Source: Symbiodinium natans (Eukaryota > Sar > Dinophyceae > Suessiales > Symbiodiniaceae). From it: 64,000 nucleotides of DNA. The position numbers and the translations under genes were made by a program. The stretch lies in NCBI GenBank assembly GCA_905221605.1, contig CAJNDS010002501.1:1203501-1267500 (forward strand), read 5' to 3'. Position 1 is the first letter of the stretch. Each line of letters starts with the position of its first letter. Below, piece after piece: positions 1 to 64,000 of this stretch. The notes beneath the pieces were generated by a model. The model had not been told where the DNA came from. It worked only from the letters and a program-made list of their open reading frames with translations, and did not search any database.

Positions 1-19
1 AGAAGCTAGAGCGCGGAGA

Positions 20-541
20 ATGGATAACCCCGAGCGGCTCGATGCGGACAAGCTTCGGGTCATGGCCGCACGGGTAAGCCGCAGCGCGAATGGTGCAACT
101 GGCATGTCCCCGCCAGTCGCTGGGAGGAGAGCCCGCGCCAAGCCGAGACATCGAGATCTCCAGCGTACCGACGCACCAGGCCTCTCGCACAGTCAGTCGC
201 CCGACACACTTGCAGACTGCCAGAGCTCAGTTTGCAGCGGTGCATTGCAGTGCATGCCGCTGGACATTCCGACCTCACACTTTGTTGCCTTCGCACGCTT
301 GCGCTGGTGCCTCAACTTCTACTCGAGTTTTGCCAAAGCGGAGGCACCGGCGCAACAGATGGTGGAACAAGTAGGTTGTCCTTTCGTGTCCATTGATGTC
401 GTGGTCTCTCGGTTGCCGGTCGCAGGTGTGTCTCGAGCAGCGCTTGACGTGGAACTTGCTTGGCACGACATGGACCACGGTGAAGATCGTGACCAAAGCG
501 GCTTGAAAGTGCTCGCTGGCACTTATCGTCGTGACCGATAA
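20..541 (+). CDS. unrecognised exon-like open frame
   Basis: An open frame of 173 codons from an ATG at the window edge. The first part (positions 20-74) looks coding, with an amphipathic stretch around DADKLRVMAAR, and is followed at 75 by GTAAGC, which could be a 5' splice site. The rest may therefore be intron read-through plus a second exon near 300-372 (residues around SSFAKAEAPAQQMVEQ). No family is recognised and the gene probably begins outside the window. It could equally be chance in GC-rich DNA. Confidence 0.25.
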   Translation: MDNPERLDADKLRVMAARVSRSANGATGMSPPVAGRRARAKPRHRDLQRTDAPGLSHSQSPDTLADCQSSVCSGALQCMPLDIPTSHFVAFARLRWCLNFYSSFAKAEAPAQQMVEQVGCPFVSIDVVVSRLPVAGVSRAALDVELAWHDMDHGEDRDQSGLKVLAGTYRRDR

Positions 542-806
542 ACCGTGGCTGTGCGAGGCACTACACGCTTAAGTTGCGCGTGTGTTGGTTCACGCTTCTG
601 GCGAACCGGATGTGCAGAATGAGAATACGTTAACTCATCTGTACTTTGAGACAACTATTATGTCGCGAATGGCTCAAGCATCAGACGGCAGATGCTACAA
701 CAAATTTTTCGAAATGGTCTACATGATGACATGTGCTCTTTGATCATAATACAGATGATGTTGTTTTGGAGTCTGTGTGGAAAGAAAGAGAAAGGAAAAC
801 AGAGAC

Positions 807-1149
<343 letters not shown>

Positions 1150-1249
1150 TTCTTCATCATCTTCCACTTCATCATCTTCAACCCGAACATCGACGAGTGT
1201 CGACTTCTTGCATGATCTCCTAGACAGGTCTAGAAAGCACATGCGTGAC

Positions 1250-3110
1250 GAGAAAAAAACCTTAAATCCTTAATCCCTAAGTCCCGCTGTCTTAGTAAGC
1301 GCTGCCCTAATTCACGCAAACCCAAGTCTCAGCTTCCAAACAAACCCTATTTAAGCCGCCACGGGGAGGGGGGGGGAGGGCGGTGCGGGACGACTGAAAG
1401 TTCAAGGCCAGGGCATTCCTGCCAGCCACGCTCACCTAAAAAACTGCATTCGGGTTTAGGTGGGTTTAGGCTTTAGGGTTTAGAGTCCCTAGCAATTAAG
1501 TCTCCATTGCAACAGTAATTGGAGTTTGGTAGGTAGTTACACGTAGGTTTACAGTTTAGGGGTGAGGATTAAGGCTTAGGGTTCAGGATGAGTTTAGGGT
1601 TTTTAGGGTACCGCAGGCTCTTATCAGCCCTAGGGTCTAGGTTTTGTGTATTCTTCTTGGGATAAATCCCGAAACAAGAAGAGGCAGTCGACGACCGCGG
1701 CCCCCAGTTCAAGCTCACAAACGGAAGGGTTTCTTCCAATTCACATAGTTTCGGGCTTCGGGTTTTTCTAGGGCAACTTAGCAGGTATTCTGGTGTGGAG
1801 ACCCAGATGAAATCCAACCACGCACCCCAGCGGTACCCATGCCCGCGACTTTATAGGGTTTAGAGTACTGACACAGAATTGTGAAATACGGGGTCGAATT
1901 TTGTGGTTGGTTTGGAAGTGGAGTGTGAGCTAACTTGAGGCATCATGTTCCTGATCCTTGCCAACATGGTGATTCTTGGCGCGGAGGCAGTCTGCTCGGC
2001 TCCAAAAACCCCCAACCCTAAGCCCTAAACATGCTACAAACCCTGAAACCCGAAACCCTAAACCCCAATCCTAAACCCCAAACAGGGTTCGGTTTGGGTG
2101 TGGAGTTTAAGGCTCAGCTTCTTGGCTCAAGGGGTTGCAGACTCCTAAACCCTAAACCCGAAGCCTGAACCCCAAGGGCTTGTGGACCTCTAAAGCGCTA
2201 GGGTTTATGGGGTTAGGGTATAGGGTTTAGGGACCCTAAAACCCCAAACTCCAAACCCACTTCAAAAAAGTACATATCAAGCCCCAGTGGCTTGTGCTCA
2301 GGTGGACACAGTGCGGTGGCTGCCACCCACTGAAGAGCCGGACAGTTCGCTTTTAGCTTGGTTTGGGGTATAGGGTCTGGGGTTTTGGGCTTAGGGTTTA
2401 GGGTTACCGAACCCGAAGCACCAAACTCCAAACCGTAAACCTTACAAACCCTAAGCCTAAGCCCTTAACTCTTTTTTCGGATATCGTGTCTCATATATCT
2501 TTAGGCTTTAAGCAGAGTTGAACTTGGGGTTTTGGGTGCAGGGTGTATAGAACAAAGAGGATTTCCGTAACCTTGCCGATCACAGGGAAACTGCGGGGCG
2601 GGCCCAAGAAAGCAAGGGTATAGGGTTTAGGGTTTAGGGTTTAGGGATTAGGGGTTAGGGTTTACGGTTTAGGGTTTAGGGATTAGGGTTTAGGGTTTAG
2701 GGTGTAGGGTTTAGGGTTCAGGGTTTAGCAGCTGAAGACCCTGAATCCCAAGATCTTTTTGTTGTCCCACGCGCTGCTTCTTGCGGTATCCTCTCCAAAC
2801 CAGTCTCGTGCAAGAACGAGAGTTGCTTCCATCAAAAATCTGCTGGCGTTGCGCTGTCAGACTGCGAGGCCAAAACAGATAACAACCCCACAACTTGATG
2901 CTCTGTGCAGTCTACACACCATCCGCAAGCTAAACCCTAACCCTAAACCCCAAACCCCAAACCCCAAACCCCAAACCTCAAACCCCAAACCACCCTAAGC
3001 CCTAAACCCTAGACCCTAGACCCTAAACCCTAAACCCTAAACTCTGAACCTAGACCGTAGAATCCAAACCCTAAACCCGAACCGCCGTAAACCCCAACCC
3101 CAAGGCAGTA
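1250..3110. repeat. telomere-like repeat-rich non-coding stretch
   Basis: The stretch is dominated by degenerate TTTAGGG and CCCTAAA units in both orientations, densest at 2619-2732 (TTTAGGG orientation) and 2934-3080 (CCCTAAA orientation). Between them lie short islands of ordinary composition (1640-1830, 1930-2010, 2260-2350, 2740-2930) that could be exons of an interrupted gene. None is identified except the weak hydrophobic island listed separately. Confidence 0.8.
1939..2007 (+). CDS. possible hydrophobic exon (membrane segment)
   Basis: A 23-codon plus-strand island reads as one hydrophobic helix (GIMFLILANMVILGAEAVCS), flanked on both sides by telomere-like repeat DNA. The pattern of hydrophobics with an Asn in mid-helix and a following LGAEA resembles S1 segments of voltage-gated cation channels, which is only a suggestion. 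No neighbouring channel exons (S4 arginines, pore) were found, so it may be chance. Confidence 0.2.
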
Positions 3111-3696
3111 AAACTCAAGTCACTGACTCGGACAGACTCAGAGGTCGGCGACATGAAGCTTGAAACCCCCTGCAAGGGGCTCCTTGTCATGCGCTTCGGC
3201 CACACATATGTTGCCTTCGTGTAACCATGGTGCCAAGAAAACAGCATGGCGTAAGGGGGCGCAAGGGCGAGCGCAAGGGCGAAGAACCCCAAGCTCTACA
3301 ATCAGGCCGTCTGCTAGAACTCTACCCAGGCTCTCAAAGCTTCAAGCTCTAGAGTCGTCTATTACTTCCAGTACTAAGCTCGTACTACGAAACAGTGACA
3401 ATCCAGCCAGCCTATGGAAACATCGCGTCTAGTGCTTAGTACAACCTCAGAAAAGCTTGTCGGTACCACGTTTTGTAGTTGGCATGTTTGCCGGCATGGC
3501 CGAACACTAGCACGGCGCAAGGCGGTCGCGTGTAGTGGGGTGGAGTCTTGCAGACGTGGCAGTTTAGTTCGTTAACTTCCACAACAAAAACAGGACATCG
3601 CAGAATCAACGAGAGATCTGTATGCGCCCGTGAATTATTGGCGAGGCACATTCCAGATTCGAAGGACCCGGCTTCAGATGCTATACCTAGCAAGCC

Positions 3697-4905
3697 TCAG
3701 CGGCATCGCCTCTATATACCGGCCAGTATCACCGGCGTCGCCGCTCTAGCCACGATGAGAAGGAAAACCGTCGGCGCCGCCCTTAGGAAATACAATGTCA
3801 TCGGCGCCGCCGCTACACGCCAGCAAGCATCATCGGCGCCGCCGCTGTGTCAGCTAGGACCATCAGCGTCGCGAGTATGCCAGCAAGCATCATCGGCACC
3901 GCCGCTATATACAAGCCAGTACCATCTGCGTTGGCGCCGCCACTACATGCCAGCAAGCATCATCGGCACCGCCGCTCTATACCAGCAGACACCGCCGGCA
4001 TCGCCGCTATAGAGGCAAGTACCATCGGCGCCGCCACTTTCTGAAGCATAACCATCGGCCCCACCATTAGGAAACCAAACGTCATTGGCACCACCAGCAA
4101 GCGTCATCGGCGCCGCCGCTGTGTAAGCCCGGACCATCGGCGTCGCAACTACTGAAGCAAGTGTCATCGGCCCCGCCGTTAGGATTTTAAATGTAATGTC
4201 ATCGGCACCGCCACTACATGCCAGCAAGCATCATCGGCACCGCCGCTATATGCCAGCAGACACCGCCGGCATCCCCACTATAGGGGCAAGTACCATCGGC
4301 GCCGCCGCTTTCTGAAGCATAACCATCGGCCCCGCCATTAGGACATCAAGCGTCATTGGCACCACCAGCAAGCATCATCGGCGCCGCCGCTGTGTAAGCC
4401 AGGACCATCAGCGTCGCGAGTATGCCAGCAAGCATCATCGGCACCGCCGCTATATATACAAGCCAGCACCATCTGCGTCGGCGCCGTCGCTACATGCCAG
4501 CAAGCATCATCGGCACCGCCGTCATATACAAGCAAGCACCATCGGCGTCGCCACTACTGAAGCAAGTGTCATCGGCCCCGCCGTTAAGATTTTAAATGTA
4601 ATGTCATCGGCGCCGCCACTACATGCCAGTAAGCATCATCGGCACCGCCGCTACATGCCAGCAGACACCGTCGGCATCGCCACTATAGGGGCAAGTACCA
4701 TCGGCGCCGCCGCTTTCTGAAGCATAACCATCGGCCCCGCCACTAGGACATCAAGCGTCATTGGCACCACCAGCAAGCATCATCGGCGCCGCCGCTGTGT
4801 AGACATACATATCATTGGCGTTGTCACCATAGGAGCAAGTACCACCGGCACCGTGACTTTGAGAAGCAGAACCATCGGGCCTGCCATCAGGAAATGTCGC
4901 GTCAT
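3697..4905. repeat. CATCGGC-GCCGCC minisatellite with higher-order structure
   Basis: About 1.2 kb of variant short units built around CATCGGCGCCGCCGCT and CCAGCAAGCATCATCGGC. Longer blocks recur: the block with GAAGCATAACCATCGG appears near 4040, 4315 and 4718, so there is a higher-order repeat of roughly 275-405 bp. Open frames on both strands are products of the repeat. Copies have diverged, so the array is not newly formed. Confidence 0.9.
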
Positions 4906-4914
4906 CAGCGCAGC

Positions 4915-5490
4915 TCTACACAAACTTGGTTCTCCGCCCTGGGTAAACTCTCGCAATTTTTTGTAAACTCTCGCAATTTTGTTTTGCAAGAACATTTTCC
5001 GAGTTTCAGTCTGATTTTGCATATGAGTGTAAACGAAATCTTGTGGCCATTGCTTGCGTCTCTTCCCTGGGCGAGCCATCGCGATTCTTGCCATATAGTT
5101 TTGCATATGGACGTGTTTGTCGACATTAACTTCGGTCTCCGCCCTGGGCAATCTCTGGTAATTTTTTTCAACAATAGATGTTCTGAATGCACACAAAAGT
5201 TTTTCAGTATAGCTTTGCATTGCATGGGCATGTGTTTGTCGACACTAACTGGGGTCTCCGCCCTGGGCAAACTCTCGTGTTTTTTCAAGCAGGTTTCAAG
5301 AATGTATAGGCAATCTTGTAGCCGTGGAGTGTCTTCCCTAGGCGAGCCATCGCGAAGTTTTCAATACAATTTTGCTTATGCATGTGTTTGTCGACACTGT
5401 CTCGGGTCTCCGCCTGGGTAAATTCTAGCCATTTGTTTTCCAGGAAGATTTTCTGAATGTAAACGAAGTCTTGTAGAAGTGGCTTGAGTC
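4915..5490. repeat. tandem repeat, unit about 115-155 bp
   Basis: Repeated blocks contain GTTTGTCGACA(C/T)TAACT, TCCGCCCTGGG(C/T)AAACTCTCG and GGCGAGCCATCGCGA. Recognisable copies start near 4925, 5115, 5235 and 5390. It lies directly upstream of the first exon of the RNA-binding gene, so it could hold promoter sequence, but no motif shows this. Confidence 0.75.
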
Positions 5491-5605
5491 TCTTCCTCCG
5501 GCGAGCCATCGCGATGCACGAAGCACATTTTCTACGCAAGGTGCTGCTGGAGTTTTTGGCTTCTAGCTTGTTGTTCCATCCAGTCTTACTTGCTTGCCAG
5601 CTGCG

Positions 5606-5868
5606 ATGGCGGCTTTCGCTCAGAACTCGCCTTACAGCGCGCTGCTGGGCCAGCAAGTCCTTTACACTGGGCAGAATGGCCAGGCCACTATGCCCAGCTC
5701 ATCTAACACAGTTCAACATTTTTTTTGTGTCACAACATAGAAACGCGACAGCGCGCCCACCGTGCAGGCCGCCATGTGGACGCCTGGACGGGTACGTGCA
5801 GCTGGGGATCGGTACCAGCATCCACACCAACTACCAAGACAATCTTGGATGGGTCGGTTCGATGCTTA
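5606..5868 (+). CDS. 5' exons of a gene, possibly the RRM gene downstream
   Basis: The ATG at 5606 follows TTGCCAG, a plausible trans-splice or splice acceptor, and opens a coding-like exon (MAAFAQNSPYSALLGQQ, then LYTGQNGQ) ending at 5683. A GC-AG intron of 84 nt (5684-5767, AG|GC at the start and AG|G at the end) joins in phase 0 to a second exon beginning AAMWTPGR at 5768. The frame closes at 5866-5868, so another intron probably starts before that. The intron size and borders match those of the better-supported genes here. Product unknown. It may be the N-terminus of the RRM protein 1.5 kb downstream, with the tandem array lying in the intron between them. Confidence 0.45.
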
Positions 5869-6109
5869 GTAAAATCTTCCAGGTCTAAATTTAAAACGTC
5901 AAAATTCAAAACGTGTGAGGCTGCAAAACCGAAAGGCCGAGAAGACAAAACTCTGTCGAAGGTCCCCATCGGTACCAAGTCCTCGGCGCATCTCCTCTTC
6001 CTGTTCAGCTGGACCTTGCAGCAGGCGAATATATGTAGTGCAGCCCACAAGAGTTTATGTGGTGATGTAGAGTCATTTATGTGTTTCATGTTTATGGTAT
6101 TTTGAGCAA

Positions 6110-7200
6110 AACCACTTTGGGAGGCTGTTTGTCGGTTTTTATCCATATGAGGTTTGGGTTTCTTAAGTTTTAGGGTTTAGGATGAAGTCTTCAGCAACTC
6201 ATTTTCTTTATTTTGTGTCAATTGCTGATTAGGTTGGTTTGGATGTGTGATTTTGCGAGTATTTTGAGTCGAAACATTCGGGGAGGCTGTTTGTCGAGTT
6301 TTTTTCCATATGAGGTTTGGGTTTCTTAGGTTTTAAGGGTTTAGGATGAAGTCTCCAGCAAGTCATTTTCTTGAATTTGGGACTTTTGGTGATTTAGATT
6401 GGTTTGGATGTGGGATTTTGAGAGTATTTTGAGTCCAAACATTCGGGGAGGCTGCTTGTCGAGTTTTTTCCATATGAGGTTTGGGTTTCTTAGGATGAAG
6501 CCTCCAGCAAGTCATTTTCTACATTTTGGGCCTTTTGGTGATTTAGATTGGTTTGGATGTGGGATTTTGAAAGCATTTTGAGTCGAAACATTCGGGGAGG
6601 CTGTTTGTCGATTTTTTTTCATATGAGGTTTGGGTTTCTTAAGTTTTGTAGGGTTTAGGATGAAGCCTTCAGCAAGTCATTTTCTACATTTTGGGCCTTT
6701 TGGTGATTTAGATTGGTTTGGATGTGGGATTTTGAAAGCATTTTGAGTCGAAACATTCGGGGAGGCTGTTTGTCGATTTTTTTTTCATATGAGGTTTGGG
6801 TTTCTTAAGTTTTGTAGGGTTTAGGATGAAGCCTTCAGCAAGTCATTTTCTTGAATTTGGGACTTTTGGTGATTTAGATTGGTTTGGATGTGGGATTTTG
6901 AGAGTATTTTGAGTCCAAACATTCGGGGAGGCTGTTTGTCGAGTTTTTTCCATATGAGGTTTGGGTTTCTTAGGTTTTAAGGGTTTAGAATGAAGCCTCC
7001 AGCAAGTCATTTTCTACATTTTGGGCCTTTTGGTGATTTAGATTGGTTTGGATGTGGGATTTTGAGAGTATTTTGAGTCGAAACATTCGGGGAGGCTGTT
7101 TGTCGATTTTTTTTCATATGAGGTTTGGGTTTCTTAAGTTTTAGGGTTTAGGATGAAGTCTTCAGCAACTCATTTTCTGTATTTTGGGTTTTTCGTGGAT
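6110..7200. repeat. tandem array, unit about 160 bp, seven copies
   Basis: The landmark CATATGAGGTTTGGGTTTCT recurs at about 6145, 6308, 6472, 6627, 6787, 6951 and 7117, giving spacings of 155-166 bp. Each unit also carries ATTCGGGGAGGCTG and GATTGGTTTGGATGTG. Units contain TTTAGG motifs, so they may have grown from telomere-like DNA. The array is bounded by exons at 5.6-5.9 kb and 7.3 kb and is probably intronic if those exons form one gene. Confidence 0.93.
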
Positions 7201-7314
7201 TCAATAATACTGTTTTTGTGCGGGATTTTGAGTGTGTTCTGAATAGAGAGGTTCTGAGAGTCAAACCCTGAAATTCGGACTTTGCCGCTATGCTTTTTCT
7301 TTGAGAGGCAGCAG

Positions 7315-7756
7315 GGTTCCAGTTACTCCGCCAGCAGCACCTCGTCGCGACCGGAGTCGCTCAGCACCCCGAGGCCTTTTGATTTCTCGTGCAAAGGACT
7401 TTTCTCTTAGGACTTAGGAGGTTCTTAAATGCTGGACAGGGCCGCGCACGCTCTTTGTGAGAAACCTTCCCGGGAACGACACCGAGCGACTGACGCGCGA
7501 CTTCAGTTGCAAGGGCGACGTGGAGAGCGTGCAGGCAGCGAATTTTCTTGTCTGCTTGACGTTGCATGACCACGCATACAGCGCTGTAAATCACATGACG
7601 ACACTCTCGAATAAGGTCTGGGACCAGGAGGGCTCCGGCTACGTTGGCCTTGTCAAGTACAAGACCTGCGAGCAAGCCGCGAGTGCCCTGAAAGATTGGA
7701 ACCACAGTTACTATCGGGGACAGCAGCTCAGAATCGAGTACGCTCGACGGGGGTAG
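7315..7756 (+). CDS. RNA-recognition-motif protein with RS-like linker
   Basis: Three exons join in frame across two short GC-AG introns. Exon 7315-7373 encodes an Arg/Ser/Pro linker (RRDRSRSAPR). The intron at 7374-7439 (66 nt) leads to exon 7440-7534, which carries the RNP2-like strand TLFVRNLP. The intron at 7535-7615 (81 nt) leads to exon 7616-7756 with the RNP1-like strand GYVGLVKY, followed by the typical helix (EQAASALKDWNH) and last strand (LRIEYARRG), then TAG at 7754. Both introns have AG|GC...AG|G borders. Left unspliced, the second intron is read through in frame (27 codons), which would break the RRM fold between its second and third strands. An SR-type splicing or mRNA-binding role is likely from the family. 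Upstream exons are incomplete. Confidence 0.75.
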
Positions 7757-8039
7757 ATCTTCGTGTTCGTTTAGGATCCCTAAAAATGCAAGGCGTCAGT
7801 GCTCAAGGTACCTTTCGCAAGATCTCATCCCCAGCTGCGCCCACAAGCCGAGCAAAGCCGGTAAACTCGCAGATCCGCGTTTCTCGCCCTTCAGCCACGA
7901 GTGCTGAAAGATGGGTCGTGGTTTTGCGCGTGCAGTCGTGAAGAGCTCGCAAAATCGGGAAGTTCATGTTTGTAGACGTCGCTATGTTTCGCAACAATCT
8001 CTGTCATCCTGAAATCCAAAAAACTGCTTGAAATCCATC

Positions 8040-8310
8040 TCCGCTCTTGTATCTGCTCTCCACTTTCTTGTTCCCCTGCCCTTTTGCCCCCTATCCTCGC
8101 TCTCGTGTCCTTTCTCTTCACTGTCTTGTCTCACTGCCTTTGTCCCCGCTCTTTTTTCCTCCCCGCTCAATTGTCCACTGTCTCTGCTTTTTTGTCTGTC
8201 GCTTGTCACCCTGTCCCCTGTCACCTGTCCCCGCTCTCTTGTCTCTTGTCCCTTGTCCCCGCTCTCTTGTGTTTTGTCCTTCTCTCTTGTCCCGTTAGTT
8301 CTTTTTCTCT
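8040..8310. repeat. C/T-rich low-complexity tract
   Basis: Pyrimidine-rich sequence built from variants of CTCTTGTCCC and CTGTCCCCT. Several open frames cross it, but their composition (Leu, Ser, Cys, Pro) only reflects the repeat. No gene is supported. Confidence 0.8.
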
Positions 8311-8378
8311 CTAGAGGGGACGGAATTCAGCACGGATAGAGGGAGCAGCGTTTCTGTTTTTTGTTTACGGTGTGTGAA

Positions 8379-8520
8379 GAAGGTGAATCAAGCACATGTA
8401 TAAGGTCGCGTGAACTTGTTCTGCCCACCTGCCTCCAGCCCTGACATCCACAAGGTGGGATGCAGGGTAGGGGGACAACGCGCAGGGGCAACCGGCTTTC
8501 AAGGGCTGCGGCCACAGCCT
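8379..8520 (+). repeat. direct repeat, copy A
   Basis: About 140 bp beginning GAAGGTGAATCAAGCACATG and containing GTGGGATGCAGGGTAGGGG. It recurs almost unchanged near 9066-9205, about 690 bp downstream. The sequence between the copies holds no recognised gene. This looks like a small segmental duplication or the ends of a non-autonomous insertion. Confidence 0.9.
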
Positions 8521-9065
8521 GGCTTCAGCACCCCCCTCGGCCTGCCATCCGGAGGCAGGACGCTCTTCACAAGCTGTCCATCCCTTCCGGGGGGCGAGCA
8601 TCTGCACCAACACATGCTGTAGCATCGCATTGCGCTGCTCCCGCCCTGTCCCCGGCAGTGGGCCGGCTACGCAAACTCTGTCCAAGATCCGCCGTCCACG
8701 GGCGTAAACCCAAGCATTTGGCATCACTCAAACGAAAGCGCGCCCGTACACTACACTGCGCCAAGGACCGCTTACGCGCCTGAAGACGATTTCTGCCTTT
8801 CGGCTCCCTCACCTTCCTCCGCCAGGGCAGCCTTCCCTTACAACCAATGTCCCGCGTCTCCTGGAAAATGGTGCCGTCGCCATCGCAGCCCCCCTCCATC
8901 CTTCAGTCCCATCGCAGCAACATTGCAATTGCGGCGGCGTGGAATTTGACGAAGTCCTCCAAGCAGTAAGTCACGTTCTGGCACGGTGTAGCGGACGCGC
9001 TTCTTTGCAGCGCGTAGCTTTTTCACACGCGTCTTCGCGCTTAGGCCATTGGGCATCATAACCTG

Positions 9066-9205
9066 AAGAAGGTGAATCAAGCACATGCATAAGGTCGCAT
9101 GAACTTGTTCTGCCCACCTGCCTCCCGCCCTGACATCCACAAGGTGGGATGCAGGGTAGGGGCAACGCGCCGGGGCAACTGGCTCTTAAAGGCTGCGGCT
9201 ACAGC
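9066..9205 (+). repeat. direct repeat, copy B
   Basis: Second copy of the segment at 8379-8520, in the same orientation. Differences are point changes plus the loss of a few bases. Confidence 0.9.
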
Positions 9206-9837
9206 TTGGTTTCGAGCAGTGTGGTTTTGGCTTATGCGTTTTCAGCGACAAACAGGCGCAAGGGCTAATCCACTAACGGATTTCATGGGTTGATCGAGTA
9301 ACTGCTGTCTCTGCCGGCTCGGCCGAAAGTTGCTGGCTCGAACCCGCAAGCCCTTAACCGACACAGAATTAGGGTCCAGGTTTCCTTGCTGGAACCTAAA
9401 ACCCTAGAGTATGGCTGCAAGGTGTATTAACTTCTAAACCCCTGTGAACTCAGACCCCTGAAAATCTTCATAAGAGCCTAATGAGTGTTAAGGCAAGATC
9501 GTCAGGTCCCTCATGATACAACGGGTTTCTTGACTGAGTGTCTCATCCTGCGTTCGCCTCCTTTGCGCCTCACAGAGCAACCAAGGCCGGCCGAATAAGT
9601 TTTGCATTGCAGGGCACCGCTCTAATCCTAAACTCTAAGCCTTGTTCTAAAGCATACCGCCCTAACCCGAACCCGAAACCCTACCCCAAACTAAGCCTGT
9701 ACACAGTGGCACCCTTTACTTATCGGCGGTAGCCGACGACAGGATCACTTGCCGGAAGGATGTGTCACATAGGGAAAGATAACCGAAACTTGCACTGACT
9801 TGGCATCTACATGCCATTGTGTTATGCTTTGTCATTG

Positions 9838-9945
9838 CATCTTTTTATATCTTTTTTATAACTTTCTTTATCTTTTTGAATCTTTTTCTATCTTTTCGTA
9901 TCTTTTTTCTATCTTTTCGTATCTTTTTTTGCAGATTTTTATAAG
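9838..9945. repeat. TATCTTTT-rich simple repeat
   Basis: AT-rich, irregular repetition of (T)ATCTTTT with a CGTATCTTTT variant. A related tract occurs at about 11525-11640. From 9206 to 10330, apart from this tract and scattered telomere-like units, I see nothing. Confidence 0.8.
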
Positions 9946-10335
9946 ATTTCTGTGTCATCTCATCAATCATAGATGCACGCATGACATGCGCATAAACATG
10001 TGAGGCGTGAAAAAGAATCTCCACTTCAAGCGCAGGCTGACTTCAACAGAGGTCAAGAAGCTGTACCCAATTAGGATTTAGGATTTAACATTTACGGGAT
10101 TTAAGTCCAGAAACGGAGGGGTCACCAGAACCATCTATCTCTGCACAAGAAAATTGCATTTTTACTATGGATCTAAGCGTCCTCGGACAGCAGGTGCTCA
10201 GCAGCAGCAGGTGCCAAGTCGTTTAGGGTTTAGGGCTTAGGGCTTAGGGCTCTTTTTATCATATATATATATATCTTTGTATCTTTTCAAGTGATTTTCA
10301 CTCAATAAAAAAATGTCTACTTTAATTTTTTTCAA

Positions 10336-11130
10336 AGCACTTTCGTCACACTCTAAGGGCTCTAAGGGCTCTAAGGCCTCTAAGGTCCCTAAAGGCTCTC
10401 AGGGCTCCAAGGGCTTGAAGGGCTCTTAGGGCTCTACGGGCTCTAAGGCCTGTAAGGACTCTAAGGCCTGCAGGGGTGTAAGGGCTCTGAGGACTTTAAG
10501 GGCTCTAAAGACTCGAAGGCCTCTACGGGCTCTGCAGGTTCTAAAGGCCTCTAAGGCTTCTACGGTCTCGAAGGGCTCGAGGGGTTCTAAGGCCTCGAAG
10601 GCCTCGAAGGGCTCCAAGGGCTCTAAGGGCTTACTTTTTTGAATTTTTGGGAACATTTGTTGTATGGATTCCGGGTTCAAGATTGTTCAAGATTGTTCTA
10701 GATTGCTGGTGCTGCCCGGAGCTGCCAGGGCAGCATTTTGCGAAGCTCTCACTGAATCTAGCTGGGTTCAAGATTGTTCAAGATTGTTCAAGATGGGGAA
10801 AACTGGGCTTACCTGGCTGCCCGGACCCGGAGCAGTTTTTAGAGAAAAAAAGTACTTTCCGCCCACTCCCGCCTCGGACACTGGCAGCACGCAGCGTCAA
10901 GCACGCTAAGCACGTTAAGGGCTCTAAGGGCTCTACGGGGCTATAGGGCCCTAAGGCCTGTAAGGACTTCAAGGCCTGCACGGGCCCTAAGGGCTCTCAG
11001 GACTCTAAGGGCTCTAAAAACTCCAAGGCCTCTAAGGGCTCTGAACGCTCTAAAGGCCTCTAAGACTATAAGGGCTCAAAGGGCTCTAAGGCCTCGAAGG
11101 CCTCTAAGGGGGGCTTAAGGTTGCTCAGAC
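10336..11130. repeat. CTCTAAGGG minisatellite, in two blocks
   Basis: Nine- to ten-base units of the type GGCTCTAAGG fill 10336-10640 and 10912-11130. The 270-bp interval between the blocks is different, with repeated CAAGATTGTT. The unit resembles a diverged TTTAGGG with an inserted CTC, which may be its origin (inference). Frames rich in Leu-Glu-Pro or Ala are artefacts of the array. Confidence 0.9.
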
Positions 11131-11524
11131 GGCCAAGGGGGGCGTAAGGGTGCTTCTAATGGGGCTTAAGGGGGCTTCTGGGGCCTTGAAGGGGCTTACG
11201 CTTTAGAGTTTCGGGTTTAGGGTGCAGCTCAGAAGCACTTATAATGGCGCGCCGGCCTGAGTGGACGTTCTGACGACCGGGCCGTTTTTCAGGGATGCGC
11301 GTGGCCGCGCAAGAGTACTTGTATTCAAAAAAATATTCTACGGGTATAGATCTTGGGGGAGGGGGGCCTGCCCATACCCCCCCCTCTCCCTCGTCTGGCG
11401 TCAAGAAAAAGAGGTGGCAAACATGCAAAAATGAGGAATATTGTGGTCACAAACTATGCATTTCATTTCTGATGCCCAATTCAGCAGGACACAAATGGTC
11501 TTGCTTTCTCATTTTGTTGGCGGA

Positions 11525-11640
11525 ATTCACTCTTTTCGTATCTTTTCGTATCCTTCTGTATCTTTTCCTATCTCTTTTTTATCTTTTCCTATCTTTTATA
11601 TCTTTTTACAATCCTTTTATACCTTGTTATACACTACTTA
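11525..11640. repeat. TATCTTTT-rich simple repeat, second tract
   Basis: Same simple pattern as at 9838-9945. The region 11640-12680 holds scattered telomere-like units and short TGCAAG-type repetition near 11800-11880. No gene seen. Confidence 0.75.
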
Positions 11641-12684
11641 AGATATCACTTGTTATCATGTTCCTATCTTCCATCAACATGATAGGATCAGATAGCATCG
11701 AAACATCAAGATCCAATAATTTACAAGTAGGTGCAACACATGCTATCAAAGATCCGGCTCCTATCACATAGCATCACATGTAACTGGATGTACAGTGTTG
11801 CATCGTACTGCAAGCACATGCAGGTGGTTGTAAGTGCTTGTAGGCGTGCCTGCAAGTCGTTGCAACCGCTTGCATGTTTATATCTATCATAAGTAATGGG
11901 TGCCACTGTGTATCAACCCGAACCCCTAAGCAAGAGGTCCAGTGAACAGCTTGCGCACTAAACGAGTGGTGAGCTTAAGCCTATGGCAAAAACTTGAAAT
12001 CCCAAAACCTAAAGGCTTTGGAGCTGGGCTTTACGGGCTGTAAAGATCCTTATCAAGGCATCTGCTCCTGCCCCACTTCGCACCCTCGACCCTACACCTA
12101 CAAGTCCCGAAGCTGAAAACCTGAGTTGAGGAAAAAGTACTGAGAGCGGAAAAGCCCCGATGAGACGCCCAGCAGGCCGTAGGCAAGGCTAAACCCCTAG
12201 AAACCCTTTAACAAAATCCTATACGCCCGCCGAGAGGCTTTGTCTGCGAGTGCTCGCGGCGTGGGGATGAGGACGGAGTGGATGAGGGCCCCATGGTGTA
12301 GAAGGTCTGGTTATGACCCCAAAGGTTAACCTTTAGTTCCCCACGGATGCTGGACAACAAACCATCGGAGACTCCAAAGCCCTAAACCCAAAACCCTAAA
12401 CCCCAATGCCCGATCGGGTTTGTCGTGTAGGGCTTGGGGTGAGACATTGCTGTCAGATCTACGGCAGCGCCTTTCCCCTTTCCCTCATACTAAATTCCCT
12501 CACCCATGTACAATACTATAATATGACTATAAAGTTGTGAGTATTTAATAATGGGGGGATTTGTGTTCAGATCTAAATATAGGTCAGCCACCCACTTGCT
12601 GGCGTGCTGATGCTCGGAGGATGTGGGTGGTATGTGCCCGACTTCTAAACCCAACCCTAACCCCACTCCCTTACCCTTAAACTC

Positions 12685-12783
12685 TGTGTTTGACCTTATA
12701 CCTGGTCAATGTATTGTATGCCCACCCGCACTGGCGAGTACAGCCACTCATCAGGCTGCCCCTACCAATGCGACGCGCTGGCC
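12685..12783 (+). repeat. direct repeat, copy 1
   Basis: About 99 bp (from CTGTGTTTGACCTTATACC to CAATGCGACGCGCTG) repeated nearly identically at 13109-13207. The two copies bracket about 325 bp of C-rich sequence without a recognised gene. Confidence 0.92.
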
Positions 12784-13108
12784 TTAAGGGCTACCAGCTT
12801 CTCACACTCCCCCCGCTCCACAGCTTATGCGAAGGAGTGCTCCCTCCCCCAGGCCCAGCAACCACCAGCAATGGCTGAGAGGTTTGCGCCACCTGGCCTC
12901 TCCATTAGGCGCTCATTGCCCCCAACCATTGGCAATGCCATGCTGTGATGCCACCCATGACCCCGACCGCCCTGGCAAAGCCACCCGCTGTGCCCGCCAG
13001 ACTCTCAGCAGCCGACATGAAGTAACCCCCCACAGCTTTAGGCCACAACCACCAAGCCCACTTCCAAGCGGTGTTTTGCGCAGCAGCCCGTACTTGGGCG
13101 CTCATAAC

Positions 13109-13207
13109 CTGTGTTTGACCTTATACCTGGTCAATGTATTGTATGCCCACCCGCACTGGCGAGTACAGCCACTCATCAGGCTGCCCCTACCAATGCGACG
13201 CGCTGCG
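13109..13207 (+). repeat. direct repeat, copy 2
   Basis: Near-identical second copy of 12685-12783, same orientation. The stretch 13210-14390 that follows is telomere-like repeat plus unassigned sequence. Confidence 0.92.
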
Positions 13208-14399
13208 CACTAAGCCCTGAATCACCTAGGCTGTATCCCGCGAGGCTTCAGAACAAAAACAATGTGCTGAAGTCTTAGTGTAGTTACATGGTTCCTCAGT
13301 ATGGGCCCAGGGGACCTCTTATATCCACCTTATATATTCCCCGATGCAACCCAAGGGCCCCATGTAAAACCATTTCAAGAGGCTAAGGGACCTACTAAGA
13401 GCCCATGAAATTAAACTCTCAAACTTGAAGAGAGTGAAGCCTGTGTTTCGGCTGCGCGTGCGCCGTGGGATGCTTGGGCTGATAAGGGAAGGGTTTTCAG
13501 GTTTAGGCTTTAGGGCGTCTTGTTTAAGGCTTAGTCTTAGGGTTTTGGGTGACAAAATCCTGTAGCCCTAAAATCTCTTGACGCTTGGAACCCTCAAACC
13601 CCCTTCTTATAAGTCACTCAAAACCCTTACTCAAAACCCTTAGAAAGGATCCCAAAAGAGCTCCTTGACGTTAGAGCGTAAGCTCGTCCTGGGTTTAGCT
13701 TTGTCTGGTGGGGAGTTTAGGGTTCATGGAATTTAAGGGCTGAAAGGTTTAGGGTTTATAGGGGTTTAGGGTTTATACGGTTTAGGGTATCCCCACGGCC
13801 CCGACCCATAACCCACACAGTAAGGGTTCAGAGGTGAGGTAGCGATGCACTGGGACAACCGACTCTTAGCTCCCCATGAACACCTCCCACATCGAGACCT
13901 AAACTAATGACAGGGTTTAGGGGTAGGAACAACAGCGAAATTCTGGAGGCATTTTGGAAGGCTGTGCCAGTTAGTGGCAGATGGGCCGAGAAGGCTTGAC
14001 TTCGGACTTGGTGTAATGCAAGCCAAACCCTAAGCCCTAGACCCAAGGACTGTTTGTAATAGTTTGGGTAATGAACTTAGGTTTAGTGTGTATATAGGGT
14101 TTACGGGGATAGAAGATACCTAATTGCCCTTAGAACCCAAAAAGTTCCTATGAGAAACCCCAGCAAGTGTCAAATCTCTAGAAACCCTCCCCAAGAAAAT
14201 CCTGTAAGCCCGCCGGTAGCCCAGTGGTACCCATTCCCCGTCTTCTTAAGCCTTTTTGGGGTTCTAAGTTGTTTGCGAAAAAGAAACCGAGGAGGGGGGC
14301 AAGGTACCCGGAGAAGCTGTCGGAGCTTTGCCAAAGGTTTAGGCTTTATAGGTTTCAAGGTTTAGTGTTTCAGGGTTTAGAGGCTGCAGGGTTTAGGGT

Positions 14400-16010
14400 G
14401 TGGGGTTTTAGGGCTATTGGGCCTCAGCTGCAAGAGCCGGCTCATAGAAAAAGAATGGTTGGGTTGTGAAGATAGAAGTAGCAAGCGAAGGTAAACGCAC
14501 CTACTGGATTCTAAGCCCTTGAGAGTTTTATTGCATAGACTTCTGGCTGTTGGAATGCCGATGCATATGAATGAGATACATATAAGTCCTGATATTCCCT
14601 ATCTTTCTCTCACGACTGGCCGAAGCCAGTAGGCATACTTGGAAGTATGCCTGTCAAGCGATCAGCTGAGCAGGTCGCAGACAGCTTCGCTGGTTGGTGC
14701 GTAGCGAAGCGAAGCACTGCAAGCGTCTCGTTGTTGCCTTGAACACAGGTTGCAGTGTCGTAGCCTTTGCAGCTCGAAGGGTCTGCAAAGGTTCAGGGTT
14801 TAGAGGCTGCAGGGTTTAGGGTGTGAGGTGTTAGGGCTCCAGGGCGCTGGGTTGTGAGGGATTTTGAGAACCGAAAATCACTCAACGTTAATTTCAGTGG
14901 CGTAGGCTTTAGGGTCTACAGTGGTGTGAACACTATCACCCTCAACCCCTTAACAGAACTGCGCGGCATGGAAGAAGACGAAAAAAGCAGCTCGAGGAGA
15001 GCCGGCTCATGGAAAAAAGAATGGTGGGGTTGTGAAGATAGAATTAGCAAGCGAAGGTAAACGCACCTGGTGGGCTCTAAGCCCTTGAGAGTTTTATTGC
15101 ATAGACTTATGGCTGTTTGAATGCCGATATGAATGAAATACATACAAGTCCTGATTTTCCCTATCTTTCTCGACCTCGTTTTGGCCGTATTCATGCATCG
15201 CCACAGCATGGGGGGCATGTCACGACTGGCCGAAGCCAGTAGGCATACTTGGAAGTATGCCTGTCAAGCGATCAGCTGAGCAGGTCGCAGACAGCTTCGC
15301 TGGTTGGTGCGTAGCGAAGCGAAGCACTGTAAGCGTCTCGTTGTTGCCTTGAACACAGGTTGCAGCGTCGTAGCCTTTGCAGCTCGAAGGGTCTGCAAAG
15401 GTTCAGGGTTTAGAGGCTGCAGGGTTTAGGGTGTGAGGTGTTATTAGGGCTATTGGGCCTCAGCTGCCAGGGCGCTGGGTTGTGAGGGATTTGGAAGACC
15501 TAAAATCACTCAACGTTAATTTCAGTGGCGTAGGCTTTCGGGTCAACAGTGGTGTGAACACTATCACCCTCAACCCCTTAGCCGAACTGCGCGGCATTGA
15601 AAGAAGACGAAAAAAAGCAGCTCGAGGAGAGCCGGCTCATGGAAAAAGAGTGGTGGGGTTGTGAAGATAGAATTAGCAAGTGAAGGTAAACGCACCTAGT
15701 GGATTCCAAGCCCTTGAGAGTTTTATTGCATAGACTTATGGCTGTTGGAATGCCGATGCATATGAATGAGATACATATAAGTCCTGATTTTCCCTATCTT
15801 TCTCGACCTCGTTTTGGCCGTATTCATGCATCGCCGCAGCATGGGGGGCATGTCACGACTGGCCGAAGCCAGTAGGCATACTTGGAAGTATGCCTGTCAA
15901 GCGATCAGCTGAGCAGGTCGCAGACAGCTTCGCTGGTTGGTGCGTAGCGAGGCGAAGCACTGTAAGCGTCTCGTTGTTGCCTTGAACACAGGTTGCAGTG
16001 TCGTAGTCGA
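14400..16010. repeat. tandem repeat of about 610-630 bp with stem-loop clusters
   Basis: A first partial and two fuller copies. The anchor CACGACTGGCCGAAGCCAGT sits at 14611, 15221 and 15854. Each unit also contains telomere-like units, an ACGTTAATTTCAGTGGCGTA block (second and third copies) and GAGAGTTTTATTGCATAGAC. Within each copy three perfect inverted repeats lie close together: ACTGGC/GCCAGT (loop CGAA), AGGCATACTT/AAGTATGCCT (loop GG) and GCTTCGCT/AGCGAAGC. The last copy runs straight into the retrotransposon remnant, so the repeat may derive from that element's terminal or leader sequence. Confidence 0.9.
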
Positions 16011-16179
16011 GAACCCTGTATGTGTGGGGTTGAGGAGCAGAAGATCCTGTTGTGGCCCTGTAAACGCTTTGTCCAAGAGCCATGCATACCGGGGAAGGCC
16101 GCAAGTCTTGGCGAGAACTGTATCCGTCCATGCGTAGCAAGTGGCAGCACAGAAAGTGGGTTCGTCATCAGGCCAGAGT

Positions 16180-16700
16180 ACGATGGGAAGAGCAGCATGC
16201 CTCATCCGTGAGGCGTACACAGAAAGCATCGATGAAAGCGATGAACTCCTATGGTGGCATCTTGGAGTTGATTACAAGCAAGCAAGAGCGGTAAAAGGAT
16301 GGAATCAGTGGAACCCGCAAGCGTATGACAATCCTGTTGAAGTGGTGTTGGACAGTGGAGCTGATTGCCATGTATTGCCGATGTGGTACTACGCTGATGA
16401 TCTTGGAACAATAGAATTTCCTGAGTTGAGGATGGTGATCGCAGATGTGATAAGGACAACAGAGTTCTGAGCGAACATCACTTTTGAGTTTGAGAAGGAA
16501 GACGGAAAGAAGATCAAAGTGGTTGATTCTGCAGTGTTTGGAGATGTGACACAACCTTTATTCGCAGTTGGAAAGCGCTGTGGAAATGCGGTTGGGGAAA
16601 AAACATGTCTGAAGAGAGGAAACTCGAGAGCACCAATTCGTTTCCACCGCAACTCGACGGTGACTGAGATGCGGATCTATCGGCTATCGAGCAGCTGAAG
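16180..16700 (+). pseudogene. Copia-like retrotransposon fragment (protease region), broken
   Basis: A plus-strand frame contains the retroviral-type aspartic protease signature VVLDSGADCHVLP (about 16342-16380). An in-frame TGA at 16468-16470 interrupts it. The same frame then continues with PLFAVGK and RAPIRFHRNSTV, which fits the segment between protease and integrase in dinoflagellate Copia-like pol genes. A second stop follows near 16696. No reverse transcriptase, RNase H or integrase was seen, so this is a decayed fragment. It abuts the stem-loop repeat upstream and the giant gene region downstream, but nothing shows it belongs to either. Confidence 0.65.
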
Positions 16701-17175
16701 AATCGAAACCCAAAACTGTGGAAGAACCCGAAAGCTTGAAGTGAAGGAGTCGCTGAAAGAAAATCTGGAAAAGGAGAAATGGATTGAAGGATGGTTCTAC
16801 ATGTCCGGGGAAGACCAGCAAGTTTTGACTGGGACTTGTAGTGCACACACGACCCAAGTGGATTAGGATCACAAGTGTTCAAGTATTGAACAACGATAAT
16901 CGGCGCACGAGGACCGCGGGTTTGGTAGCGACTATCCTGGTGAGCGTCCAGGGAGCTTCCAGGAAACCTATATATAGTCATGGTTTATTTGCTGATGCAA
17001 ACAACTGGGTTGACTTGTGCTGGAAGGTCACATGGCACGCTGCAGCCTTTTGCAGTCAAGCAACCCAACGACCAAACGACTCGTCGCCCTTCCGTCGCCA
17101 GCTTCTCAGAGTTTAGCGTGCCGCGCGCCACATGTTCATGGCGACGCGTGTGAGGACGAGATTCTATGATAATCT

Positions 17176-20100
17176 ATGTCTCTGTTTGACCTCATCGTTT
17201 GTCAGGGCAGCATGATGAATGTGGCTGAGCAGAGGCCAATCCAGCATTCACACTCGCGCATTCGTTTCGTCGTTGCTTCCTTTGTCAGCAGCCGGCGCCT
17301 GTTCAGCACAGCTGACGCCATGATGATAGGCAGGCAGCCCTTTCGTGTTACGCTGGATGCGCAGCCGTCGGGCAGGATTTTGGTGTGGGCAGACGCCCTG
17401 GACGACGAAGATGACCAAAGCATGCGTCTTGCAGCAAACAGTGCCGCAGTAAGCTCATCTGCCAGCTGCTCTGCAGCCGATGTACATACACATGGAAAGC
17501 TTTGGGGCGCAGACGTGTAGCGCAGCGTGTAGCGCAGTTGTGGTCAAGCATAGCTCAAAGGCTCCATGTACTGTTAAAGTCGATCCCTGGGGTCACTTTG
17601 CTCCAGACGGTGCGTTGGACTTTTTGGGCGCGCGGGGTTTTGCCTGGATTATTGTCTGGCGTTCCATAGCTTGCTAGTTGCAAGGATTCCTGACGTGATG
17701 GCGAACGCTGCTTGGGCAGATGAGTTTTTTGCCTGCACTGCAGTAGTGTAATGCAGGAGTACTGTTCTCGCAAGAGCAGGAGGGATTTCCCCAAACAGCG
17801 CGCCAAGAGGATTAATGTTGCTGGCGTCGTGAATGGGACGTTGGCGCTCGCTGTGCTGTTTTTTTGTTATCTGTTTTTGGCTTGCGAAGGCAACTAATAC
17901 TTGAAGTGGTTTGGCAGGTCTACGCTAACGTATTTCGAAGCAGCGAACAACAGGCTGGCCATCAGTCCTCCCGATTATTCTGACGATGAGCCGCCGTATC
18001 TTGGGTGCTTTGGTCGCTGGGTTGGCGGGTAAGGAACAGGAAATGTAGATCGAACCTGGATAGAGCGGGCGCGCTTTCAAACAAGAATTTTGGGTTTTCT
18101 CATTGTCATACTTGGAGTTCCTGGGAAGCTGCGCGAGGCAGGAAGCCTTCAACGACATCACGTCGTGTCTTTGTCGCGCAAGGATCGAGAAGCCATATAG
18201 CTTCGTCGCGCAGACAGTATGTGTTGCGTGCGCAGATGGCATGTTTCCCAGACATGAAATTAGGCGGCAACTTACCATGGCCATCCTGCGCTGCCACTAC
18301 CAGCTTGCAGCTCTCAGGCAAATTCAAAGTCATCGAATGTTAAGTTCATGGCAGTTCATGGTTCATGGCTCACGTGTCATCCCGTTGCAGGCTGTGCCAC
18401 ATGCAATGCAGTGACCCTCGTGCTTGCGCCTACCGCAAAACTGGCCGATTGCGTTGTCGCAGGTGGCGATAGTAAGCTGATTTTGATTGAAACCGAGGCC
18501 ATCACTGCCTTCGAAGTGGGTGTGACGTGACCTACTGTGTTCCGGCTGAGCTTTCGATGTGTTGAGCGTTGCGTGCAGACGCTTTCTGTAAACTTCAGGG
18601 GCCAACATTGGCTTCGGAAAGAAGCAGCAGACAAGATGCAGCTGCGCGCCACGACACACCTTCGCAAGACCCGACTGGTGCACCCTGACCGGCCAACGTG
18701 TTCGCTCTTTTCTAAAATTTCCGCGCGCGTGGAATACCAAGTGTGTCTGCCTTCATCCCCCCGGCGCACGCGAAGCTCAGGTGACAGCCTTGTCAAAGCA
18801 ATTGTGCGCCGGCAGCTTCGCGCTGATGTGGACATTCTGCCTTTCGATCGCGAGGCAGTACGGTGGTCGCGGCTTTCGCGACGTCAGTGGTACACAGGCT
18901 TCCGCGGAGTGCCAAGGCAACCCATTTGCAATAGGAATGAAGGGACCGGCAAGAAGAAACGTGCACTGCTGCATCGTTTATCAAGCGTAAAGACAATAGG
19001 CCTGGCGGCCAGATGCATCCTTTTATTTACGTTCCAAGAAAAGATTCTGAAGTAGCGTCCGCGTCTGCCGAGCTGGAGTGGAAGGACAACGATTCCGGCA
19101 GCGATGCCAACCGGTGCAGATGGTGATTCTATGGAGAACAATGACGAGGTGCTGCTAACGCCAACGATGTTGCAACCTCAGAAAAGAAGACAGGCGTGCG
19201 CGTCTGCTGTTTAACGCGGGTTCATTTTTTTAAGAGCTGCGTACTAATTCGGTGATCGTGAATCGTGTCTGAAACCACAGAGGTCCCTTGAATGGGCGGC
19301 AACTCAGCGAGTCCAACAGCAACGTGAGCGCGCGGCCTACTGGTCTTGCAGTGACTCTGCGCTGCCTTGCCCTAGGTTGCGTATCGTATATATTAGTTGT
19401 GGAACCCGCAGCAAACTCGCCAAGTGTTGAACATGCATGTTGAAAGTTGAGGCGTGGGGAGGACTGGTCTTTGCTTACGAGGCGCCAGCGGAAGCGCCGC
19501 CGCGAGGCAACCTACTGGGATCGGGTCTTGATCCACAATCTGGCGCAGCTTGAGCGCGTCAAGCAGCACCGGTTCATCGTCGCTTACCACATGGACAACG
19601 CCACCTTACAGCAAGCCCTGAGCATGGCTGCGACAGAACCTTGCTGTGCGCGATCAACAACACGAAGAGCCCTAGCTGCAAGAGCTGCGGGTTCAACGTC
19701 GGAAGCGCTGTCGCCGTCGCCGAAGGCAAGCAGTCTTATGAAGTAGTCCTTGCTATAACAAGGAAAGATTCCAGACTTCTCCTGTCCTGGATTTGCCAAA
19801 TGCGACATTGTTCCACGCGCCGTTCGTCCTGCAAAAGCATCATCTTCAACTCTTCGAGGCGACAGTGGACAACTTTTGCGCACGCAGCAGTTCTGAGTCT
19901 CCTGAGACGTCCAAAGTGTCTAGGTGCGTTGCCCGACAACGACAGCGATCAGAGCATCTCGGCAACACAGCGCCGTGGCCACAGCCGGGACCGAAGTTGC
20001 TTGCTGCTGTCAGACTTCAGACCTACTTGTTTTGCGCACGCGTGTGCCTATCTGCCCGAAAGGTACAGTGCGATATGAAGAAGTGTGTCTGGTTGATGCT

Positions 20101-20223
20101 TTGCGTGGCCACGGCTTTAAAATTAACTACAAAGCCCATGGGCCCTTCTGGGCAATGAAAGACGGGTCGAAGATGTTGCAGCCTTTCAGGTAGCTTGTTC
20201 AGCTTCAGGCGTCCTGCGAGCTC
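17176..20223 (+). CDS. 5' exons of the giant gene, unresolved
   Basis: Coding-like islands in shifting plus-strand frames. Examples: 17290-17460 (QPFRVTLDAQPSGRILVWAD, then an acidic ALDDEDDQSM); about 17935-18030 (PPDYSDDEPPYLGCFGRW, ending before GGGTAAGG); 18108-18310 (CLCRARIEKPYSF, then a Cys-containing helix); 18395-18470; 18580-19050; 19480-19615 (basic RRQRKRRREATYWDRVLIHN); 19640-19780 (SPSCKSCGFNVGSAVAVAEG); 20030-20190 (VRYEEVCLVDALRGHGF). Frame changes between islands imply short introns that I did not resolve. The start codon is unknown; an ATG at 17176 is one candidate. No domain is identified before the protease-like module. Confidence 0.4.
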
Positions 20224-20682
20224 ATGTTGTGTATGTCTAGCGCCACAGCATTCTTCGTGCTGCCAAGGCGCTCAGTCACTGCTGTGCCCCGTGCTGATGT
20301 TCTAATTCCAGGCGATTACATTCTTTGCTTTGACGCGCACTTCGTTGCAGTCCGCAATCGAGAAGCAGATGGCCTTCAGATAAACCAGACCAACCGCAGC
20401 CATGCTTGGCTTGACATGGAGCAGAGCGACGAACATGCAGCGGCATTGACACGTTCGGCGACAACGGGCAAGATGCTTCTGAACTTGAACTTTGTGGATG
20501 GCGTTTTCAAGATTCAGACTTTCCAGGAGCTGGGTTACGTGGACGAGAGCCGGGTTGCAGCAGATCACTGTGGTGGTTCTGGAATGCCGCCGCCGGGAAG
20601 CAATGAGCGTGCTGGTGCTGTTTTGTGTCCCACGGAAGTGCGTTCGCCGCAGGCCGTGGATGAAAAAGATGCTTCACGATGA
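20224..20682 (+). CDS. papain-fold cysteine-protease-like module 1 (His half)
   Basis: The exon contains GDYILCFDAHFVAVR (His codon at 20338-20340), then a downstream strand and Asn/Asp positions in NREADGLQINQTN. This is the His-plus-acid half of an OTU/C39-like papain fold. The Cys half should lie in the exon at about 20030-20190 (VCLVDALRGHGFKINY) or earlier, and I could not place the nucleophile securely. The C-terminal part, with a Gly-Pro linker (GGSGMPPPGSNE), probably runs past the exon end. A similar motif pattern recurs near 30476-30780 in the same region. A polyprotein-processing or deubiquitinating role would be inference. Confidence 0.4.
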   Translation: MLCMSSATAFFVLPRRSVTAVPRADVLIPGDYILCFDAHFVAVRNREADGLQINQTNRSHAWLDMEQSDEHAAALTRSATTGKMLLNLNFVDGVFKIQTFQELGYVDESRVAADHCGGSGMPPPGSNERAGAVLCPTEVRSPQAVDEKDASR

Positions 20683-20849
20683 TCTCGTGAGATACAGAGG
20701 TGAAATTCCAGAGCCTTGTGATCTGGAGAAACCTACGTCTAGCTCATTGACGTCACCAGCACGGGCCCCAGCATGAGTGCAGCGCATGCTGTCGAGTATA
20801 TCCCACTGATGTGCACACGTGCCTGCGCATAGCTTTTCTGCGTCGTCTT

Positions 20850-21320
20850 GCCAGGAGCACGGGCTGAGTTACAGCAGCAGCGCGGCGCTTGTGAGCTACG
20901 CGGTCAGTAAGGCTGGAGATGCCTATATGCGACAAAAGCACATGTACAACTGTGCTTCGCCTGTACATGCTGTCAGGAGGAGAATTGCAACAAGCTGGTG
21001 TCCAGAGACACTTTCCAGTCTAGCTGCAGTGAGAAGGCAGTTGCAATAGCACTTTCAACGCTGCTGCTGCTGCTTCATAAAGTACAGGAGTTTGAGAGCA
21101 GCGTTGCACGGACCTTGTCTTCAGGAAGTCCATGTTGCTTGACCAGGCAAAGATGAAAGACGAAGTGTTGATGAAGGCTTTGAGCGCGCAGGACTGTCGA
21201 CAGGCAATCGGCCGGGTCGATCACAGATAGCTTGCTACGCACGCAGCGGTGTTATGAGCTGCTTGGCACCTCAATGCACATCAGGAGGAATCTGGCATCA
21301 ATGGTTCTCTACAGACCATA
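20850..21320 (+). CDS. linker exons between protease-like and F-box/SPRY modules
   Basis: The frame around 20870-21045 reads as a helical, basic, coding-like segment (AVSKAGDAYMRQKHMYNC, then AVRRRIATSW). Further coding-like codons at 21130-21200 (QAKMKDEVLMKALSAQD) occur in another frame, so at least one intron lies between. No known domain. Content and position suggest an alpha-helical linker of the same large protein. Confidence 0.35.
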
Positions 21321-21323
21321 GAA

Positions 21324-23009
21324 GTGGACGCGCAGGGAGATTTTGCTGATCGTCCTGAAAATCTTCCGGCCTGTGATTTCTGTCAGAGGCTTGCGCCGCA
21401 ATTCCCACTAATTACATCGAAGCGCCGCTGTTTGCAAGTCTATTCGAACCAAAAAATGTATTTTGTAAGGACAGCGTCTGGGCGCGCGCGGCGATGGGGC
21501 CGTCTCAGACAAGACGGCAGCCGAGAACACGCGCAAGCCTTGCAGCTCGCCGTAACCGTGTATTGTTACGTGCTTGCAACACATCAGCCCAAGCTTTCAT
21601 ATGTGCTATACACATTGAGGCCAGACAGCGAGGGCCGGTTCTGTCGATGGCAGCGAACCAAAGATGTTTTGGCCGGCTCTTTGCCAGCAGACGTTGTCTT
21701 GACGCTACCGAGTTATCACTTCTCCGTCCGGTACCTTCGCAGCATGGCTCTGTGTTCCAGAACATTGTTGCGGGCTGCGAGAGACAACAGAAACTGGTCT
21801 GACGCCATTATCGATGCCACAGGCTCTGAGTTTGGAAGCACTCAAGCTCTTCGTCAAGCCGAGCGACTATGGAGTCGCGCAAGGCATATCATCCTGACAA
21901 TCCCTCAACTAGCCGCTCATTTCCGTGTTCCGGAGAACGTGCTGATTCGTTGGGCAGGGTGGACAAACCAACAACCCAGACGCGCAGGGGACCGAGTCTA
22001 TTCTTGGGAGTCACAGATTCTTCTGGGCTCGGCTCAGTTTGTACTGATAGCTCCATTCTTCACACAGAGCTTGTACATCGGCATCCAATCACCAAATTCC
22101 AACAGGAGAGCATTCTGTTACCTTACTTGGCCTTTCACGAGTGATATGACAGTTCATTTTGGTCTGGACGGCGGCCCCTTCGTTCGACGAACGTCGCCAC
22201 TGCCAAAACTAAATGCCGGGTTACTCCACCACGTTTCTGTGCATTGGAACCCAAGATGGTTCTCCGTCAGCATGGATGGACAGCTGCTGTCCTTTGCTAC
22301 AGTGCTTGACGGAGTTCCTGATGCCCCAGCCGCGCAGGCGAAACTTTTTGTGTGGGCGGTCACTGTTCCATATCCCTTGCTGCGGAGTCCTATGGTCATA
22401 ACGCCTATGCTGACTTCCAGTGTTCACAATCCGATTGTCCGATGCTGCTTGTGCGGATACGAGGGGTTCTCCTGCAGTAATCGTTGGGGCGTCTGTACTC
22501 TCTGCCAGAACTGGGCATGCAGTGACCACGTCCGCCGAAATCCTCTGCGAAGATGCCCAACATGTGTGCTACTCCTGGAAGATTACTTGGCAGGAAAGAC
22601 TCTCGAGACCTCTGCTTCAGAGCGCCTGACAGAGCTGCTGACCAGAGATGACGACATTCATCTGCGCCATCCACAGCCTCACTTCCCACGCCAAGCAAGG
22701 TGGTTCTTGCTTGACGATGGCCACGCGGAAGTTCCTGCTACTGCTACGTGCTTTGGAGCATTAAGTAATTTTTTCTCTTTGGTTTTCTTGTGCTACTGTG
22801 TTCTGATTATTTTACTTCTGCCTTCGTCTCTAGGTCTATTCCTCTGTGTTGGTGCTGCGGCTACTCTTGCTTGTGCTGCTCTGGCTGGCCTGTTTGTCGT
22901 AGTTGTCTACTTGATTCTGCGCTTGATTTCAGGCAAGGCGCAGGAGGCGATCATGATTCAGACAACGAGTCTGGATTCTGGGGTCCACCCCTTGATCCGG
23001 CGGTGTTAG
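21324..23009 (+). CDS. F-box-like / SPRY-lectin-like / zinc module 1
   Basis: A 561-codon open frame. Near residue 18 a CxxC pair (CDFCQRL) may start a small zinc knuckle. Residues about 126-165 form an F-box-like helical segment (LRSMALCSRTLLRAA). Residues about 205-350 have the strand pattern of a concanavalin/SPRY-like sandwich (HVSVHWNPRWFSVSMDGQLL). Residues about 373-415 carry a treble-clef or RING-like Cys/His cluster (CCLCGY, CTLCQNWACSDH, RRCPTC). The hydrophobic end (about 22760-22930) is probably a pyrimidine-rich intron read as protein, because a coding-like acidic exon (GDHDSDNESGFWGPP) follows in another frame at about 22948. Substrate recognition for ubiquitin ligation is the family role of such combinations; here it is inference. 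Confidence 0.6.
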   Translation: MDAQGDFADRPENLPACDFCQRLAPQFPLITSKRRCLQVYSNQKMYFVRTASGRARRWGRLRQDGSREHAQALQLAVTVYCYVLATHQPKLSYVLYTLRPDSEGRFCRWQRTKDVLAGSLPADVVLTLPSYHFSVRYLRSMALCSRTLLRAARDNRNWSDAIIDATGSEFGSTQALRQAERLWSRARHIILTIPQLAAHFRVPENVLIRWAGWTNQQPRRAGDRVYSWESQILLGSAQFVLIAPFFTQSLYIGIQSPNSNRRAFCYLTWPFTSDMTVHFGLDGGPFVRRTSPLPKLNAGLLHHVSVHWNPRWFSVSMDGQLLSFATVLDGVPDAPAAQAKLFVWAVTVPYPLLRSPMVITPMLTSSVHNPIVRCCLCGYEGFSCSNRWGVCTLCQNWACSDHVRRNPLRRCPTCVLLLEDYLAGKTLETSASERLTELLTRDDDIHLRHPQPHFPRQARWFLLDDGHAEVPATATCFGALSNFFSLVFLCYCVLIILLLPSSLGLFLCVGAAATLACAALAGLFVVVVYLILRLISGKAQEAIMIQTTSLDSGVHPLIRRC

Positions 23010-23062
23010 GGTCGGCGACCCAGAGCGAGGATGGTACGCAACTTGGACCTAAGTGTGTGTGA
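22948..23062 (+). CDS. acidic micro-exon with DSDNE motif
   Basis: The frame starting GDHDSDNESGFW follows ...GCAG|GAG and continues PPLDPAVLGSATQ to a stop at 23060. Similar DSD(N/D)E plus aromatic motifs occur in other exons of this region (about 17965, 19940, 23437). Probably one exon of the giant gene, with its 5' splice site before 23060. Function unknown. Confidence 0.4.
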
Positions 23063-23382
23063 CCATGTCACCATGCCAACGGTTTCTTGCCTACTCAAGC
23101 TCACCGCCCAGGGCCTCGGCCCCATGCAGTTCTCGAGAGCTGCTAGAGGACGACATGTATTCGGCGTCAGGGAGTGAAGAGGACAGTGCGTGCGCTGGAG
23201 GAATTGGTAGCTGTTGGTTGCTGTCGGTGAATTCTGAGTTCGTCCAAGCTGCGCAGCCAAGGAACTCAGTCAATCAAGCCAGCTTCTGGGTCCAGCGCAG
23301 TTACCGCGAAGTGCTGTTGGAGGGCCTTGCTTCTGCAGCGTCAGAAACCGACAGGGACAGCATGCGTCTTGGAATGATGTAG
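23053..23382 (+). CDS. acidic/aromatic exon
   Basis: A coding-like frame, best from about 23100, with MYSASGSEEDSACAGG, then SFWVQRSYREVLLEGLASAA. It contains the same acidic-plus-Trp flavour as its neighbours. It lies between F-box module 1 and the nuclease and is read here as an exon of the same gene. No domain recognised. Confidence 0.4.
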   Translation: MCVTMSPCQRFLAYSSSPPRASAPCSSRELLEDDMYSASGSEEDSACAGGIGSCWLLSVNSEFVQAAQPRNSVNQASFWVQRSYREVLLEGLASAASETDRDSMRLGMM

Positions 23383-23436
23383 CTGTATTTGCAGCCTGCT
23401 CTTAGCAGAGTTGTAGATGTTCAAGCTTTGCCGCCT

Positions 23437-23640
23437 TAAGGGATTCAGACAATGAATCACTCTCCTGGTGGCCGCGCTGCGATGTGTATGTCCAAGAAGA
23501 CGTTGACAGCGATGGAGAATGGGTCTGTGACGACAACCTCTGCTGGCGTTGGGTTCCGAGCTCACAAGCCTCTCAAAGTTTGCAGCTTAGCATGCAGCGA
23601 GCGAACAAGCGCGTGTACGTGTTCGGAATTTCGACCCTTA
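23437..23640 (+). CDS. acidic/tryptophan-rich exon
   Basis: The frame (codon phase of 23484) reads DSDNESLSWWPRCDVYVQED, then DVDSDGEWVCDDNLCWRWVP. It is rich in Asp, Trp and Cys and unlike intron sequence. It overlaps in another frame the first codons of the long nuclease frame, so the true nuclease exon probably begins after an intron ending near 23640-23665. Confidence 0.45.
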
Positions 23641-26136
23641 AGGCAACTTGTCGTCAACACGGTTGAGACCGATGTGCTGGGTGGTGCAGACGCTATTTCA
23701 AGCAGTGCACGGAAGCGCTTGCAAGCCTCCAAGATGGAGGCTATTCAGCGGAAGGCGCGGCGGTTGGCCGTGATGCCGGAGAAGGCCTTTCTGCCCGAGC
23801 TGCGTCGTCAAGGGCACATCCGGTTCCCAGCCTCTCCAGCAGACTATGAGGCTGCTACGATGCCTGATGTAGACGTGCTGCGGCTTTTGCACCCCCATGT
23901 GCGAGACCTTCGTATCAGGTTTGAGCCCGGAGAGCACAAGTATTTTGTGGACGGCAAGAGGATGAAATACTCGGTCACGGGCCTGATCCACCAATTCTGT
24001 GCGCCCTTCAACGCTGACGCGGTAATTGGTGCTATGATGAGGGGGCAGAATTGGCCGCGGCCAGGATATCTGCAGCCGGACATTCCTCTTTATGCTTTGG
24101 CTAGACTGCGCCTTCTAGTACCTGAGCTCCTTCCGCTCCTTGCGGACAGTCCCCGGCATGAGCCACGCATATGCGCTTTGCTTCGAGCGCTCCCACGCGG
24201 CGATAACGTGGAAGATGATGTTGCCCGCTTAGCATTATCGCCTGAGCAAATAAAGGCTAAATGGGCAGCTAATGCTCAAGAAGCGGCCGGTTACGGCACG
24301 TACATGCACCACTTATTCGAGGCATACCTCAATGGGCAGGATGTGCCAAGCTGCTCTCCAGAGTTCCACATGCTGCGTGAGTTCCTGGCGACTTTGCGCA
24401 CATCAGCCAAGGCTTGGCGCACAGAGTGGGTTATCTTTGGTGAGGGTGAAAACCTGGCAGGCTCCGTCGACTTCTGCGCCAGAAAGGATGACGGATCGCT
24501 GGTAGTAGTGGATTGGAAACGCAGCGCAGGCCTCCCCAACAAGTGCACTTCGAACAGTAGAATGCTGGCCCCGCTTCGTCATCTGCCTGACTGCACGGTG
24601 ATGCAGTACCAGCTGCAGCTGAATGCGTACAGATACTTGCTGGAGAAGTATTACAACATGAAAGTCTCCGAAATGTACATTGTCTGTTGTCACCCAGAGC
24701 ATGGCACCCGCCCTTGGGTATGCTCCGTGCCCAGGCTTGAGGAAGAGACAGAGCTCATGATGGCTCACTCGCGTGACGTTCAAGGTGGCGCAGTTGCACC
24801 TCGGACAGAAAGTAAACGCTGGGCAGTGCGTCAATCTCTCCTTCAGCGGCACGCAGATCTCCTGCTTCGGTTTCCATGCGTGGCGTCGCTATGCCCGATA
24901 CCGACCGACCATCGTCTGTCCAGCAAACGAAGCTGGGAGCGAGCCATGCGCAATGCTCGAGTCACACTTGCTCTACTCGAGCAAGAGTCCTACTACATAC
25001 TCTACATGTTTCTTCACACACAATACACGACGATTTCCTTGTCTCATCCAATGGTGAACTTCAACGCGGTCCAATGGGTGCCGGAGGCAGTTGCTGCGGT
25101 TCTGGCACACGAAAGCCAGACACCACGAAAAGCTTGCAAACACCAGCCTGAAGACTTGCAGGGTGGATCGCTGACTCTGTCAGATGAGCTGTTTCGCTGC
25201 ATTGTCATCAGCTCTGCCAGCACTGGTCAGCTGTACCAGCTTCAGACTTGCTGCCGTAGATTTCGAGAACTGGTTTTCCAGAGACAGTCGTGGAGAGATC
25301 TTTGCATACATCTGGACAATTTTGCCAGAGAGAGTGACGAAGATTTTGCTCGCGCGATCAGGCTCCTGCCTGTGTGGCAGGATGCCAAGCAAGTTCTTGT
25401 GTCGTATCGGCTTCTCGGTCGGATGCCTCTGTCAGCGCTGCCGTCAAATCTCAGGATGATGTGGTCTCTGCGTGCTGCGGAGCCTGTCACGATCTTCAAC
25501 TACACATGTTTCGCCTGGGAATCAGTGGAAAACCTGTTTGGCTCAGCCCACTTTGCTCTTAGATGCACGGACCCAGGCGCTACTGTCATCGTTGGTGTGA
25601 AGAAACGAGACGACGTGCAACCGTGGCCGATAGCAAGCCAGCCTCGATCGGTCTTCCTCCGGCTTCAAAAGCCATTCGACAGGGACATGCGTGCTAGCTT
25701 TGGCAGAAGCAACGACTTTTACTTGGATGTGCCAGGGGTCTGCGGCCCTTTTCCAGGACGGAATGCTGAACATGATTTTGCTGTACGGCGGGTGGGGCGG
25801 GAGCTGCAGATAACTATTGACGGTGTGCTGCTCCCAATCTTGCGGCTGCGCCCCGATGTTGTCGAGAGCCTTGGTGCTCACACGAAGGTCTTCGTCAGAT
25901 GCTTCGCCTCTTCAGCAGCAACACAGGCTAGCTTCTCCGTGCGGCCGTTTCCCTGCAGGCTGCAATCAAATTCATGCGTCAGTTGCTTCCGATGTCAGGC
26001 GCTGTCTACTGTTGACGCCAGCCACGTGAAACCTTGCGCTCATTGTTTTGAATGGTTCTGCGCGTTGCATCGGGATCAGGTTGGTGACCGAGAGATTTGC
26101 CACGCTTGTGCAGATGTCTGGGCAGATGCTGTCGGA
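23640..26136 (+). CDS. RecB/Cas4-type PD-(D/E)XK nuclease with F-box/SPRY/zinc module 2
   Basis: The open frame is 23452-26223 (923 codons); residues below are numbered from 23452. An entry strand FEPGEHKYFVDG and SVTGLIHQF precede the nuclease core: GTYMHHLFE (282-290, motif His), GSVDF (Asp340), VVVDWKRS (Asp354, Lys356) and YQLQLNAYRY (Gln387 to Tyr393). This is the full His-Asp-(D/E)xK-QxxxY set of RecB/Cas4/lambda-exonuclease-like enzymes. Residues about 573-623 are F-box-like, about 683-833 SPRY/lectin-like, and about 842-890 a Cys/His zinc cluster (CVSCFRCQ, HVKPCAHCFEWFCALH, ICHACADVW). The last codons before 26223 look intronic; an intron probably runs from about 26130 to 26236. DNA end resection or processing is the expected activity. 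Confidence 0.72.
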
Positions 26137-26236
26137 GGTTCCTCAAACGCTGCAGCTCTCGTGGTCGATTCTCAGGTCTCGCAAGACAGCTTTAGCGCAC
26201 GGGCCGAGAAATTGGGGAGTTGAGCAAGATCTACAG

Positions 26237-28546
26237 GAACAGCTTGCAGCTCAGGATGAGATCTCCCGACAATTGAAGAGCGAATGTATCGAAGAAGCTG
26301 CTGCTGATGTTGATCTTGAGCACCAAGACGATGGTGCCTGGGCAGCCTTGAAGAGAAGGCGCTTGCTGCCTGGCGCTGCCACATCGGACGCTGATTTCCA
26401 CCGCTTGTTCACCAGTTTGGACAAGCACGTAGCTGATCTTGTGCGCGAGGCATCCGACGTGTCGGAAGACCCGAACAGCATTCCCCAGCTGGTGTCGCGG
26501 CACAGGATGCGTATTGCGCGGGTCTATCCAGACATGTCTGAGTACATGTTGAAGCTCATGACAGCCGCAGCGGCCGTGCTTAGTTTGCGCACAGTGGACG
26601 TCTTCCAGCGCGAGAACGCGATGATGCTGTGGATCATCGACGGAGAGTCGCACATGCGCTTTCACCACGGCGACTGCTACCTTTTGCACCAGAGCGGCGC
26701 CTTTCAACAGTACAAAGGTCTTCCTCTCGACTGCAGCCGCGTCCACTGTTTTCTTCTGCATCTAGAAGGCCGGACATGGGCTCCAGAACATGGACGTTGC
26801 AGTGCTGTGTGCTGCAGTGCTCGGAGGTTCAGGGGTACATATAACCCCCTCAATTAATAAGTCTGAAACCTTGCGCAAAAGTAAGTGGGGTTCGAGGCGA
26901 TTACCCTGAACCTCTAAGTCCTGTAGCGTGCTTTGTGACGCCATGACTGCCGACAATAGAGAGCCGAAGCCGAAGCCTTTAATCGTTCGACTTGGCAGGA
27001 TTGTTCCGACAGCTTCCACAGGGAACCCGCCGCACAGAGCAAGAAGTACTCCAAGCGGTGGCAACATTGCTAGCGAGCGCAGACAGCGAGCAGGACTTCT
27101 TAGATTCCTGCCGTTGCTCTGCCGCGAGCAATACAGGAGACCATTTACTCAAAAGCAGGAAGTCGCATGTCGCGCTGCCAGCAGACGATGGCGATGGTGC
27201 ACTTGAGGGGGAAGGAGAAGCGCACATCAACAACTGGAACATTCATTGCGCTCGCATGATTATTGCATTCAAGCGCAACATCATACGGGACCTGGCAGAT
27301 GAGAAACTCATCTCATACATGATCGAGTTTTGCGAGCAGCCAATGGTGCAAGAGCGCGGATGCTGCTACACTGACTACGCTGTCACATACCCGGAGTCAA
27401 GCCCTGCGCAGCAGGTGCTTCTGCTGCAAATGCGAAGGCAGTTACCTAATGACAGCTGCCTTGCGCTCGTTCTGTTCTGAGCATCTTGTGTTCGCGTTTG
27501 TATGTTTGTGTGTTGAGTGTGGGCGCTTTCGAGGTACGCCGGGAGGCTGCGAAGAACATATATGTCCACATACCCCACAGCATCCAGGTCAAGGCTCCGG
27601 ATCCTGTGATGCAGCGTCTGGTGAAGTTTTATCGGCAGACCTTCTGGAGCAATGTGGCGGCTTTCAAGTGCTGCCAAGCTGCTCAGGCATCCGGGTTGCA
27701 TGTCCGACGTCGTTGTTAATCCCTGCCAAAGTCTGAGCGCAGAATGAGCAGCTGAGGCGCTTGCGAAGAGAGGTCTCAATGTTGCGCGCCTCTTCATAGG
27801 TTTATCATCTGGCGGCGTCGGTCAGTCTCTGTATTCAGCTCATTTGGAGGAGCGCCGGGGCAAGTTACCAACAGCGAGGAATGCAGACATGAGCTGGTGT
27901 GCCCATGTTGAAAAGGAGATGTACGGCCACAATTTCGCGTACTTTGACCCGAACATTTGGTACCATGAGGACGAAATGCGAAAGCAGATTGAACAGCTTA
28001 GTGGTAAATTCATCCTGACAGGCTGGGCAGACATGCGTTGCAAGAAACAAGCTGCTTGCTAGGTGTTTCTGTGCGCTGCAATGTGTGTGTGTGCTATAGA
28101 GGTCAAGAAGCCCCCGGCACCAATCGACGTCTACGGGACGATTTGTTTAAGAAGTTCTTGTCCGGCGAAGGCAGCGCTATGATTGATGCGTCGAAAAAAT
28201 CACAAGCCTAGCAGCCAAACAAGTGTACTGTCTTGCAGCCTCCAGTTGCGCAGGCATCTCCGGCCGAAAGCCGTACGGACTTCGAACACGCATGATCCAG
28301 TGCATAGGCTGGAAACGGCTCGAAGCAAACCGTTTCTTTGTCTTTGCCAATGTCACGAAGCGGGAGTTCAACGCCATAATGCGGCGGGCCTTCGTCTTCA
28401 GGATCAGAGCACGTTTTGAGGACGAAAGAGCAATCGAAAGCACCTTTGCCTGCAAGTCAGCATACTGGAAGTTGAGTAACAATATGTTCGCCTGCCAGGA
28501 GGGTGGGCAGGCTGCTGTATATTTGAAAGTCCTGACAGAACAATGA
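26237..28546 (+). CDS. SF3-like AAA+ helicase, multi-exon
   Basis: Exons: 26237-26768, 26999-about 27440, about 27528-27690, 27757-28021, 28102-28170, 28254-about 28500. The join at 26768/26999 restores LLHLEGLFRQLP. Exon 27757-28021 carries LFIGLSSGGVGQSLYSAHL (P-loop at 27811-27828), then NFAYFDPNIWY (Walker B-like, about 27934-27960), then a beta strand FILTG. The next exons complete TGQEAPGT, RDDLFKKFLSGEG and GISGRKPYGLRTRM, the expected motif C and arginine-finger region. The P-loop has Gln where Lys is usual. Introns 26769-26998 (230 nt), 28022-28101 (80 nt) and 28171-28253 (83 nt) are all GC-AG. The likely role is unwinding for the polymerase encoded next. Confidence 0.68.
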
Positions 28547-28547
28547 G

Positions 28548-30420
28548 GTGCTTACGAAGATATCGACAAAGACGGGATCTTCGCCAAAGATCAAGATCTC
28601 AAGCTTTTCTTGACATCTCCCATGGCAACACGCGCTGCTTTGCAGCTTCAGCATGCGTTCGAAGCTCAACACAATCAACAGGACACGCGTGGCAGATGTA
28701 GATCTCTGTCGATGTAATGTTCAATACTGCTTGCGGCAGACTTGGCTTGTTGCAGGACTGTTCTCAGATGATCGAAGACTACGTTCAGTGGGGCGGAGAT
28801 CAGGGTCTGACTGAAAAAACAATGCGTCAGGCCTGCGGATTGCCTCAGCGTGACGTGAGAGACATGTCCAGCCGTGCGCAAGCAATAATCAACGTTGATG
28901 ATGATGATGAGAACGACGGCGCGGGCCAAGACCCGCAAAAAGAGTGGGACTTGCTACGCAAGTTTCTTGTGAGCCATCTGCTGGGCGTGGGCAGATCAGA
29001 CATCACGAGAAGCATGCTTGTGCGTGTCAAACTTCCTGCTGGGCCGAACTTGACAAAAGAGAATGTAGTCCAGGAGCTTGTGAATAACAAGATCCTGGCA
29101 GAAACGACTGGCCGAGGCAAGACTGCCGAAGTTTACAGGCCTCTGCTGGAATGCGCCAATCTTCAGTCGGTGCTCAAGCTCGAAAAGACGCATGTGCAAA
29201 TGTTTTTTCCCGAAACCCTTCAGATCCGAGACTTTGCAGAGTATGTGCAGGGCTGCCCCGTCCGCCGGGAGAACGCTTTGGTGCTGGGCAAGTTTTTTGG
29301 CGCGGCCAAGAGTCCACCACTGCGGGGCCGACCCTCAAAGACTGACGTCGACTGCTTCGACAAGAGCGACGCACGTCACGAGCGCGGGAGAAAGCTACTG
29401 GAGCAGGAAACTTTGTTCAGCGAAATCCTTGTAGAGGTGACTAAGGCATCAGGCAGCGCCCCTACCGCATCGAGTCAAGATGCTCAACCAGCCAAGCGTC
29501 GGCGAGCGAAATCAAAGGAGCTTCAGAAGGTGAAGGAAGAGTCGGTCGATGTGAAGCCATGCACTCAAGACATAAACGTGGCAAGTGTTCCGGAAACGGC
29601 GCACGTTCATCGAGCTTACGTGTACTCAGATGAGGTGCCATTTCGATCGCGCAGGACAGTGAGGGGGGCCGGCATGCAAAAGTTTTGCAGACGCGCTGTC
29701 TTGCGCTTGGCCTCGGGAACAGTGGATCTTGATGTGGAGAACTCGGTTTTCACGCTGATGTACCAACTTATCAAGAAGCTAGCTATCCGTCCACCTCCTC
29801 CAGACAACGTTCTCGAGACTCTCCGCCAGTGTGCCGAAGAACGAAGTCGTGTGTGTCAAGATATACTGAAGACCTCCAAGGCCAGGACCAGCCTGCATGC
29901 GTGTCCGTTGGCGCTGCCTTTTTTGTTTAGTTCAGCATGTACAGATGCGCTTGATGGAGTCATTCGCAAGAACTGAGGCGGATGGGAAGGACAAGCTCAT
30001 CAAAGTCTTCAATGGAGGAGGAATTCCTTCATCTGAAGGAGTCGCCAAAAGCTTCTTGGAGGATGTGTCCAAAGTCTCAATTTACTGCCGATGGCTTGCT
30101 GCATCTTGCTTTCCGGACGAGCACGCGAAATTTAAGCAAGAGGGTAAGAAGAAAAACGCAGATTCTTCTCTTCTCTCTTACTTTTACCACGCCGTGGAAG
30201 ATTCTGTGCTGTCAGCAATTGCCGACTATCTCCTGGCTCAGAACCCAAAGCATCTATCCCTGCATTATGACGGCGTCCGTGTTACTCGGCCCGAAGCCGG
30301 CACAACGGAAGAACTGTGTGACAAGTTGCAAGAGCAGGTGCAGCAGGCAACTGGATTTCGAGTAGTTCTGCGGGAGAAGCTTCATCGCACGGTGTTGGAG
30401 ATCATGTCTGAAGCAGGAAA
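28548..30420 (+). CDS. TV-Pol-like DNA polymerase (polA superfamily)
   Basis: Exons: 28548-28681 (AYEDIDKDGIFAKD, FLTSPMATRAALQLQ), a GA-AG intron 28682-28755, exon 28756-29880, a GC-AG intron 29881-29977, and exon 29978 onward. The polymerase core is GAGMQKFCRRAVLRL, then motif A VDLDVENSVF (Asp codons 29725 and 29731), motif B region GKDKLIKVFNGGGIPS just after the second intron, and motif C SLHYDGVRV (Asp codon 30268). This arrangement matches the TV-Pol family of transposons and viruses. A basic linker (AKRRRAKSK, about 29490) may be a nuclear signal. Without splicing, the catalytic domain is split between two frames that overlap at 29897-29976, which could be mistaken for two genes. It acts with the helicase upstream. 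Confidence 0.68.
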
Positions 30421-31456
30421 TTGTAAGGAGGCATCTGTGCTGGCACCAGACTCCATCTTGCGTGCAAGTGGCAACTGCATTCCAGCTGCAGTGAGTCTGT
30501 TGCTACAGCGTGTGTCAGACGTGGAGCGTGCTGTCGTTGCTGATGGCAACTGTTCCCGGGGCCAAGTCGTCGATCCTGGGGCACCAACAGGCCCGACGAC
30601 GCGGTCATACAGGGAATGCGAAAAGCTTTTGGCCATGAAGTTCCTCCCGTGCTTTCCTGAGCAAGATTCAGCCTCAACACAATGGCAGCCGGGGAATTTT
30701 GTGTTGCACATGGAGAACGGCGGTCAGCCCCACTGCGTGGGACTTCATGTTGCCAATGATCTGGCAGTCAAAGTACTGGACGCAAGCAACACTTTTCAGA
30801 TCGAAGCTTCAATCCTGGATCAAGCAATGCAGGACGGATGCGACAGTCACACTTGCGTTCTTTTCAGTATCGCACGCGCCGCAGAGCAGATCACACCCCA
30901 CGCTTGCTGGGAGCCTCAGGCACTGGAAGCTCTGTTGGACCTGGAAGCTGGTGCTTCCGAAGCCATCGAGGTTCTATCTGACGATGAATGTCCAGAGAGT
31001 GTCGCAAGCAGCGTGTCCGATACTGAGTGGGTTGATGGCGAGCTGTGCTTGGATGAAGATGCCCAGGTGCTCACGGACAGCAATCTTCTTGAGGGCATGA
31101 AGCAAGAGGTGGCCAAAGTGCTAGCCAATAAAGGCGAACAGTGCTTTGAGCAAACAAGGCAAGGACTCAGGTGTCCCTTCTGCCCCTGGCGATGCTTCAG
31201 AAGGTCACGATGCGTTGCGCAGCATGTTCATAGGCGCCACACAAGCAAGAAACAATACTGCTGTTCGGGCACTAAGCAGTTGAAACTAATTCTGGCGTTG
31301 CACGACACCGATGTCATAGCCGGGTTTCCGAAGCGGGACTACCTTCGAAAGAGCGCTGAGCTCCTGCGGCAGCTGCTTCTCTGCAACATCGATACAGTAG
31401 TGTACCACACAACTCGTGCGCGTTTTTTGTTTGTTGCGAGTCTGCAAGGCAAGTGA
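30421..31456 (+). CDS. papain-fold protease-like module 2 plus zinc finger
   Basis: Same frame as the end of the polymerase. ASGNCIPAAVSLLL provides a candidate nucleophile (Cys codon 30476), NGGQPHCVGLHV a candidate His (codon 30731 or 30743), and VKVLDASN the acid. The spacing suits an OTU/C39-like fold. An acidic linker follows (EVLSDDECPESVASS). A zinc finger comes next (about 31170-31270: RCPFCPWRC, RRSRCVAQHVHRRH, QYCCSGTKQLKL). The frame closes at 31454-31456, but the exon probably ends earlier, near ELLRQLL (about 31370), because the next exon-like piece is at about 31600. A polyprotein-cleaving or ubiquitin-removing activity is inferred only. Confidence 0.5.
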
Positions 31457-31599
31457 CGCCAGCTCTCAGTCACAAGAACAACGCCATCGACAGACACCTA
31501 CGTCTTATCTTCTCTGCTACAGGACAGGCTGACAACGGTTTGCTAGGCACTCCAATAGTTTGACAGGTGCATTGCTGTTTGCCAAGGACCTTTCTATGC

Positions 31600-31722
31600 T
31601 CGAGCAGATGCGGTGTTCTCCTTGAAAGCCCGAAGAGCAGGTGATCTCCATTTCACGCACTGCTTTGCCGAGAAGCTTTTTCGCGAAATGTTGTTCAATT
31701 CGGGGAAGGCATGCGCTGCAAG
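31600..31722 (+). CDS. short exon between zinc finger and transposase
   Basis: In one frame this reads RRAGDLHFTHCFAEKLFREM, then LFNSGKACAASDR, ending before GTGAGT at 31723. The acceptor may be near 31600. The following exon begins after CGGGCAG at 31804 and continues VHTAWTRMVLDASVAG. It is the only piece bridging the zinc finger and transposase, so the last two coding blocks can be one gene. Confidence 0.5.
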
Positions 31723-31803
31723 TGATCGCGTGAGTTTGGCAGCGTTGTAGAACCTGAGATGTGAGAATCTTATATCTATTGAAAATCATACTCCTCCGGG
31801 CAG

Positions 31804-33258
31804 GTGCACACTGCATGGACTCGAATGGTGCTGGATGCTTCAGTGGCTGGGTCCAAGCTGACCAACCTCTTTCCCGTGCACAGCAGGTCCTGGTGGCCTA
31901 TGGTGGAAGACATTTTCAGCTCCAGAGTTTGCCAAAGGCTTGCGCAGCAACTCCTGCTTGAATGCGTGAAGCACAACGAGTTCACTTACCTTTCCGTCGA
32001 TGGTACTGTGAAGTGCACTATGCCGCTTCTCGGCCAGAAGAAGCCTGGTGGAAAGCAAAGGAAGTCTGAGCCACTCTTCATCAACGGGGCAGACGCGATT
32101 CACACTGTAGTGACTGTACGGGGACGCTCTGGAGCAGTCGTCGGCTTTTGGCCGTTACTTTCAGAGAAGGCGGAACACTTGCAGGAGGCATTTCTGTGCA
32201 ACTTGCCTCAGGCAGCTCTTGCCCAAGTCCAGTGCGTGGCCACAGACGCACCGTCTTCTCACATGTTCTCGCTCCTGCAGTCGATTATGCCCAACCTGCA
32301 ATGCTTGTGTCTGGACCCAGTTCATCTAGCCATCAAATATGAGTACGCAACAGGGCGCCGAAGAACGAAAGGTTCCGGAAGATTGCGCGCGTGCTTAGGC
32401 AAGTTCAACGCAACCGACGCAAGTTTTGCTGCGGGGCATTGGGGCCCTTTTTTTTCTGGCGCGAGCGCGACATCATTGTCCGCGCGAGAAGCATGTTTGC
32501 GTGAGCAGATTCGCTCAGGTGGCATGGCCACGAGAAAGGCTTCGTCTATCTTGCAGCAGGTCGAAGAAAAGGTGGTGTGGGCAAACCGAACCGAGTTTGT
32601 CGAGTCCCTGGCCGCAATCTCCAAGATGTTCCGCCACGAGGTTGAGCGCAAGGGAGAGAAAAAGGGAATGTTTGTGTATGATCATCTCGCTCATGCGGCC
32701 GAAGCGGACAGACTGGAATGGTTGCTGAACAATTTGCGGTTTCGGTCAACACAACCCGGCTCTGTGCTAAGCCTTTTGGCGTCAGGCACAACCTCGAACG
32801 AGGCCTTGCACGCAGAGATGCGCTCGTGGTTCCGGCAAATTCAGTCCATGCATCAGTCGTCTCTTCGTTTGAAGTGTTCCGCATTCCGGCTGCGCAAGCT
32901 GTTGGAGCACAACACTGCTCTTTATCGACCCACTGCCAGACAGATGACACCTGGTCATGTTTTGGCACGACGACTGGGGCAGAAATTGTGGAGCGCAAGA
33001 GCTTGGCAAAGGTTCGTTGAGGGCAGGCCTGAGCAGCTGCCACTCAAGCGGCTTCGGGACCAACATGCACGCAAGCTGGTCTTGCGCCAGGCTGCCGTAA
33101 TCAGACGGCTCACTGGCAAGCAGCGGCAGCCGCCGCCGCAAGCTGAGCAGGCCATTCGCCGACAAAAGAAGCGCACTGCTTTCACATTGTTGCGTGCAGC
33201 TGGAATCATGCGGCAAGGCGTCGCGAAGCGACGTGCGCCAGCACGGGAGCCGTCGTAA
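31804..33258 (+). CDS. DDE transposase with RNase H fold
   Basis: A 484-codon exon; numbering from 31804. The catalytic pattern is FTYLSVDGTVK (Asp66), QCVATDAPSSHMF (Asp148), LCLDPVHLAIKYE (Asp171, His174) and, after a helical insert, GTTSNEALHAEMRSWFR (Glu333, with Glu338 nearby). The spacing and the D...D...DxxH...SNE pattern fit an RNase H-fold transposase reminiscent of ISL3/MULE types, though I cannot assign a named superfamily. The tail (about residues 415-484) is highly basic with RRQKKRTAFTLLR and probably binds DNA. It ends with TAA at 33256-33258. The GTG at 31804 is not a start but the first codon after a 3' splice site. All catalytic candidates are intact. Confidence 0.65.
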   Translation: MHTAWTRMVLDASVAGSKLTNLFPVHSRSWWPMVEDIFSSRVCQRLAQQLLLECVKHNEFTYLSVDGTVKCTMPLLGQKKPGGKQRKSEPLFINGADAIHTVVTVRGRSGAVVGFWPLLSEKAEHLQEAFLCNLPQAALAQVQCVATDAPSSHMFSLLQSIMPNLQCLCLDPVHLAIKYEYATGRRRTKGSGRLRACLGKFNATDASFAAGHWGPFFSGASATSLSAREACLREQIRSGGMATRKASSILQQVEEKVVWANRTEFVESLAAISKMFRHEVERKGEKKGMFVYDHLAHAAEADRLEWLLNNLRFRSTQPGSVLSLLASGTTSNEALHAEMRSWFRQIQSMHQSSLRLKCSAFRLRKLLEHNTALYRPTARQMTPGHVLARRLGQKLWSARAWQRFVEGRPEQLPLKRLRDQHARKLVLRQAAVIRRLTGKQRQPPPQAEQAIRRQKKRTAFTLLRAAGIMRQGVAKRRAPAREPS

Positions 33259-33860
33259 GGCAGCGCAAGCAAGTCGTGGCAAAAAATGGCAAACGCGTCT
33301 GTGGTTCAACAAGGTCATGGCGTAGACGCCGTGAGGTAGCCCATCCCCAGCAGCGTGCAGTTAAATAAAGATAATATGTACATGTGGCAAGGAATTTCGC
33401 CGAGATTTTGACACAGATTCTGCTTCTGAACTACCCCAGAAGAAGTTGCTTTGTCAAATCGCAAGCGCTATCCCAATGCTGCGTCTCTTCTGCTCTGTAC
33501 AGCCTATAGAGCCTTTGTCCGTCTTTTTCTGTGTAGAGCCAGGCAGGCTCGGGTGCACACATGTCACTTGTGAGTGTCCCATGATGCCGTTACGGGATTA
33601 ACTCTGGGAGTTCACGTAAACGGCGTTGAACTGAACTGGCAGTCTGCTGTTGCATTCTTGGCGCACGACTGGCGACTGACTGGAGCTGGACAAGGCATGT
33701 CGTTCATGGCAGTGCTGGACTCGGAACAGCAACACTGGCAGCGCGCGGAGCTGCGCTGCCTTGACTTGTAGTTTCTCACAAGCTATACTGCACAGTCATG
33801 GCGCCTGCAAGTGATTGCTGCTTTTCGTGCTTTCACTGTGGGAGCTGCGCGCCTGGCTTA
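33259..33860. other. 3' flank of the giant gene
   Basis: No dinoflagellate-type polyadenylation signal can be claimed, though AATAAA occurs at 33363. A frame at 33574-33771 (GLTLGVHVNGVELNWQSAVAF) looks mildly coding but is unrecognised. No inverted copy of sequence upstream of 17.2 kb was noticed here by eye. Confidence 0.4.
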
Positions 33861-33861
33861 G

Positions 33862-34790
33862 GAAGGAGGAGTTTGTTCCACGTATATGAAGGGGTCCGGA
33901 GCTCAGACCTGCCCAGGAGGAGTTTGTTCCACCTATATGAAGGGGTCCGGAGCTCAGACCTGCCCAGGAGGAGTTTGTTTATTTTTCTGAAGAGATCCGG
34001 CCCAGGAGGAGCTTGTTCCACGTAAATGAAGGGATTCGGAGCTCAGACCTGCCCAGGAGGAGTTTGTTCCACCTCTCTGAAGGGGTAGGAGTTTGTTCCA
34101 CGTAAATGAAGGGATCCGGAGTTCAGACCTGCCCAGGAGGAGTTTGTTCCACCTATATGAAGGGGTCCGGAGCTCAGACCTGCCCAGGACGAGTTTGTTC
34201 CACCTATATATGAAGGGTCCGGAGCTCAGACCTGGTTAAGAGGAGTTTGTTTATTTCTCTGAAGAAGGGATCCGGCCCAGGAGGAGTTTGTTCCACGTAA
34301 ATGAAGGGATTCGGAGCTCGCCTGCCTAGAAGGAGTTTGTTCCACCTCTCTCAAGGGGTCTGGCCCACAAGGAGTTTGTTCCACGTAAATGAAGGGATCC
34401 GGAGCTTAGACCTGCTCAGGAGGAGTTTGTTCCACCTATATGAAGGGGTCCGCAGCTCAGACCTGGCCAGGAGGAGTTTGTTCCACCTATATGAAGGCGT
34501 CCGGAGCTCAGACCTGCTCAAAAGGAGTTTGTTCCACCTCTCTGAAGGGGTCCGGCCCAAAGGAGGAGTTTGTTCCATGCAAATGAAGGGAGCCGTTGAG
34601 GAGGAGTTTGTTCCACCTATATGAAGGGGTCCGGAGCTCAGACTTGCCCAGGACACCTATATGAAGGGGCCCGGAGCTCAGACCTGCCCAGGAGAAGTTT
34701 GTTCCACCTACATGAAGGGTTCAGGAGCTCAGACCTGCCCAGGAAGAGTTTGTTCCACCTATATGAAAGGGTCCGGAGCTCATACCTGCG
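33862..34790 (+). repeat. 51-bp minisatellite (17-codon unit)
   Basis: About twenty variant copies of a unit built from AGGAGTTTGTTCCACCTATA, TGAAGGGGTCCGGAGCTCAG and ACCTGCCCAGG. The full unit is 51 bp, a multiple of three, so long plus-strand frames repeat RRSLFHLYEGVRSSDLP. Shortened variants (about 38-41 bp) break the frame often, so a translated repeat protein over the whole array is unlikely. Confidence 0.95.
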
Positions 34791-34974
34791 CTGGGAAGGA
34801 TCACACCCCTAGTTGGGGAAGCTGGGTCAGCAAATTAGGTTTTCGGTGAGTCGAACACAGGATGATGCAGTGAGTGTGAGATACAACTGGCTTAGGCTCC
34901 CTCGTTGAGGAAGCCGAATCAGTGAAGCCAAGCAGTGCTTTTTTGTGGGTATCTCGGGCTATCTGTTGCGCGAG

Positions 34975-35090
34975 GTTGGCCGTGTGAGAATCACACTTCG
35001 TCCTTTCGGGGTGCTGCGCACGATGGCATGTGAGAATCACACGTCGTTCTTTCGGGGCGCTGCGCACGACGGCACTTCTGCAGTGTGGAG
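34975..35090 (+). repeat. short tandem duplication, about 54 bp
   Basis: GTGAGAATCACAC, TCGT(C/T)CTTTCGGGG and GCTGCGCACGA repeat twice in a row (starting about 34982 and 35030). Confidence 0.8.
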
Positions 35091-35269
35091 CACAGGGTTT
35101 TCTCCCAAAAGTGGTTTTCCCTGTGCCCCCATTCACGAAGTCTCAAGGCTTCTAGTGGTTTTGAGCACGGACGTCGACCTTCTAGCAAGGCGTCTTTTAG
35201 AGCTGAGCCAAGATTGATGATTTTGAAGCTTCGGCTTCTAAGGGTTCTTAGAGCCTCTAAGCCCAGGAA

Positions 35270-35690
35270 TTGTTGAATATTGATTTATATGGGAACGTTA
35301 GCATTTATTGGTCAACTTTGCTTGGCCTGGGCGTTGCCTCAGTTTCTATTCAAATACAAGAAGCAGGATATGATTTCAATATGATTTGGGCTCTGGTTTG
35401 CCAAGACTTTCTATTGTTTATGTGGGTATTTGTGACAAAGATGTGATACAAATATGTCGAACATATGAAAAAGATAGCCAATATTATGATTCTATTAACG
35501 AAAGATGCACTTTTACAATTCATGCTCATGCCTTGGGCAATACTTGTCGGCAAGATTTTGCAGATTTTTATGTATTTTCATCATTTGTTTTATTTTGATT
35601 GTTTCTCATATTTCCTATATTTTTGAGAATAACTACATCTGAATTTCATAATTTTGTCATATGTTTTCATAATCGATTCAGGCCATCTCG
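35270..35690. other. AT-rich island
   Basis: Clearly lower GC than the surroundings. One plus-strand frame (about 35386-35598) is open, with residues such as CDKDVIQICRTYEKDSQYYD, but no protein is recognised. It could be organelle-derived or foreign DNA, or simply an AT-rich spacer. Confidence 0.35.
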
Positions 35691-36298
35691 ACGAGATTAT
35701 ATTCCAATCGTCGGAAAGCTGCGGTCCTGCCTCCGAGGGCACCCCTGCCATCCCCTTGCTTGCCCATGATGCACGGCCCGTCCGGCCTTGTTCTCGCACT
35801 TGACCTCCGCTTGGGCTTGTCAAACCCCTGATGGCATGGCGTCCGCTTGGGTCCGTCAAGCTCCTTGTGCATATAGCTTGTAGTAAATGCTGCTAAGGCC
35901 TATATCGGCAAGCGTGGTGCTGGAGGTCTCGCGGGACGTGGTGTCGGAGTGGACGCATCCTGCATCGCTGGGTGTCGGGCGCAAAAATGTTTGGCAGGAC
36001 ACCAGGACACCGCGGCTTGGCCGTGCCGCGGTTTGTTGGAGCGTGTTCACAAGTAACTTCGGCCTAGCAGGTGCAATTGACACTGCAAGAGATGTGTACA
36101 GTTTCAATGTGACTGCCCACGTCCAAGAAAAGTTCGGACTTGCTCTTGGTTTCATTATGGGGTGCGCAGGGTGCTCTAAACCCTGAACCCTAACCCCTAA
36201 GCCCGAAGGCACACACTGGAGCAGTTCATGACACGGCCAGAACCCCTTCAAACCTAGGTATGCGTGCGCTGCATTATACGTATTCTACCGTGCCACGG

Positions 36299-36320
36299 GG
36301 GGGGGGGGGGGGGGGGGGGG
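36299..36320 (+). repeat. poly-G tract
   Basis: About 22 consecutive G. A similar G run is at about 40327-40344 and a C run at about 60177-60197. Between 35700 and 38880 I otherwise see no recognised gene. A frame at 38268-38804 ends in a run of Asp from a GAC/GAT triplet repeat (about 38690-38715). Confidence 0.9.
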
Positions 36321-39014
36321 ATGCTCCAAAGGGCTGGGGTCGTCGGGCGGGTTGATTGGAGGCTTCCGGACCTACTTGGGCGGGGTTCGGATCTACAGTA
36401 TTTAGTGCAAAACTCTGCAGACAACCCGTATACCAAGGATCAAAACCAAATGGGTGTGGGATGCAAGCCGGCTGCATCCCGCTACAGATCAACATGATTC
36501 TTGGCAGTTGATGCCACGGCTTGGCATCATCTTGGTTTAATTAAAGGTTGGGGTTCAACAAGGTTTTTTGCGCGTGGCTTAATGGAGTTGTAAGACTCTT
36601 TCTAAGTGCGTGCGCAGAAGCGATGCAAGTTTCCCACAGGCACTGTTTTGTCACACTTTTCCCTGCATGTGTTTCGGGATCTGGAGTAGACGTGCTCCAA
36701 ATGCTCGACCTGTTGTGGCACGGCTTTGGCTTGGCTTTGAGTCTCCAAGCCAAGTCTGAGGTTCACCATGAACCAAATCGAGAAATCGGATCACTGAACC
36801 ATTTTCGCATGGGCGGCATCCGTTGAAACGTGAACATGCTAAGCTCTGCCGTTCTTTTAAGGGGTTCGCGAAAACTACGAAAAGAAGTCATGGAATCCCA
36901 GGCTTCAACCTCCAAATTCGCTACGTATGGAGTAGTGCACGGCGCAGTCCCTAAAGGCGTTGGGGGCACTTCAGGCTCCAAGGGGCGCGAGGAAACCTTT
37001 ACCTTTCCCAGTGCATGTAGACAAGTCTGCCACTCTGGCGTTTGAATTCTGTTAAGGCAAGGGTCTGATTGAACCTCTTTGTGGACTCTGTGAAGAAGTG
37101 TGCGCAACGAGAAACTGTTGAAGGAAGAGAGGTGGTTTTACGCTGCAAAAGCTGGCGACATCTCTTTCGCCTAATGGCTCCTAAGCTTCTTCTCAAGCCC
37201 AACACTTGCTGCTTCCACTGCTGCGAAATTCATGCTTCCGATGATGCTTCCGGACGGAATCAGGTTGTTTTCTACACTACACCACTGCCGACAAACCCAG
37301 GAAACCTCCTCTCAACAACTTAAACTGTCTTCACGGCTTCTTATACCCCAAGTAAAACCATCTCCACCGGCATCTGAAAGCACTTGAAGGAGGATCGATC
37401 CCCGTAGGAGCTGAAAGCCGTCTGACGATTTTGTTCCGAACCTTCAGAACCCTCCAAAGACGTTCGAGCTTCTTCAGCCTCATGCAGGTCGTTGAACCAG
37501 CTTAATAAGTTCTTGAGAATGCTTCCGGACCATTGTGACAAGGCACGAAAAAGGAGCTTGAATATCAAAGCCCTCATAGTGAAACAGATTCAAATCCATC
37601 AACTTCTCGAAAGGTTCTACAAGCAACGAAAGTCCCAGACCTTGCCATTTCGGGTGTATGCTTGCTAGTAAAGGCCCACCAGGGATCTTGTTGGATATTT
37701 GTGTTTTGCAGCGCATTCAAGCTGCAAGGCACTCTTACCTGCCCCTGTTGCAGGGTTTATGGTTCAATTCAGTCATACGTGGTGCCTCCAGTTGCCAAGG
37801 ACGAGCGGTACGACTCTCGTAAACCTTGTGAGGCCGATTGAAGGTTGTTATGCCCTATTTACAGCCTTACAGCCGTCTATTGGAAAAGCTTGCGAATCCG
37901 TACACTTTTGAAGCCTACGTACTAAACTATGCGAATGGAACCTTCTAAACACATTTGTTCAAGCCGCCTCAAGTTTTTGTTGGAACCTTCGGAACAGCCT
38001 CTTAACAGTTCTCACAGAAGCCTTTCGAAAGTTGAACCTTTCTTCCAACACTGAAAATGCAGCACGTCACATCTAAAGACTGCGCCAAAAACTCCTGAGC
38101 ACCATCGCAATGCCGTCTGGAAGCGTTTGCAGAACTGTCGAAAATGCGCAGTTGTAAACCGCCTATAAAGATTCTAAAGACCATCACACTTCGCCAAAAT
38201 TCTCGCGTTCCCGAAAGTAGCCTCAATCCTATTTAGCCAGCCCCCTTGAAGCAATCTTCAGGCCTTCATGAACCTGAGCCTCATCAGCTCAACACCATCA
38301 GAAGCCCCGATGATCTTCTTAAAACCTTCCAAGTCACCCTTCACCTCGCTGGCAAGCCGTTTGACTAACAGAACCGGAAACGGAACCGGGCCACGTAGCT
38401 GGGGGGGAGCATGCCTTAGAACTCATATTCGAAGCGCGGGCCTCAACAGCCCGAATCAAGTGTTCTTGACCTGCGCCTTCGCCCTGTGCCATCTTCTTTT
38501 TCTGAAGGTAAGGCTCCGCTGGGCATCGAGGAGAAGTGATGACAACCTTCGCCAACCCCGCGCGCGACATTCACTAGCCATGAAGAACTGCTCAACACCA
38601 GGGTCAAGGGGAAAGCTAGGGACTGAGTCAGAAAACAAGGATTGTCTTACCATCGACGAGGATGACGACTATGCGCAGCTCCGAACATGCACCGACGATG
38701 ACGACGACGATGATTGGGATGACCAGCTCTTGGCCCGAGGGTCACGGTTGGAATGTTTTCTCTGCAATCCGACGCCTCAAACCCTGAACCTTAAGCTTCT
38801 TTAGACGGCGCATAAAGCTTAGGTCATCAAGGTTCCGGGACTCCGGTGGGTATGTCCCAAAATAGGGGTACCCCATGTGCACCCCTTACAGACCCCCCAA
38901 ATACTCTAGTCCTCCTAATTGGAACCCCCTTAAAACCTTAAAAACCACCCCCCCTTTCAGGTTTTGACTCTAAACCCTAAACCCCAAACCCTAATCAAGG
39001 TCCCGGGACTCAGG

Positions 39015-39112
39015 TATGGGATGACGAGGAGACATTCCTGCGCACCACGGATGGCGACAATTGCCTAGGTTGCTGGACCGCGCTGCTGGATTTCTGGGTT
39101 TCCTTACTGTTC
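39015..39112 (+). CDS. exon-like island, unknown product
   Basis: Plus-strand codons QVWDDEETFLRTTDGDN, then CLGCWTALLDFW, flanked on both sides by TTTAGGG/CCCTAAA repeat DNA. Codon content looks real, but no family is recognised. Similar islands at 39342-39415 (GKAIAALADKPVSRDGCMV) and 39940-40000 (DPLRLDRTSAEFEDLRLL) could belong to the same interrupted gene. Confidence 0.3.
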
Positions 39113-39114
39113 CA

Positions 39115-39155
39115 AGGGTTTAGGGTTTAGGGTTTAGGTTTAGGGTTTAGGGTTT
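39115..39155 (+). repeat. (TTTAGGG)n tract
   Basis: About five near-perfect telomere-like units, interstitial, directly after an exon-like island. Confidence 0.9.
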
Positions 39156-39341
39156 AGGGCCAAAACCCTAGCTTAAGCCGCAACGTCCAGACCCTTTGGA
39201 GCCCCTAAACACCCCCAAACCCACCAAGTTCTCAACCCTGAAACAGGCAACACCCCAAAAAAACGCCCAAGACATTAAACCACTTAGACAGAAAACCCTA
39301 AACCCTAAGCCCTAAACCCCGAACGAGGTAGCAAAAAGGGC

Positions 39342-39415
39342 AAGGCGATTGCAGCTCTCGCAGACAAGCCGGTGTCTCGGGATGGATGCATGGTACGACT
39401 TTCTGGAAAAGAAGC
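39342..39415 (+). CDS. exon-like island, unknown product
   Basis: Reads GKAIAALADKPVSRDGCMV and then RLSGKEAK, before the frame enters TTTAGGG repeat. Probably a small exon, as the repeat starts directly at its end. Product unknown. Confidence 0.3.
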
Positions 39416-39761
39416 TAAGAGGGTTTAGGGTTTAGTGTTTAGGGACCCTAATCCGTAGACTCATATTCCTGCAGACCCTAAACGCCTAACTTCAAGAACC
39501 CTCAACAAGAACCATCTGAAGGAAGCTTTTGCTGGTTTTGGCGGGCGAGGGTTCTGATGGGGTTTGGGATTCATGCTTTAGAAATTAGGGGATCTTTAGG
39601 TTTGTGGGGGTGGGGCGGGGGCGGGGGGGAGGATTTGGGGGTTCAGTGAAGTTTAGTGGCGGGCTCCTCAAACCCTACGCCCGCCTAAACCCTACACCCG
39701 ACTGCAAGGCAAAGTGCGCTGGCGTGCGGCAGATAAAAGTCCCGGGCGAGGCTTCGCTTGG

Positions 39762-39859
39762 TTAGGGTTTAGGGTTTAGGGTTTAGGGTTTAGGGTTCAG
39801 GGTTTAGGGTTTAGGGTTTAGAGTTTAGGGTTTAGGGTTTAGGGTTTAGGGTTTAGGGC
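39762..39859 (+). repeat. longest (TTTAGGG)n tract in the window
   Basis: About fourteen telomere-like heptamers with two or three point variants (TTCAGGG, TTTAGAG). It is interstitial, since ordinary sequence continues on both sides. Confidence 0.95.
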
Positions 39860-40203
39860 TCGGAGCTTGTTTAGGGTTGAGGGTTCCATTTTGGGGGTTA
39901 TCGACATTTAGGGCTCAGGGCTCTGAATATGGATTCCCTTTCGGGGACCCCCTTCGCCTGGATAGGACCTCCGCTGAATTCGAGGACTTGCGGCTTTTGA
40001 TGTAAACTTCGTCTTCAGGTGTAAACCCTAAACCCTAAACCCCAAACCCTAAACCCTGGTGAAAACACTAAACGGCGGTTTAGAGGTTTCAGGGGGTTCA
40101 GGGTGCGCGGCTCCGAGGCGTGAAGGGACATCCCTAACAAGGCACTCACCCCCCCAATACCAGCTGAAAGCTCCCAAACTGAAAGGACCCAGAAGCCCTC
40201 TTG

Positions 40204-40262
40204 TTAGGGTTTAGGGTTTCGGGTGTAGGGTTTAGGGTTTGGGGTTTAGGGTTTAGGGTTTT
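40204..40262 (+). repeat. (TTTAGGG)n tract with variants
   Basis: Telomere-like heptamers mixed with TTTCGGG, TGTAGGG and TTTGGGG variants. Confidence 0.85.
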
Positions 40263-40440
40263 AACCCTCAGCGGTCACATATGTGCCTTCCATGTCAAGA
40301 TTAGCTGCTTGCATGTCTTTTGGCCTGGGGGGGGGGGGGGGGGGATCCGCAGTCCTGGGCAACCTGGATCATCCAGCGTCGGATGTTCGGTTCAGGCCAA
40401 GTCTGCCCTAAAACCCTATTACCCTAAAACCCGAAACCCT

Positions 40441-40565
40441 GCTAGAGGTGGTGTGTCCCGCTGGGTCGCTGCTGAGCTATGTGAACAAAGCCTCCGACAC
40501 GGGCGTCCTGAAACTTGCCTTTTGTGTTTCTGGCGGCTGTGCTTTGAAGGGGTCCCGGCTCAATT
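40441..40565 (+). CDS. exon-like island, unknown product
   Basis: Two plus frames are open; the more coding-like reads EVVCPAGSLLSYVNKASDTG, then VLKLAFCVSGGCALKG. Between telomere-like blocks. No family recognised. Confidence 0.22.
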
Positions 40566-40999
40566 GTAGAATTCCTGGTTCAAGGCTTTAGAAAGGGCTT
40601 TGAGTTTTACATCTTTAGGGTTTTAGGCGGAAGGTGGAAGATCTGAGCCCAAAAATCCCCTCTTTTAAGAACTTCCTGCTGACGCCCGAAATCCTGAGCT
40701 CGAACCCCTCGGTCCCAAAGCTTTCGAAGGACTTACCGCTGCCTCGAGGGGACTGCAATGGGCTCCTGCGCCTCTGCTGCGTCCCTGAATCGAATCTAAA
40801 CCCTTGACCCTAAACCTAAACCCGAAGCCCCAAGCCCTCTGAAAGCCCTAACCCTAAATTGCTGTGCGACCTGCTCTGAAAAGATACTTCAGCCTTTAGA
40901 CTCTACCTCCCGCTAGGCCCATGCTCTAGAAGCCCAAAAAGAGCCCAAAGTTTGCCGGACGGCTAAGGCATTGAGTGGAACACGCCCTCCATGTCGCAA

Positions 41000-43340
41000 G
41001 GAGACCAAGCCCCTTTGCTCTTCTCTTGGGGGGGTTTTGAGAGGGCCTGAGATCTTAGAGGGCTCTGCAAGGTTCAGGGCTTCGCGGCTCAAGGCTTGTT
41101 TTGGGATCTTGAGTGTTTAGCCCTTCGCCGCAGAATGCTATGTTAAATTCCATGCGATTATGAAAGCACATAATTCTTTTTTACATGTACCAAAGAAATC
41201 GTCAACACAACGAGCCTCATTTTTTATCCCTCTCCCCCTGCTTCCCTGCTCCCTCCATTGCCCCCACTGCAGACAATGAGGCGTTTATGGAGGCGACCAT
41301 CACTTGCAATCCCGGAATGGCTTTACAGCCACTTGCCAATCGAAATGTGGACATCTCTTTTGAGTTCAAGGCCTTCAGTCAGGCTTTCAGGGATTCAGAG
41401 GTTGGGGCTTTGAGGTTTTGAGTTTAGGTGCTGAGCGTGCCCAAAGCTCGGTTTTCGGCGTTGCGTATGATCGTTCGGATGACTGTTGTTTGAACTCTAG
41501 ATTCCAACTATAGTCTGTCCAGAACTCCACCTCGATGCTTCCATACAGCTCAGTGTTCTTCTCTCTCAAAGAAGGGTGGGTCTCCTTTAGTGAGAAAAAA
41601 CCTGAAAAAAGGGGCGAAAGACCTCCTCTTCTTTCCCGGGGTGGAAGTAGAACAGCAGCACGTCGCTGCAGCTCTATGCCTCGCTCCGAGGAAAGCGGGC
41701 ATGCAGCAAGTTCAAAATATGCTTATTCCCTCGCTTTCTTGAGCTTGATCTTTAAACTCAGTGACAGCGTCTGTGCGGCCAAGACACGCGAAAAGCATTC
41801 ACGCAGCGCAACCCAGCGGAACCCAGCGCAACCCATCGCTACCATTGTACTTCGCCCATTACTGCACCTTGCCTACCCGAACAGCTCGAGTTCGATCCTC
41901 AGACCCCTGCTACCTCAAAACCTTGAAACTTGAAGAAAGGGGTCTCTAAACCCCTCAACCCTAAACCCCAAACCCCAAACCCAAACCCTAAGACCCTAAC
42001 CCAAAGCCCTAAACCAAAACCAAGGGCCGTCTACGTCGAAGAGACCGGTTCGGCAGATTCTGCTTCAAACAGCTTTCGGTACAGGCCAGGGGGTTTAGGG
42101 TTTAGGGTTTAGGGCGTAGGGCTTATAGGGCTTAGGGCTTAGGGTTCCTAACTGAGCACCACCTGCAAGCCCAAAAAGTCGTTAAGAGTAGACCCCAAGC
42201 TCAAAAAGTTGCCCCTGAAACGCCAACAAGCCCAATGCCCCCGAAAAACAGCAGCTTGGTCTCACCAGCACCCAAGCCCTCCCAACCTCAGTCCTCTGCC
42301 CGAAACTCCAAGCCTGAGCCCAAACCCTCAGACCCTTGCTCGAAGCCTAGCTGGGCGCGTGCCTGCCTGTCGCCTGTCATGATGTCTATGATGTTAGAGA
42401 CATGCTTCAGTTTAGGTGGGGCATAGGGTTTGGGGTTCCGAAGCTTCGGAGGTCAGGTGTCACCGCCCTCAGCCCTCATCGCCAGGCTAACAATCTCCAG
42501 CCATCCCTCTGCAAACGGCTGAAAGAGAGACTGAGAGGTGCTGCTACAGCGCCTCATTGGTCATGGCGATCGTTCCCAAAGGCTTCCTGGGCCTCGGGCT
42601 GGATCCGTCTCTCAGCTCAGCGGGAGGGTCTTTTTGCTTCGTTTGTCTTTTGATCGTTGATGAACTGAAAGTTTTTTCAGTGCCTTCACTACCACGTATT
42701 GTGCCTTTTGGGTGGGCTGTCCGGTTGAAACAGCTTCTGTGACCTTCCAGGCTCTAGTGATGACACAATCTTGCTGTCTGTACACCTTCTGCTTCACCCC
42801 ATGAGGGTTCTCTCCTGAGACGTGGCTCCAGACTCTTCCAAAACCCTGCGTAAAGACCCCAAGCTTTTTGATTATGATTAGAAGATGGCATCGGACTACG
42901 AAAGCGATGCCGCGCCCATGGGAAGAGAAGCCGACCTCCGTTCTGGGTGATCTTGTATCCCCCTGTAAAACTCTTATAGGGTACCTGATTCCCTTATCAC
43001 GAAGAGCCGGTAAACTTTGTGTGTTGATGGGCGTGAGCCGTTGCTTTTTTAGAATGTAGAGCACTTGATAAGCGTGTTGCCTGGTGCACTTGCGAGGCGT
43101 GCAGAAAGCCCTAAAGCGCCATAAGAAACTTAGCCCGAAACCCTCAAGCGGAACAAGCTCAAGCTGGCACCTTCAACCCTCACAAGGTTTGAGGGCGCTT
43201 ACTGTCCGACCAGCCGGGACATCAGCGGGCGTTTGCTCTACATGCAGAGGCTGGAACAGCAAACCCAACGAATCCTAAACCCTAGACCACCGGGAACTAG
43301 TCAAATGCGATGTGGTTCTGGGTTGGGTTTAGGGTTTAAA
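41000..43340. other. no recognised gene
   Basis: Telomere-like units (dense at 41950-42020 and 42090-42150), open frames without family resemblance (41185-41421, 41535-41933, 42612-43064 minus) and unassigned sequence. I see nothing supportable. Confidence 0.4.
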
Positions 43341-43349
43341 AGATGGTTG

Positions 43350-43479
43350 CTGTTGAGCTTCCGCAGCGAATCGGGAGAGGAGTTCGTTTCGGGCAACCGG
43401 CAACCCCGCCTCCACACTGGGCTTCGACTACAAGCTCGGCAAGTGGTGCCTGGACAATAAGCGCCTGGACTTGCAGTAA
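43350..43479 (+). CDS. exon-like island, unknown product
   Basis: One plus frame gives SFRATGNPASTLGFDYKLGK, then WCLDNKRLDLQ, ending at CTTGCAG. Charged and aromatic content suggests real coding. No domain identified. A (TA)n tract follows at 43503-43545. Confidence 0.3.
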
Positions 43480-43495
43480 AGATGTTGCCCATGTA

Positions 43496-43510
43496 GAATA
43501 TCTCTCTCTC

Positions 43511-43545
<35 letters not shown>
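43496..43545. repeat. (TC)n/(TA)n microsatellite
   Basis: CTCTCTCTCTC followed by alternating TA with two TG interruptions. Confidence 0.95.
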
Positions 43546-43546
<1 letters not shown>

Positions 43547-43749
43547 TGTATGCATTTTTACTTATTTATGCATGTATCAGTTAATGTCTTGTACAGGTTT
43601 ATATACTTGTATGTTTATCTGTTTGTATGCTCATGGAATGATAACCTTTTTATGTCACCGAAGTCAGTTGAGTATACCAGGCTTTCGGTTCCCAGGGCCC
43701 AGGTGGGGTTCGGATTTGGCGGGCGAAGAGCATAGGGCGGTTTGGGGCT

Positions 43750-46700
43750 CAGGAGGCATCTCCCTAAACCCTGTACCCTAAACCCTAAACCCTAAACCCT
43801 AAAGGGCTGTTGAGGGGCCCTTTGAGGTACATGCTGCGGAGCTGCATTGCGAGCCACGTTGCGATGCCTCTCGATGACGATGGGCTCACGAGTCCCGATT
43901 GGCAGGCGGGGTTGAGGACGGAGCATCCTCGGGGTTTAGGATTCAGGGTTCAGGGTTCAGGGTTCAAGGTTTAGGGTTTAGGGTTTAGGGTCAGGACATC
44001 TTTGGGGCGGTTTGTGTAGCGGCTTGGGGCTTTGAGGGCTTTCAGGGTCTGGAGTTGAAGGCTTTGGGGTTCGAGGTGTTGGGTCGCCAACTTCCCAGCA
44101 GGTTCGTCGTGTCCGGGAAGCCTCTTACAGCGAGACTTTCGTTTAGCATTTGGGCCCAGCACCTAGTAGGCAGTAGAGCAGCAACAAACACCTGCATCGT
44201 TGGAGATTGGTACATCGAGAGGACACGAAACTAAGCGAAATAGACCACATGCAGCAATTGCTGTATGCAGTTCCATCACGGACCACGAAAGCAAGCACAG
44301 GCGGCTGTCCCATCTTGATCGACATTGGGATTCCACCGCGAATTGGAGCAAGACCACAAGCGAAAAAAGAAGTGGTATTCTCATTGTGTTGTTTTCAGAT
44401 TTTCATATCCGAAATCTTCATAACTAAATCTACACCCAATGAAAGTCGAATTGCTGCGATGTCACTCGGGATCCAAGTATGAATTTGACACGTTCTACAC
44501 GAACCGATAAGGAAAAAATGTGCTACTCTAACGGTACACTTCCCCCACACCCTTCCCGAAGTGGCGCCTCGGAGGCGGTGCACCAGTCCATGCAGCACAT
44601 CATTGTTTTGCATGGTTTCTATCAGCGGTAGTCGCTTTCATAGGTATATGTGCAAGTTTATAGGTATGCAGAACCAGTACATTGGATCATGTGGATCATC
44701 TTGTATCTAGATCCATGCTGAGTTGTAGCTCCAATTCCCGAGATCTAAGATTCTCTGGAAGCCTTTCCAGTGAATCTAAGACCTATCATTCTCGATCCGA
44801 CTTACCATATTAAACTTCACAAACTCAACAACTTCAGCAAGCTTCTCGTTGGAGCTCGAAAGAGCAATCAAGAGTCCCTGGAAACTGTTCCGGAGAACTT
44901 CGGGCATCCGACGAAAATCTCGAAACGCACAAGACGTTGGGTTCTCTTGCATCTTGTACCATAGTGTAACATAATAGTGTAACTAGGCCTCCGCTTGGAC
45001 CAGCGTTTATGCAGGCACCCCACATCCCCCAACTTTGTACACTCTTCAAAGCAGGCGGTCGCCTGGAGATGTGTGTTTTCTCGAGTCTCTCAACTTCAGG
45101 TGATCATGGTGGCGTGTGAAGGCGTTCAACATAAAGTCAACTTCATTCTCGTTGCGGAGTTTGTGAAATCATGCCGCGCCCATCCGCGTCCAAAACTTTC
45201 TTGAGTTCGGGTCCTAGGACTTTAGGCTTGATGTTCAGGGCGTGAAGGCTTCTTGCTTTCCACGGTAGGGTCCGGCTTCCAATGCTTGGCGCATGCTCAT
45301 ATACCTGGCCAAGCCCGGCAATTATTAGACTTCGCCCCCTAAGACCTACGCCGCACATCGACTTCTGAGTGCAGGTCGTCGCCGTGACGGACTTCCATGG
45401 TGACTTTAAGGCCCAAGGCGCGGGGGCGCAATTCTGAGTTTGAGTGTGATTGTGGGCGTTGGGCTCAGGGTTTAGGATGGGTGCTCTTCAGAGGTTCCTC
45501 CATGTAGTTACCCTTGGAAAATTTGCTTCCTGCAGAGCTTCAGGCGAGATTGGCTTGGTGGCTCGCTTTAGGGTCGCTTTAAGGTTTTCGGGCTTTCCGG
45601 GTCTCTTTTCAGGCCCCAGGACTTCGGGTTCTCGTTGTACGGGGAGACACTGGATTCCCTAGAAGATGGTCTCTGCTTGAGGCTTCGGAAGATGAAGTGC
45701 ATTGTCTCTTGAGGGGTTGCCTTCCAGGCTCCCGGCCCATATGCCCTGAATCCCCCAGTGAGAGCCCCAAAACATTTCAAAGCCCTACCAGGCGAGGGTT
45801 TATAGGGGTTCTTGAGGTTCAGGGTAGGAGGGGCACCGCATGCCTTCTTCCCCGTTTCCGTCAAGCCCCCAAGATGCTAAGAGCTCTAAATCCGAAAGCC
45901 CTAAAGCCCAAGAATCACTCAGCCTCTTGAACCACGAAATCCAACAGCCCCCCAAATCAAAAAAAAAACCAACCCCTAGGGGTCAGCACGATTTCGCCGA
46001 CGAAGCTGGGATGCTCTGGAGCTGGTTTGGGCTTTGGGGGCTTTAGGGGCTTTAGGGGCATAGGACTTTGTGTTGCCAGGCGTTTTTGCTTTTGTTTGCA
46101 GGGGCTTGGAAATTCCCCAGTCATTTCAGGTAATACAAGCCGGCCGCATTTTGTGCTACTGCTTCTTTTGGCACAAGGGTTCACATGGGTTGGGTCTCCC
46201 AGGGCCATTTCTGAGTCGCGCAGAAGAAGTAGGTTTCTGGCCGTACGGTTTACCATGGAGCTTGAGTTTCTGGGCTTCAGTGGGCGAAAATGACGCAACG
46301 GCGTTTTTGATCCTTCTGCCGGGCATGTTCTAGTCTTCTCTTAACCCTAAACCCTAAACCCTAAACTCTCGGCTCGACTTGAAGAGGCCTTTGCTCACTG
46401 GCAAGGCTCATAAGACACATGGGGATTTCCGAAAATAGGGTAATCCCTATATACCTCAAGATACTATATAATCCCGTTAAAGGAACCCCAAACAGGGTAG
46501 CCCTATGTTCGGACACCTCCACATTGTGTTGATTTGAGATTTCTAGCAACTGCCCATCTTCAACTGTCTTCATTCAAGAGGTGCCTATGATTACGATTCC
46601 GTGCTCCCATTACGGCATCTTCTTTTGGCCACGGCGTGGTCAGAATTGGCCCTACGCCCCAAACAATCCTGAAAACCCAAACTCCCAGGCATTACTTTAG

Positions 46701-49530
46701 GGCTTGCAGGTGAGGGGGGAACGCCCGAGATCCACATCAGCGAAGCTCTATGAGTAGGTTTCGGGTTTCAGGCTGAGGGTTCGATGGTCACGAGCCGAAC
46801 TTGTGGTTGTCACCACGGCAAGCGCAGCCTACTTCTTAACCCTGAACCCAAGAAGCCCTAGTATCCCAACGCCCTAGAACTTGTCGCCAGAAGGACCCTA
46901 GACCCCCCCCAAACCGTGAGCCCAACAGCATCAGGAAGAGAGTCCGGAAGAAGCCTACTCTGGTCAGTTTCTTCTCTAAAGCCGGGGATTTCGGGCTTTG
47001 CTATTTATGTTGTTTTTCATTTGCGTCTAGGTGCAACTCGATAGGTCTCAAGGTTGGGAGTGCGGGCTCAATGCTTCAAGTATTGGTCGGGTTTAGGGTT
47101 GGATTGCTTGTTTTTGTGGGGATGATATTGGCTTCGGTGGTATGTATACATACCCCGCCCACCCTCAGAACCAACCCTCACCTACACAAACCAAAAAGAA
47201 GGCAAAACAGCCAAAAAAGCAATCCTTGTTCCTAAGTGCTCCAAGAGTTCTGGAAAAGTCCCAGGCAATTGTTGGTGTTGTTTTATTTTTTTGGTTCTGT
47301 CTTTGCTTCTTGAGGTTGATGTTCAGGTTTCTCGGCAAAATACAAACACAGCCCTCGAACGTCCTAGGCAATTTATGCCTGTCTCGTAGCGTGTAAGCCA
47401 TGCAATGAGTCTTACTATAATATGAAGGCTACGAAGTGGCTAGGAAAGAAGCCGAGAGTGAGAGCCAACGTTTAAACAAAGGCCATCGGAGGTTGCATCT
47501 CCTTTCGTGCCTCAAGCTCCCATTTGAACAGTTCTTGGTTTTGCTATCGTGCTCTTGTATGTGGATCGGCAAGCTTCCGGGCCGCACCCGCTAAAATGCG
47601 ATCTTCACGGATCTCTCCCTTGCCACGGGCACGTTGCGATTAGCCAATGTCTTATTAATATGAAGGCTACGAAGTGGGGACACAGCAGAGTAGCGCTCGA
47701 ACCTCCATGGCGTCTCTCTCTGTGGTGTGAAGGACGGTCATATACTTGTAGTACATCGGAAGTCTCCTGGATGCTTTATGATTTTCCTAGATTTCCTAGC
47801 ACTTTGGCCTTAGCTCGGCAGACTAGACGTTTCCCTACAAATTGTGTTTTCTAAGTAGACATCGCATACAAGAGGTGAGCAGCAGTTGCTGAATATGTGT
47901 TGGCGATCGCTTTCGTGTGTTCCTTTAGCTGGTATTCATGAAATGAGTCTTTGGTTAGTATGCAACGAATACTTCAGTCACACGCAAAAAGCTTCTGATA
48001 CTTCATTAGTATCGATTTAGCAGAGTTAGTATTTGTTTTGAAAAAGGCACTAGAGGCCTAGACAAAGCACCGTTTCCCTAGCAACAGCACTGTCAGAAGT
48101 AAAAAGTGGTTTATTTCGAGGACCCGCCGCACACAAAGCAGTCGCGCAAGCAATGTCAGCAATCGTCCACATGGGCGGCGCGCGGGAAATGGACACAACG
48201 CTTCTTTGTCCGGCGCAAGATGACTTTATCCGTGCGACCGCACGGGCAAGCAAACAGTCTTTGGGGCGAACTCGTTTGTCTGGAAATTCAAGCAATCCAG
48301 AAAGTGCTGGGGGAAATGAAGAAATCTTTGCTCGGCAAGCGATATCACGCTTACGCGTGCTGCGCACGTGCCGAAGCTGCATGTGTGTTTACCATTAAGT
48401 CGGTTGTCTTGAGAGGACGGGGGGGTAGAAAGACACGTGCTTTCCACATGTTTATGTTTCTTGCGTGAGATGGTGAGGCAATGACAAAAGACAAGCCTTG
48501 ATGTCCCTGTCTGCAATTTTGCCTGAGCGGAATTGCTTGAAGGACTCCATTTAGAAAGATCAAGTCCAAGCACACAAGTGAGCCGCTCACTCGGAAGGTT
48601 CCTGGCTGTAGGGGGCAACCAAAACCTGACCCGCCGGCCCACAAGGCACGTCGTTGCGCGACGCCCCTTGCCCGAGGACAGGCACATGGAAGCAGAAGCG
48701 CCCCAACAATTTCGAGCTCATCCATTCTGCTTTGCAGTCAATCGTCATCGTACCCGGTCGTGAGTCACACAAGCCTGGAAGTCTCACAAGCCGCGACAAG
48801 CAAGAAGGTTGCCGTTGTCATGTTGTGTTGCACGATCACTATATATAGACCAGGCGTGGGTGCTCGATACATGCTAGCCTTGCCACGACATGTGAAGCAA
48901 AAGGACCCATTCTCACCACACAGTGCCTGCGCCATCGACTTCAGCCCATCTCCAGGTCTCTAATCAACTCCAACCATCTTCTAGCTGGCACTTGCAGCTG
49001 CGATATGAAGTCCTACGCGACGCCACACCCATTGTGACCCTCAACTGTCCTGAACCACCACCCGGTCTTGTGAGCGCTCCCGCATCAGAGCCTCATGCAC
49101 GCAGCAACTTGCAACGTGCTCAACTGCCGACTGTGCCGTCACAGGCCTTGCTGCTGAGCTGTAATAAGTTCCTAATCGCCAAAGAAAACACTTGGGGCCA
49201 GCGACCTGCGGCTTCAGCGCATGCCTCTCAGACCTCCGCAACTTCTTACAACTGAGCCAGGCTGCTCAGTTCTGTATGCATGCGCGTCGATCACTATCAC
49301 TAGCCTCTACATTAGTCCAACGCGTGTGAGGTGGGTGCCTGAGTAGCCGTCCTGCATTGCCCGGTGCTCGACTCTGAAATACCCGGCATATGATATGTGA
49401 TATAAGATATATGTACGCACACAAAGAGTTCCCTTTTGCGGGGGAGGGAGGGAGCTTGGATTCCTGTGCTTCAGGGCTAAGGGAAACTGCAAAACCCAAA
49501 ACCCCGAACCCTAAACCCTAAGACCTAACC
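43750..49530. other. repeat-sea and unassigned sequence
   Basis: Telomere-like blocks at about 43765-43803, 43935-43992 and 46335-46370. Frames near 44160-44480, 46070-46330 and 48100-49255 are open for 80-150 codons on one or both strands but show no recognisable motif. A short direct repeat (ATGAAGGCTACGAAGTGG) occurs at about 47421 and 47660. Confidence 0.4.
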
Positions 49531-49545
49531 CAAGCCCCGCCCCCA

Positions 49546-49605
49546 AAACACACACGCACACACACACACACACACACACAGACACACACACACACACACA
49601 CACAA
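49546..49605. repeat. (CA)n microsatellite
   Basis: CA repeat with CACG and CAGA interruptions. Confidence 0.95.
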
Positions 49606-49925
49606 CATACATGAATTGGATTTGCCTTTCCTTTCAGAATGACGAGGCTTTAGCGCTTCGCGGCCCTCGGTTCCGGAGGAGTGCAAAGAGTCCGTCCCAG
49701 ACTGGGAGGTCAGAGCAGTGAGAAATTCATGGGGCTGCAGTAGTTCTTGGTAGGGAATTAGGGAGTGAAGCACCTTGCATCCTCCTATGTAAGCCTGTGC
49801 AGGGTCTTTATGGATCTCTTTATGGGGAACAAGGCACCACATGTCCTAATTCTCTTCCAAGAACTTGGAGGTTGTGGGGTTTTGGGGCTTGGGGCCTTCG
49901 GGGTTGGCTGTTATCCTAACTTTAA

Positions 49926-50420
49926 GTGGTAACAGTTCACACTGCAACTGCAAGGGGCAGAATCGAAAAAATCAAGGTTCAAGGGTTTAAAGGTGTCTTT
50001 CGCCTGCACTTTTGGTTCCTAGTTCTCGAGCCATGCCAAAAGCGGAACTTGAACTTCAAGGGCTCAGGCAGTGGCACCCTTTTTTCCTTGCTGGCTTGCA
50101 TCAGCCTGACAAAAACAAGAAGGCTGCCTAGGTCAATGGGGAACCCAAGCATGTTTGCAACACTAAACCTTGAGAAGCTGCAGAACGTGGATCGGACGTT
50201 CCTGAGGACTCTGATGCAGAATGTTCAGTTTTCGCTAACAAACATATTTCTTTTCGATGTATACATAGATAGAAGGTTTCGAGGGCAGCATTGAGGTCTC
50301 AAGCGCCCTGAGACCACGATGGTGGTAAAAACGCTTCACAGACTCAGATCAACACTGCAGGTTGCCAAGAGCCTGAGCGACGACAATCCGTGCAAGATGG
50401 TTTCTGGTAAGAAGCTTTCT
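49926..50420 (+). CDS. possible small exons, unknown
   Basis: Two coding-like islands. One is near 50150-50240 (FATLNLEKLQNVDRTFLRTL); the other is near 50320-50400 (TLHRLRSTLQVAKSLSDDNP). They are in different frames and separated by about 90 bp, compatible with one short intron. No family recognised. The stretch 50420-51180 is telomere-like. Confidence 0.28.
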
Positions 50421-51199
50421 CAGGCAACAGGAGAGCTTTTGCAGTCAAGCTGCTTGTGTTTTGTTTTGTTTGGGAGGGTATTGTTTGGGGTTTCGTGCTT
50501 TGGGCCCCAAACCCTAAACCCTAAACCTCAAACTGGAGCAGCAAGGAAGCCTCCCTCCTATTCTGCCTACAACTCGGACAAGGACCAGCAGGGAACATAC
50601 CCTACCGTATCTTTAAGCCCCTTAAGCCCCAGGATCGAAGCATTGTGAATGTCTTGGTATTATGGGTTGCTGCCAGACCCTCTTAAGAAGTGGGGATCCA
50701 TACACCTCAGGGGTGGAGCTCTTCAGGCTAGTCTTGGGCAGGGTTTAGGGCTTACGGTGAAGTCCAGAAAGTTGGAACATGGTTTAAGCATGATTTGAGC
50801 TGGGATTCCCTCTACAGTAGCCTCTAGTAGGCGTTTTGGGGTATGGGGCTAAAGATGCTCCGACTTTTTTGGAGTTTACGATAAGGCTCAGGGGGCTTTA
50901 CATTTTAAGGATCTTGGGGTTTGGGGTTCAGGGTTTCGGGTTTAGGGTTTAGGGTTTGGGGTTTGGGGTGTTGGCGCCTTAGCCGGTCTTGGAGCATTGT
51001 AGGGTCTGGGGATCAGAGGCTTTTGCTTGCTTGGTTTTGGATGAGGCAGACACCCTAAGCCCAAAACCCCAAATCCTAAACCCTAAACCCTAACCCCGGC
51101 GATTGGGAGACTGCGCTTGTTTTCGGAGCTTGCTCTCACCCTAAACCTTGAACCCTTAAACCCTGAACCCTAAACCCTAACCCCTAGTTAGTCTTTGGC

Positions 51200-51910
<711 letters not shown>

Positions 51911-51989
51911 ACGCACGCACGCACCCTACTGTGCGACGAACGAAGTTGCAAATGGGACAGGCTACGACACCCCCTCCCAACCCAAGGCA

Positions 51990-54900
51990 TAAGAAAGCCA
52001 AAGGGAGGTCAAGAAGCTCTACAGGTTCAGTTTTAGGGTTTTGAAGAGGGCGGTGGGTTGCGGCTTTTTGCATCGGCACCACCCGCTGCAGCATAGCATG
52101 CTGAAGCCAAGCCGCCTTGACAGCTCTAGCGCTGGTTGCCATTGAAGCTTCGAAAACGCCTTGAACACCTAGACATGCTGACATCTCATGACGAGGGAAC
52201 GTTGTGATTCAAAAGGTTCGAAAGCATCTAGGAATGTTGCAGCTTTCGGATCTCCGCATCTAGCATGCTGCAGGTTAATAACACTGAGAAAGGGCTAGGA
52301 ATGCCACAGCTGCACTACTTTCCCGCAGTCGAAGGAAGCTGCCAAACATCATATTAAATTCAATCAAAAGCACAAAGCAGTAAAACACAAAGTTGAAGAT
52401 GCACCAGATATGCAAGCAACAAAACGCGTCATCGGCTTGCTTCCGTAGTTTGTCTTCGAATCTCAGCACGAGTTCCATGGTCTGGGGAGCTAGAGTTTCT
52501 TACAGGGGCATTGAACCTTGGAAGCTGCGGTTCAGAGCTACCCGATTTTCGAACCCAGGAAGATGCTTTGGTTTAGGGCGAGCCAAATTGGCATACTTTC
52601 ACTTCCCAGGAAAACAAGGAAAGCACAAGACAACCCGCCTAGGATTCATTTTGGGTTCATTTTTTACCTTGAACTCTTGAGGCGTTGTCCCTCATCTTTC
52701 GACCTTGAAGCCCATAAGAGCTCTAAGAAGCAAGGAGAAGTACGGCGCCGCTGCTTGGTGGGAGTCGATGTCGCCATTCTTCACTGGGAAGGGCGGAGCC
52801 GGCTATAGCTACTCCAACATCAAGAAATGCTGGTCAAGGGAATCGAAGAGGACCATGGGCCTTCCGATCTAGGAATCTAGGACCCATGAAATGGTTCCCT
52901 TACAAAGCCTCTCTTTTTTGTGCAAGAAGGGCACCCCTTCCCAACTTTCGGGTTACTTAGGGGCCGAATGTTGGGAGGCGACCTGTCAGAAAGAAGAGGC
53001 TGGCAGCCTGGTAGAGTTCGAGTTCGAGTTGTCGCAGCAGTTGTTTCTGCCTCTTTCTTGGGGGCCTGCTGAAGCCTTTGCTTCGGCCAGGAACTCCGAC
53101 TTCGAGTACACCGATATGAGCCTTCGGCTGGCACCTTGGGCGAGCTTGTTGAAGAACTCTTCCGGCTACAAGTAAGAGGAGGAGAGTACGGCCAGGCTTA
53201 CGGACCACTAAAGCCCCAAAGAACCTCAAACTCCTGTGGGTCCGAAGCCCGGCAAACCCGGACCCTGCAATTCCAAAACCATGGAAAAATCCTCTAACCC
53301 TGAAATCCCTGCAACAGCAAGCGGCCCCGAGAAACGGATCTTCAACGTAAGGAGCATACTACGATGAGGCATTGCGAAGGGAACCCTTAATGCCGAGGAG
53401 CTCGATGCCTCGCAACACCATAGCTCTGAAGCCTACAGGCTAAAGCCCCTTAACCTTAAACGCGGTAGCCATCTGCCTCGACAGCCTAAGAAATGGCGGT
53501 TCGGAATAAGCCTCCCTGAGCTCCATTATCTTGAAGCCCTGTAACCCAATCCACTTCACAACGTGTATTGCCTGAACATCGCAAACCACCCCCCCCCCCT
53601 ACACCCTACATACTTCATCCACTCCAAGGCCGCCGAAACTTATGGAGTTGCGGCGAGCTGGCGAATGGCCAGCTTCGAAGCAAGGGTTAAGGGTTTGAGA
53701 ACCTATGTCTGGAGTTCAGAGTTTCAGGCTTCAGGCTTCGGTTCAGAATTCTGGCTTGCTGTGTTCGTGCTTACGATAGCGACTGAAGGATCAGAGGCGA
53801 ATGGTAAAAGCCAGTTGCCAGTCGGTTTGGGGGGCTTGCCTTACACCTCCGTCTCGATCAGCTTCCCAGGAAACCTTCGGCTTGGGGCTTTGGAGCGTTC
53901 AGGGTCGGCTTCAGCCCTGTTCATTCACCTGTGAGTTTGATCATCGCCTGTCCTGTAGGAGGAACAGAGGAGGTGCTGACGGTACCCTCCATTTGGACTT
54001 GCAAGTTACAGGACTTCTATCATAAGCCCCCAAAAACCTAGAAACCCCAAACTACTACCAACAGCCCTTAAAAGGGATTAGAGCACCCCAATTTTCATCC
54101 TAATTAAGGACTGTTAGCCAAGAAAGCCTGGGTGTTGAAGCGAGGCCGTCTGCGCAGCAGCCCTTCCCGACGCGAACGCGGCACCCTTGGGCATGGGAGT
54201 TTCAGAGCCCCTGCCGCACTTACCTCTACCATCCTCATTCCGACGCCCCCTGAAGCCCAAAGCCGAAACCCCGCGACCTAAACTCAACTCAAAGGCAGAC
54301 TTCGAACTCAGTGTTACCCAAACCCAGATTTGACGTCTGATCGCACGCAAGAACACCTAAACCCCAAACCCCTTGGTGTGAGGGTTTGGGAGATCCAGGC
54401 ATGTCGAGGCTTCGCAAGAGTTCCGTATGGTCTAGGGCTTACATGGTGACTTCTCAAAGAAGCCTTGTTCCGAATTTTTGAGCCATGTGTGGTTCTGAGG
54501 CAGGACAGCCTTCGGCCCTAGTGATTGTTGGACCTCTCCTGGCTCAGGGGGGCTGTTTACAAGTGGGACCCGCCAAAACAAGAACTCGTCATTGCAAGCG
54601 TTGCACAATGTCCAACTGTCTGTATTGATCTCAGACTTAACAACAGCACGGCAGAGGCTGCGCGGGGGTATGTGCAGTCGGGCCCTTTAATTGCAATGGC
54701 GGGGCTTTGGGGCTTAAAGCTGCCTGCATAGCTCACCCTTGCTGAGGCACGTGGAGCGCCATCAGACTGTTCCAAACTTTTTCTTCGAATTTCAATCCCA
54801 ACCAGTAGGGTCTCGTTGCTGCCAGCGCCCAAGGGAACGCCTGGGAGAGCTTGCAAGGAAATGTGGGCGGCAATCGACAAGGCCAAGCGTGATTACGGTG

Positions 54901-55040
54901 TACTTTCGACATGCCCTTAGTCTGAGGGGTCGCACGGACTTTGAGAAATTTGACCATAAGGTGAGGTTGTGCAAATGTGGTTTACGAGAATTAGGCATTC
55001 CCACATCTTGAAGCGATCAGGCCGCTGGTCTGTTCGGGGC
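51990..55040. other. unassigned sequence with a few exon-like islands
   Basis: Islands that read as coding: about 52745-52830 (YGAAAWWESMSPFFTGKGGA) and 54845-54910 (RACKEMWAAIDKAKRDYGVL). Both are plus strand, like the gene at 55.4-59.1 kb, and could be its upstream exons. Nothing else supportable. Confidence 0.3.
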
Positions 55041-55049
55041 TTCTGCGTT

Positions 55050-55183
55050 CCTTAAGCCGCTGCCAGCCACAACAGAATGCGCAGAAGAGGAAGAAGAAGA
55101 AGAAGAAGAACAACAACAACAACAAGAACAAGGAGATGAAGCAGACGCAGCAGCACAGCAGAACCAAAAGCGGCACGACTAGC
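55050..55183 (+). CDS. possible low-complexity Glu/Gln exon
   Basis: A plus frame from AFLKPLPATTECAEEE runs through GAA and CAA triplet repeats (a run of Glu, then a run of Gln) to GDEADAAAQQNQKRHD and a stop at 55181. The triplet repeat alone would give an open frame, so coding status is doubtful. The non-repetitive ends look coding-like. Confidence 0.3.
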
Positions 55184-55378
55184 AACCACGCTCGAAAAAA
55201 GAACAAGCAGTTGGAAGAAGGTGCAAAATACTCGAAGCCCCGAAGCTCTGTTCAATTGCTTGCCCAAATAAACATCCACATGTAGATTGCGCATACTTGC
55301 ACCACCCTAGTCTTGAACCCAATTCTTTCAAGGTGTGGGGAGTTGCTTTTCCGAGCTCTTCTATGAGTTTGAAAATAA

Positions 55379-55425
55379 TTAGGGTTTAGGGTTAGGGTTT
55401 AGGGTTTAGGGTTTCGGGTTTAGAA
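55379..55425 (+). repeat. (TTTAGGG)n tract before an exon
   Basis: Telomere-like units ending a few bases before a well-supported exon-like segment. Confidence 0.9.
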
Positions 55426-55429
55426 TCCT

Positions 55430-55559
55430 CAAAGCACCAAGCCCCATCGCCTGGCGCAGACCCTAATGTACACGGTCGACGTCGTACGATCCAGCCATCA
55501 AATCTACAAGAACGAGCTCAACGGGGCCGACTGCAGCGGGGCCACCTGGAGAATGAGCT
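55430..55559 (+). CDS. exon of a multi-exon gene, unknown function
   Basis: Reads STKPHRLAQTLMYTVDVVRS, then SHQIYKNELNGADCSGATW. Helical with a Cys, directly after a TTTAGGG block. Taken with the exons below as part of one plus-strand gene (55.4-59.1 kb) encoding an amphipathic helical, Cys-containing protein. No catalytic motif. It may be the extracellular or secreted type, but no signal peptide was found. Confidence 0.45.
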
Positions 55560-55899
55560 AAGAATTGGCTAATCTCCTGGTGCAAGAAGGTTCAAATGTT
55601 CTTTCGAGATGTGTGCAACCCCTACAAGCCCTTCGAATGTGAGCTACAAACATCACAAACAACAGGGTTCCGGAAAGCCCAAATGCCTTGCAAAAGCTGT
55701 GACCGGATTTGACTTCCATCCGACGCGGCTTGGGGTTTAGGGTTTGTGTAGGGTTTTGGGGTTTAGGGTGTCTCAGAGTGCCACAGCGCACCCATGAAGT
55801 GGTCGTGGGTCAGTCAAACCTTTTTCTGGTTTTCGACTTGTCTACCCCCCAACCCCCTATCAAGGGGGGCTTCGAGGAAGAACCGCCGAACAGCCTCTT

Positions 55900-56200
55900 C
55901 GGATGGTGGGGGCCTGGGGCAACAACCCTGGCGGGGGCAACCCTGGCGGCGGCAACCTTGGCGAGGGCAAGTCTGGCGAGGGTAAGCCTGGCGGGGGCAA
56001 CCCTAACGAAGCGCAACCTCCCTGGCGGGCGTGCCGGTGGCGCGGGCAAACGTGGCGGGGGCAACCCTGGCAAGGGCAACCCTGGCGGGGGCAACCCTGG
56101 TGGGGGCAACCCTGGCGGGGGCAACCCCGGCGCGGGCAACCAACCCTCGGCGGGGGCAAATCTTGGCGGGGGCGGGGGCGCTCCCGCCAAGGCGTGGACA
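55900..56200 (+). repeat. 15-bp GC-rich minisatellite
   Basis: About twenty units of the type CAACCCTGGCGGGGG. Because the unit is a multiple of three, all frames stay open, giving GGNPG, ATLAG or LPPPG repeats. The ATLAG reading resembles pentapeptide repeats but is not distinguishable from chance. Confidence 0.95.
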
Positions 56201-56490
56201 CGAATTTCGGAACGGGCTGTGGGTCCGTGAACCGTCCAACCGTGGCGGGGCCTGGGCAACCCTGACAAGGCAAACGGAGGAACCCCAGGATTGGCCAGGA
56301 CCCGCAATGAAAGTGCGTGTTTTTGAGTACTGAGCTGGGTGGTTTTGGGAGGCATTGCGGATCTGCAGGATGCAGCTCTCGAGGTAGCGTGAGGTGGTAC
56401 TGGCCTCTCCCAAGAAGGTCTTACTGGTATAGGGTTTAGGGTTTCAAGGGTTTAGGGTTTAGGGTTTGAAGCCTGAATGAACTAAGGACT

Positions 56491-57166
56491 CCGCAGCCAT
56501 GGCAAGGATTTGGTGCGATCTCCACTGCATCAAGTCGGCGGTCCAGGACCTTCCGGGTCTTGGCTCCGGGGTTCAATGGGCTCAAGAGGTGGGTTTAGGG
56601 TTTAGGGTTTAGGGTTTAGGGTTTGGGTTTAGGGTTTAGGGTTCCACAGAGCGCTTGCAGCCTGTGGCAGAAGCAGGCAGCCAGCCCCGGCCCACAAGCA
56701 ACCGTGATCGATGAAAGCACCATTGGTAGCTCGGTGGGGGCAGCTCTTTCAAAGCATGCCCTAAGCCCTAAACCCTCAACCCTAAACCCATGACTGGTAT
56801 AACCATGATGAATCCTGTGCCCCTTGCGAAAGTTGTGGCGGCTCAGGGCTCCTGAGGCGATTGTTCTAGCCGAAAAGGTAGCCTGCCTGGCCCGAAGCCT
56901 TACACTTTGAACACTCGTACCGTCAGCCATCGCAAAACACCGGATTACAACTGCAAAAGCGTGACCTTCCGTTTGCCACCTGCCCATAGTGCATCCCCCC
57001 TAAACCCCCTAAACCCCCTAAACCCCCTGAACCCCCTGAACCCCCTAAACCCCCTAAACCCTAGAACCAACCCCTCTATGTCCAGGAAGGAGACGAGGCT
57101 ATTCTCCAGTCCTTGGAGAAGGCGGTGAAGGTGCTGGACCAGAACGTGGACCTCTTGACGGAGCCC
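56491..57166 (+). CDS. two exons joined by a GA-AG intron, unknown function
   Basis: Exon about 56491-56546 reads MARIWCDLHCIKSAVQ. A GA-AG intron (56547-57085, 539 nt) then leads in phase 0 to an exon starting EGDEAILQSLEKAVKVLDQN, then VDLLTEP (to about 57166). The joined reading forms a continuous amphipathic helix after a CxxxC pair. The intron is packed with TTTAGGG and CCCTAAA units and has TCCAGGA at both ends. Same gene as the neighbouring exons. Function unknown. Confidence 0.5.
56586..56643 (+). repeat. intronic (TTTAGGG)n tract
   Basis: About eight telomere-like heptamers inside the GA-AG intron 56547-57085. Confidence 0.95.
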
Positions 57167-57415
57167 ACCGGATGTTTATGGCTTTGGGTTGAGGGGTTTA
57201 AGGTTGCGTGTTGAAGGTTCAGGGCTTAAGGGCTTGCCTTTCTGATGGGTTCAGGGTTTAGGGAGCCGGCAGCACCCTAAACTCTGAAACCTTCACCCCA
57301 CACCTGAACCCCTCACGCCCCCAGCCGTTCCCTGAACACGTGTTTGTCGACCCTTTCGACCCTGGACCCTAGACCTGAACGACAGGCTTCCTGGTGTTTC
57401 CCCTGCTTGTCCAAG

Positions 57416-57482
57416 GTACTACACAGGCCTTGTGGGCGACAAGGCTGCGGCATTGGGGTCTTCGGATCCATTCTGGCCCTGA
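57416..57482 (+). CDS. exon, unknown function
   Basis: After CCAAG|G the frame reads YYTGLVGDKAAALGSSDPFW and stops at 57480. It is plausible as the next exon after LLTEP, though the phase was not resolved. Confidence 0.35.
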
Positions 57483-57648
57483 GAGGATGACGGAAGTTTG
57501 AGAAGCGATGGGTTAGGTGCTGGGTTTCGGCTCGGGGTAAAGGGGGTTGGGTTGCAAGTTGGGGTTACATGCCTTTGGACGTAAGGAGACATACACATGG
57601 CTCAACCTCCATGTCCTAACACAAACGCAAAGCTCCGTTCCCGTTCAG

Positions 57649-57678
57649 GTGGATGAGGTGATGGAAGTGGTGAAGAGG
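57649..57678 (+). CDS. micro-exon, unknown function
   Basis: VDEVMEVVKR between TTCAG|G and AG|GC: a 30-base exon with exactly the splice context of the resolved introns. Confidence 0.35.
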
Positions 57679-57950
57679 CACAGAATTGCTCCCCTGACTC
57701 TAATCCACAAACCCGCACGCGCAAAACCCTGACTTCTACAAACCCTGACCTGTAGAGCCCCGCCCTCAACCCTTTGCCTTATGGCTCGCTGTGAGCAGTG
57801 TTTGATTGGTCTTGAGTCTTGAGGTTTGGCCCAGCGACCTGCCAGGCATATCGTTAACCGGAAACCTACACTGTTAACCCTAAACCCTAAACCCCTTAAG
57901 CCCGGTCCACACCACGAGGTTGACCACAACCTCCAAGCCCGAAGCCGCGC

Positions 57951-58022
57951 AGTTCTCTGAGTTGCGGGGTGGGATGCACCGCAGCTTCAGCGAGACTGGG
58001 CCGGTAGATCTCCGCCGGTTTA
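57951..58022 (+). CDS. exon, unknown function
   Basis: FSELRGGMHRSFSETGPVDL, followed immediately by TTTAGGG units. Acceptor near CGCAG at 57950. Confidence 0.35.
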
Positions 58023-58295
58023 GGGTTTAGGGTTTAGGGTTTTGCGCAAATTCTGTGAGCTCTGAGGCAGCGTTGTCAGTCAGAAAACATCGTAAACGAC
58101 TCATGAAGAGTGATGTCCATTTTCCGTCGCAAGAGAGCAGCCAGTGATATGGAAGTTTTTAAAACCTGAGCCCAGTCAAAACACTGTTCGAAGCTTCAAC
58201 AGACAATGCGCAGCCTGAGTCATCCTGAAGTATGGGTCTGACCTTATTGTTCTCGTTGTTGTCATTATTATTGTCATGATTTTTCTTCTTGTTCT

Positions 58296-58430
58296 GTGCG
58301 ACATCAAATTGCTGAGGAGATGAGGGGCCTAGCCTCGGGTCTGGACACCACCGGCGTCGCAGCCTTCCAGCGCGCCATCAACGGTTTTCTTGGCGCAGCC
58401 GGGCATTTTTCGGTCGGGGTTCCGAGGTTT
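58296..58430 (+). CDS. exon, unknown function
   Basis: RHQIAEEMRGLASGLDTTGV, then AAFQRAINGFLGAAGHFSVG: a long amphipathic helix. It lies between two telomere-like blocks. Likely an exon of the 55.4-59.1 kb gene. Confidence 0.45.
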
Positions 58431-58489
58431 GCGGGTGCGTTGAACTTTGTTGTGATCCAGCAAAACCCTAAACCCTAAACCCTAAACAT

Positions 58490-58622
58490 TCAGAACTTCG
58501 ACCCTAAAGGCCATGAAAGCATGTTGTCCCAGGCAGTGGGAGGCTTAAGCTCGGATTTCAATGCCTCCAACCTGCCACTCCTCTTGGATCAGACCGAGCC
58601 TGGGCAGTTCGCAGGGTTGAGG
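58490..58622 (+). CDS. exon, unknown function
   Basis: FDPKGHESMLSQAVGGLSSD, then FNASNLPLLLDQTEPGQFA, with CCCTAAA units directly upstream and TTTAGGG directly downstream. Strong coding appearance. Confidence 0.45.
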
Positions 58623-58965
58623 GCTTTAGGGTTTAGGGTTCGGCAGCCGGATCTTGTGAGAGGCATCGGACGTAAAATCCCTGCTTAGTACGCTTGAGGA
58701 TTTGGAGTTCAGTTGAGGCCAGACGCCTATGGGATAGTTTTTTGAGACGTGACGCCTCAACTACTTTGCACATTGTTGTTCAACCCTACCTACTCGTATC
58801 AGATTTAAGCTCGTGCTGCTGCTGGATGTAGATCCAGCCGCATTTCAATGCCACCTCCTGGCGCCGACAGCCCAGAAAAACCGAAGTGTTGGAAGCAAAA
58901 GCAAGACTCCGACCTCACAGATAAACAACAAAACTCCAAACCGCACAAACCCCAGCCTCCTTCGG

Positions 58966-59080
58966 TGAGGATCGTTTGCACAGCACTCTGAAGCACGCCC
59001 ATGCCCAGCATCATCTGAGCGATGGTGGGGCGGTTGCCGCGCAAGTGGGTCAGGCTGCCAGTGCCCTACAAGACTTGGCG
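58966..59080 (+). CDS. exon, unknown function
   Basis: SFGEDRLHSTLKHAHAQHHL, then SDGGAVAAQVGQAASALQ, ending near an AAG. The minus strand of the same stretch is also open, so orientation rests on the style and direction of the neighbouring exons. Confidence 0.35.
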
Positions 59081-59814
59081 CGCGCCTCTGCCTATTCAAG
59101 TAAAGTAGTTTCACCTTGACGTGCTTTGAGGGATCTCCTCTCCTATGGTTTATGGTGTGATGAGTGCTGTTTCTACTTGTGCTTGCCGATGCCCCTCATC
59201 ATCGAACGGTAGTGTTACCCGAGCCTGACTCTGAAACTTCGTCGGTTTCTATTTCAAGAAGAATGCCAAAACTACATGAGTTTGGCGACCTGTCGTGTGC
59301 GTGTTTGTTCGATCCTTCCATCGCAACACCAACACGACAATAGCACAAATCGCAACGGCAACTGCATTGAGCAGTAGTTATTGTGTATAAATCGCTCGCT
59401 GACGTGCTGACTTGAAGCCTCGGTGCCACTCCCTGAGTGCAACTCTACAGGCATGACAGGCACCTCTCCTGTAGGAGCCTCCAAACAACGACCTGTCTTT
59501 CTGAAGTTCCCTTTACACTCTTAACCCGCACCCGACGCCCCAACTTCCGCGGCACTCCGCTGCCATCCCTTATGCTTGAATTTAAGCTTGAAGTGTCAAT
59601 TTGGAAGCCTACAAATCTAAAGCCCACAATGCCAGGACCCAAGTTGCAATCCCAGGCTCCCGCAACCACCTCCTTGGCATCTACAACCACCGCGCTGCGG
59701 AATCCAAGAAGCTCCAGAGTCAGCGAGCTGCACCGCACTGGGTAGCAGTTTCGATGGTAATGCCTCTCACTGCTTCTGAAATGAAGCTTGTCGGTCCACA
59801 TGTATACATATTTT

Positions 59815-59846
<32 letters not shown>

Positions 59847-59945
59847 CATATACACATGTATACATATATACAAATATACATATATGTCATACATATATAA
59901 CTGTATACACGTACACATGTGTGTATATATTTATATACACTATAC
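59815..59945. repeat. (TA/TACA)n microsatellite
   Basis: TATATA and TACATA units for about 130 bp. Frames rich in Tyr, Ile and His are artefacts. Confidence 0.95.
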
Positions 59946-60049
59946 ATATGCGGGACACCGCCTAGATTGGTCTCCCCCTGTGACTTTTAGCAATTAGCAA
60001 AAAACATGCCTATAGTAAACCCAGTAAGTTCCTATGATGTCTGCCATCA

Positions 60050-61910
60050 TCCAGGTTGAACCACGACGGCCTGAGGATCTCAGGCACCATGCACCGCAAG
60101 CTTTTGGGAGCAAAGGGGCTTTGGACTTCGCTGCCTTCTCAGAAACTGAGTACTCGCTTCCCCCTCTTGTTAACGCCCCCCCCCCCCCCCCCCCCCCGCA
60201 ATAGAAACTTGAAATGTGTTTTTAATATCTTTAGGGGGATGTTGTTATCCATATGCCATCTTTTGGGATAGGGTTTAGATTGGCTTGAAGGTTTTTGAGG
60301 CCCTGACTCCCCCCTTAATTCGGAATAGGTTCAAAAGGCGGGTCGGTTTCGGCAGGATTTTCCGGAAAGTGTTGTTATAATCAAGGGCTACAAATGCTTA
60401 CAACGTAGATTCCTTCATGGAGTGAGGCACGAGCCCTCACGCCGCGAGTTCCGTTCAGCGCCAGCTGGCCCGTCTGGAGGTGTACACAACGCGCCAGGCA
60501 AGCGAGTGCTGGGGACGGTGCTTGTTGAGTCGAGGGGGCTCGTGAGCTTGCTAGCGCCGGGGAGACTTGGAGCTGAGAACTAAGGGGTTTCTTGGGCTTA
60601 GACCCGGCTGGTGAAGAGATTTCCTCGACACCCCCCCCCCTCTCGCACCTTCCGCAATCCGTTGGGGGCGATGCAGGGAAGACAGGGTCTGTACGAGAAC
60701 CTCTGAGTGGTTTCGTTGTTTGAGAAGCACAAACAACGCCAGGCTCTAAACCCTACACCCTAATGACCCTAAGCCATGGACCGTAAACACTAACCCTTAC
60801 TCTAAGCCCCAAAGCCTTACACGGCCCTCCCGTCGCCAAAGCCCTCTCTTTCCACGCGTCTGCTTGGGCGCGTCAAGCTCGCCCGCCACGGTGGGTCCCA
60901 CACACTGAAGCCACGCGCATTTTCCCACCACCGGGGCTCACACGCAGTTCCCATAGATACGGTTTCTCGTTTCGGGTCTATGCATCATTGGCGTTGTCAG
61001 AAACAGAAACTTCTCGTGGTCGCAATATCGGCAACGTCCACCTCCCCTAGAAGTCAATCTTCATTCAGCCCCTAACCCGAGAACCCCCTAAATCGAAGTC
61101 CTAAATTTAAACCAACCCTAAAGACCTAAACCCTTAAACCGAAGAAAACACAAGGGAAAATTGGGGTAGCCCCTAACTTGTGAACTCACCAATGCAAAAC
61201 ATCTATAGGTAGATCTGTACTGGGTGGATAGCATTTTCAAGAATATCATGTAAAGTACTGGAACTTGCAGGCAGGGGACCTTCATAATAGGCAGGCCTTG
61301 CGAACATCCGATAGAACTTGAGGAGATCTAAGGGCATTTCCTGCATCTGAAGGGTTTCCTTCATCAAGCTGGTGGACTTGGAGAGGCAGTTGCATATTCA
61401 TCACGACGACGCGTACTGCAACAGCTGTACTAGCTCCTACGACAACCGCCGGTCACATACTGCTCTCTTGATAAGTACGCGCGCAATTTAAACCTAATTA
61501 GTTACAGATCGTGAAGCTTCCAAGTGACGACCTATGCAGGCCACTGTTGGTTTTCTTAGCGGGCCATGGAGGCTCCTTCTCATGAGCGAAGTTTGCCGGC
61601 CAAATGTCAAGAGAGATCAAAGCCGACATGGTGCGCGGCTTTAGCAGAGTCCTCTTCGGTGTTTCTTCGACTATTTGCTTAAGAACGCCCCAGAAAACAC
61701 GAGTTTTCTTCCTTATAAGGGCAGTATAGGGATGATTGAATGTGTTTGTGTTGGGGGTTCTCAAGCAAGGAGTAGTCCCGCGGTCGCAATCTGGAGGTGC
61801 TCCTGGATCTCGATGGGAGCTGGTGGACCATGCGGGCGGCCTTCGATCGGTACCTGCAGGCCGCAGAAGAGCAAGCGAACGCCTTCCGTGCCTTTTCCTT
61901 GGAAGATGCA
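60050..61910. other. unassigned sequence, a few exon-like islands
   Basis: 60055-60153 (RRPEDLRHHAPQAFGSKGAL) and 60460-60520 (QLARLEVYTTRQASECWGRC) look mildly coding on the plus strand. A poly-C run sits at 60177-60197. From 60740 to 61900 I see only telomere-like units and open frames without resemblance. Confidence 0.25.
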
Positions 61911-61912
61911 AA

Positions 61913-61945
61913 GAGGGTTTAGGGTTTAGGGTTTAAGGGTTTAGA
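61913..61945 (+). repeat. (TTTAGGG)n tract
   Basis: Four to five telomere-like heptamers, interstitial. From here to 62665 I see no supportable gene. Confidence 0.9.
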
Positions 61946-62669
61946 GTTTCCCCCAAGCCCGATTTTGCAAGTGCCAAAACGGCTGCATACTCAAAAACCT
62001 GCAAATTGAACCCCCTTGAGGGCACACCAAATTATCTGGGAACTCGAGGTTTGGTCTCCTAGCAGGACTGTTCTGTGAGGATGTCGTTGCCAGCTTTGTT
62101 CTGGGATCCTGTTATTCCTAGCATTGTTCGCAGTATTATTGCTGCTGCAAAGGCTACTAGTTCTATGACTACGTGCAGAATCGTAGTCCTGGGTTTACCT
62201 ACTTACCGGAGAAGCTCGTCCATGGTCATCGTCGAACAGGAGGGGCAATGCCGTGCAATGCCACAGAGATGCTACCACCCCCCCACCCCCTCACCCCCCT
62301 TCTCCAGTGCTCTCCAGTTTCACAGAAATGCATTCCACGAACATCATGCGAGACCACCCGCCGAAACAGGTTACAGATGCAGGCGGCGCAGCAAGGGATG
62401 TGTGAGAAATGTGTGGGCCCGGCTGTCCGGGGGTAGGCGAACTTGACCCCCTGGCCCAAAAATCTCCGTCACAATCAGCCATCAAACGCATTCCACTACG
62501 GCGAACTGATTATGACCCCCCCCCCCATGCAAAATGAAAGTTACTTCTCATCTCCAATAAACGATTCTCACTTCCCGAACTGGAGCAGCTGTTCGTGGAC
62601 CGCCGCCTGGAAACGTCCGCCTGGAAACGTACGATGCTTCGGATGAAATTTAGTCGTTCAGAACGTCTT

Positions 62670-62855
62670 CGTTCAACCTGAGTTGAACTTGGATTCAACA
62701 AACCTGGGTTCAACCCAGGTTTAAACCCAGGTTCAGAGAACCCCAGAACAACTTAGACCCTTCAATAAATTCGAACCCAGGTTGACCCCAGGTTCGAACT
62801 CCATTTTAAAAGGAAAAGAGTTCGAACCTGGGTTGAACCCAGGTTCGAACCCCCC
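62670..62855. repeat. cluster of palindromic AACCTGGGTT units
   Basis: AACCTGGGTT and its complement AACCCAGGTT alternate many times, forming nested perfect inverted repeats with one-base centres (about 62700-62725 and 62826-62846), with TTCGAA joining some copies. The array ends at a C run (62851-62862). Confidence 0.88.
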
Positions 62856-63004
62856 CCCCCCCCGCCCCCAACCTTAGTGAAGCCCATTTTGCTGCAACTT
62901 CCTCGACTACACTCCGCAGCAGCCCGATAGTAGCAGCGGAGCCCGCCCAACATGGAGGAACACAAGCAGGAGGTTCCACCCTCCCCGGAGCCGCCGCCAT
63001 CTCA

Positions 63005-63427
63005 TTAACCCGCTGTCTCCAGAGGTGGTTCTACCTTCTGGAGGAATTCCTCCTCTGAGACGTGGGACGGCACCCACTTCATTTTGACTCTGGTTGGTTC
63101 AGTCGTTTGCAGCTTCCACCAAATGTCTTGGTGTGTCTTCCCCGGCTTCTGGCTGCGCACGCATTTGGGACACCAAGACAATCTAATGTCGCATCCACCG
63201 GACCGGCCGTGTAGCGGGTAGCGCGCCAGCTGCAGCATAGCGTACAGCTCACCTCGAAACACCGTCTGAGCTCCCGGTTTTCCCTGCTTTTGCAGGCGAC
63301 AACCGCGGAAGGAATCCCCCATTCCGGGTTGCGCATTATCAGGAAATGCTTTAAGATGCGACAAGTGGTTGTGTGACATCATTCCGTTTGTCAATGATGT
63401 GCATAGCGTCGATATATATTCAATCAT
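63005..63427 (-). pseudogene. RNase H domain remnant of a non-LTR retrotransposon
   Basis: The minus-strand frame contains GAQTVFRGELYAMLQLARYP (the Glu-bearing helix of RNase HI), HQDIWWKLQ, and KMKWVPSHVSEEEFLQ near its C-terminus, the strand and WVPSH loop typical of retrotransposon RNase H. The first catalytic Asp strand is missing or displaced, and no reverse transcriptase or endonuclease is present in the window on this side. So it is a truncated piece, although the element could continue beyond 64000. Confidence 0.6.
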
Positions 63428-63429
63428 TC

Positions 63430-64000
63430 ATTGGTAATGCTTTGAATATTAATTTCTTAGGATTTCATATTTAATTCGTACATTTGTTCACTCTTTTCTA
63501 TATTTTATTGAGTTTTCTTGCAATTTACTTGTCTTTATTTCGCGAGGAACGAAGCCCGCTATAAATTGAATGGAAAGCTTTTTGGTTTTTCTTTCGCTTT
63601 CTTATTTCGTTCTTTAGTAATACAACTTCTATCTCCAGATAATAAAGGAAAAAGAAGGAGAAAGAAATACCAAAGATTACGAAATTAATTCATTAAAGAT
63701 TTACCTTTTCCTTTACTCTTTTTCCCCACTTTATTACGTTCAATCTATTCCTTGGGGATTTTGTTAATGGAAGTCTTTTGATCAAAAGTATGCTCCATTG
63801 ACTGCTTTCATTCTATCTTCAGCTTCATGTATTCTATCACTTCGTTCTTTCCCTTATTTTATTACGTTCACACGGTTCGTTCATTCATTCATTGCATTCG
63901 TTCATTTCACTTCCCTTTTCCCCTTTTATTAATATATCCCGGGCTCATAATATAATTCTCTTCATTTGCCCGGTTATAATATTATTACAAGCGTGAAGAG
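63430..64000. other. AT-rich stretch, no gene
   Basis: Strongly T/A-rich with TTCATTCATT and TTATTACGTTCA repetition. Composition is unlike the rest of the window. It lies upstream of the minus-strand RNase H remnant. Confidence 0.6.

Follow-up and report, generated by a model that had tools for sequence, protein, structure and literature searches.

Coding blocks of the element

The window, the 64,000-nucleotide stretch of Symbiodinium natans DNA analyzed here, holds part of a 42,061-bp element that runs from window position -5764, just after a G19 tract, to 36296, just before a G24 tract. Its features are listed in Table 1. The coding blocks, at 20062-33269, lie consecutively on the plus strand, and contig C1989 carries an independent sister copy with conserved counterparts in collinear order. 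The F-box-like modules cross-matched one another in this comparison. No coding block beyond this interval was conserved between the two subfamilies at an E value of 1e-4. Of the gaps between blocks, 11 resolved into in-frame GT/GC/GA...AG introns, the call at each gap being the top candidate of several. On sequence comparison, the block is under purifying selection between subfamilies; third codon positions were more diverged than second positions in 12 of the 12 blocks tested.

Table 1. Features of the element (positions are those of the window)
Feature	Position	Strand	Basis or remark
Window share of the 42,061-bp element	1-36296	+	Right end common to the C43 copy; left end outside the window
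1.36-kb insert within the element	17240-18596	.	Missing from the C43 copy
Short conserved exons	20062-20713	+	Conserved in C1989; HFVAV motif
F-box-like and Cys/His zinc-finger module, accessory gene	21258-23006	+	Module alignment A4; invariant Cys/His
Cas4/RecB-like PD-(D/E)XK nuclease	23440-24762	+	Motifs near 24295, 24454, 24502 and 24604
Second F-box-like/zinc-finger module, in frame after the nuclease	25144-26142	+	Match to C1989; module alignment
Conserved stretch between nuclease and helicase-like domain, no fold assigned	26219-27408	+	Conserved in relatives
Helicase-like P-loop domain, several exons	27510-28684	+	Motif reading; Walker A-like GGVGQS at 27811
TV-Pol, family-A-like polymerase	28753-30400	+	RSRR hairpin 29644, motif A 29725, motif C 30260
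Josephin-like cysteine protease	30410-30830	+	GNC 30470, PHC 30728
Zinc finger (C2H2/BED-like)	31172-31330	+	Conserved columns; zf-C2H2_4 at 0.0019 in relative L008, below the Pfam cut-off
DDE transposase, IS256/MULE-like	31801-33255	+	D73 (31999), D155 (32245), DxxH 178/181 (32314), E340 (32800)
Subterminal tandem repeats	33864-34789	+	Units of ~51 and ~272 bp
Right terminal inverted repeat	36264-36296	+	Imperfect partner of the left tip, 20/33 bases
G24 tract, insertion target	36297-36320	+	Left counterpart G19, outside the window

The conserved core comprises the Cas4/RecB-like nuclease, the helicase-like domain, TV-Pol, the Josephin-like protease, the zinc finger, and the transposase. Of the 55 nuclease-helicase loci among the matches listed, 41 had a same-strand transposase 2,873-3,265 bp further downstream, with core order and spacing kept across divergent subfamilies, and 0 had an opposite-strand transposase within 8 kb. 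Large parts of the core occur in single proteins in relatives, including P0055 of Polarella glacialis, and the core frames of relatives reach 1,731-1,792 aa. Pfam and NCBIfam searches with the polyproteins gave almost no matches, the protein relatives listed carried no precomputed Pfam domain, and two polyproteins compared by tblastn with 50,697 phage records gave no match.

The nuclease matched Pfam PDDEXK_1 (2.6e-5), the PHROG_298 exonuclease (5.7e-25), and PADLOC Cas4 (7.9e-5). The helicase-like block had no helicase match in Pfam, NCBIfam, or PDB profiles, and its Walker A lysine is replaced by Q, as G(G/A)VGQS, both in the window and in each of the 6 aligned relatives. Of the accessory blocks, the first F-box-like module shared 58% identity with C1989 over 349 residues. 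F-box likeness was seen in 2 of 6 members of the module alignment, with one F-box match at 0.04; the F-box modules had no significant PDB sequence-profile match, and the 3 relatives found were all without names. A beta-sandwich in the first module would be a guess. The short exons upstream of it possibly encode a second cysteine-peptidase-like protein, judging by motifs.

The polymerase, which contains an intron at about 29881-29977, had no significant match among PDB sequence profiles and one PDB match at an E value of 0.001 by Foldseek. In the BFVD fold search, the DNA replication protein of Zamilon virophage, a relative of Sputnik, was matched at 4.6e-10 compared to 8.8e-3 for the first PolA-named match, a nearness judged inside this viral library. 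The nearest folds there also included proteins of Catovirus, Pyramimonas orientalis virus, and Qinghai Lake virophage. Motif A was DxD in 17 of 18 relatives (DxG in P0053) and the motif C residue was Asp in 16 of the 17 relatives reaching that motif (Glu in P0053); the window has both aspartates. The pre-motif-A hairpin arginine (R365 of P0061) is the sole invariant column of polymerase alignment A2 and corresponds to the RSRR of the window. The fold of the protease was supported by Josephin-2 (6pgv; Foldseek probability 1.00, E 0.067, TMt 0.56) with relative P0061 as the query.

The transposase has an RNase H-like fold with a helical insertion and the DDE triad, and D178 and H181 of the C/DxxH motif are invariant columns in an alignment of 28 rows. 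Its sequence matched no named family in profile searches; its family assignment, like that of the polymerase, is the best-ranked among the Foldseek matches listed. Of its 43 protein relatives, those with species names were from Symbiodinium, and no confirmed relative was found with the transposase profile in the prokaryote genome collection. The zinc finger preceding it may be a DNA-binding domain.

The first-pass annotation had described domain blocks in order on the plus strand with frame kept, and this arrangement agrees with the collinearity with C1989 and the in-frame gaps. Its RecB/Cas4-like nuclease, TV-Pol polymerase, and DDE transposase were likewise upheld by the profile matches, folds, and residues given above. 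Its statement that all catalytic candidates were present does not hold for the helicase-like block, which is P-loop-like by its motifs but lacks the Walker A lysine and a profile match as a helicase. Of its plural proteases, the Josephin-like one has fold support, and the second (20062-20713) stands at the level of a motif.

Ends, copies, and insertion sites

A near-identical copy on contig C43 aligned from window position 1 with 96-99% identity over the whole length and had the same terminal base at the right end, followed by poly-G and then unrelated sequence. The left end, at window position -5764 (G000:C2189:1197736; 5.76 kb upstream of the window start), is known from the window copy alone, C43 being N at that place. 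A sister subfamily, with a transposase 67% identical, includes two nearly identical full-length copies, 33.8 and 35.8 kb long, as well as an internally deleted one. In addition, a 12.4-kb copy carried the left palindrome array and the right tip, and none of the element's genes was found in it. Over its first 800 bases, the right flank had no match elsewhere in the genome; with no second copy of this flank in the genome, an empty site was not found.

The ends are imperfect inverted repeats of ~33 bp inside G/C tracts. The score of 20/33 in the window element was attained at just 3 of 127,934 other positions, and the repeat of C1723 matched at 23 of 33 bases. The right-tip pattern had 14 sites in its own genome compared to 0 in a reversed control. 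The sister left-end pattern had 8 exact sites, each of them with a correctly oriented right end 11.8-33.8 kb away; allowing 3 mismatches gave 7 more sites, none of which was paired (0/7) and which were taken as chance, and the control gave 0 forward sites and 1 reverse site. All 14 right ends and all 10 left ends had a G/C tract; at the right ends, it abutted the tip directly in 13 cases and followed after three bases in 1. IS256/MULE DDE transposases produce target duplications of about 8-11 bp, and a 10-11 bp duplication was compatible with the three copies having interrupted tracts (C757, C2205, and C2514), pure tracts being uninformative.

The left 2-3 kb of the element is an array of AT-rich palindromes, which is confined to this end and is present in the gene-less copy as well. 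Single-stranded DNA folding gave z scores of -15 (300 bases) and of -8.5 and -7.1 (150 bases) at the left end, compared to -0.1 at the right end and -1.3 and -0.4 in two internal stretches.

The fixed ends in G/C tracts, the dispersed near-identical copies with different flanks, and the gene-less derivative demonstrate mobility. The first-pass annotation proposed that polymerase, nuclease, protease, and transposase belong to a mobile DNA element and are expressed as a polyprotein. This proposal is well supported by these features and by the relatives with large core parts in single long frames, although the borders given there (17176-33258, ~16 kb) fall inside a mobile unit of 42 kb. We also considered whether clustered host genes or a segmental duplication had been mistaken for mobile DNA, as the likeness of the window and C43 over their whole length and the many near-identical groups might suggest. 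This explanation was rejected as very improbable: identity halts at the same terminal base while the flanks differ, the unique right flank speaks against it, and inverted termini common to several contigs already contradict a host cluster.

Proposed mode of replication and its alternatives

We consider the element likely to be a giant self-synthesizing DNA transposon, Polinton-like in its working and built from different parts. We infer self-replication from the enzymes and the palindrome array. The core would be produced in the form of one or two polyproteins that the cysteine protease cleaves; such expression is suggested by the relatives with large core parts in single long frames. The transposase, guided by the zinc finger, would bind the imperfect inverted repeats and, by analogy with its nearest structural relative, ISCth4, could follow a replicative copy-out/paste-in-like route. 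TV-Pol would copy the element, aided by the helicase-like domain and the Cas4-like nuclease, with the left-end palindromes as a putative replication origin. The copy would then be inserted at a G or C run, duplicating ~10-11 bp. The F-box-like/zinc-finger proteins would likely have an accessory role, directed at the ubiquitin system of the host.

Several observations were counted against the self-synthesizing transposon. The left end comes from a single copy, and the sister left-end pattern does not match there. Over 3,024 codons, the window and C43 differ nonsynonymously in 21 and synonymously in 11, which leaves no signal of selection visible since the split. Among the matches listed, 14 of the 55 nuclease-helicase loci had no transposase within 8 kb. 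The helicase-like domain counts against it for want of the Walker A lysine. The RxxxK motif of the TV-Pol fingers is not clearly conserved; R429 and K445 are nearly invariant, but their spacing in the alignment differs. Foldseek with the transposase alone gave no PDB match at an E value of 0.001, the best being Hermes at 0.066. Finally, C446 and C1068 (2 of 10 both-ended copies) have opposite-strand tracts on their two sides, a misfit to the 10-11 bp duplication that would not be expected if the target were simply duplicated and that may reflect recombination or misassembly.

An endogenous virus related to virophages or polinton-like viruses, equipped with TV-Pol and integrating by means of a captured transposase, whose capsid was lost or whose particles may still form, would account for the virophage and giant virus proteins being the nearest folds of the polymerase in the viral library. 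PolA-SF3 helicase fusions are known from related polinton-like viruses, as a passage of one paper states (PMC12721341), and part of another places capsid genes of such viruses in dinoflagellates, including two Symbiodinium (PMC10120064). We nevertheless regard this origin as unlikely. The absence of a subfamily-conserved coding block outside 20062-33269 at 1e-4 leaves no room for a conserved capsid gene, and no capsid gene was found in the part of the element's frames scanned, with 0 Pfam capsid matches in 6 further reading frames. IMG/VR held no relative of the transposase or helicase-like domain, and the relatives' lack of precomputed Pfam domains points the same way. The "virus-derived" part of the earlier annotation has its sole support in the polymerase folds; this limited search gave no capsid gene or viral relative.

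The element could instead be an ordinary cut-and-paste MULE-type transposon whose replication genes are captured cargo and whose polymerase is idle in movement. The transposase has DDE and DxxH residues of its own, the gene-less copy has the same ends, and MULEs capture gene pieces, according to part of a 2019 review (PMC6431247). Passive cargo would decay or vary, however, whereas the block is under apparent purifying selection and its order and spacing are constant in the 41 of 55 listed loci of divergent subfamilies; this alternative also seems improbable to us.

Returning to the self-synthesizing transposon, we lean towards placing it in a new superfamily, independent of Polintons, of self-replicating transposons in eukaryotes. 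Such elements would encode a virophage-type TV-Pol, a Cas4-like nuclease, and a MULE/IS256-type transposase of replicative action in a self-cleaving polyprotein, with replication from terminal palindromic hairpins and insertion into G/C homopolymers.

Comparison with known elements

Casposons are prokaryotic and Cas1-based and Teratorn is a fish herpesvirus-piggyBac combination; neither, to our knowledge, has parts in common with the element. In a literature listing and a passage of the 2019 review, they figure as other combinations of a polymerase or virus genome with an integrase or transposase (PMC6431247).

Polintons/Mavericks are described in parts of two sources as large eukaryotic elements with terminal inverted repeats, their own DNA polymerase, a DDE enzyme, and a cysteine protease, and as held to be self-replicating (PMC6431247, PMC11071308). 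The element resembles them in each of these structural traits. However, Polintons have a protein-primed PolB, a retroviral-type integrase, and an Ulp1-type protease, whereas the element has a family-A TV-Pol, an IS256/MULE-like transposase, and a Josephin-like protease, together with a nuclease in the core, short imperfect terminal repeats, and G/C-tract targets. Polintons also carry capsid and packaging ATPase genes; in the element, no capsid family was matched in the reading frames scanned. Unmodified Polinton membership was rejected because the DDE enzyme is not a retroviral-type integrase.

In the portion of the 2019 review concerned, Polintons are the self-replicating DNA transposons given for eukaryotes, and a nucleic-acid-primed polymerase joined to an integrase was foreseen to yield transposable elements of unprecedented size (PMC6431247). 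The element is of the kind predicted there. In the literature searched, we found no description of it, or of DNA-copying enzymes of its own with a G-run-inserting transposase in any nuclear genome. If the reading is true, "polymerase plus DDE enzyme" arose more than once in eukaryotes, the range of TV-Pol widens from phages, a plastid, and virophages to nuclear transposons, and eukaryotes have a case of replicative copy-out transposition. Copies with just the palindrome array and tips would open the cis-requirements to direct test.

The element shares the polymerase fold, the motif A and C aspartates, and the hairpin arginine with TV-Pol mobile elements and virophages such as Sputnik, as portrayed in part of a 2008 paper (PMC2579912). 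TV-Pols keep company with a D5-like SF3 helicase, to which the P-loop-like domain of the element, with Q for K and no profile match, may correspond. It differs from them in being nuclear and eukaryotic, in having the helicase-like domain before the polymerase, and in its IS256/MULE-type DDE transposase. Its TV-Pol is also nuclease-linked, contrary to a passage of that paper in which TV-Pols never have nuclease fusions or conserved linkages (PMC2579912). For ISCth4, excerpts of one report give copy-out/paste-in movement, the IS256-MULE relation, the C/DxxH motif, and an 8 bp target duplication (PMC7780238). The RNase H-like fold, DDE order, and helical insertion with C/DxxH of the IS256/MULE group are found in the element's transposase too, where they are part of the core of a 42-kb element.

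Copies, ends and target of the element

The window holds part of a mobile element with recognizable ends, a recognizable target and a conserved core. A search of the genome (759 Mb, 2,543 contigs) with the transposase frame gave at least 95 matches (87 of 229 candidates scored), among them one at 100%, on contig C43, and five at 67-70%. Compared piecewise, C43 was 96-99% identical to the window across 1-36313; the exceptions were a short gap at about 11.8 kb and a 1.36-kb insertion that may be a nested mobile element. The copies on contigs C1989, C2489, C1723 and C1806, a sister subfamily, were mostly 98-100% identical to one another outside repeats, with interior deletions of ~2.4 kb in C2489 and ~19 kb in C1723; their identity to the window was ~64-78%, in blocks. 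Organism names on protein relatives, where given (most had none), were Symbiodinium and Polarella glacialis, which makes a dinoflagellate probable as host. Pairs of transposase copies lying 8-23 kb apart on one strand were seen on C385, C1850, C391, C1856, C1065 and C1110, which suggests tandem or nested copies.

The right end common to the window and C43 reads ...TTCTACCGTGCCAC, followed by G24 or G17 and then by unrelated flanks; the four sister copies finish on the same 14 letters, with runs of G or C beyond them. On the left, the window's element begins at C2189:1197736 (the window being C2189:1203501-1267500), directly after G19 and 5.76 kb beyond the window, which gives a total length of 42,061 bp. 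This left end was seen in one copy, since C43 reads N at that place. In inverted register, the two tips agreed at 20 of 33 bases; among 127,934 other positions on both strands of the window, 3 reached this score. The tips of C1723 agreed at 23 of 33. The right-tip pattern occurred at 14 sites in the genome (reversed control, 0). The sister subfamily's left tip had 8 exact sites, all 8 paired with a correctly oriented right tip 11.8-33.8 kb away, and 7 sites with three mismatches, none of them paired with a right tip (pattern control, 0 and 1). A ninth end pair, 35.8 kb apart, came from C1989, whose tip carries a small indel, and the window's element supplied the tenth.

All 14 right ends lay at a G/C tract, 13 abutting it and one (C2115) three bases away, as did 10 of 10 left ends; 34 runs of at least 9 G or C were counted in 264 kb of sampled sequence, element flanks included. 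In 8 of the 10 both-ended copies the left and right tracts share a strand, the exceptions being C446 and C1068. A duplication of 10-11 bp fit exactly in three copies with interrupted tracts, pure runs being uninformative on length. Between C757:902480-902600 and C1068:199980-200100, the right flanks were almost identical and the left flanks different; recombination between copies or misassembly is a possible explanation.

The coding core as one system

Coding was conserved between the window and C1989 on the + strand from 20062 through 33269, and in all 12 blocks the third codon position had changed most. The exon gaps could be read as 11 in-frame GT/GC/GA-AG introns of 26-119 bases, each the top-scoring candidate among existing alternatives. 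The second F-box-like/zinc-finger module is followed, in order, by a conserved stretch without an assigned fold, a helicase-like domain, the polymerase, the protease, a zinc finger and the transposase.

Features of the window's element (window positions)
Feature	Position	Strand	Remark
Insertion, 1.36 kb	17240-18596		in window copy, absent from otherwise near-identical C43
Short conserved exons	20062-20713	+	first in core order
F-box-like/zinc-finger module	21258-23006	+
Nuclease	23440-24762	+
Second F-box-like/zinc-finger module	25144-26142	+
Large frames	21258-23006, 23440-26220, 26030-26854, 28702-29973, 29870-31453, 31783-33255	+

The nuclease-to-transposase core is one system. Nuclease-helicase matches (at least 57) formed 55 loci, and in 41 of these a same-strand transposase lay 2,873-3,265 bp downstream, approximately the length of polymerase, protease and zinc finger together. 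Among the matches listed, none of the 55 loci had an opposite-strand transposase within 8 kb, and 14 had no transposase. Many nuclease-helicase frames were open for 1,731-1,792 aa, a minority having stops. The relative P0055, from Polarella glacialis, is one 1,646-aa protein that aligns from nuclease to transposase with parts missing, and another, P0052, joins polymerase and transposase in one protein. On contig C1669 the core is split between a frame of 819 aa and one of 1,455 aa, which contains one stop.

The window's element carries two F-box-like/zinc-finger modules and the C1989 copy three. They are mutually diverged (identity to the window's first module, 22-57%) and are possible host-interaction genes. 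The introns in window 27408-31801 share their positions with the 67% sister copy, most are missing in the more distant C1669, and many have AGG at their borders; they suggest recently gained introns, possibly introner-like.

Left palindrome array and candidate mechanism

Counts of the palindromic motif ACTTTAATAT, its complement included, were 65 for the leftmost ~3.5 kb of the window's element, 58 for C1989, 57 for C2489, 47 for C1723 and 37 for the left portion of C43; the window itself and the other pieces in that scan had none. Single-stranded DNA folding of the array gave z -15 (300 bases), and two 150-base stretches of C1989 gave -8.5 and -7.1, compared with -0.1 for the right end and -1.3 and -0.4 for two internal stretches. 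A 12.4-kb copy on C588 retains the array, with 67 motifs within 2 kb of its start, as well as the right tip; blastn gave no match to element genes within the 9.7 kb and 1.5 kb of it that were compared. For the other ~12-13-kb pairs coverage was of the tips, plus 3 kb around the right end in C446. We infer that the array is a putative origin of replication or transposase-binding array.

The TV-Pol, a virophage-type family-A polymerase, would replicate the element from the left palindromes, and the Josephin-like protease would cleave a polyprotein. Transposition may be copy-out/paste-in-like, by analogy with the IS256-family element ISCth4, and the F-box-like/zinc-finger proteins would act on the host ubiquitin system. 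The element works like a Polinton, if it replicates as proposed, yet the defining parts tested differ; we therefore place it among the self-synthesizing transposons but set it apart. No such element was named among the open-licence papers listed by literature searches, including those on G-tract targets and ISCth4; large elements of this sort are predicted in a 2019 review (PMC6431247).

The left part of the sister element also contains a 362-aa frame (L014:5740-6825, an extracted piece; C1989:2120740-2121825) for which neither a counterpart in the window nor a Pfam match was found. A short frame at window 16138-16467 has a retroviral-type aspartic protease-like motif, VLDSGAD, with no Pfam match, and is perhaps a retrotransposon remnant. 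Degenerate telomere-like TTTAGGG/CTAAACC repeats were present at window 2615-3101 and 39762-39885 and at many loci of the pieces read.
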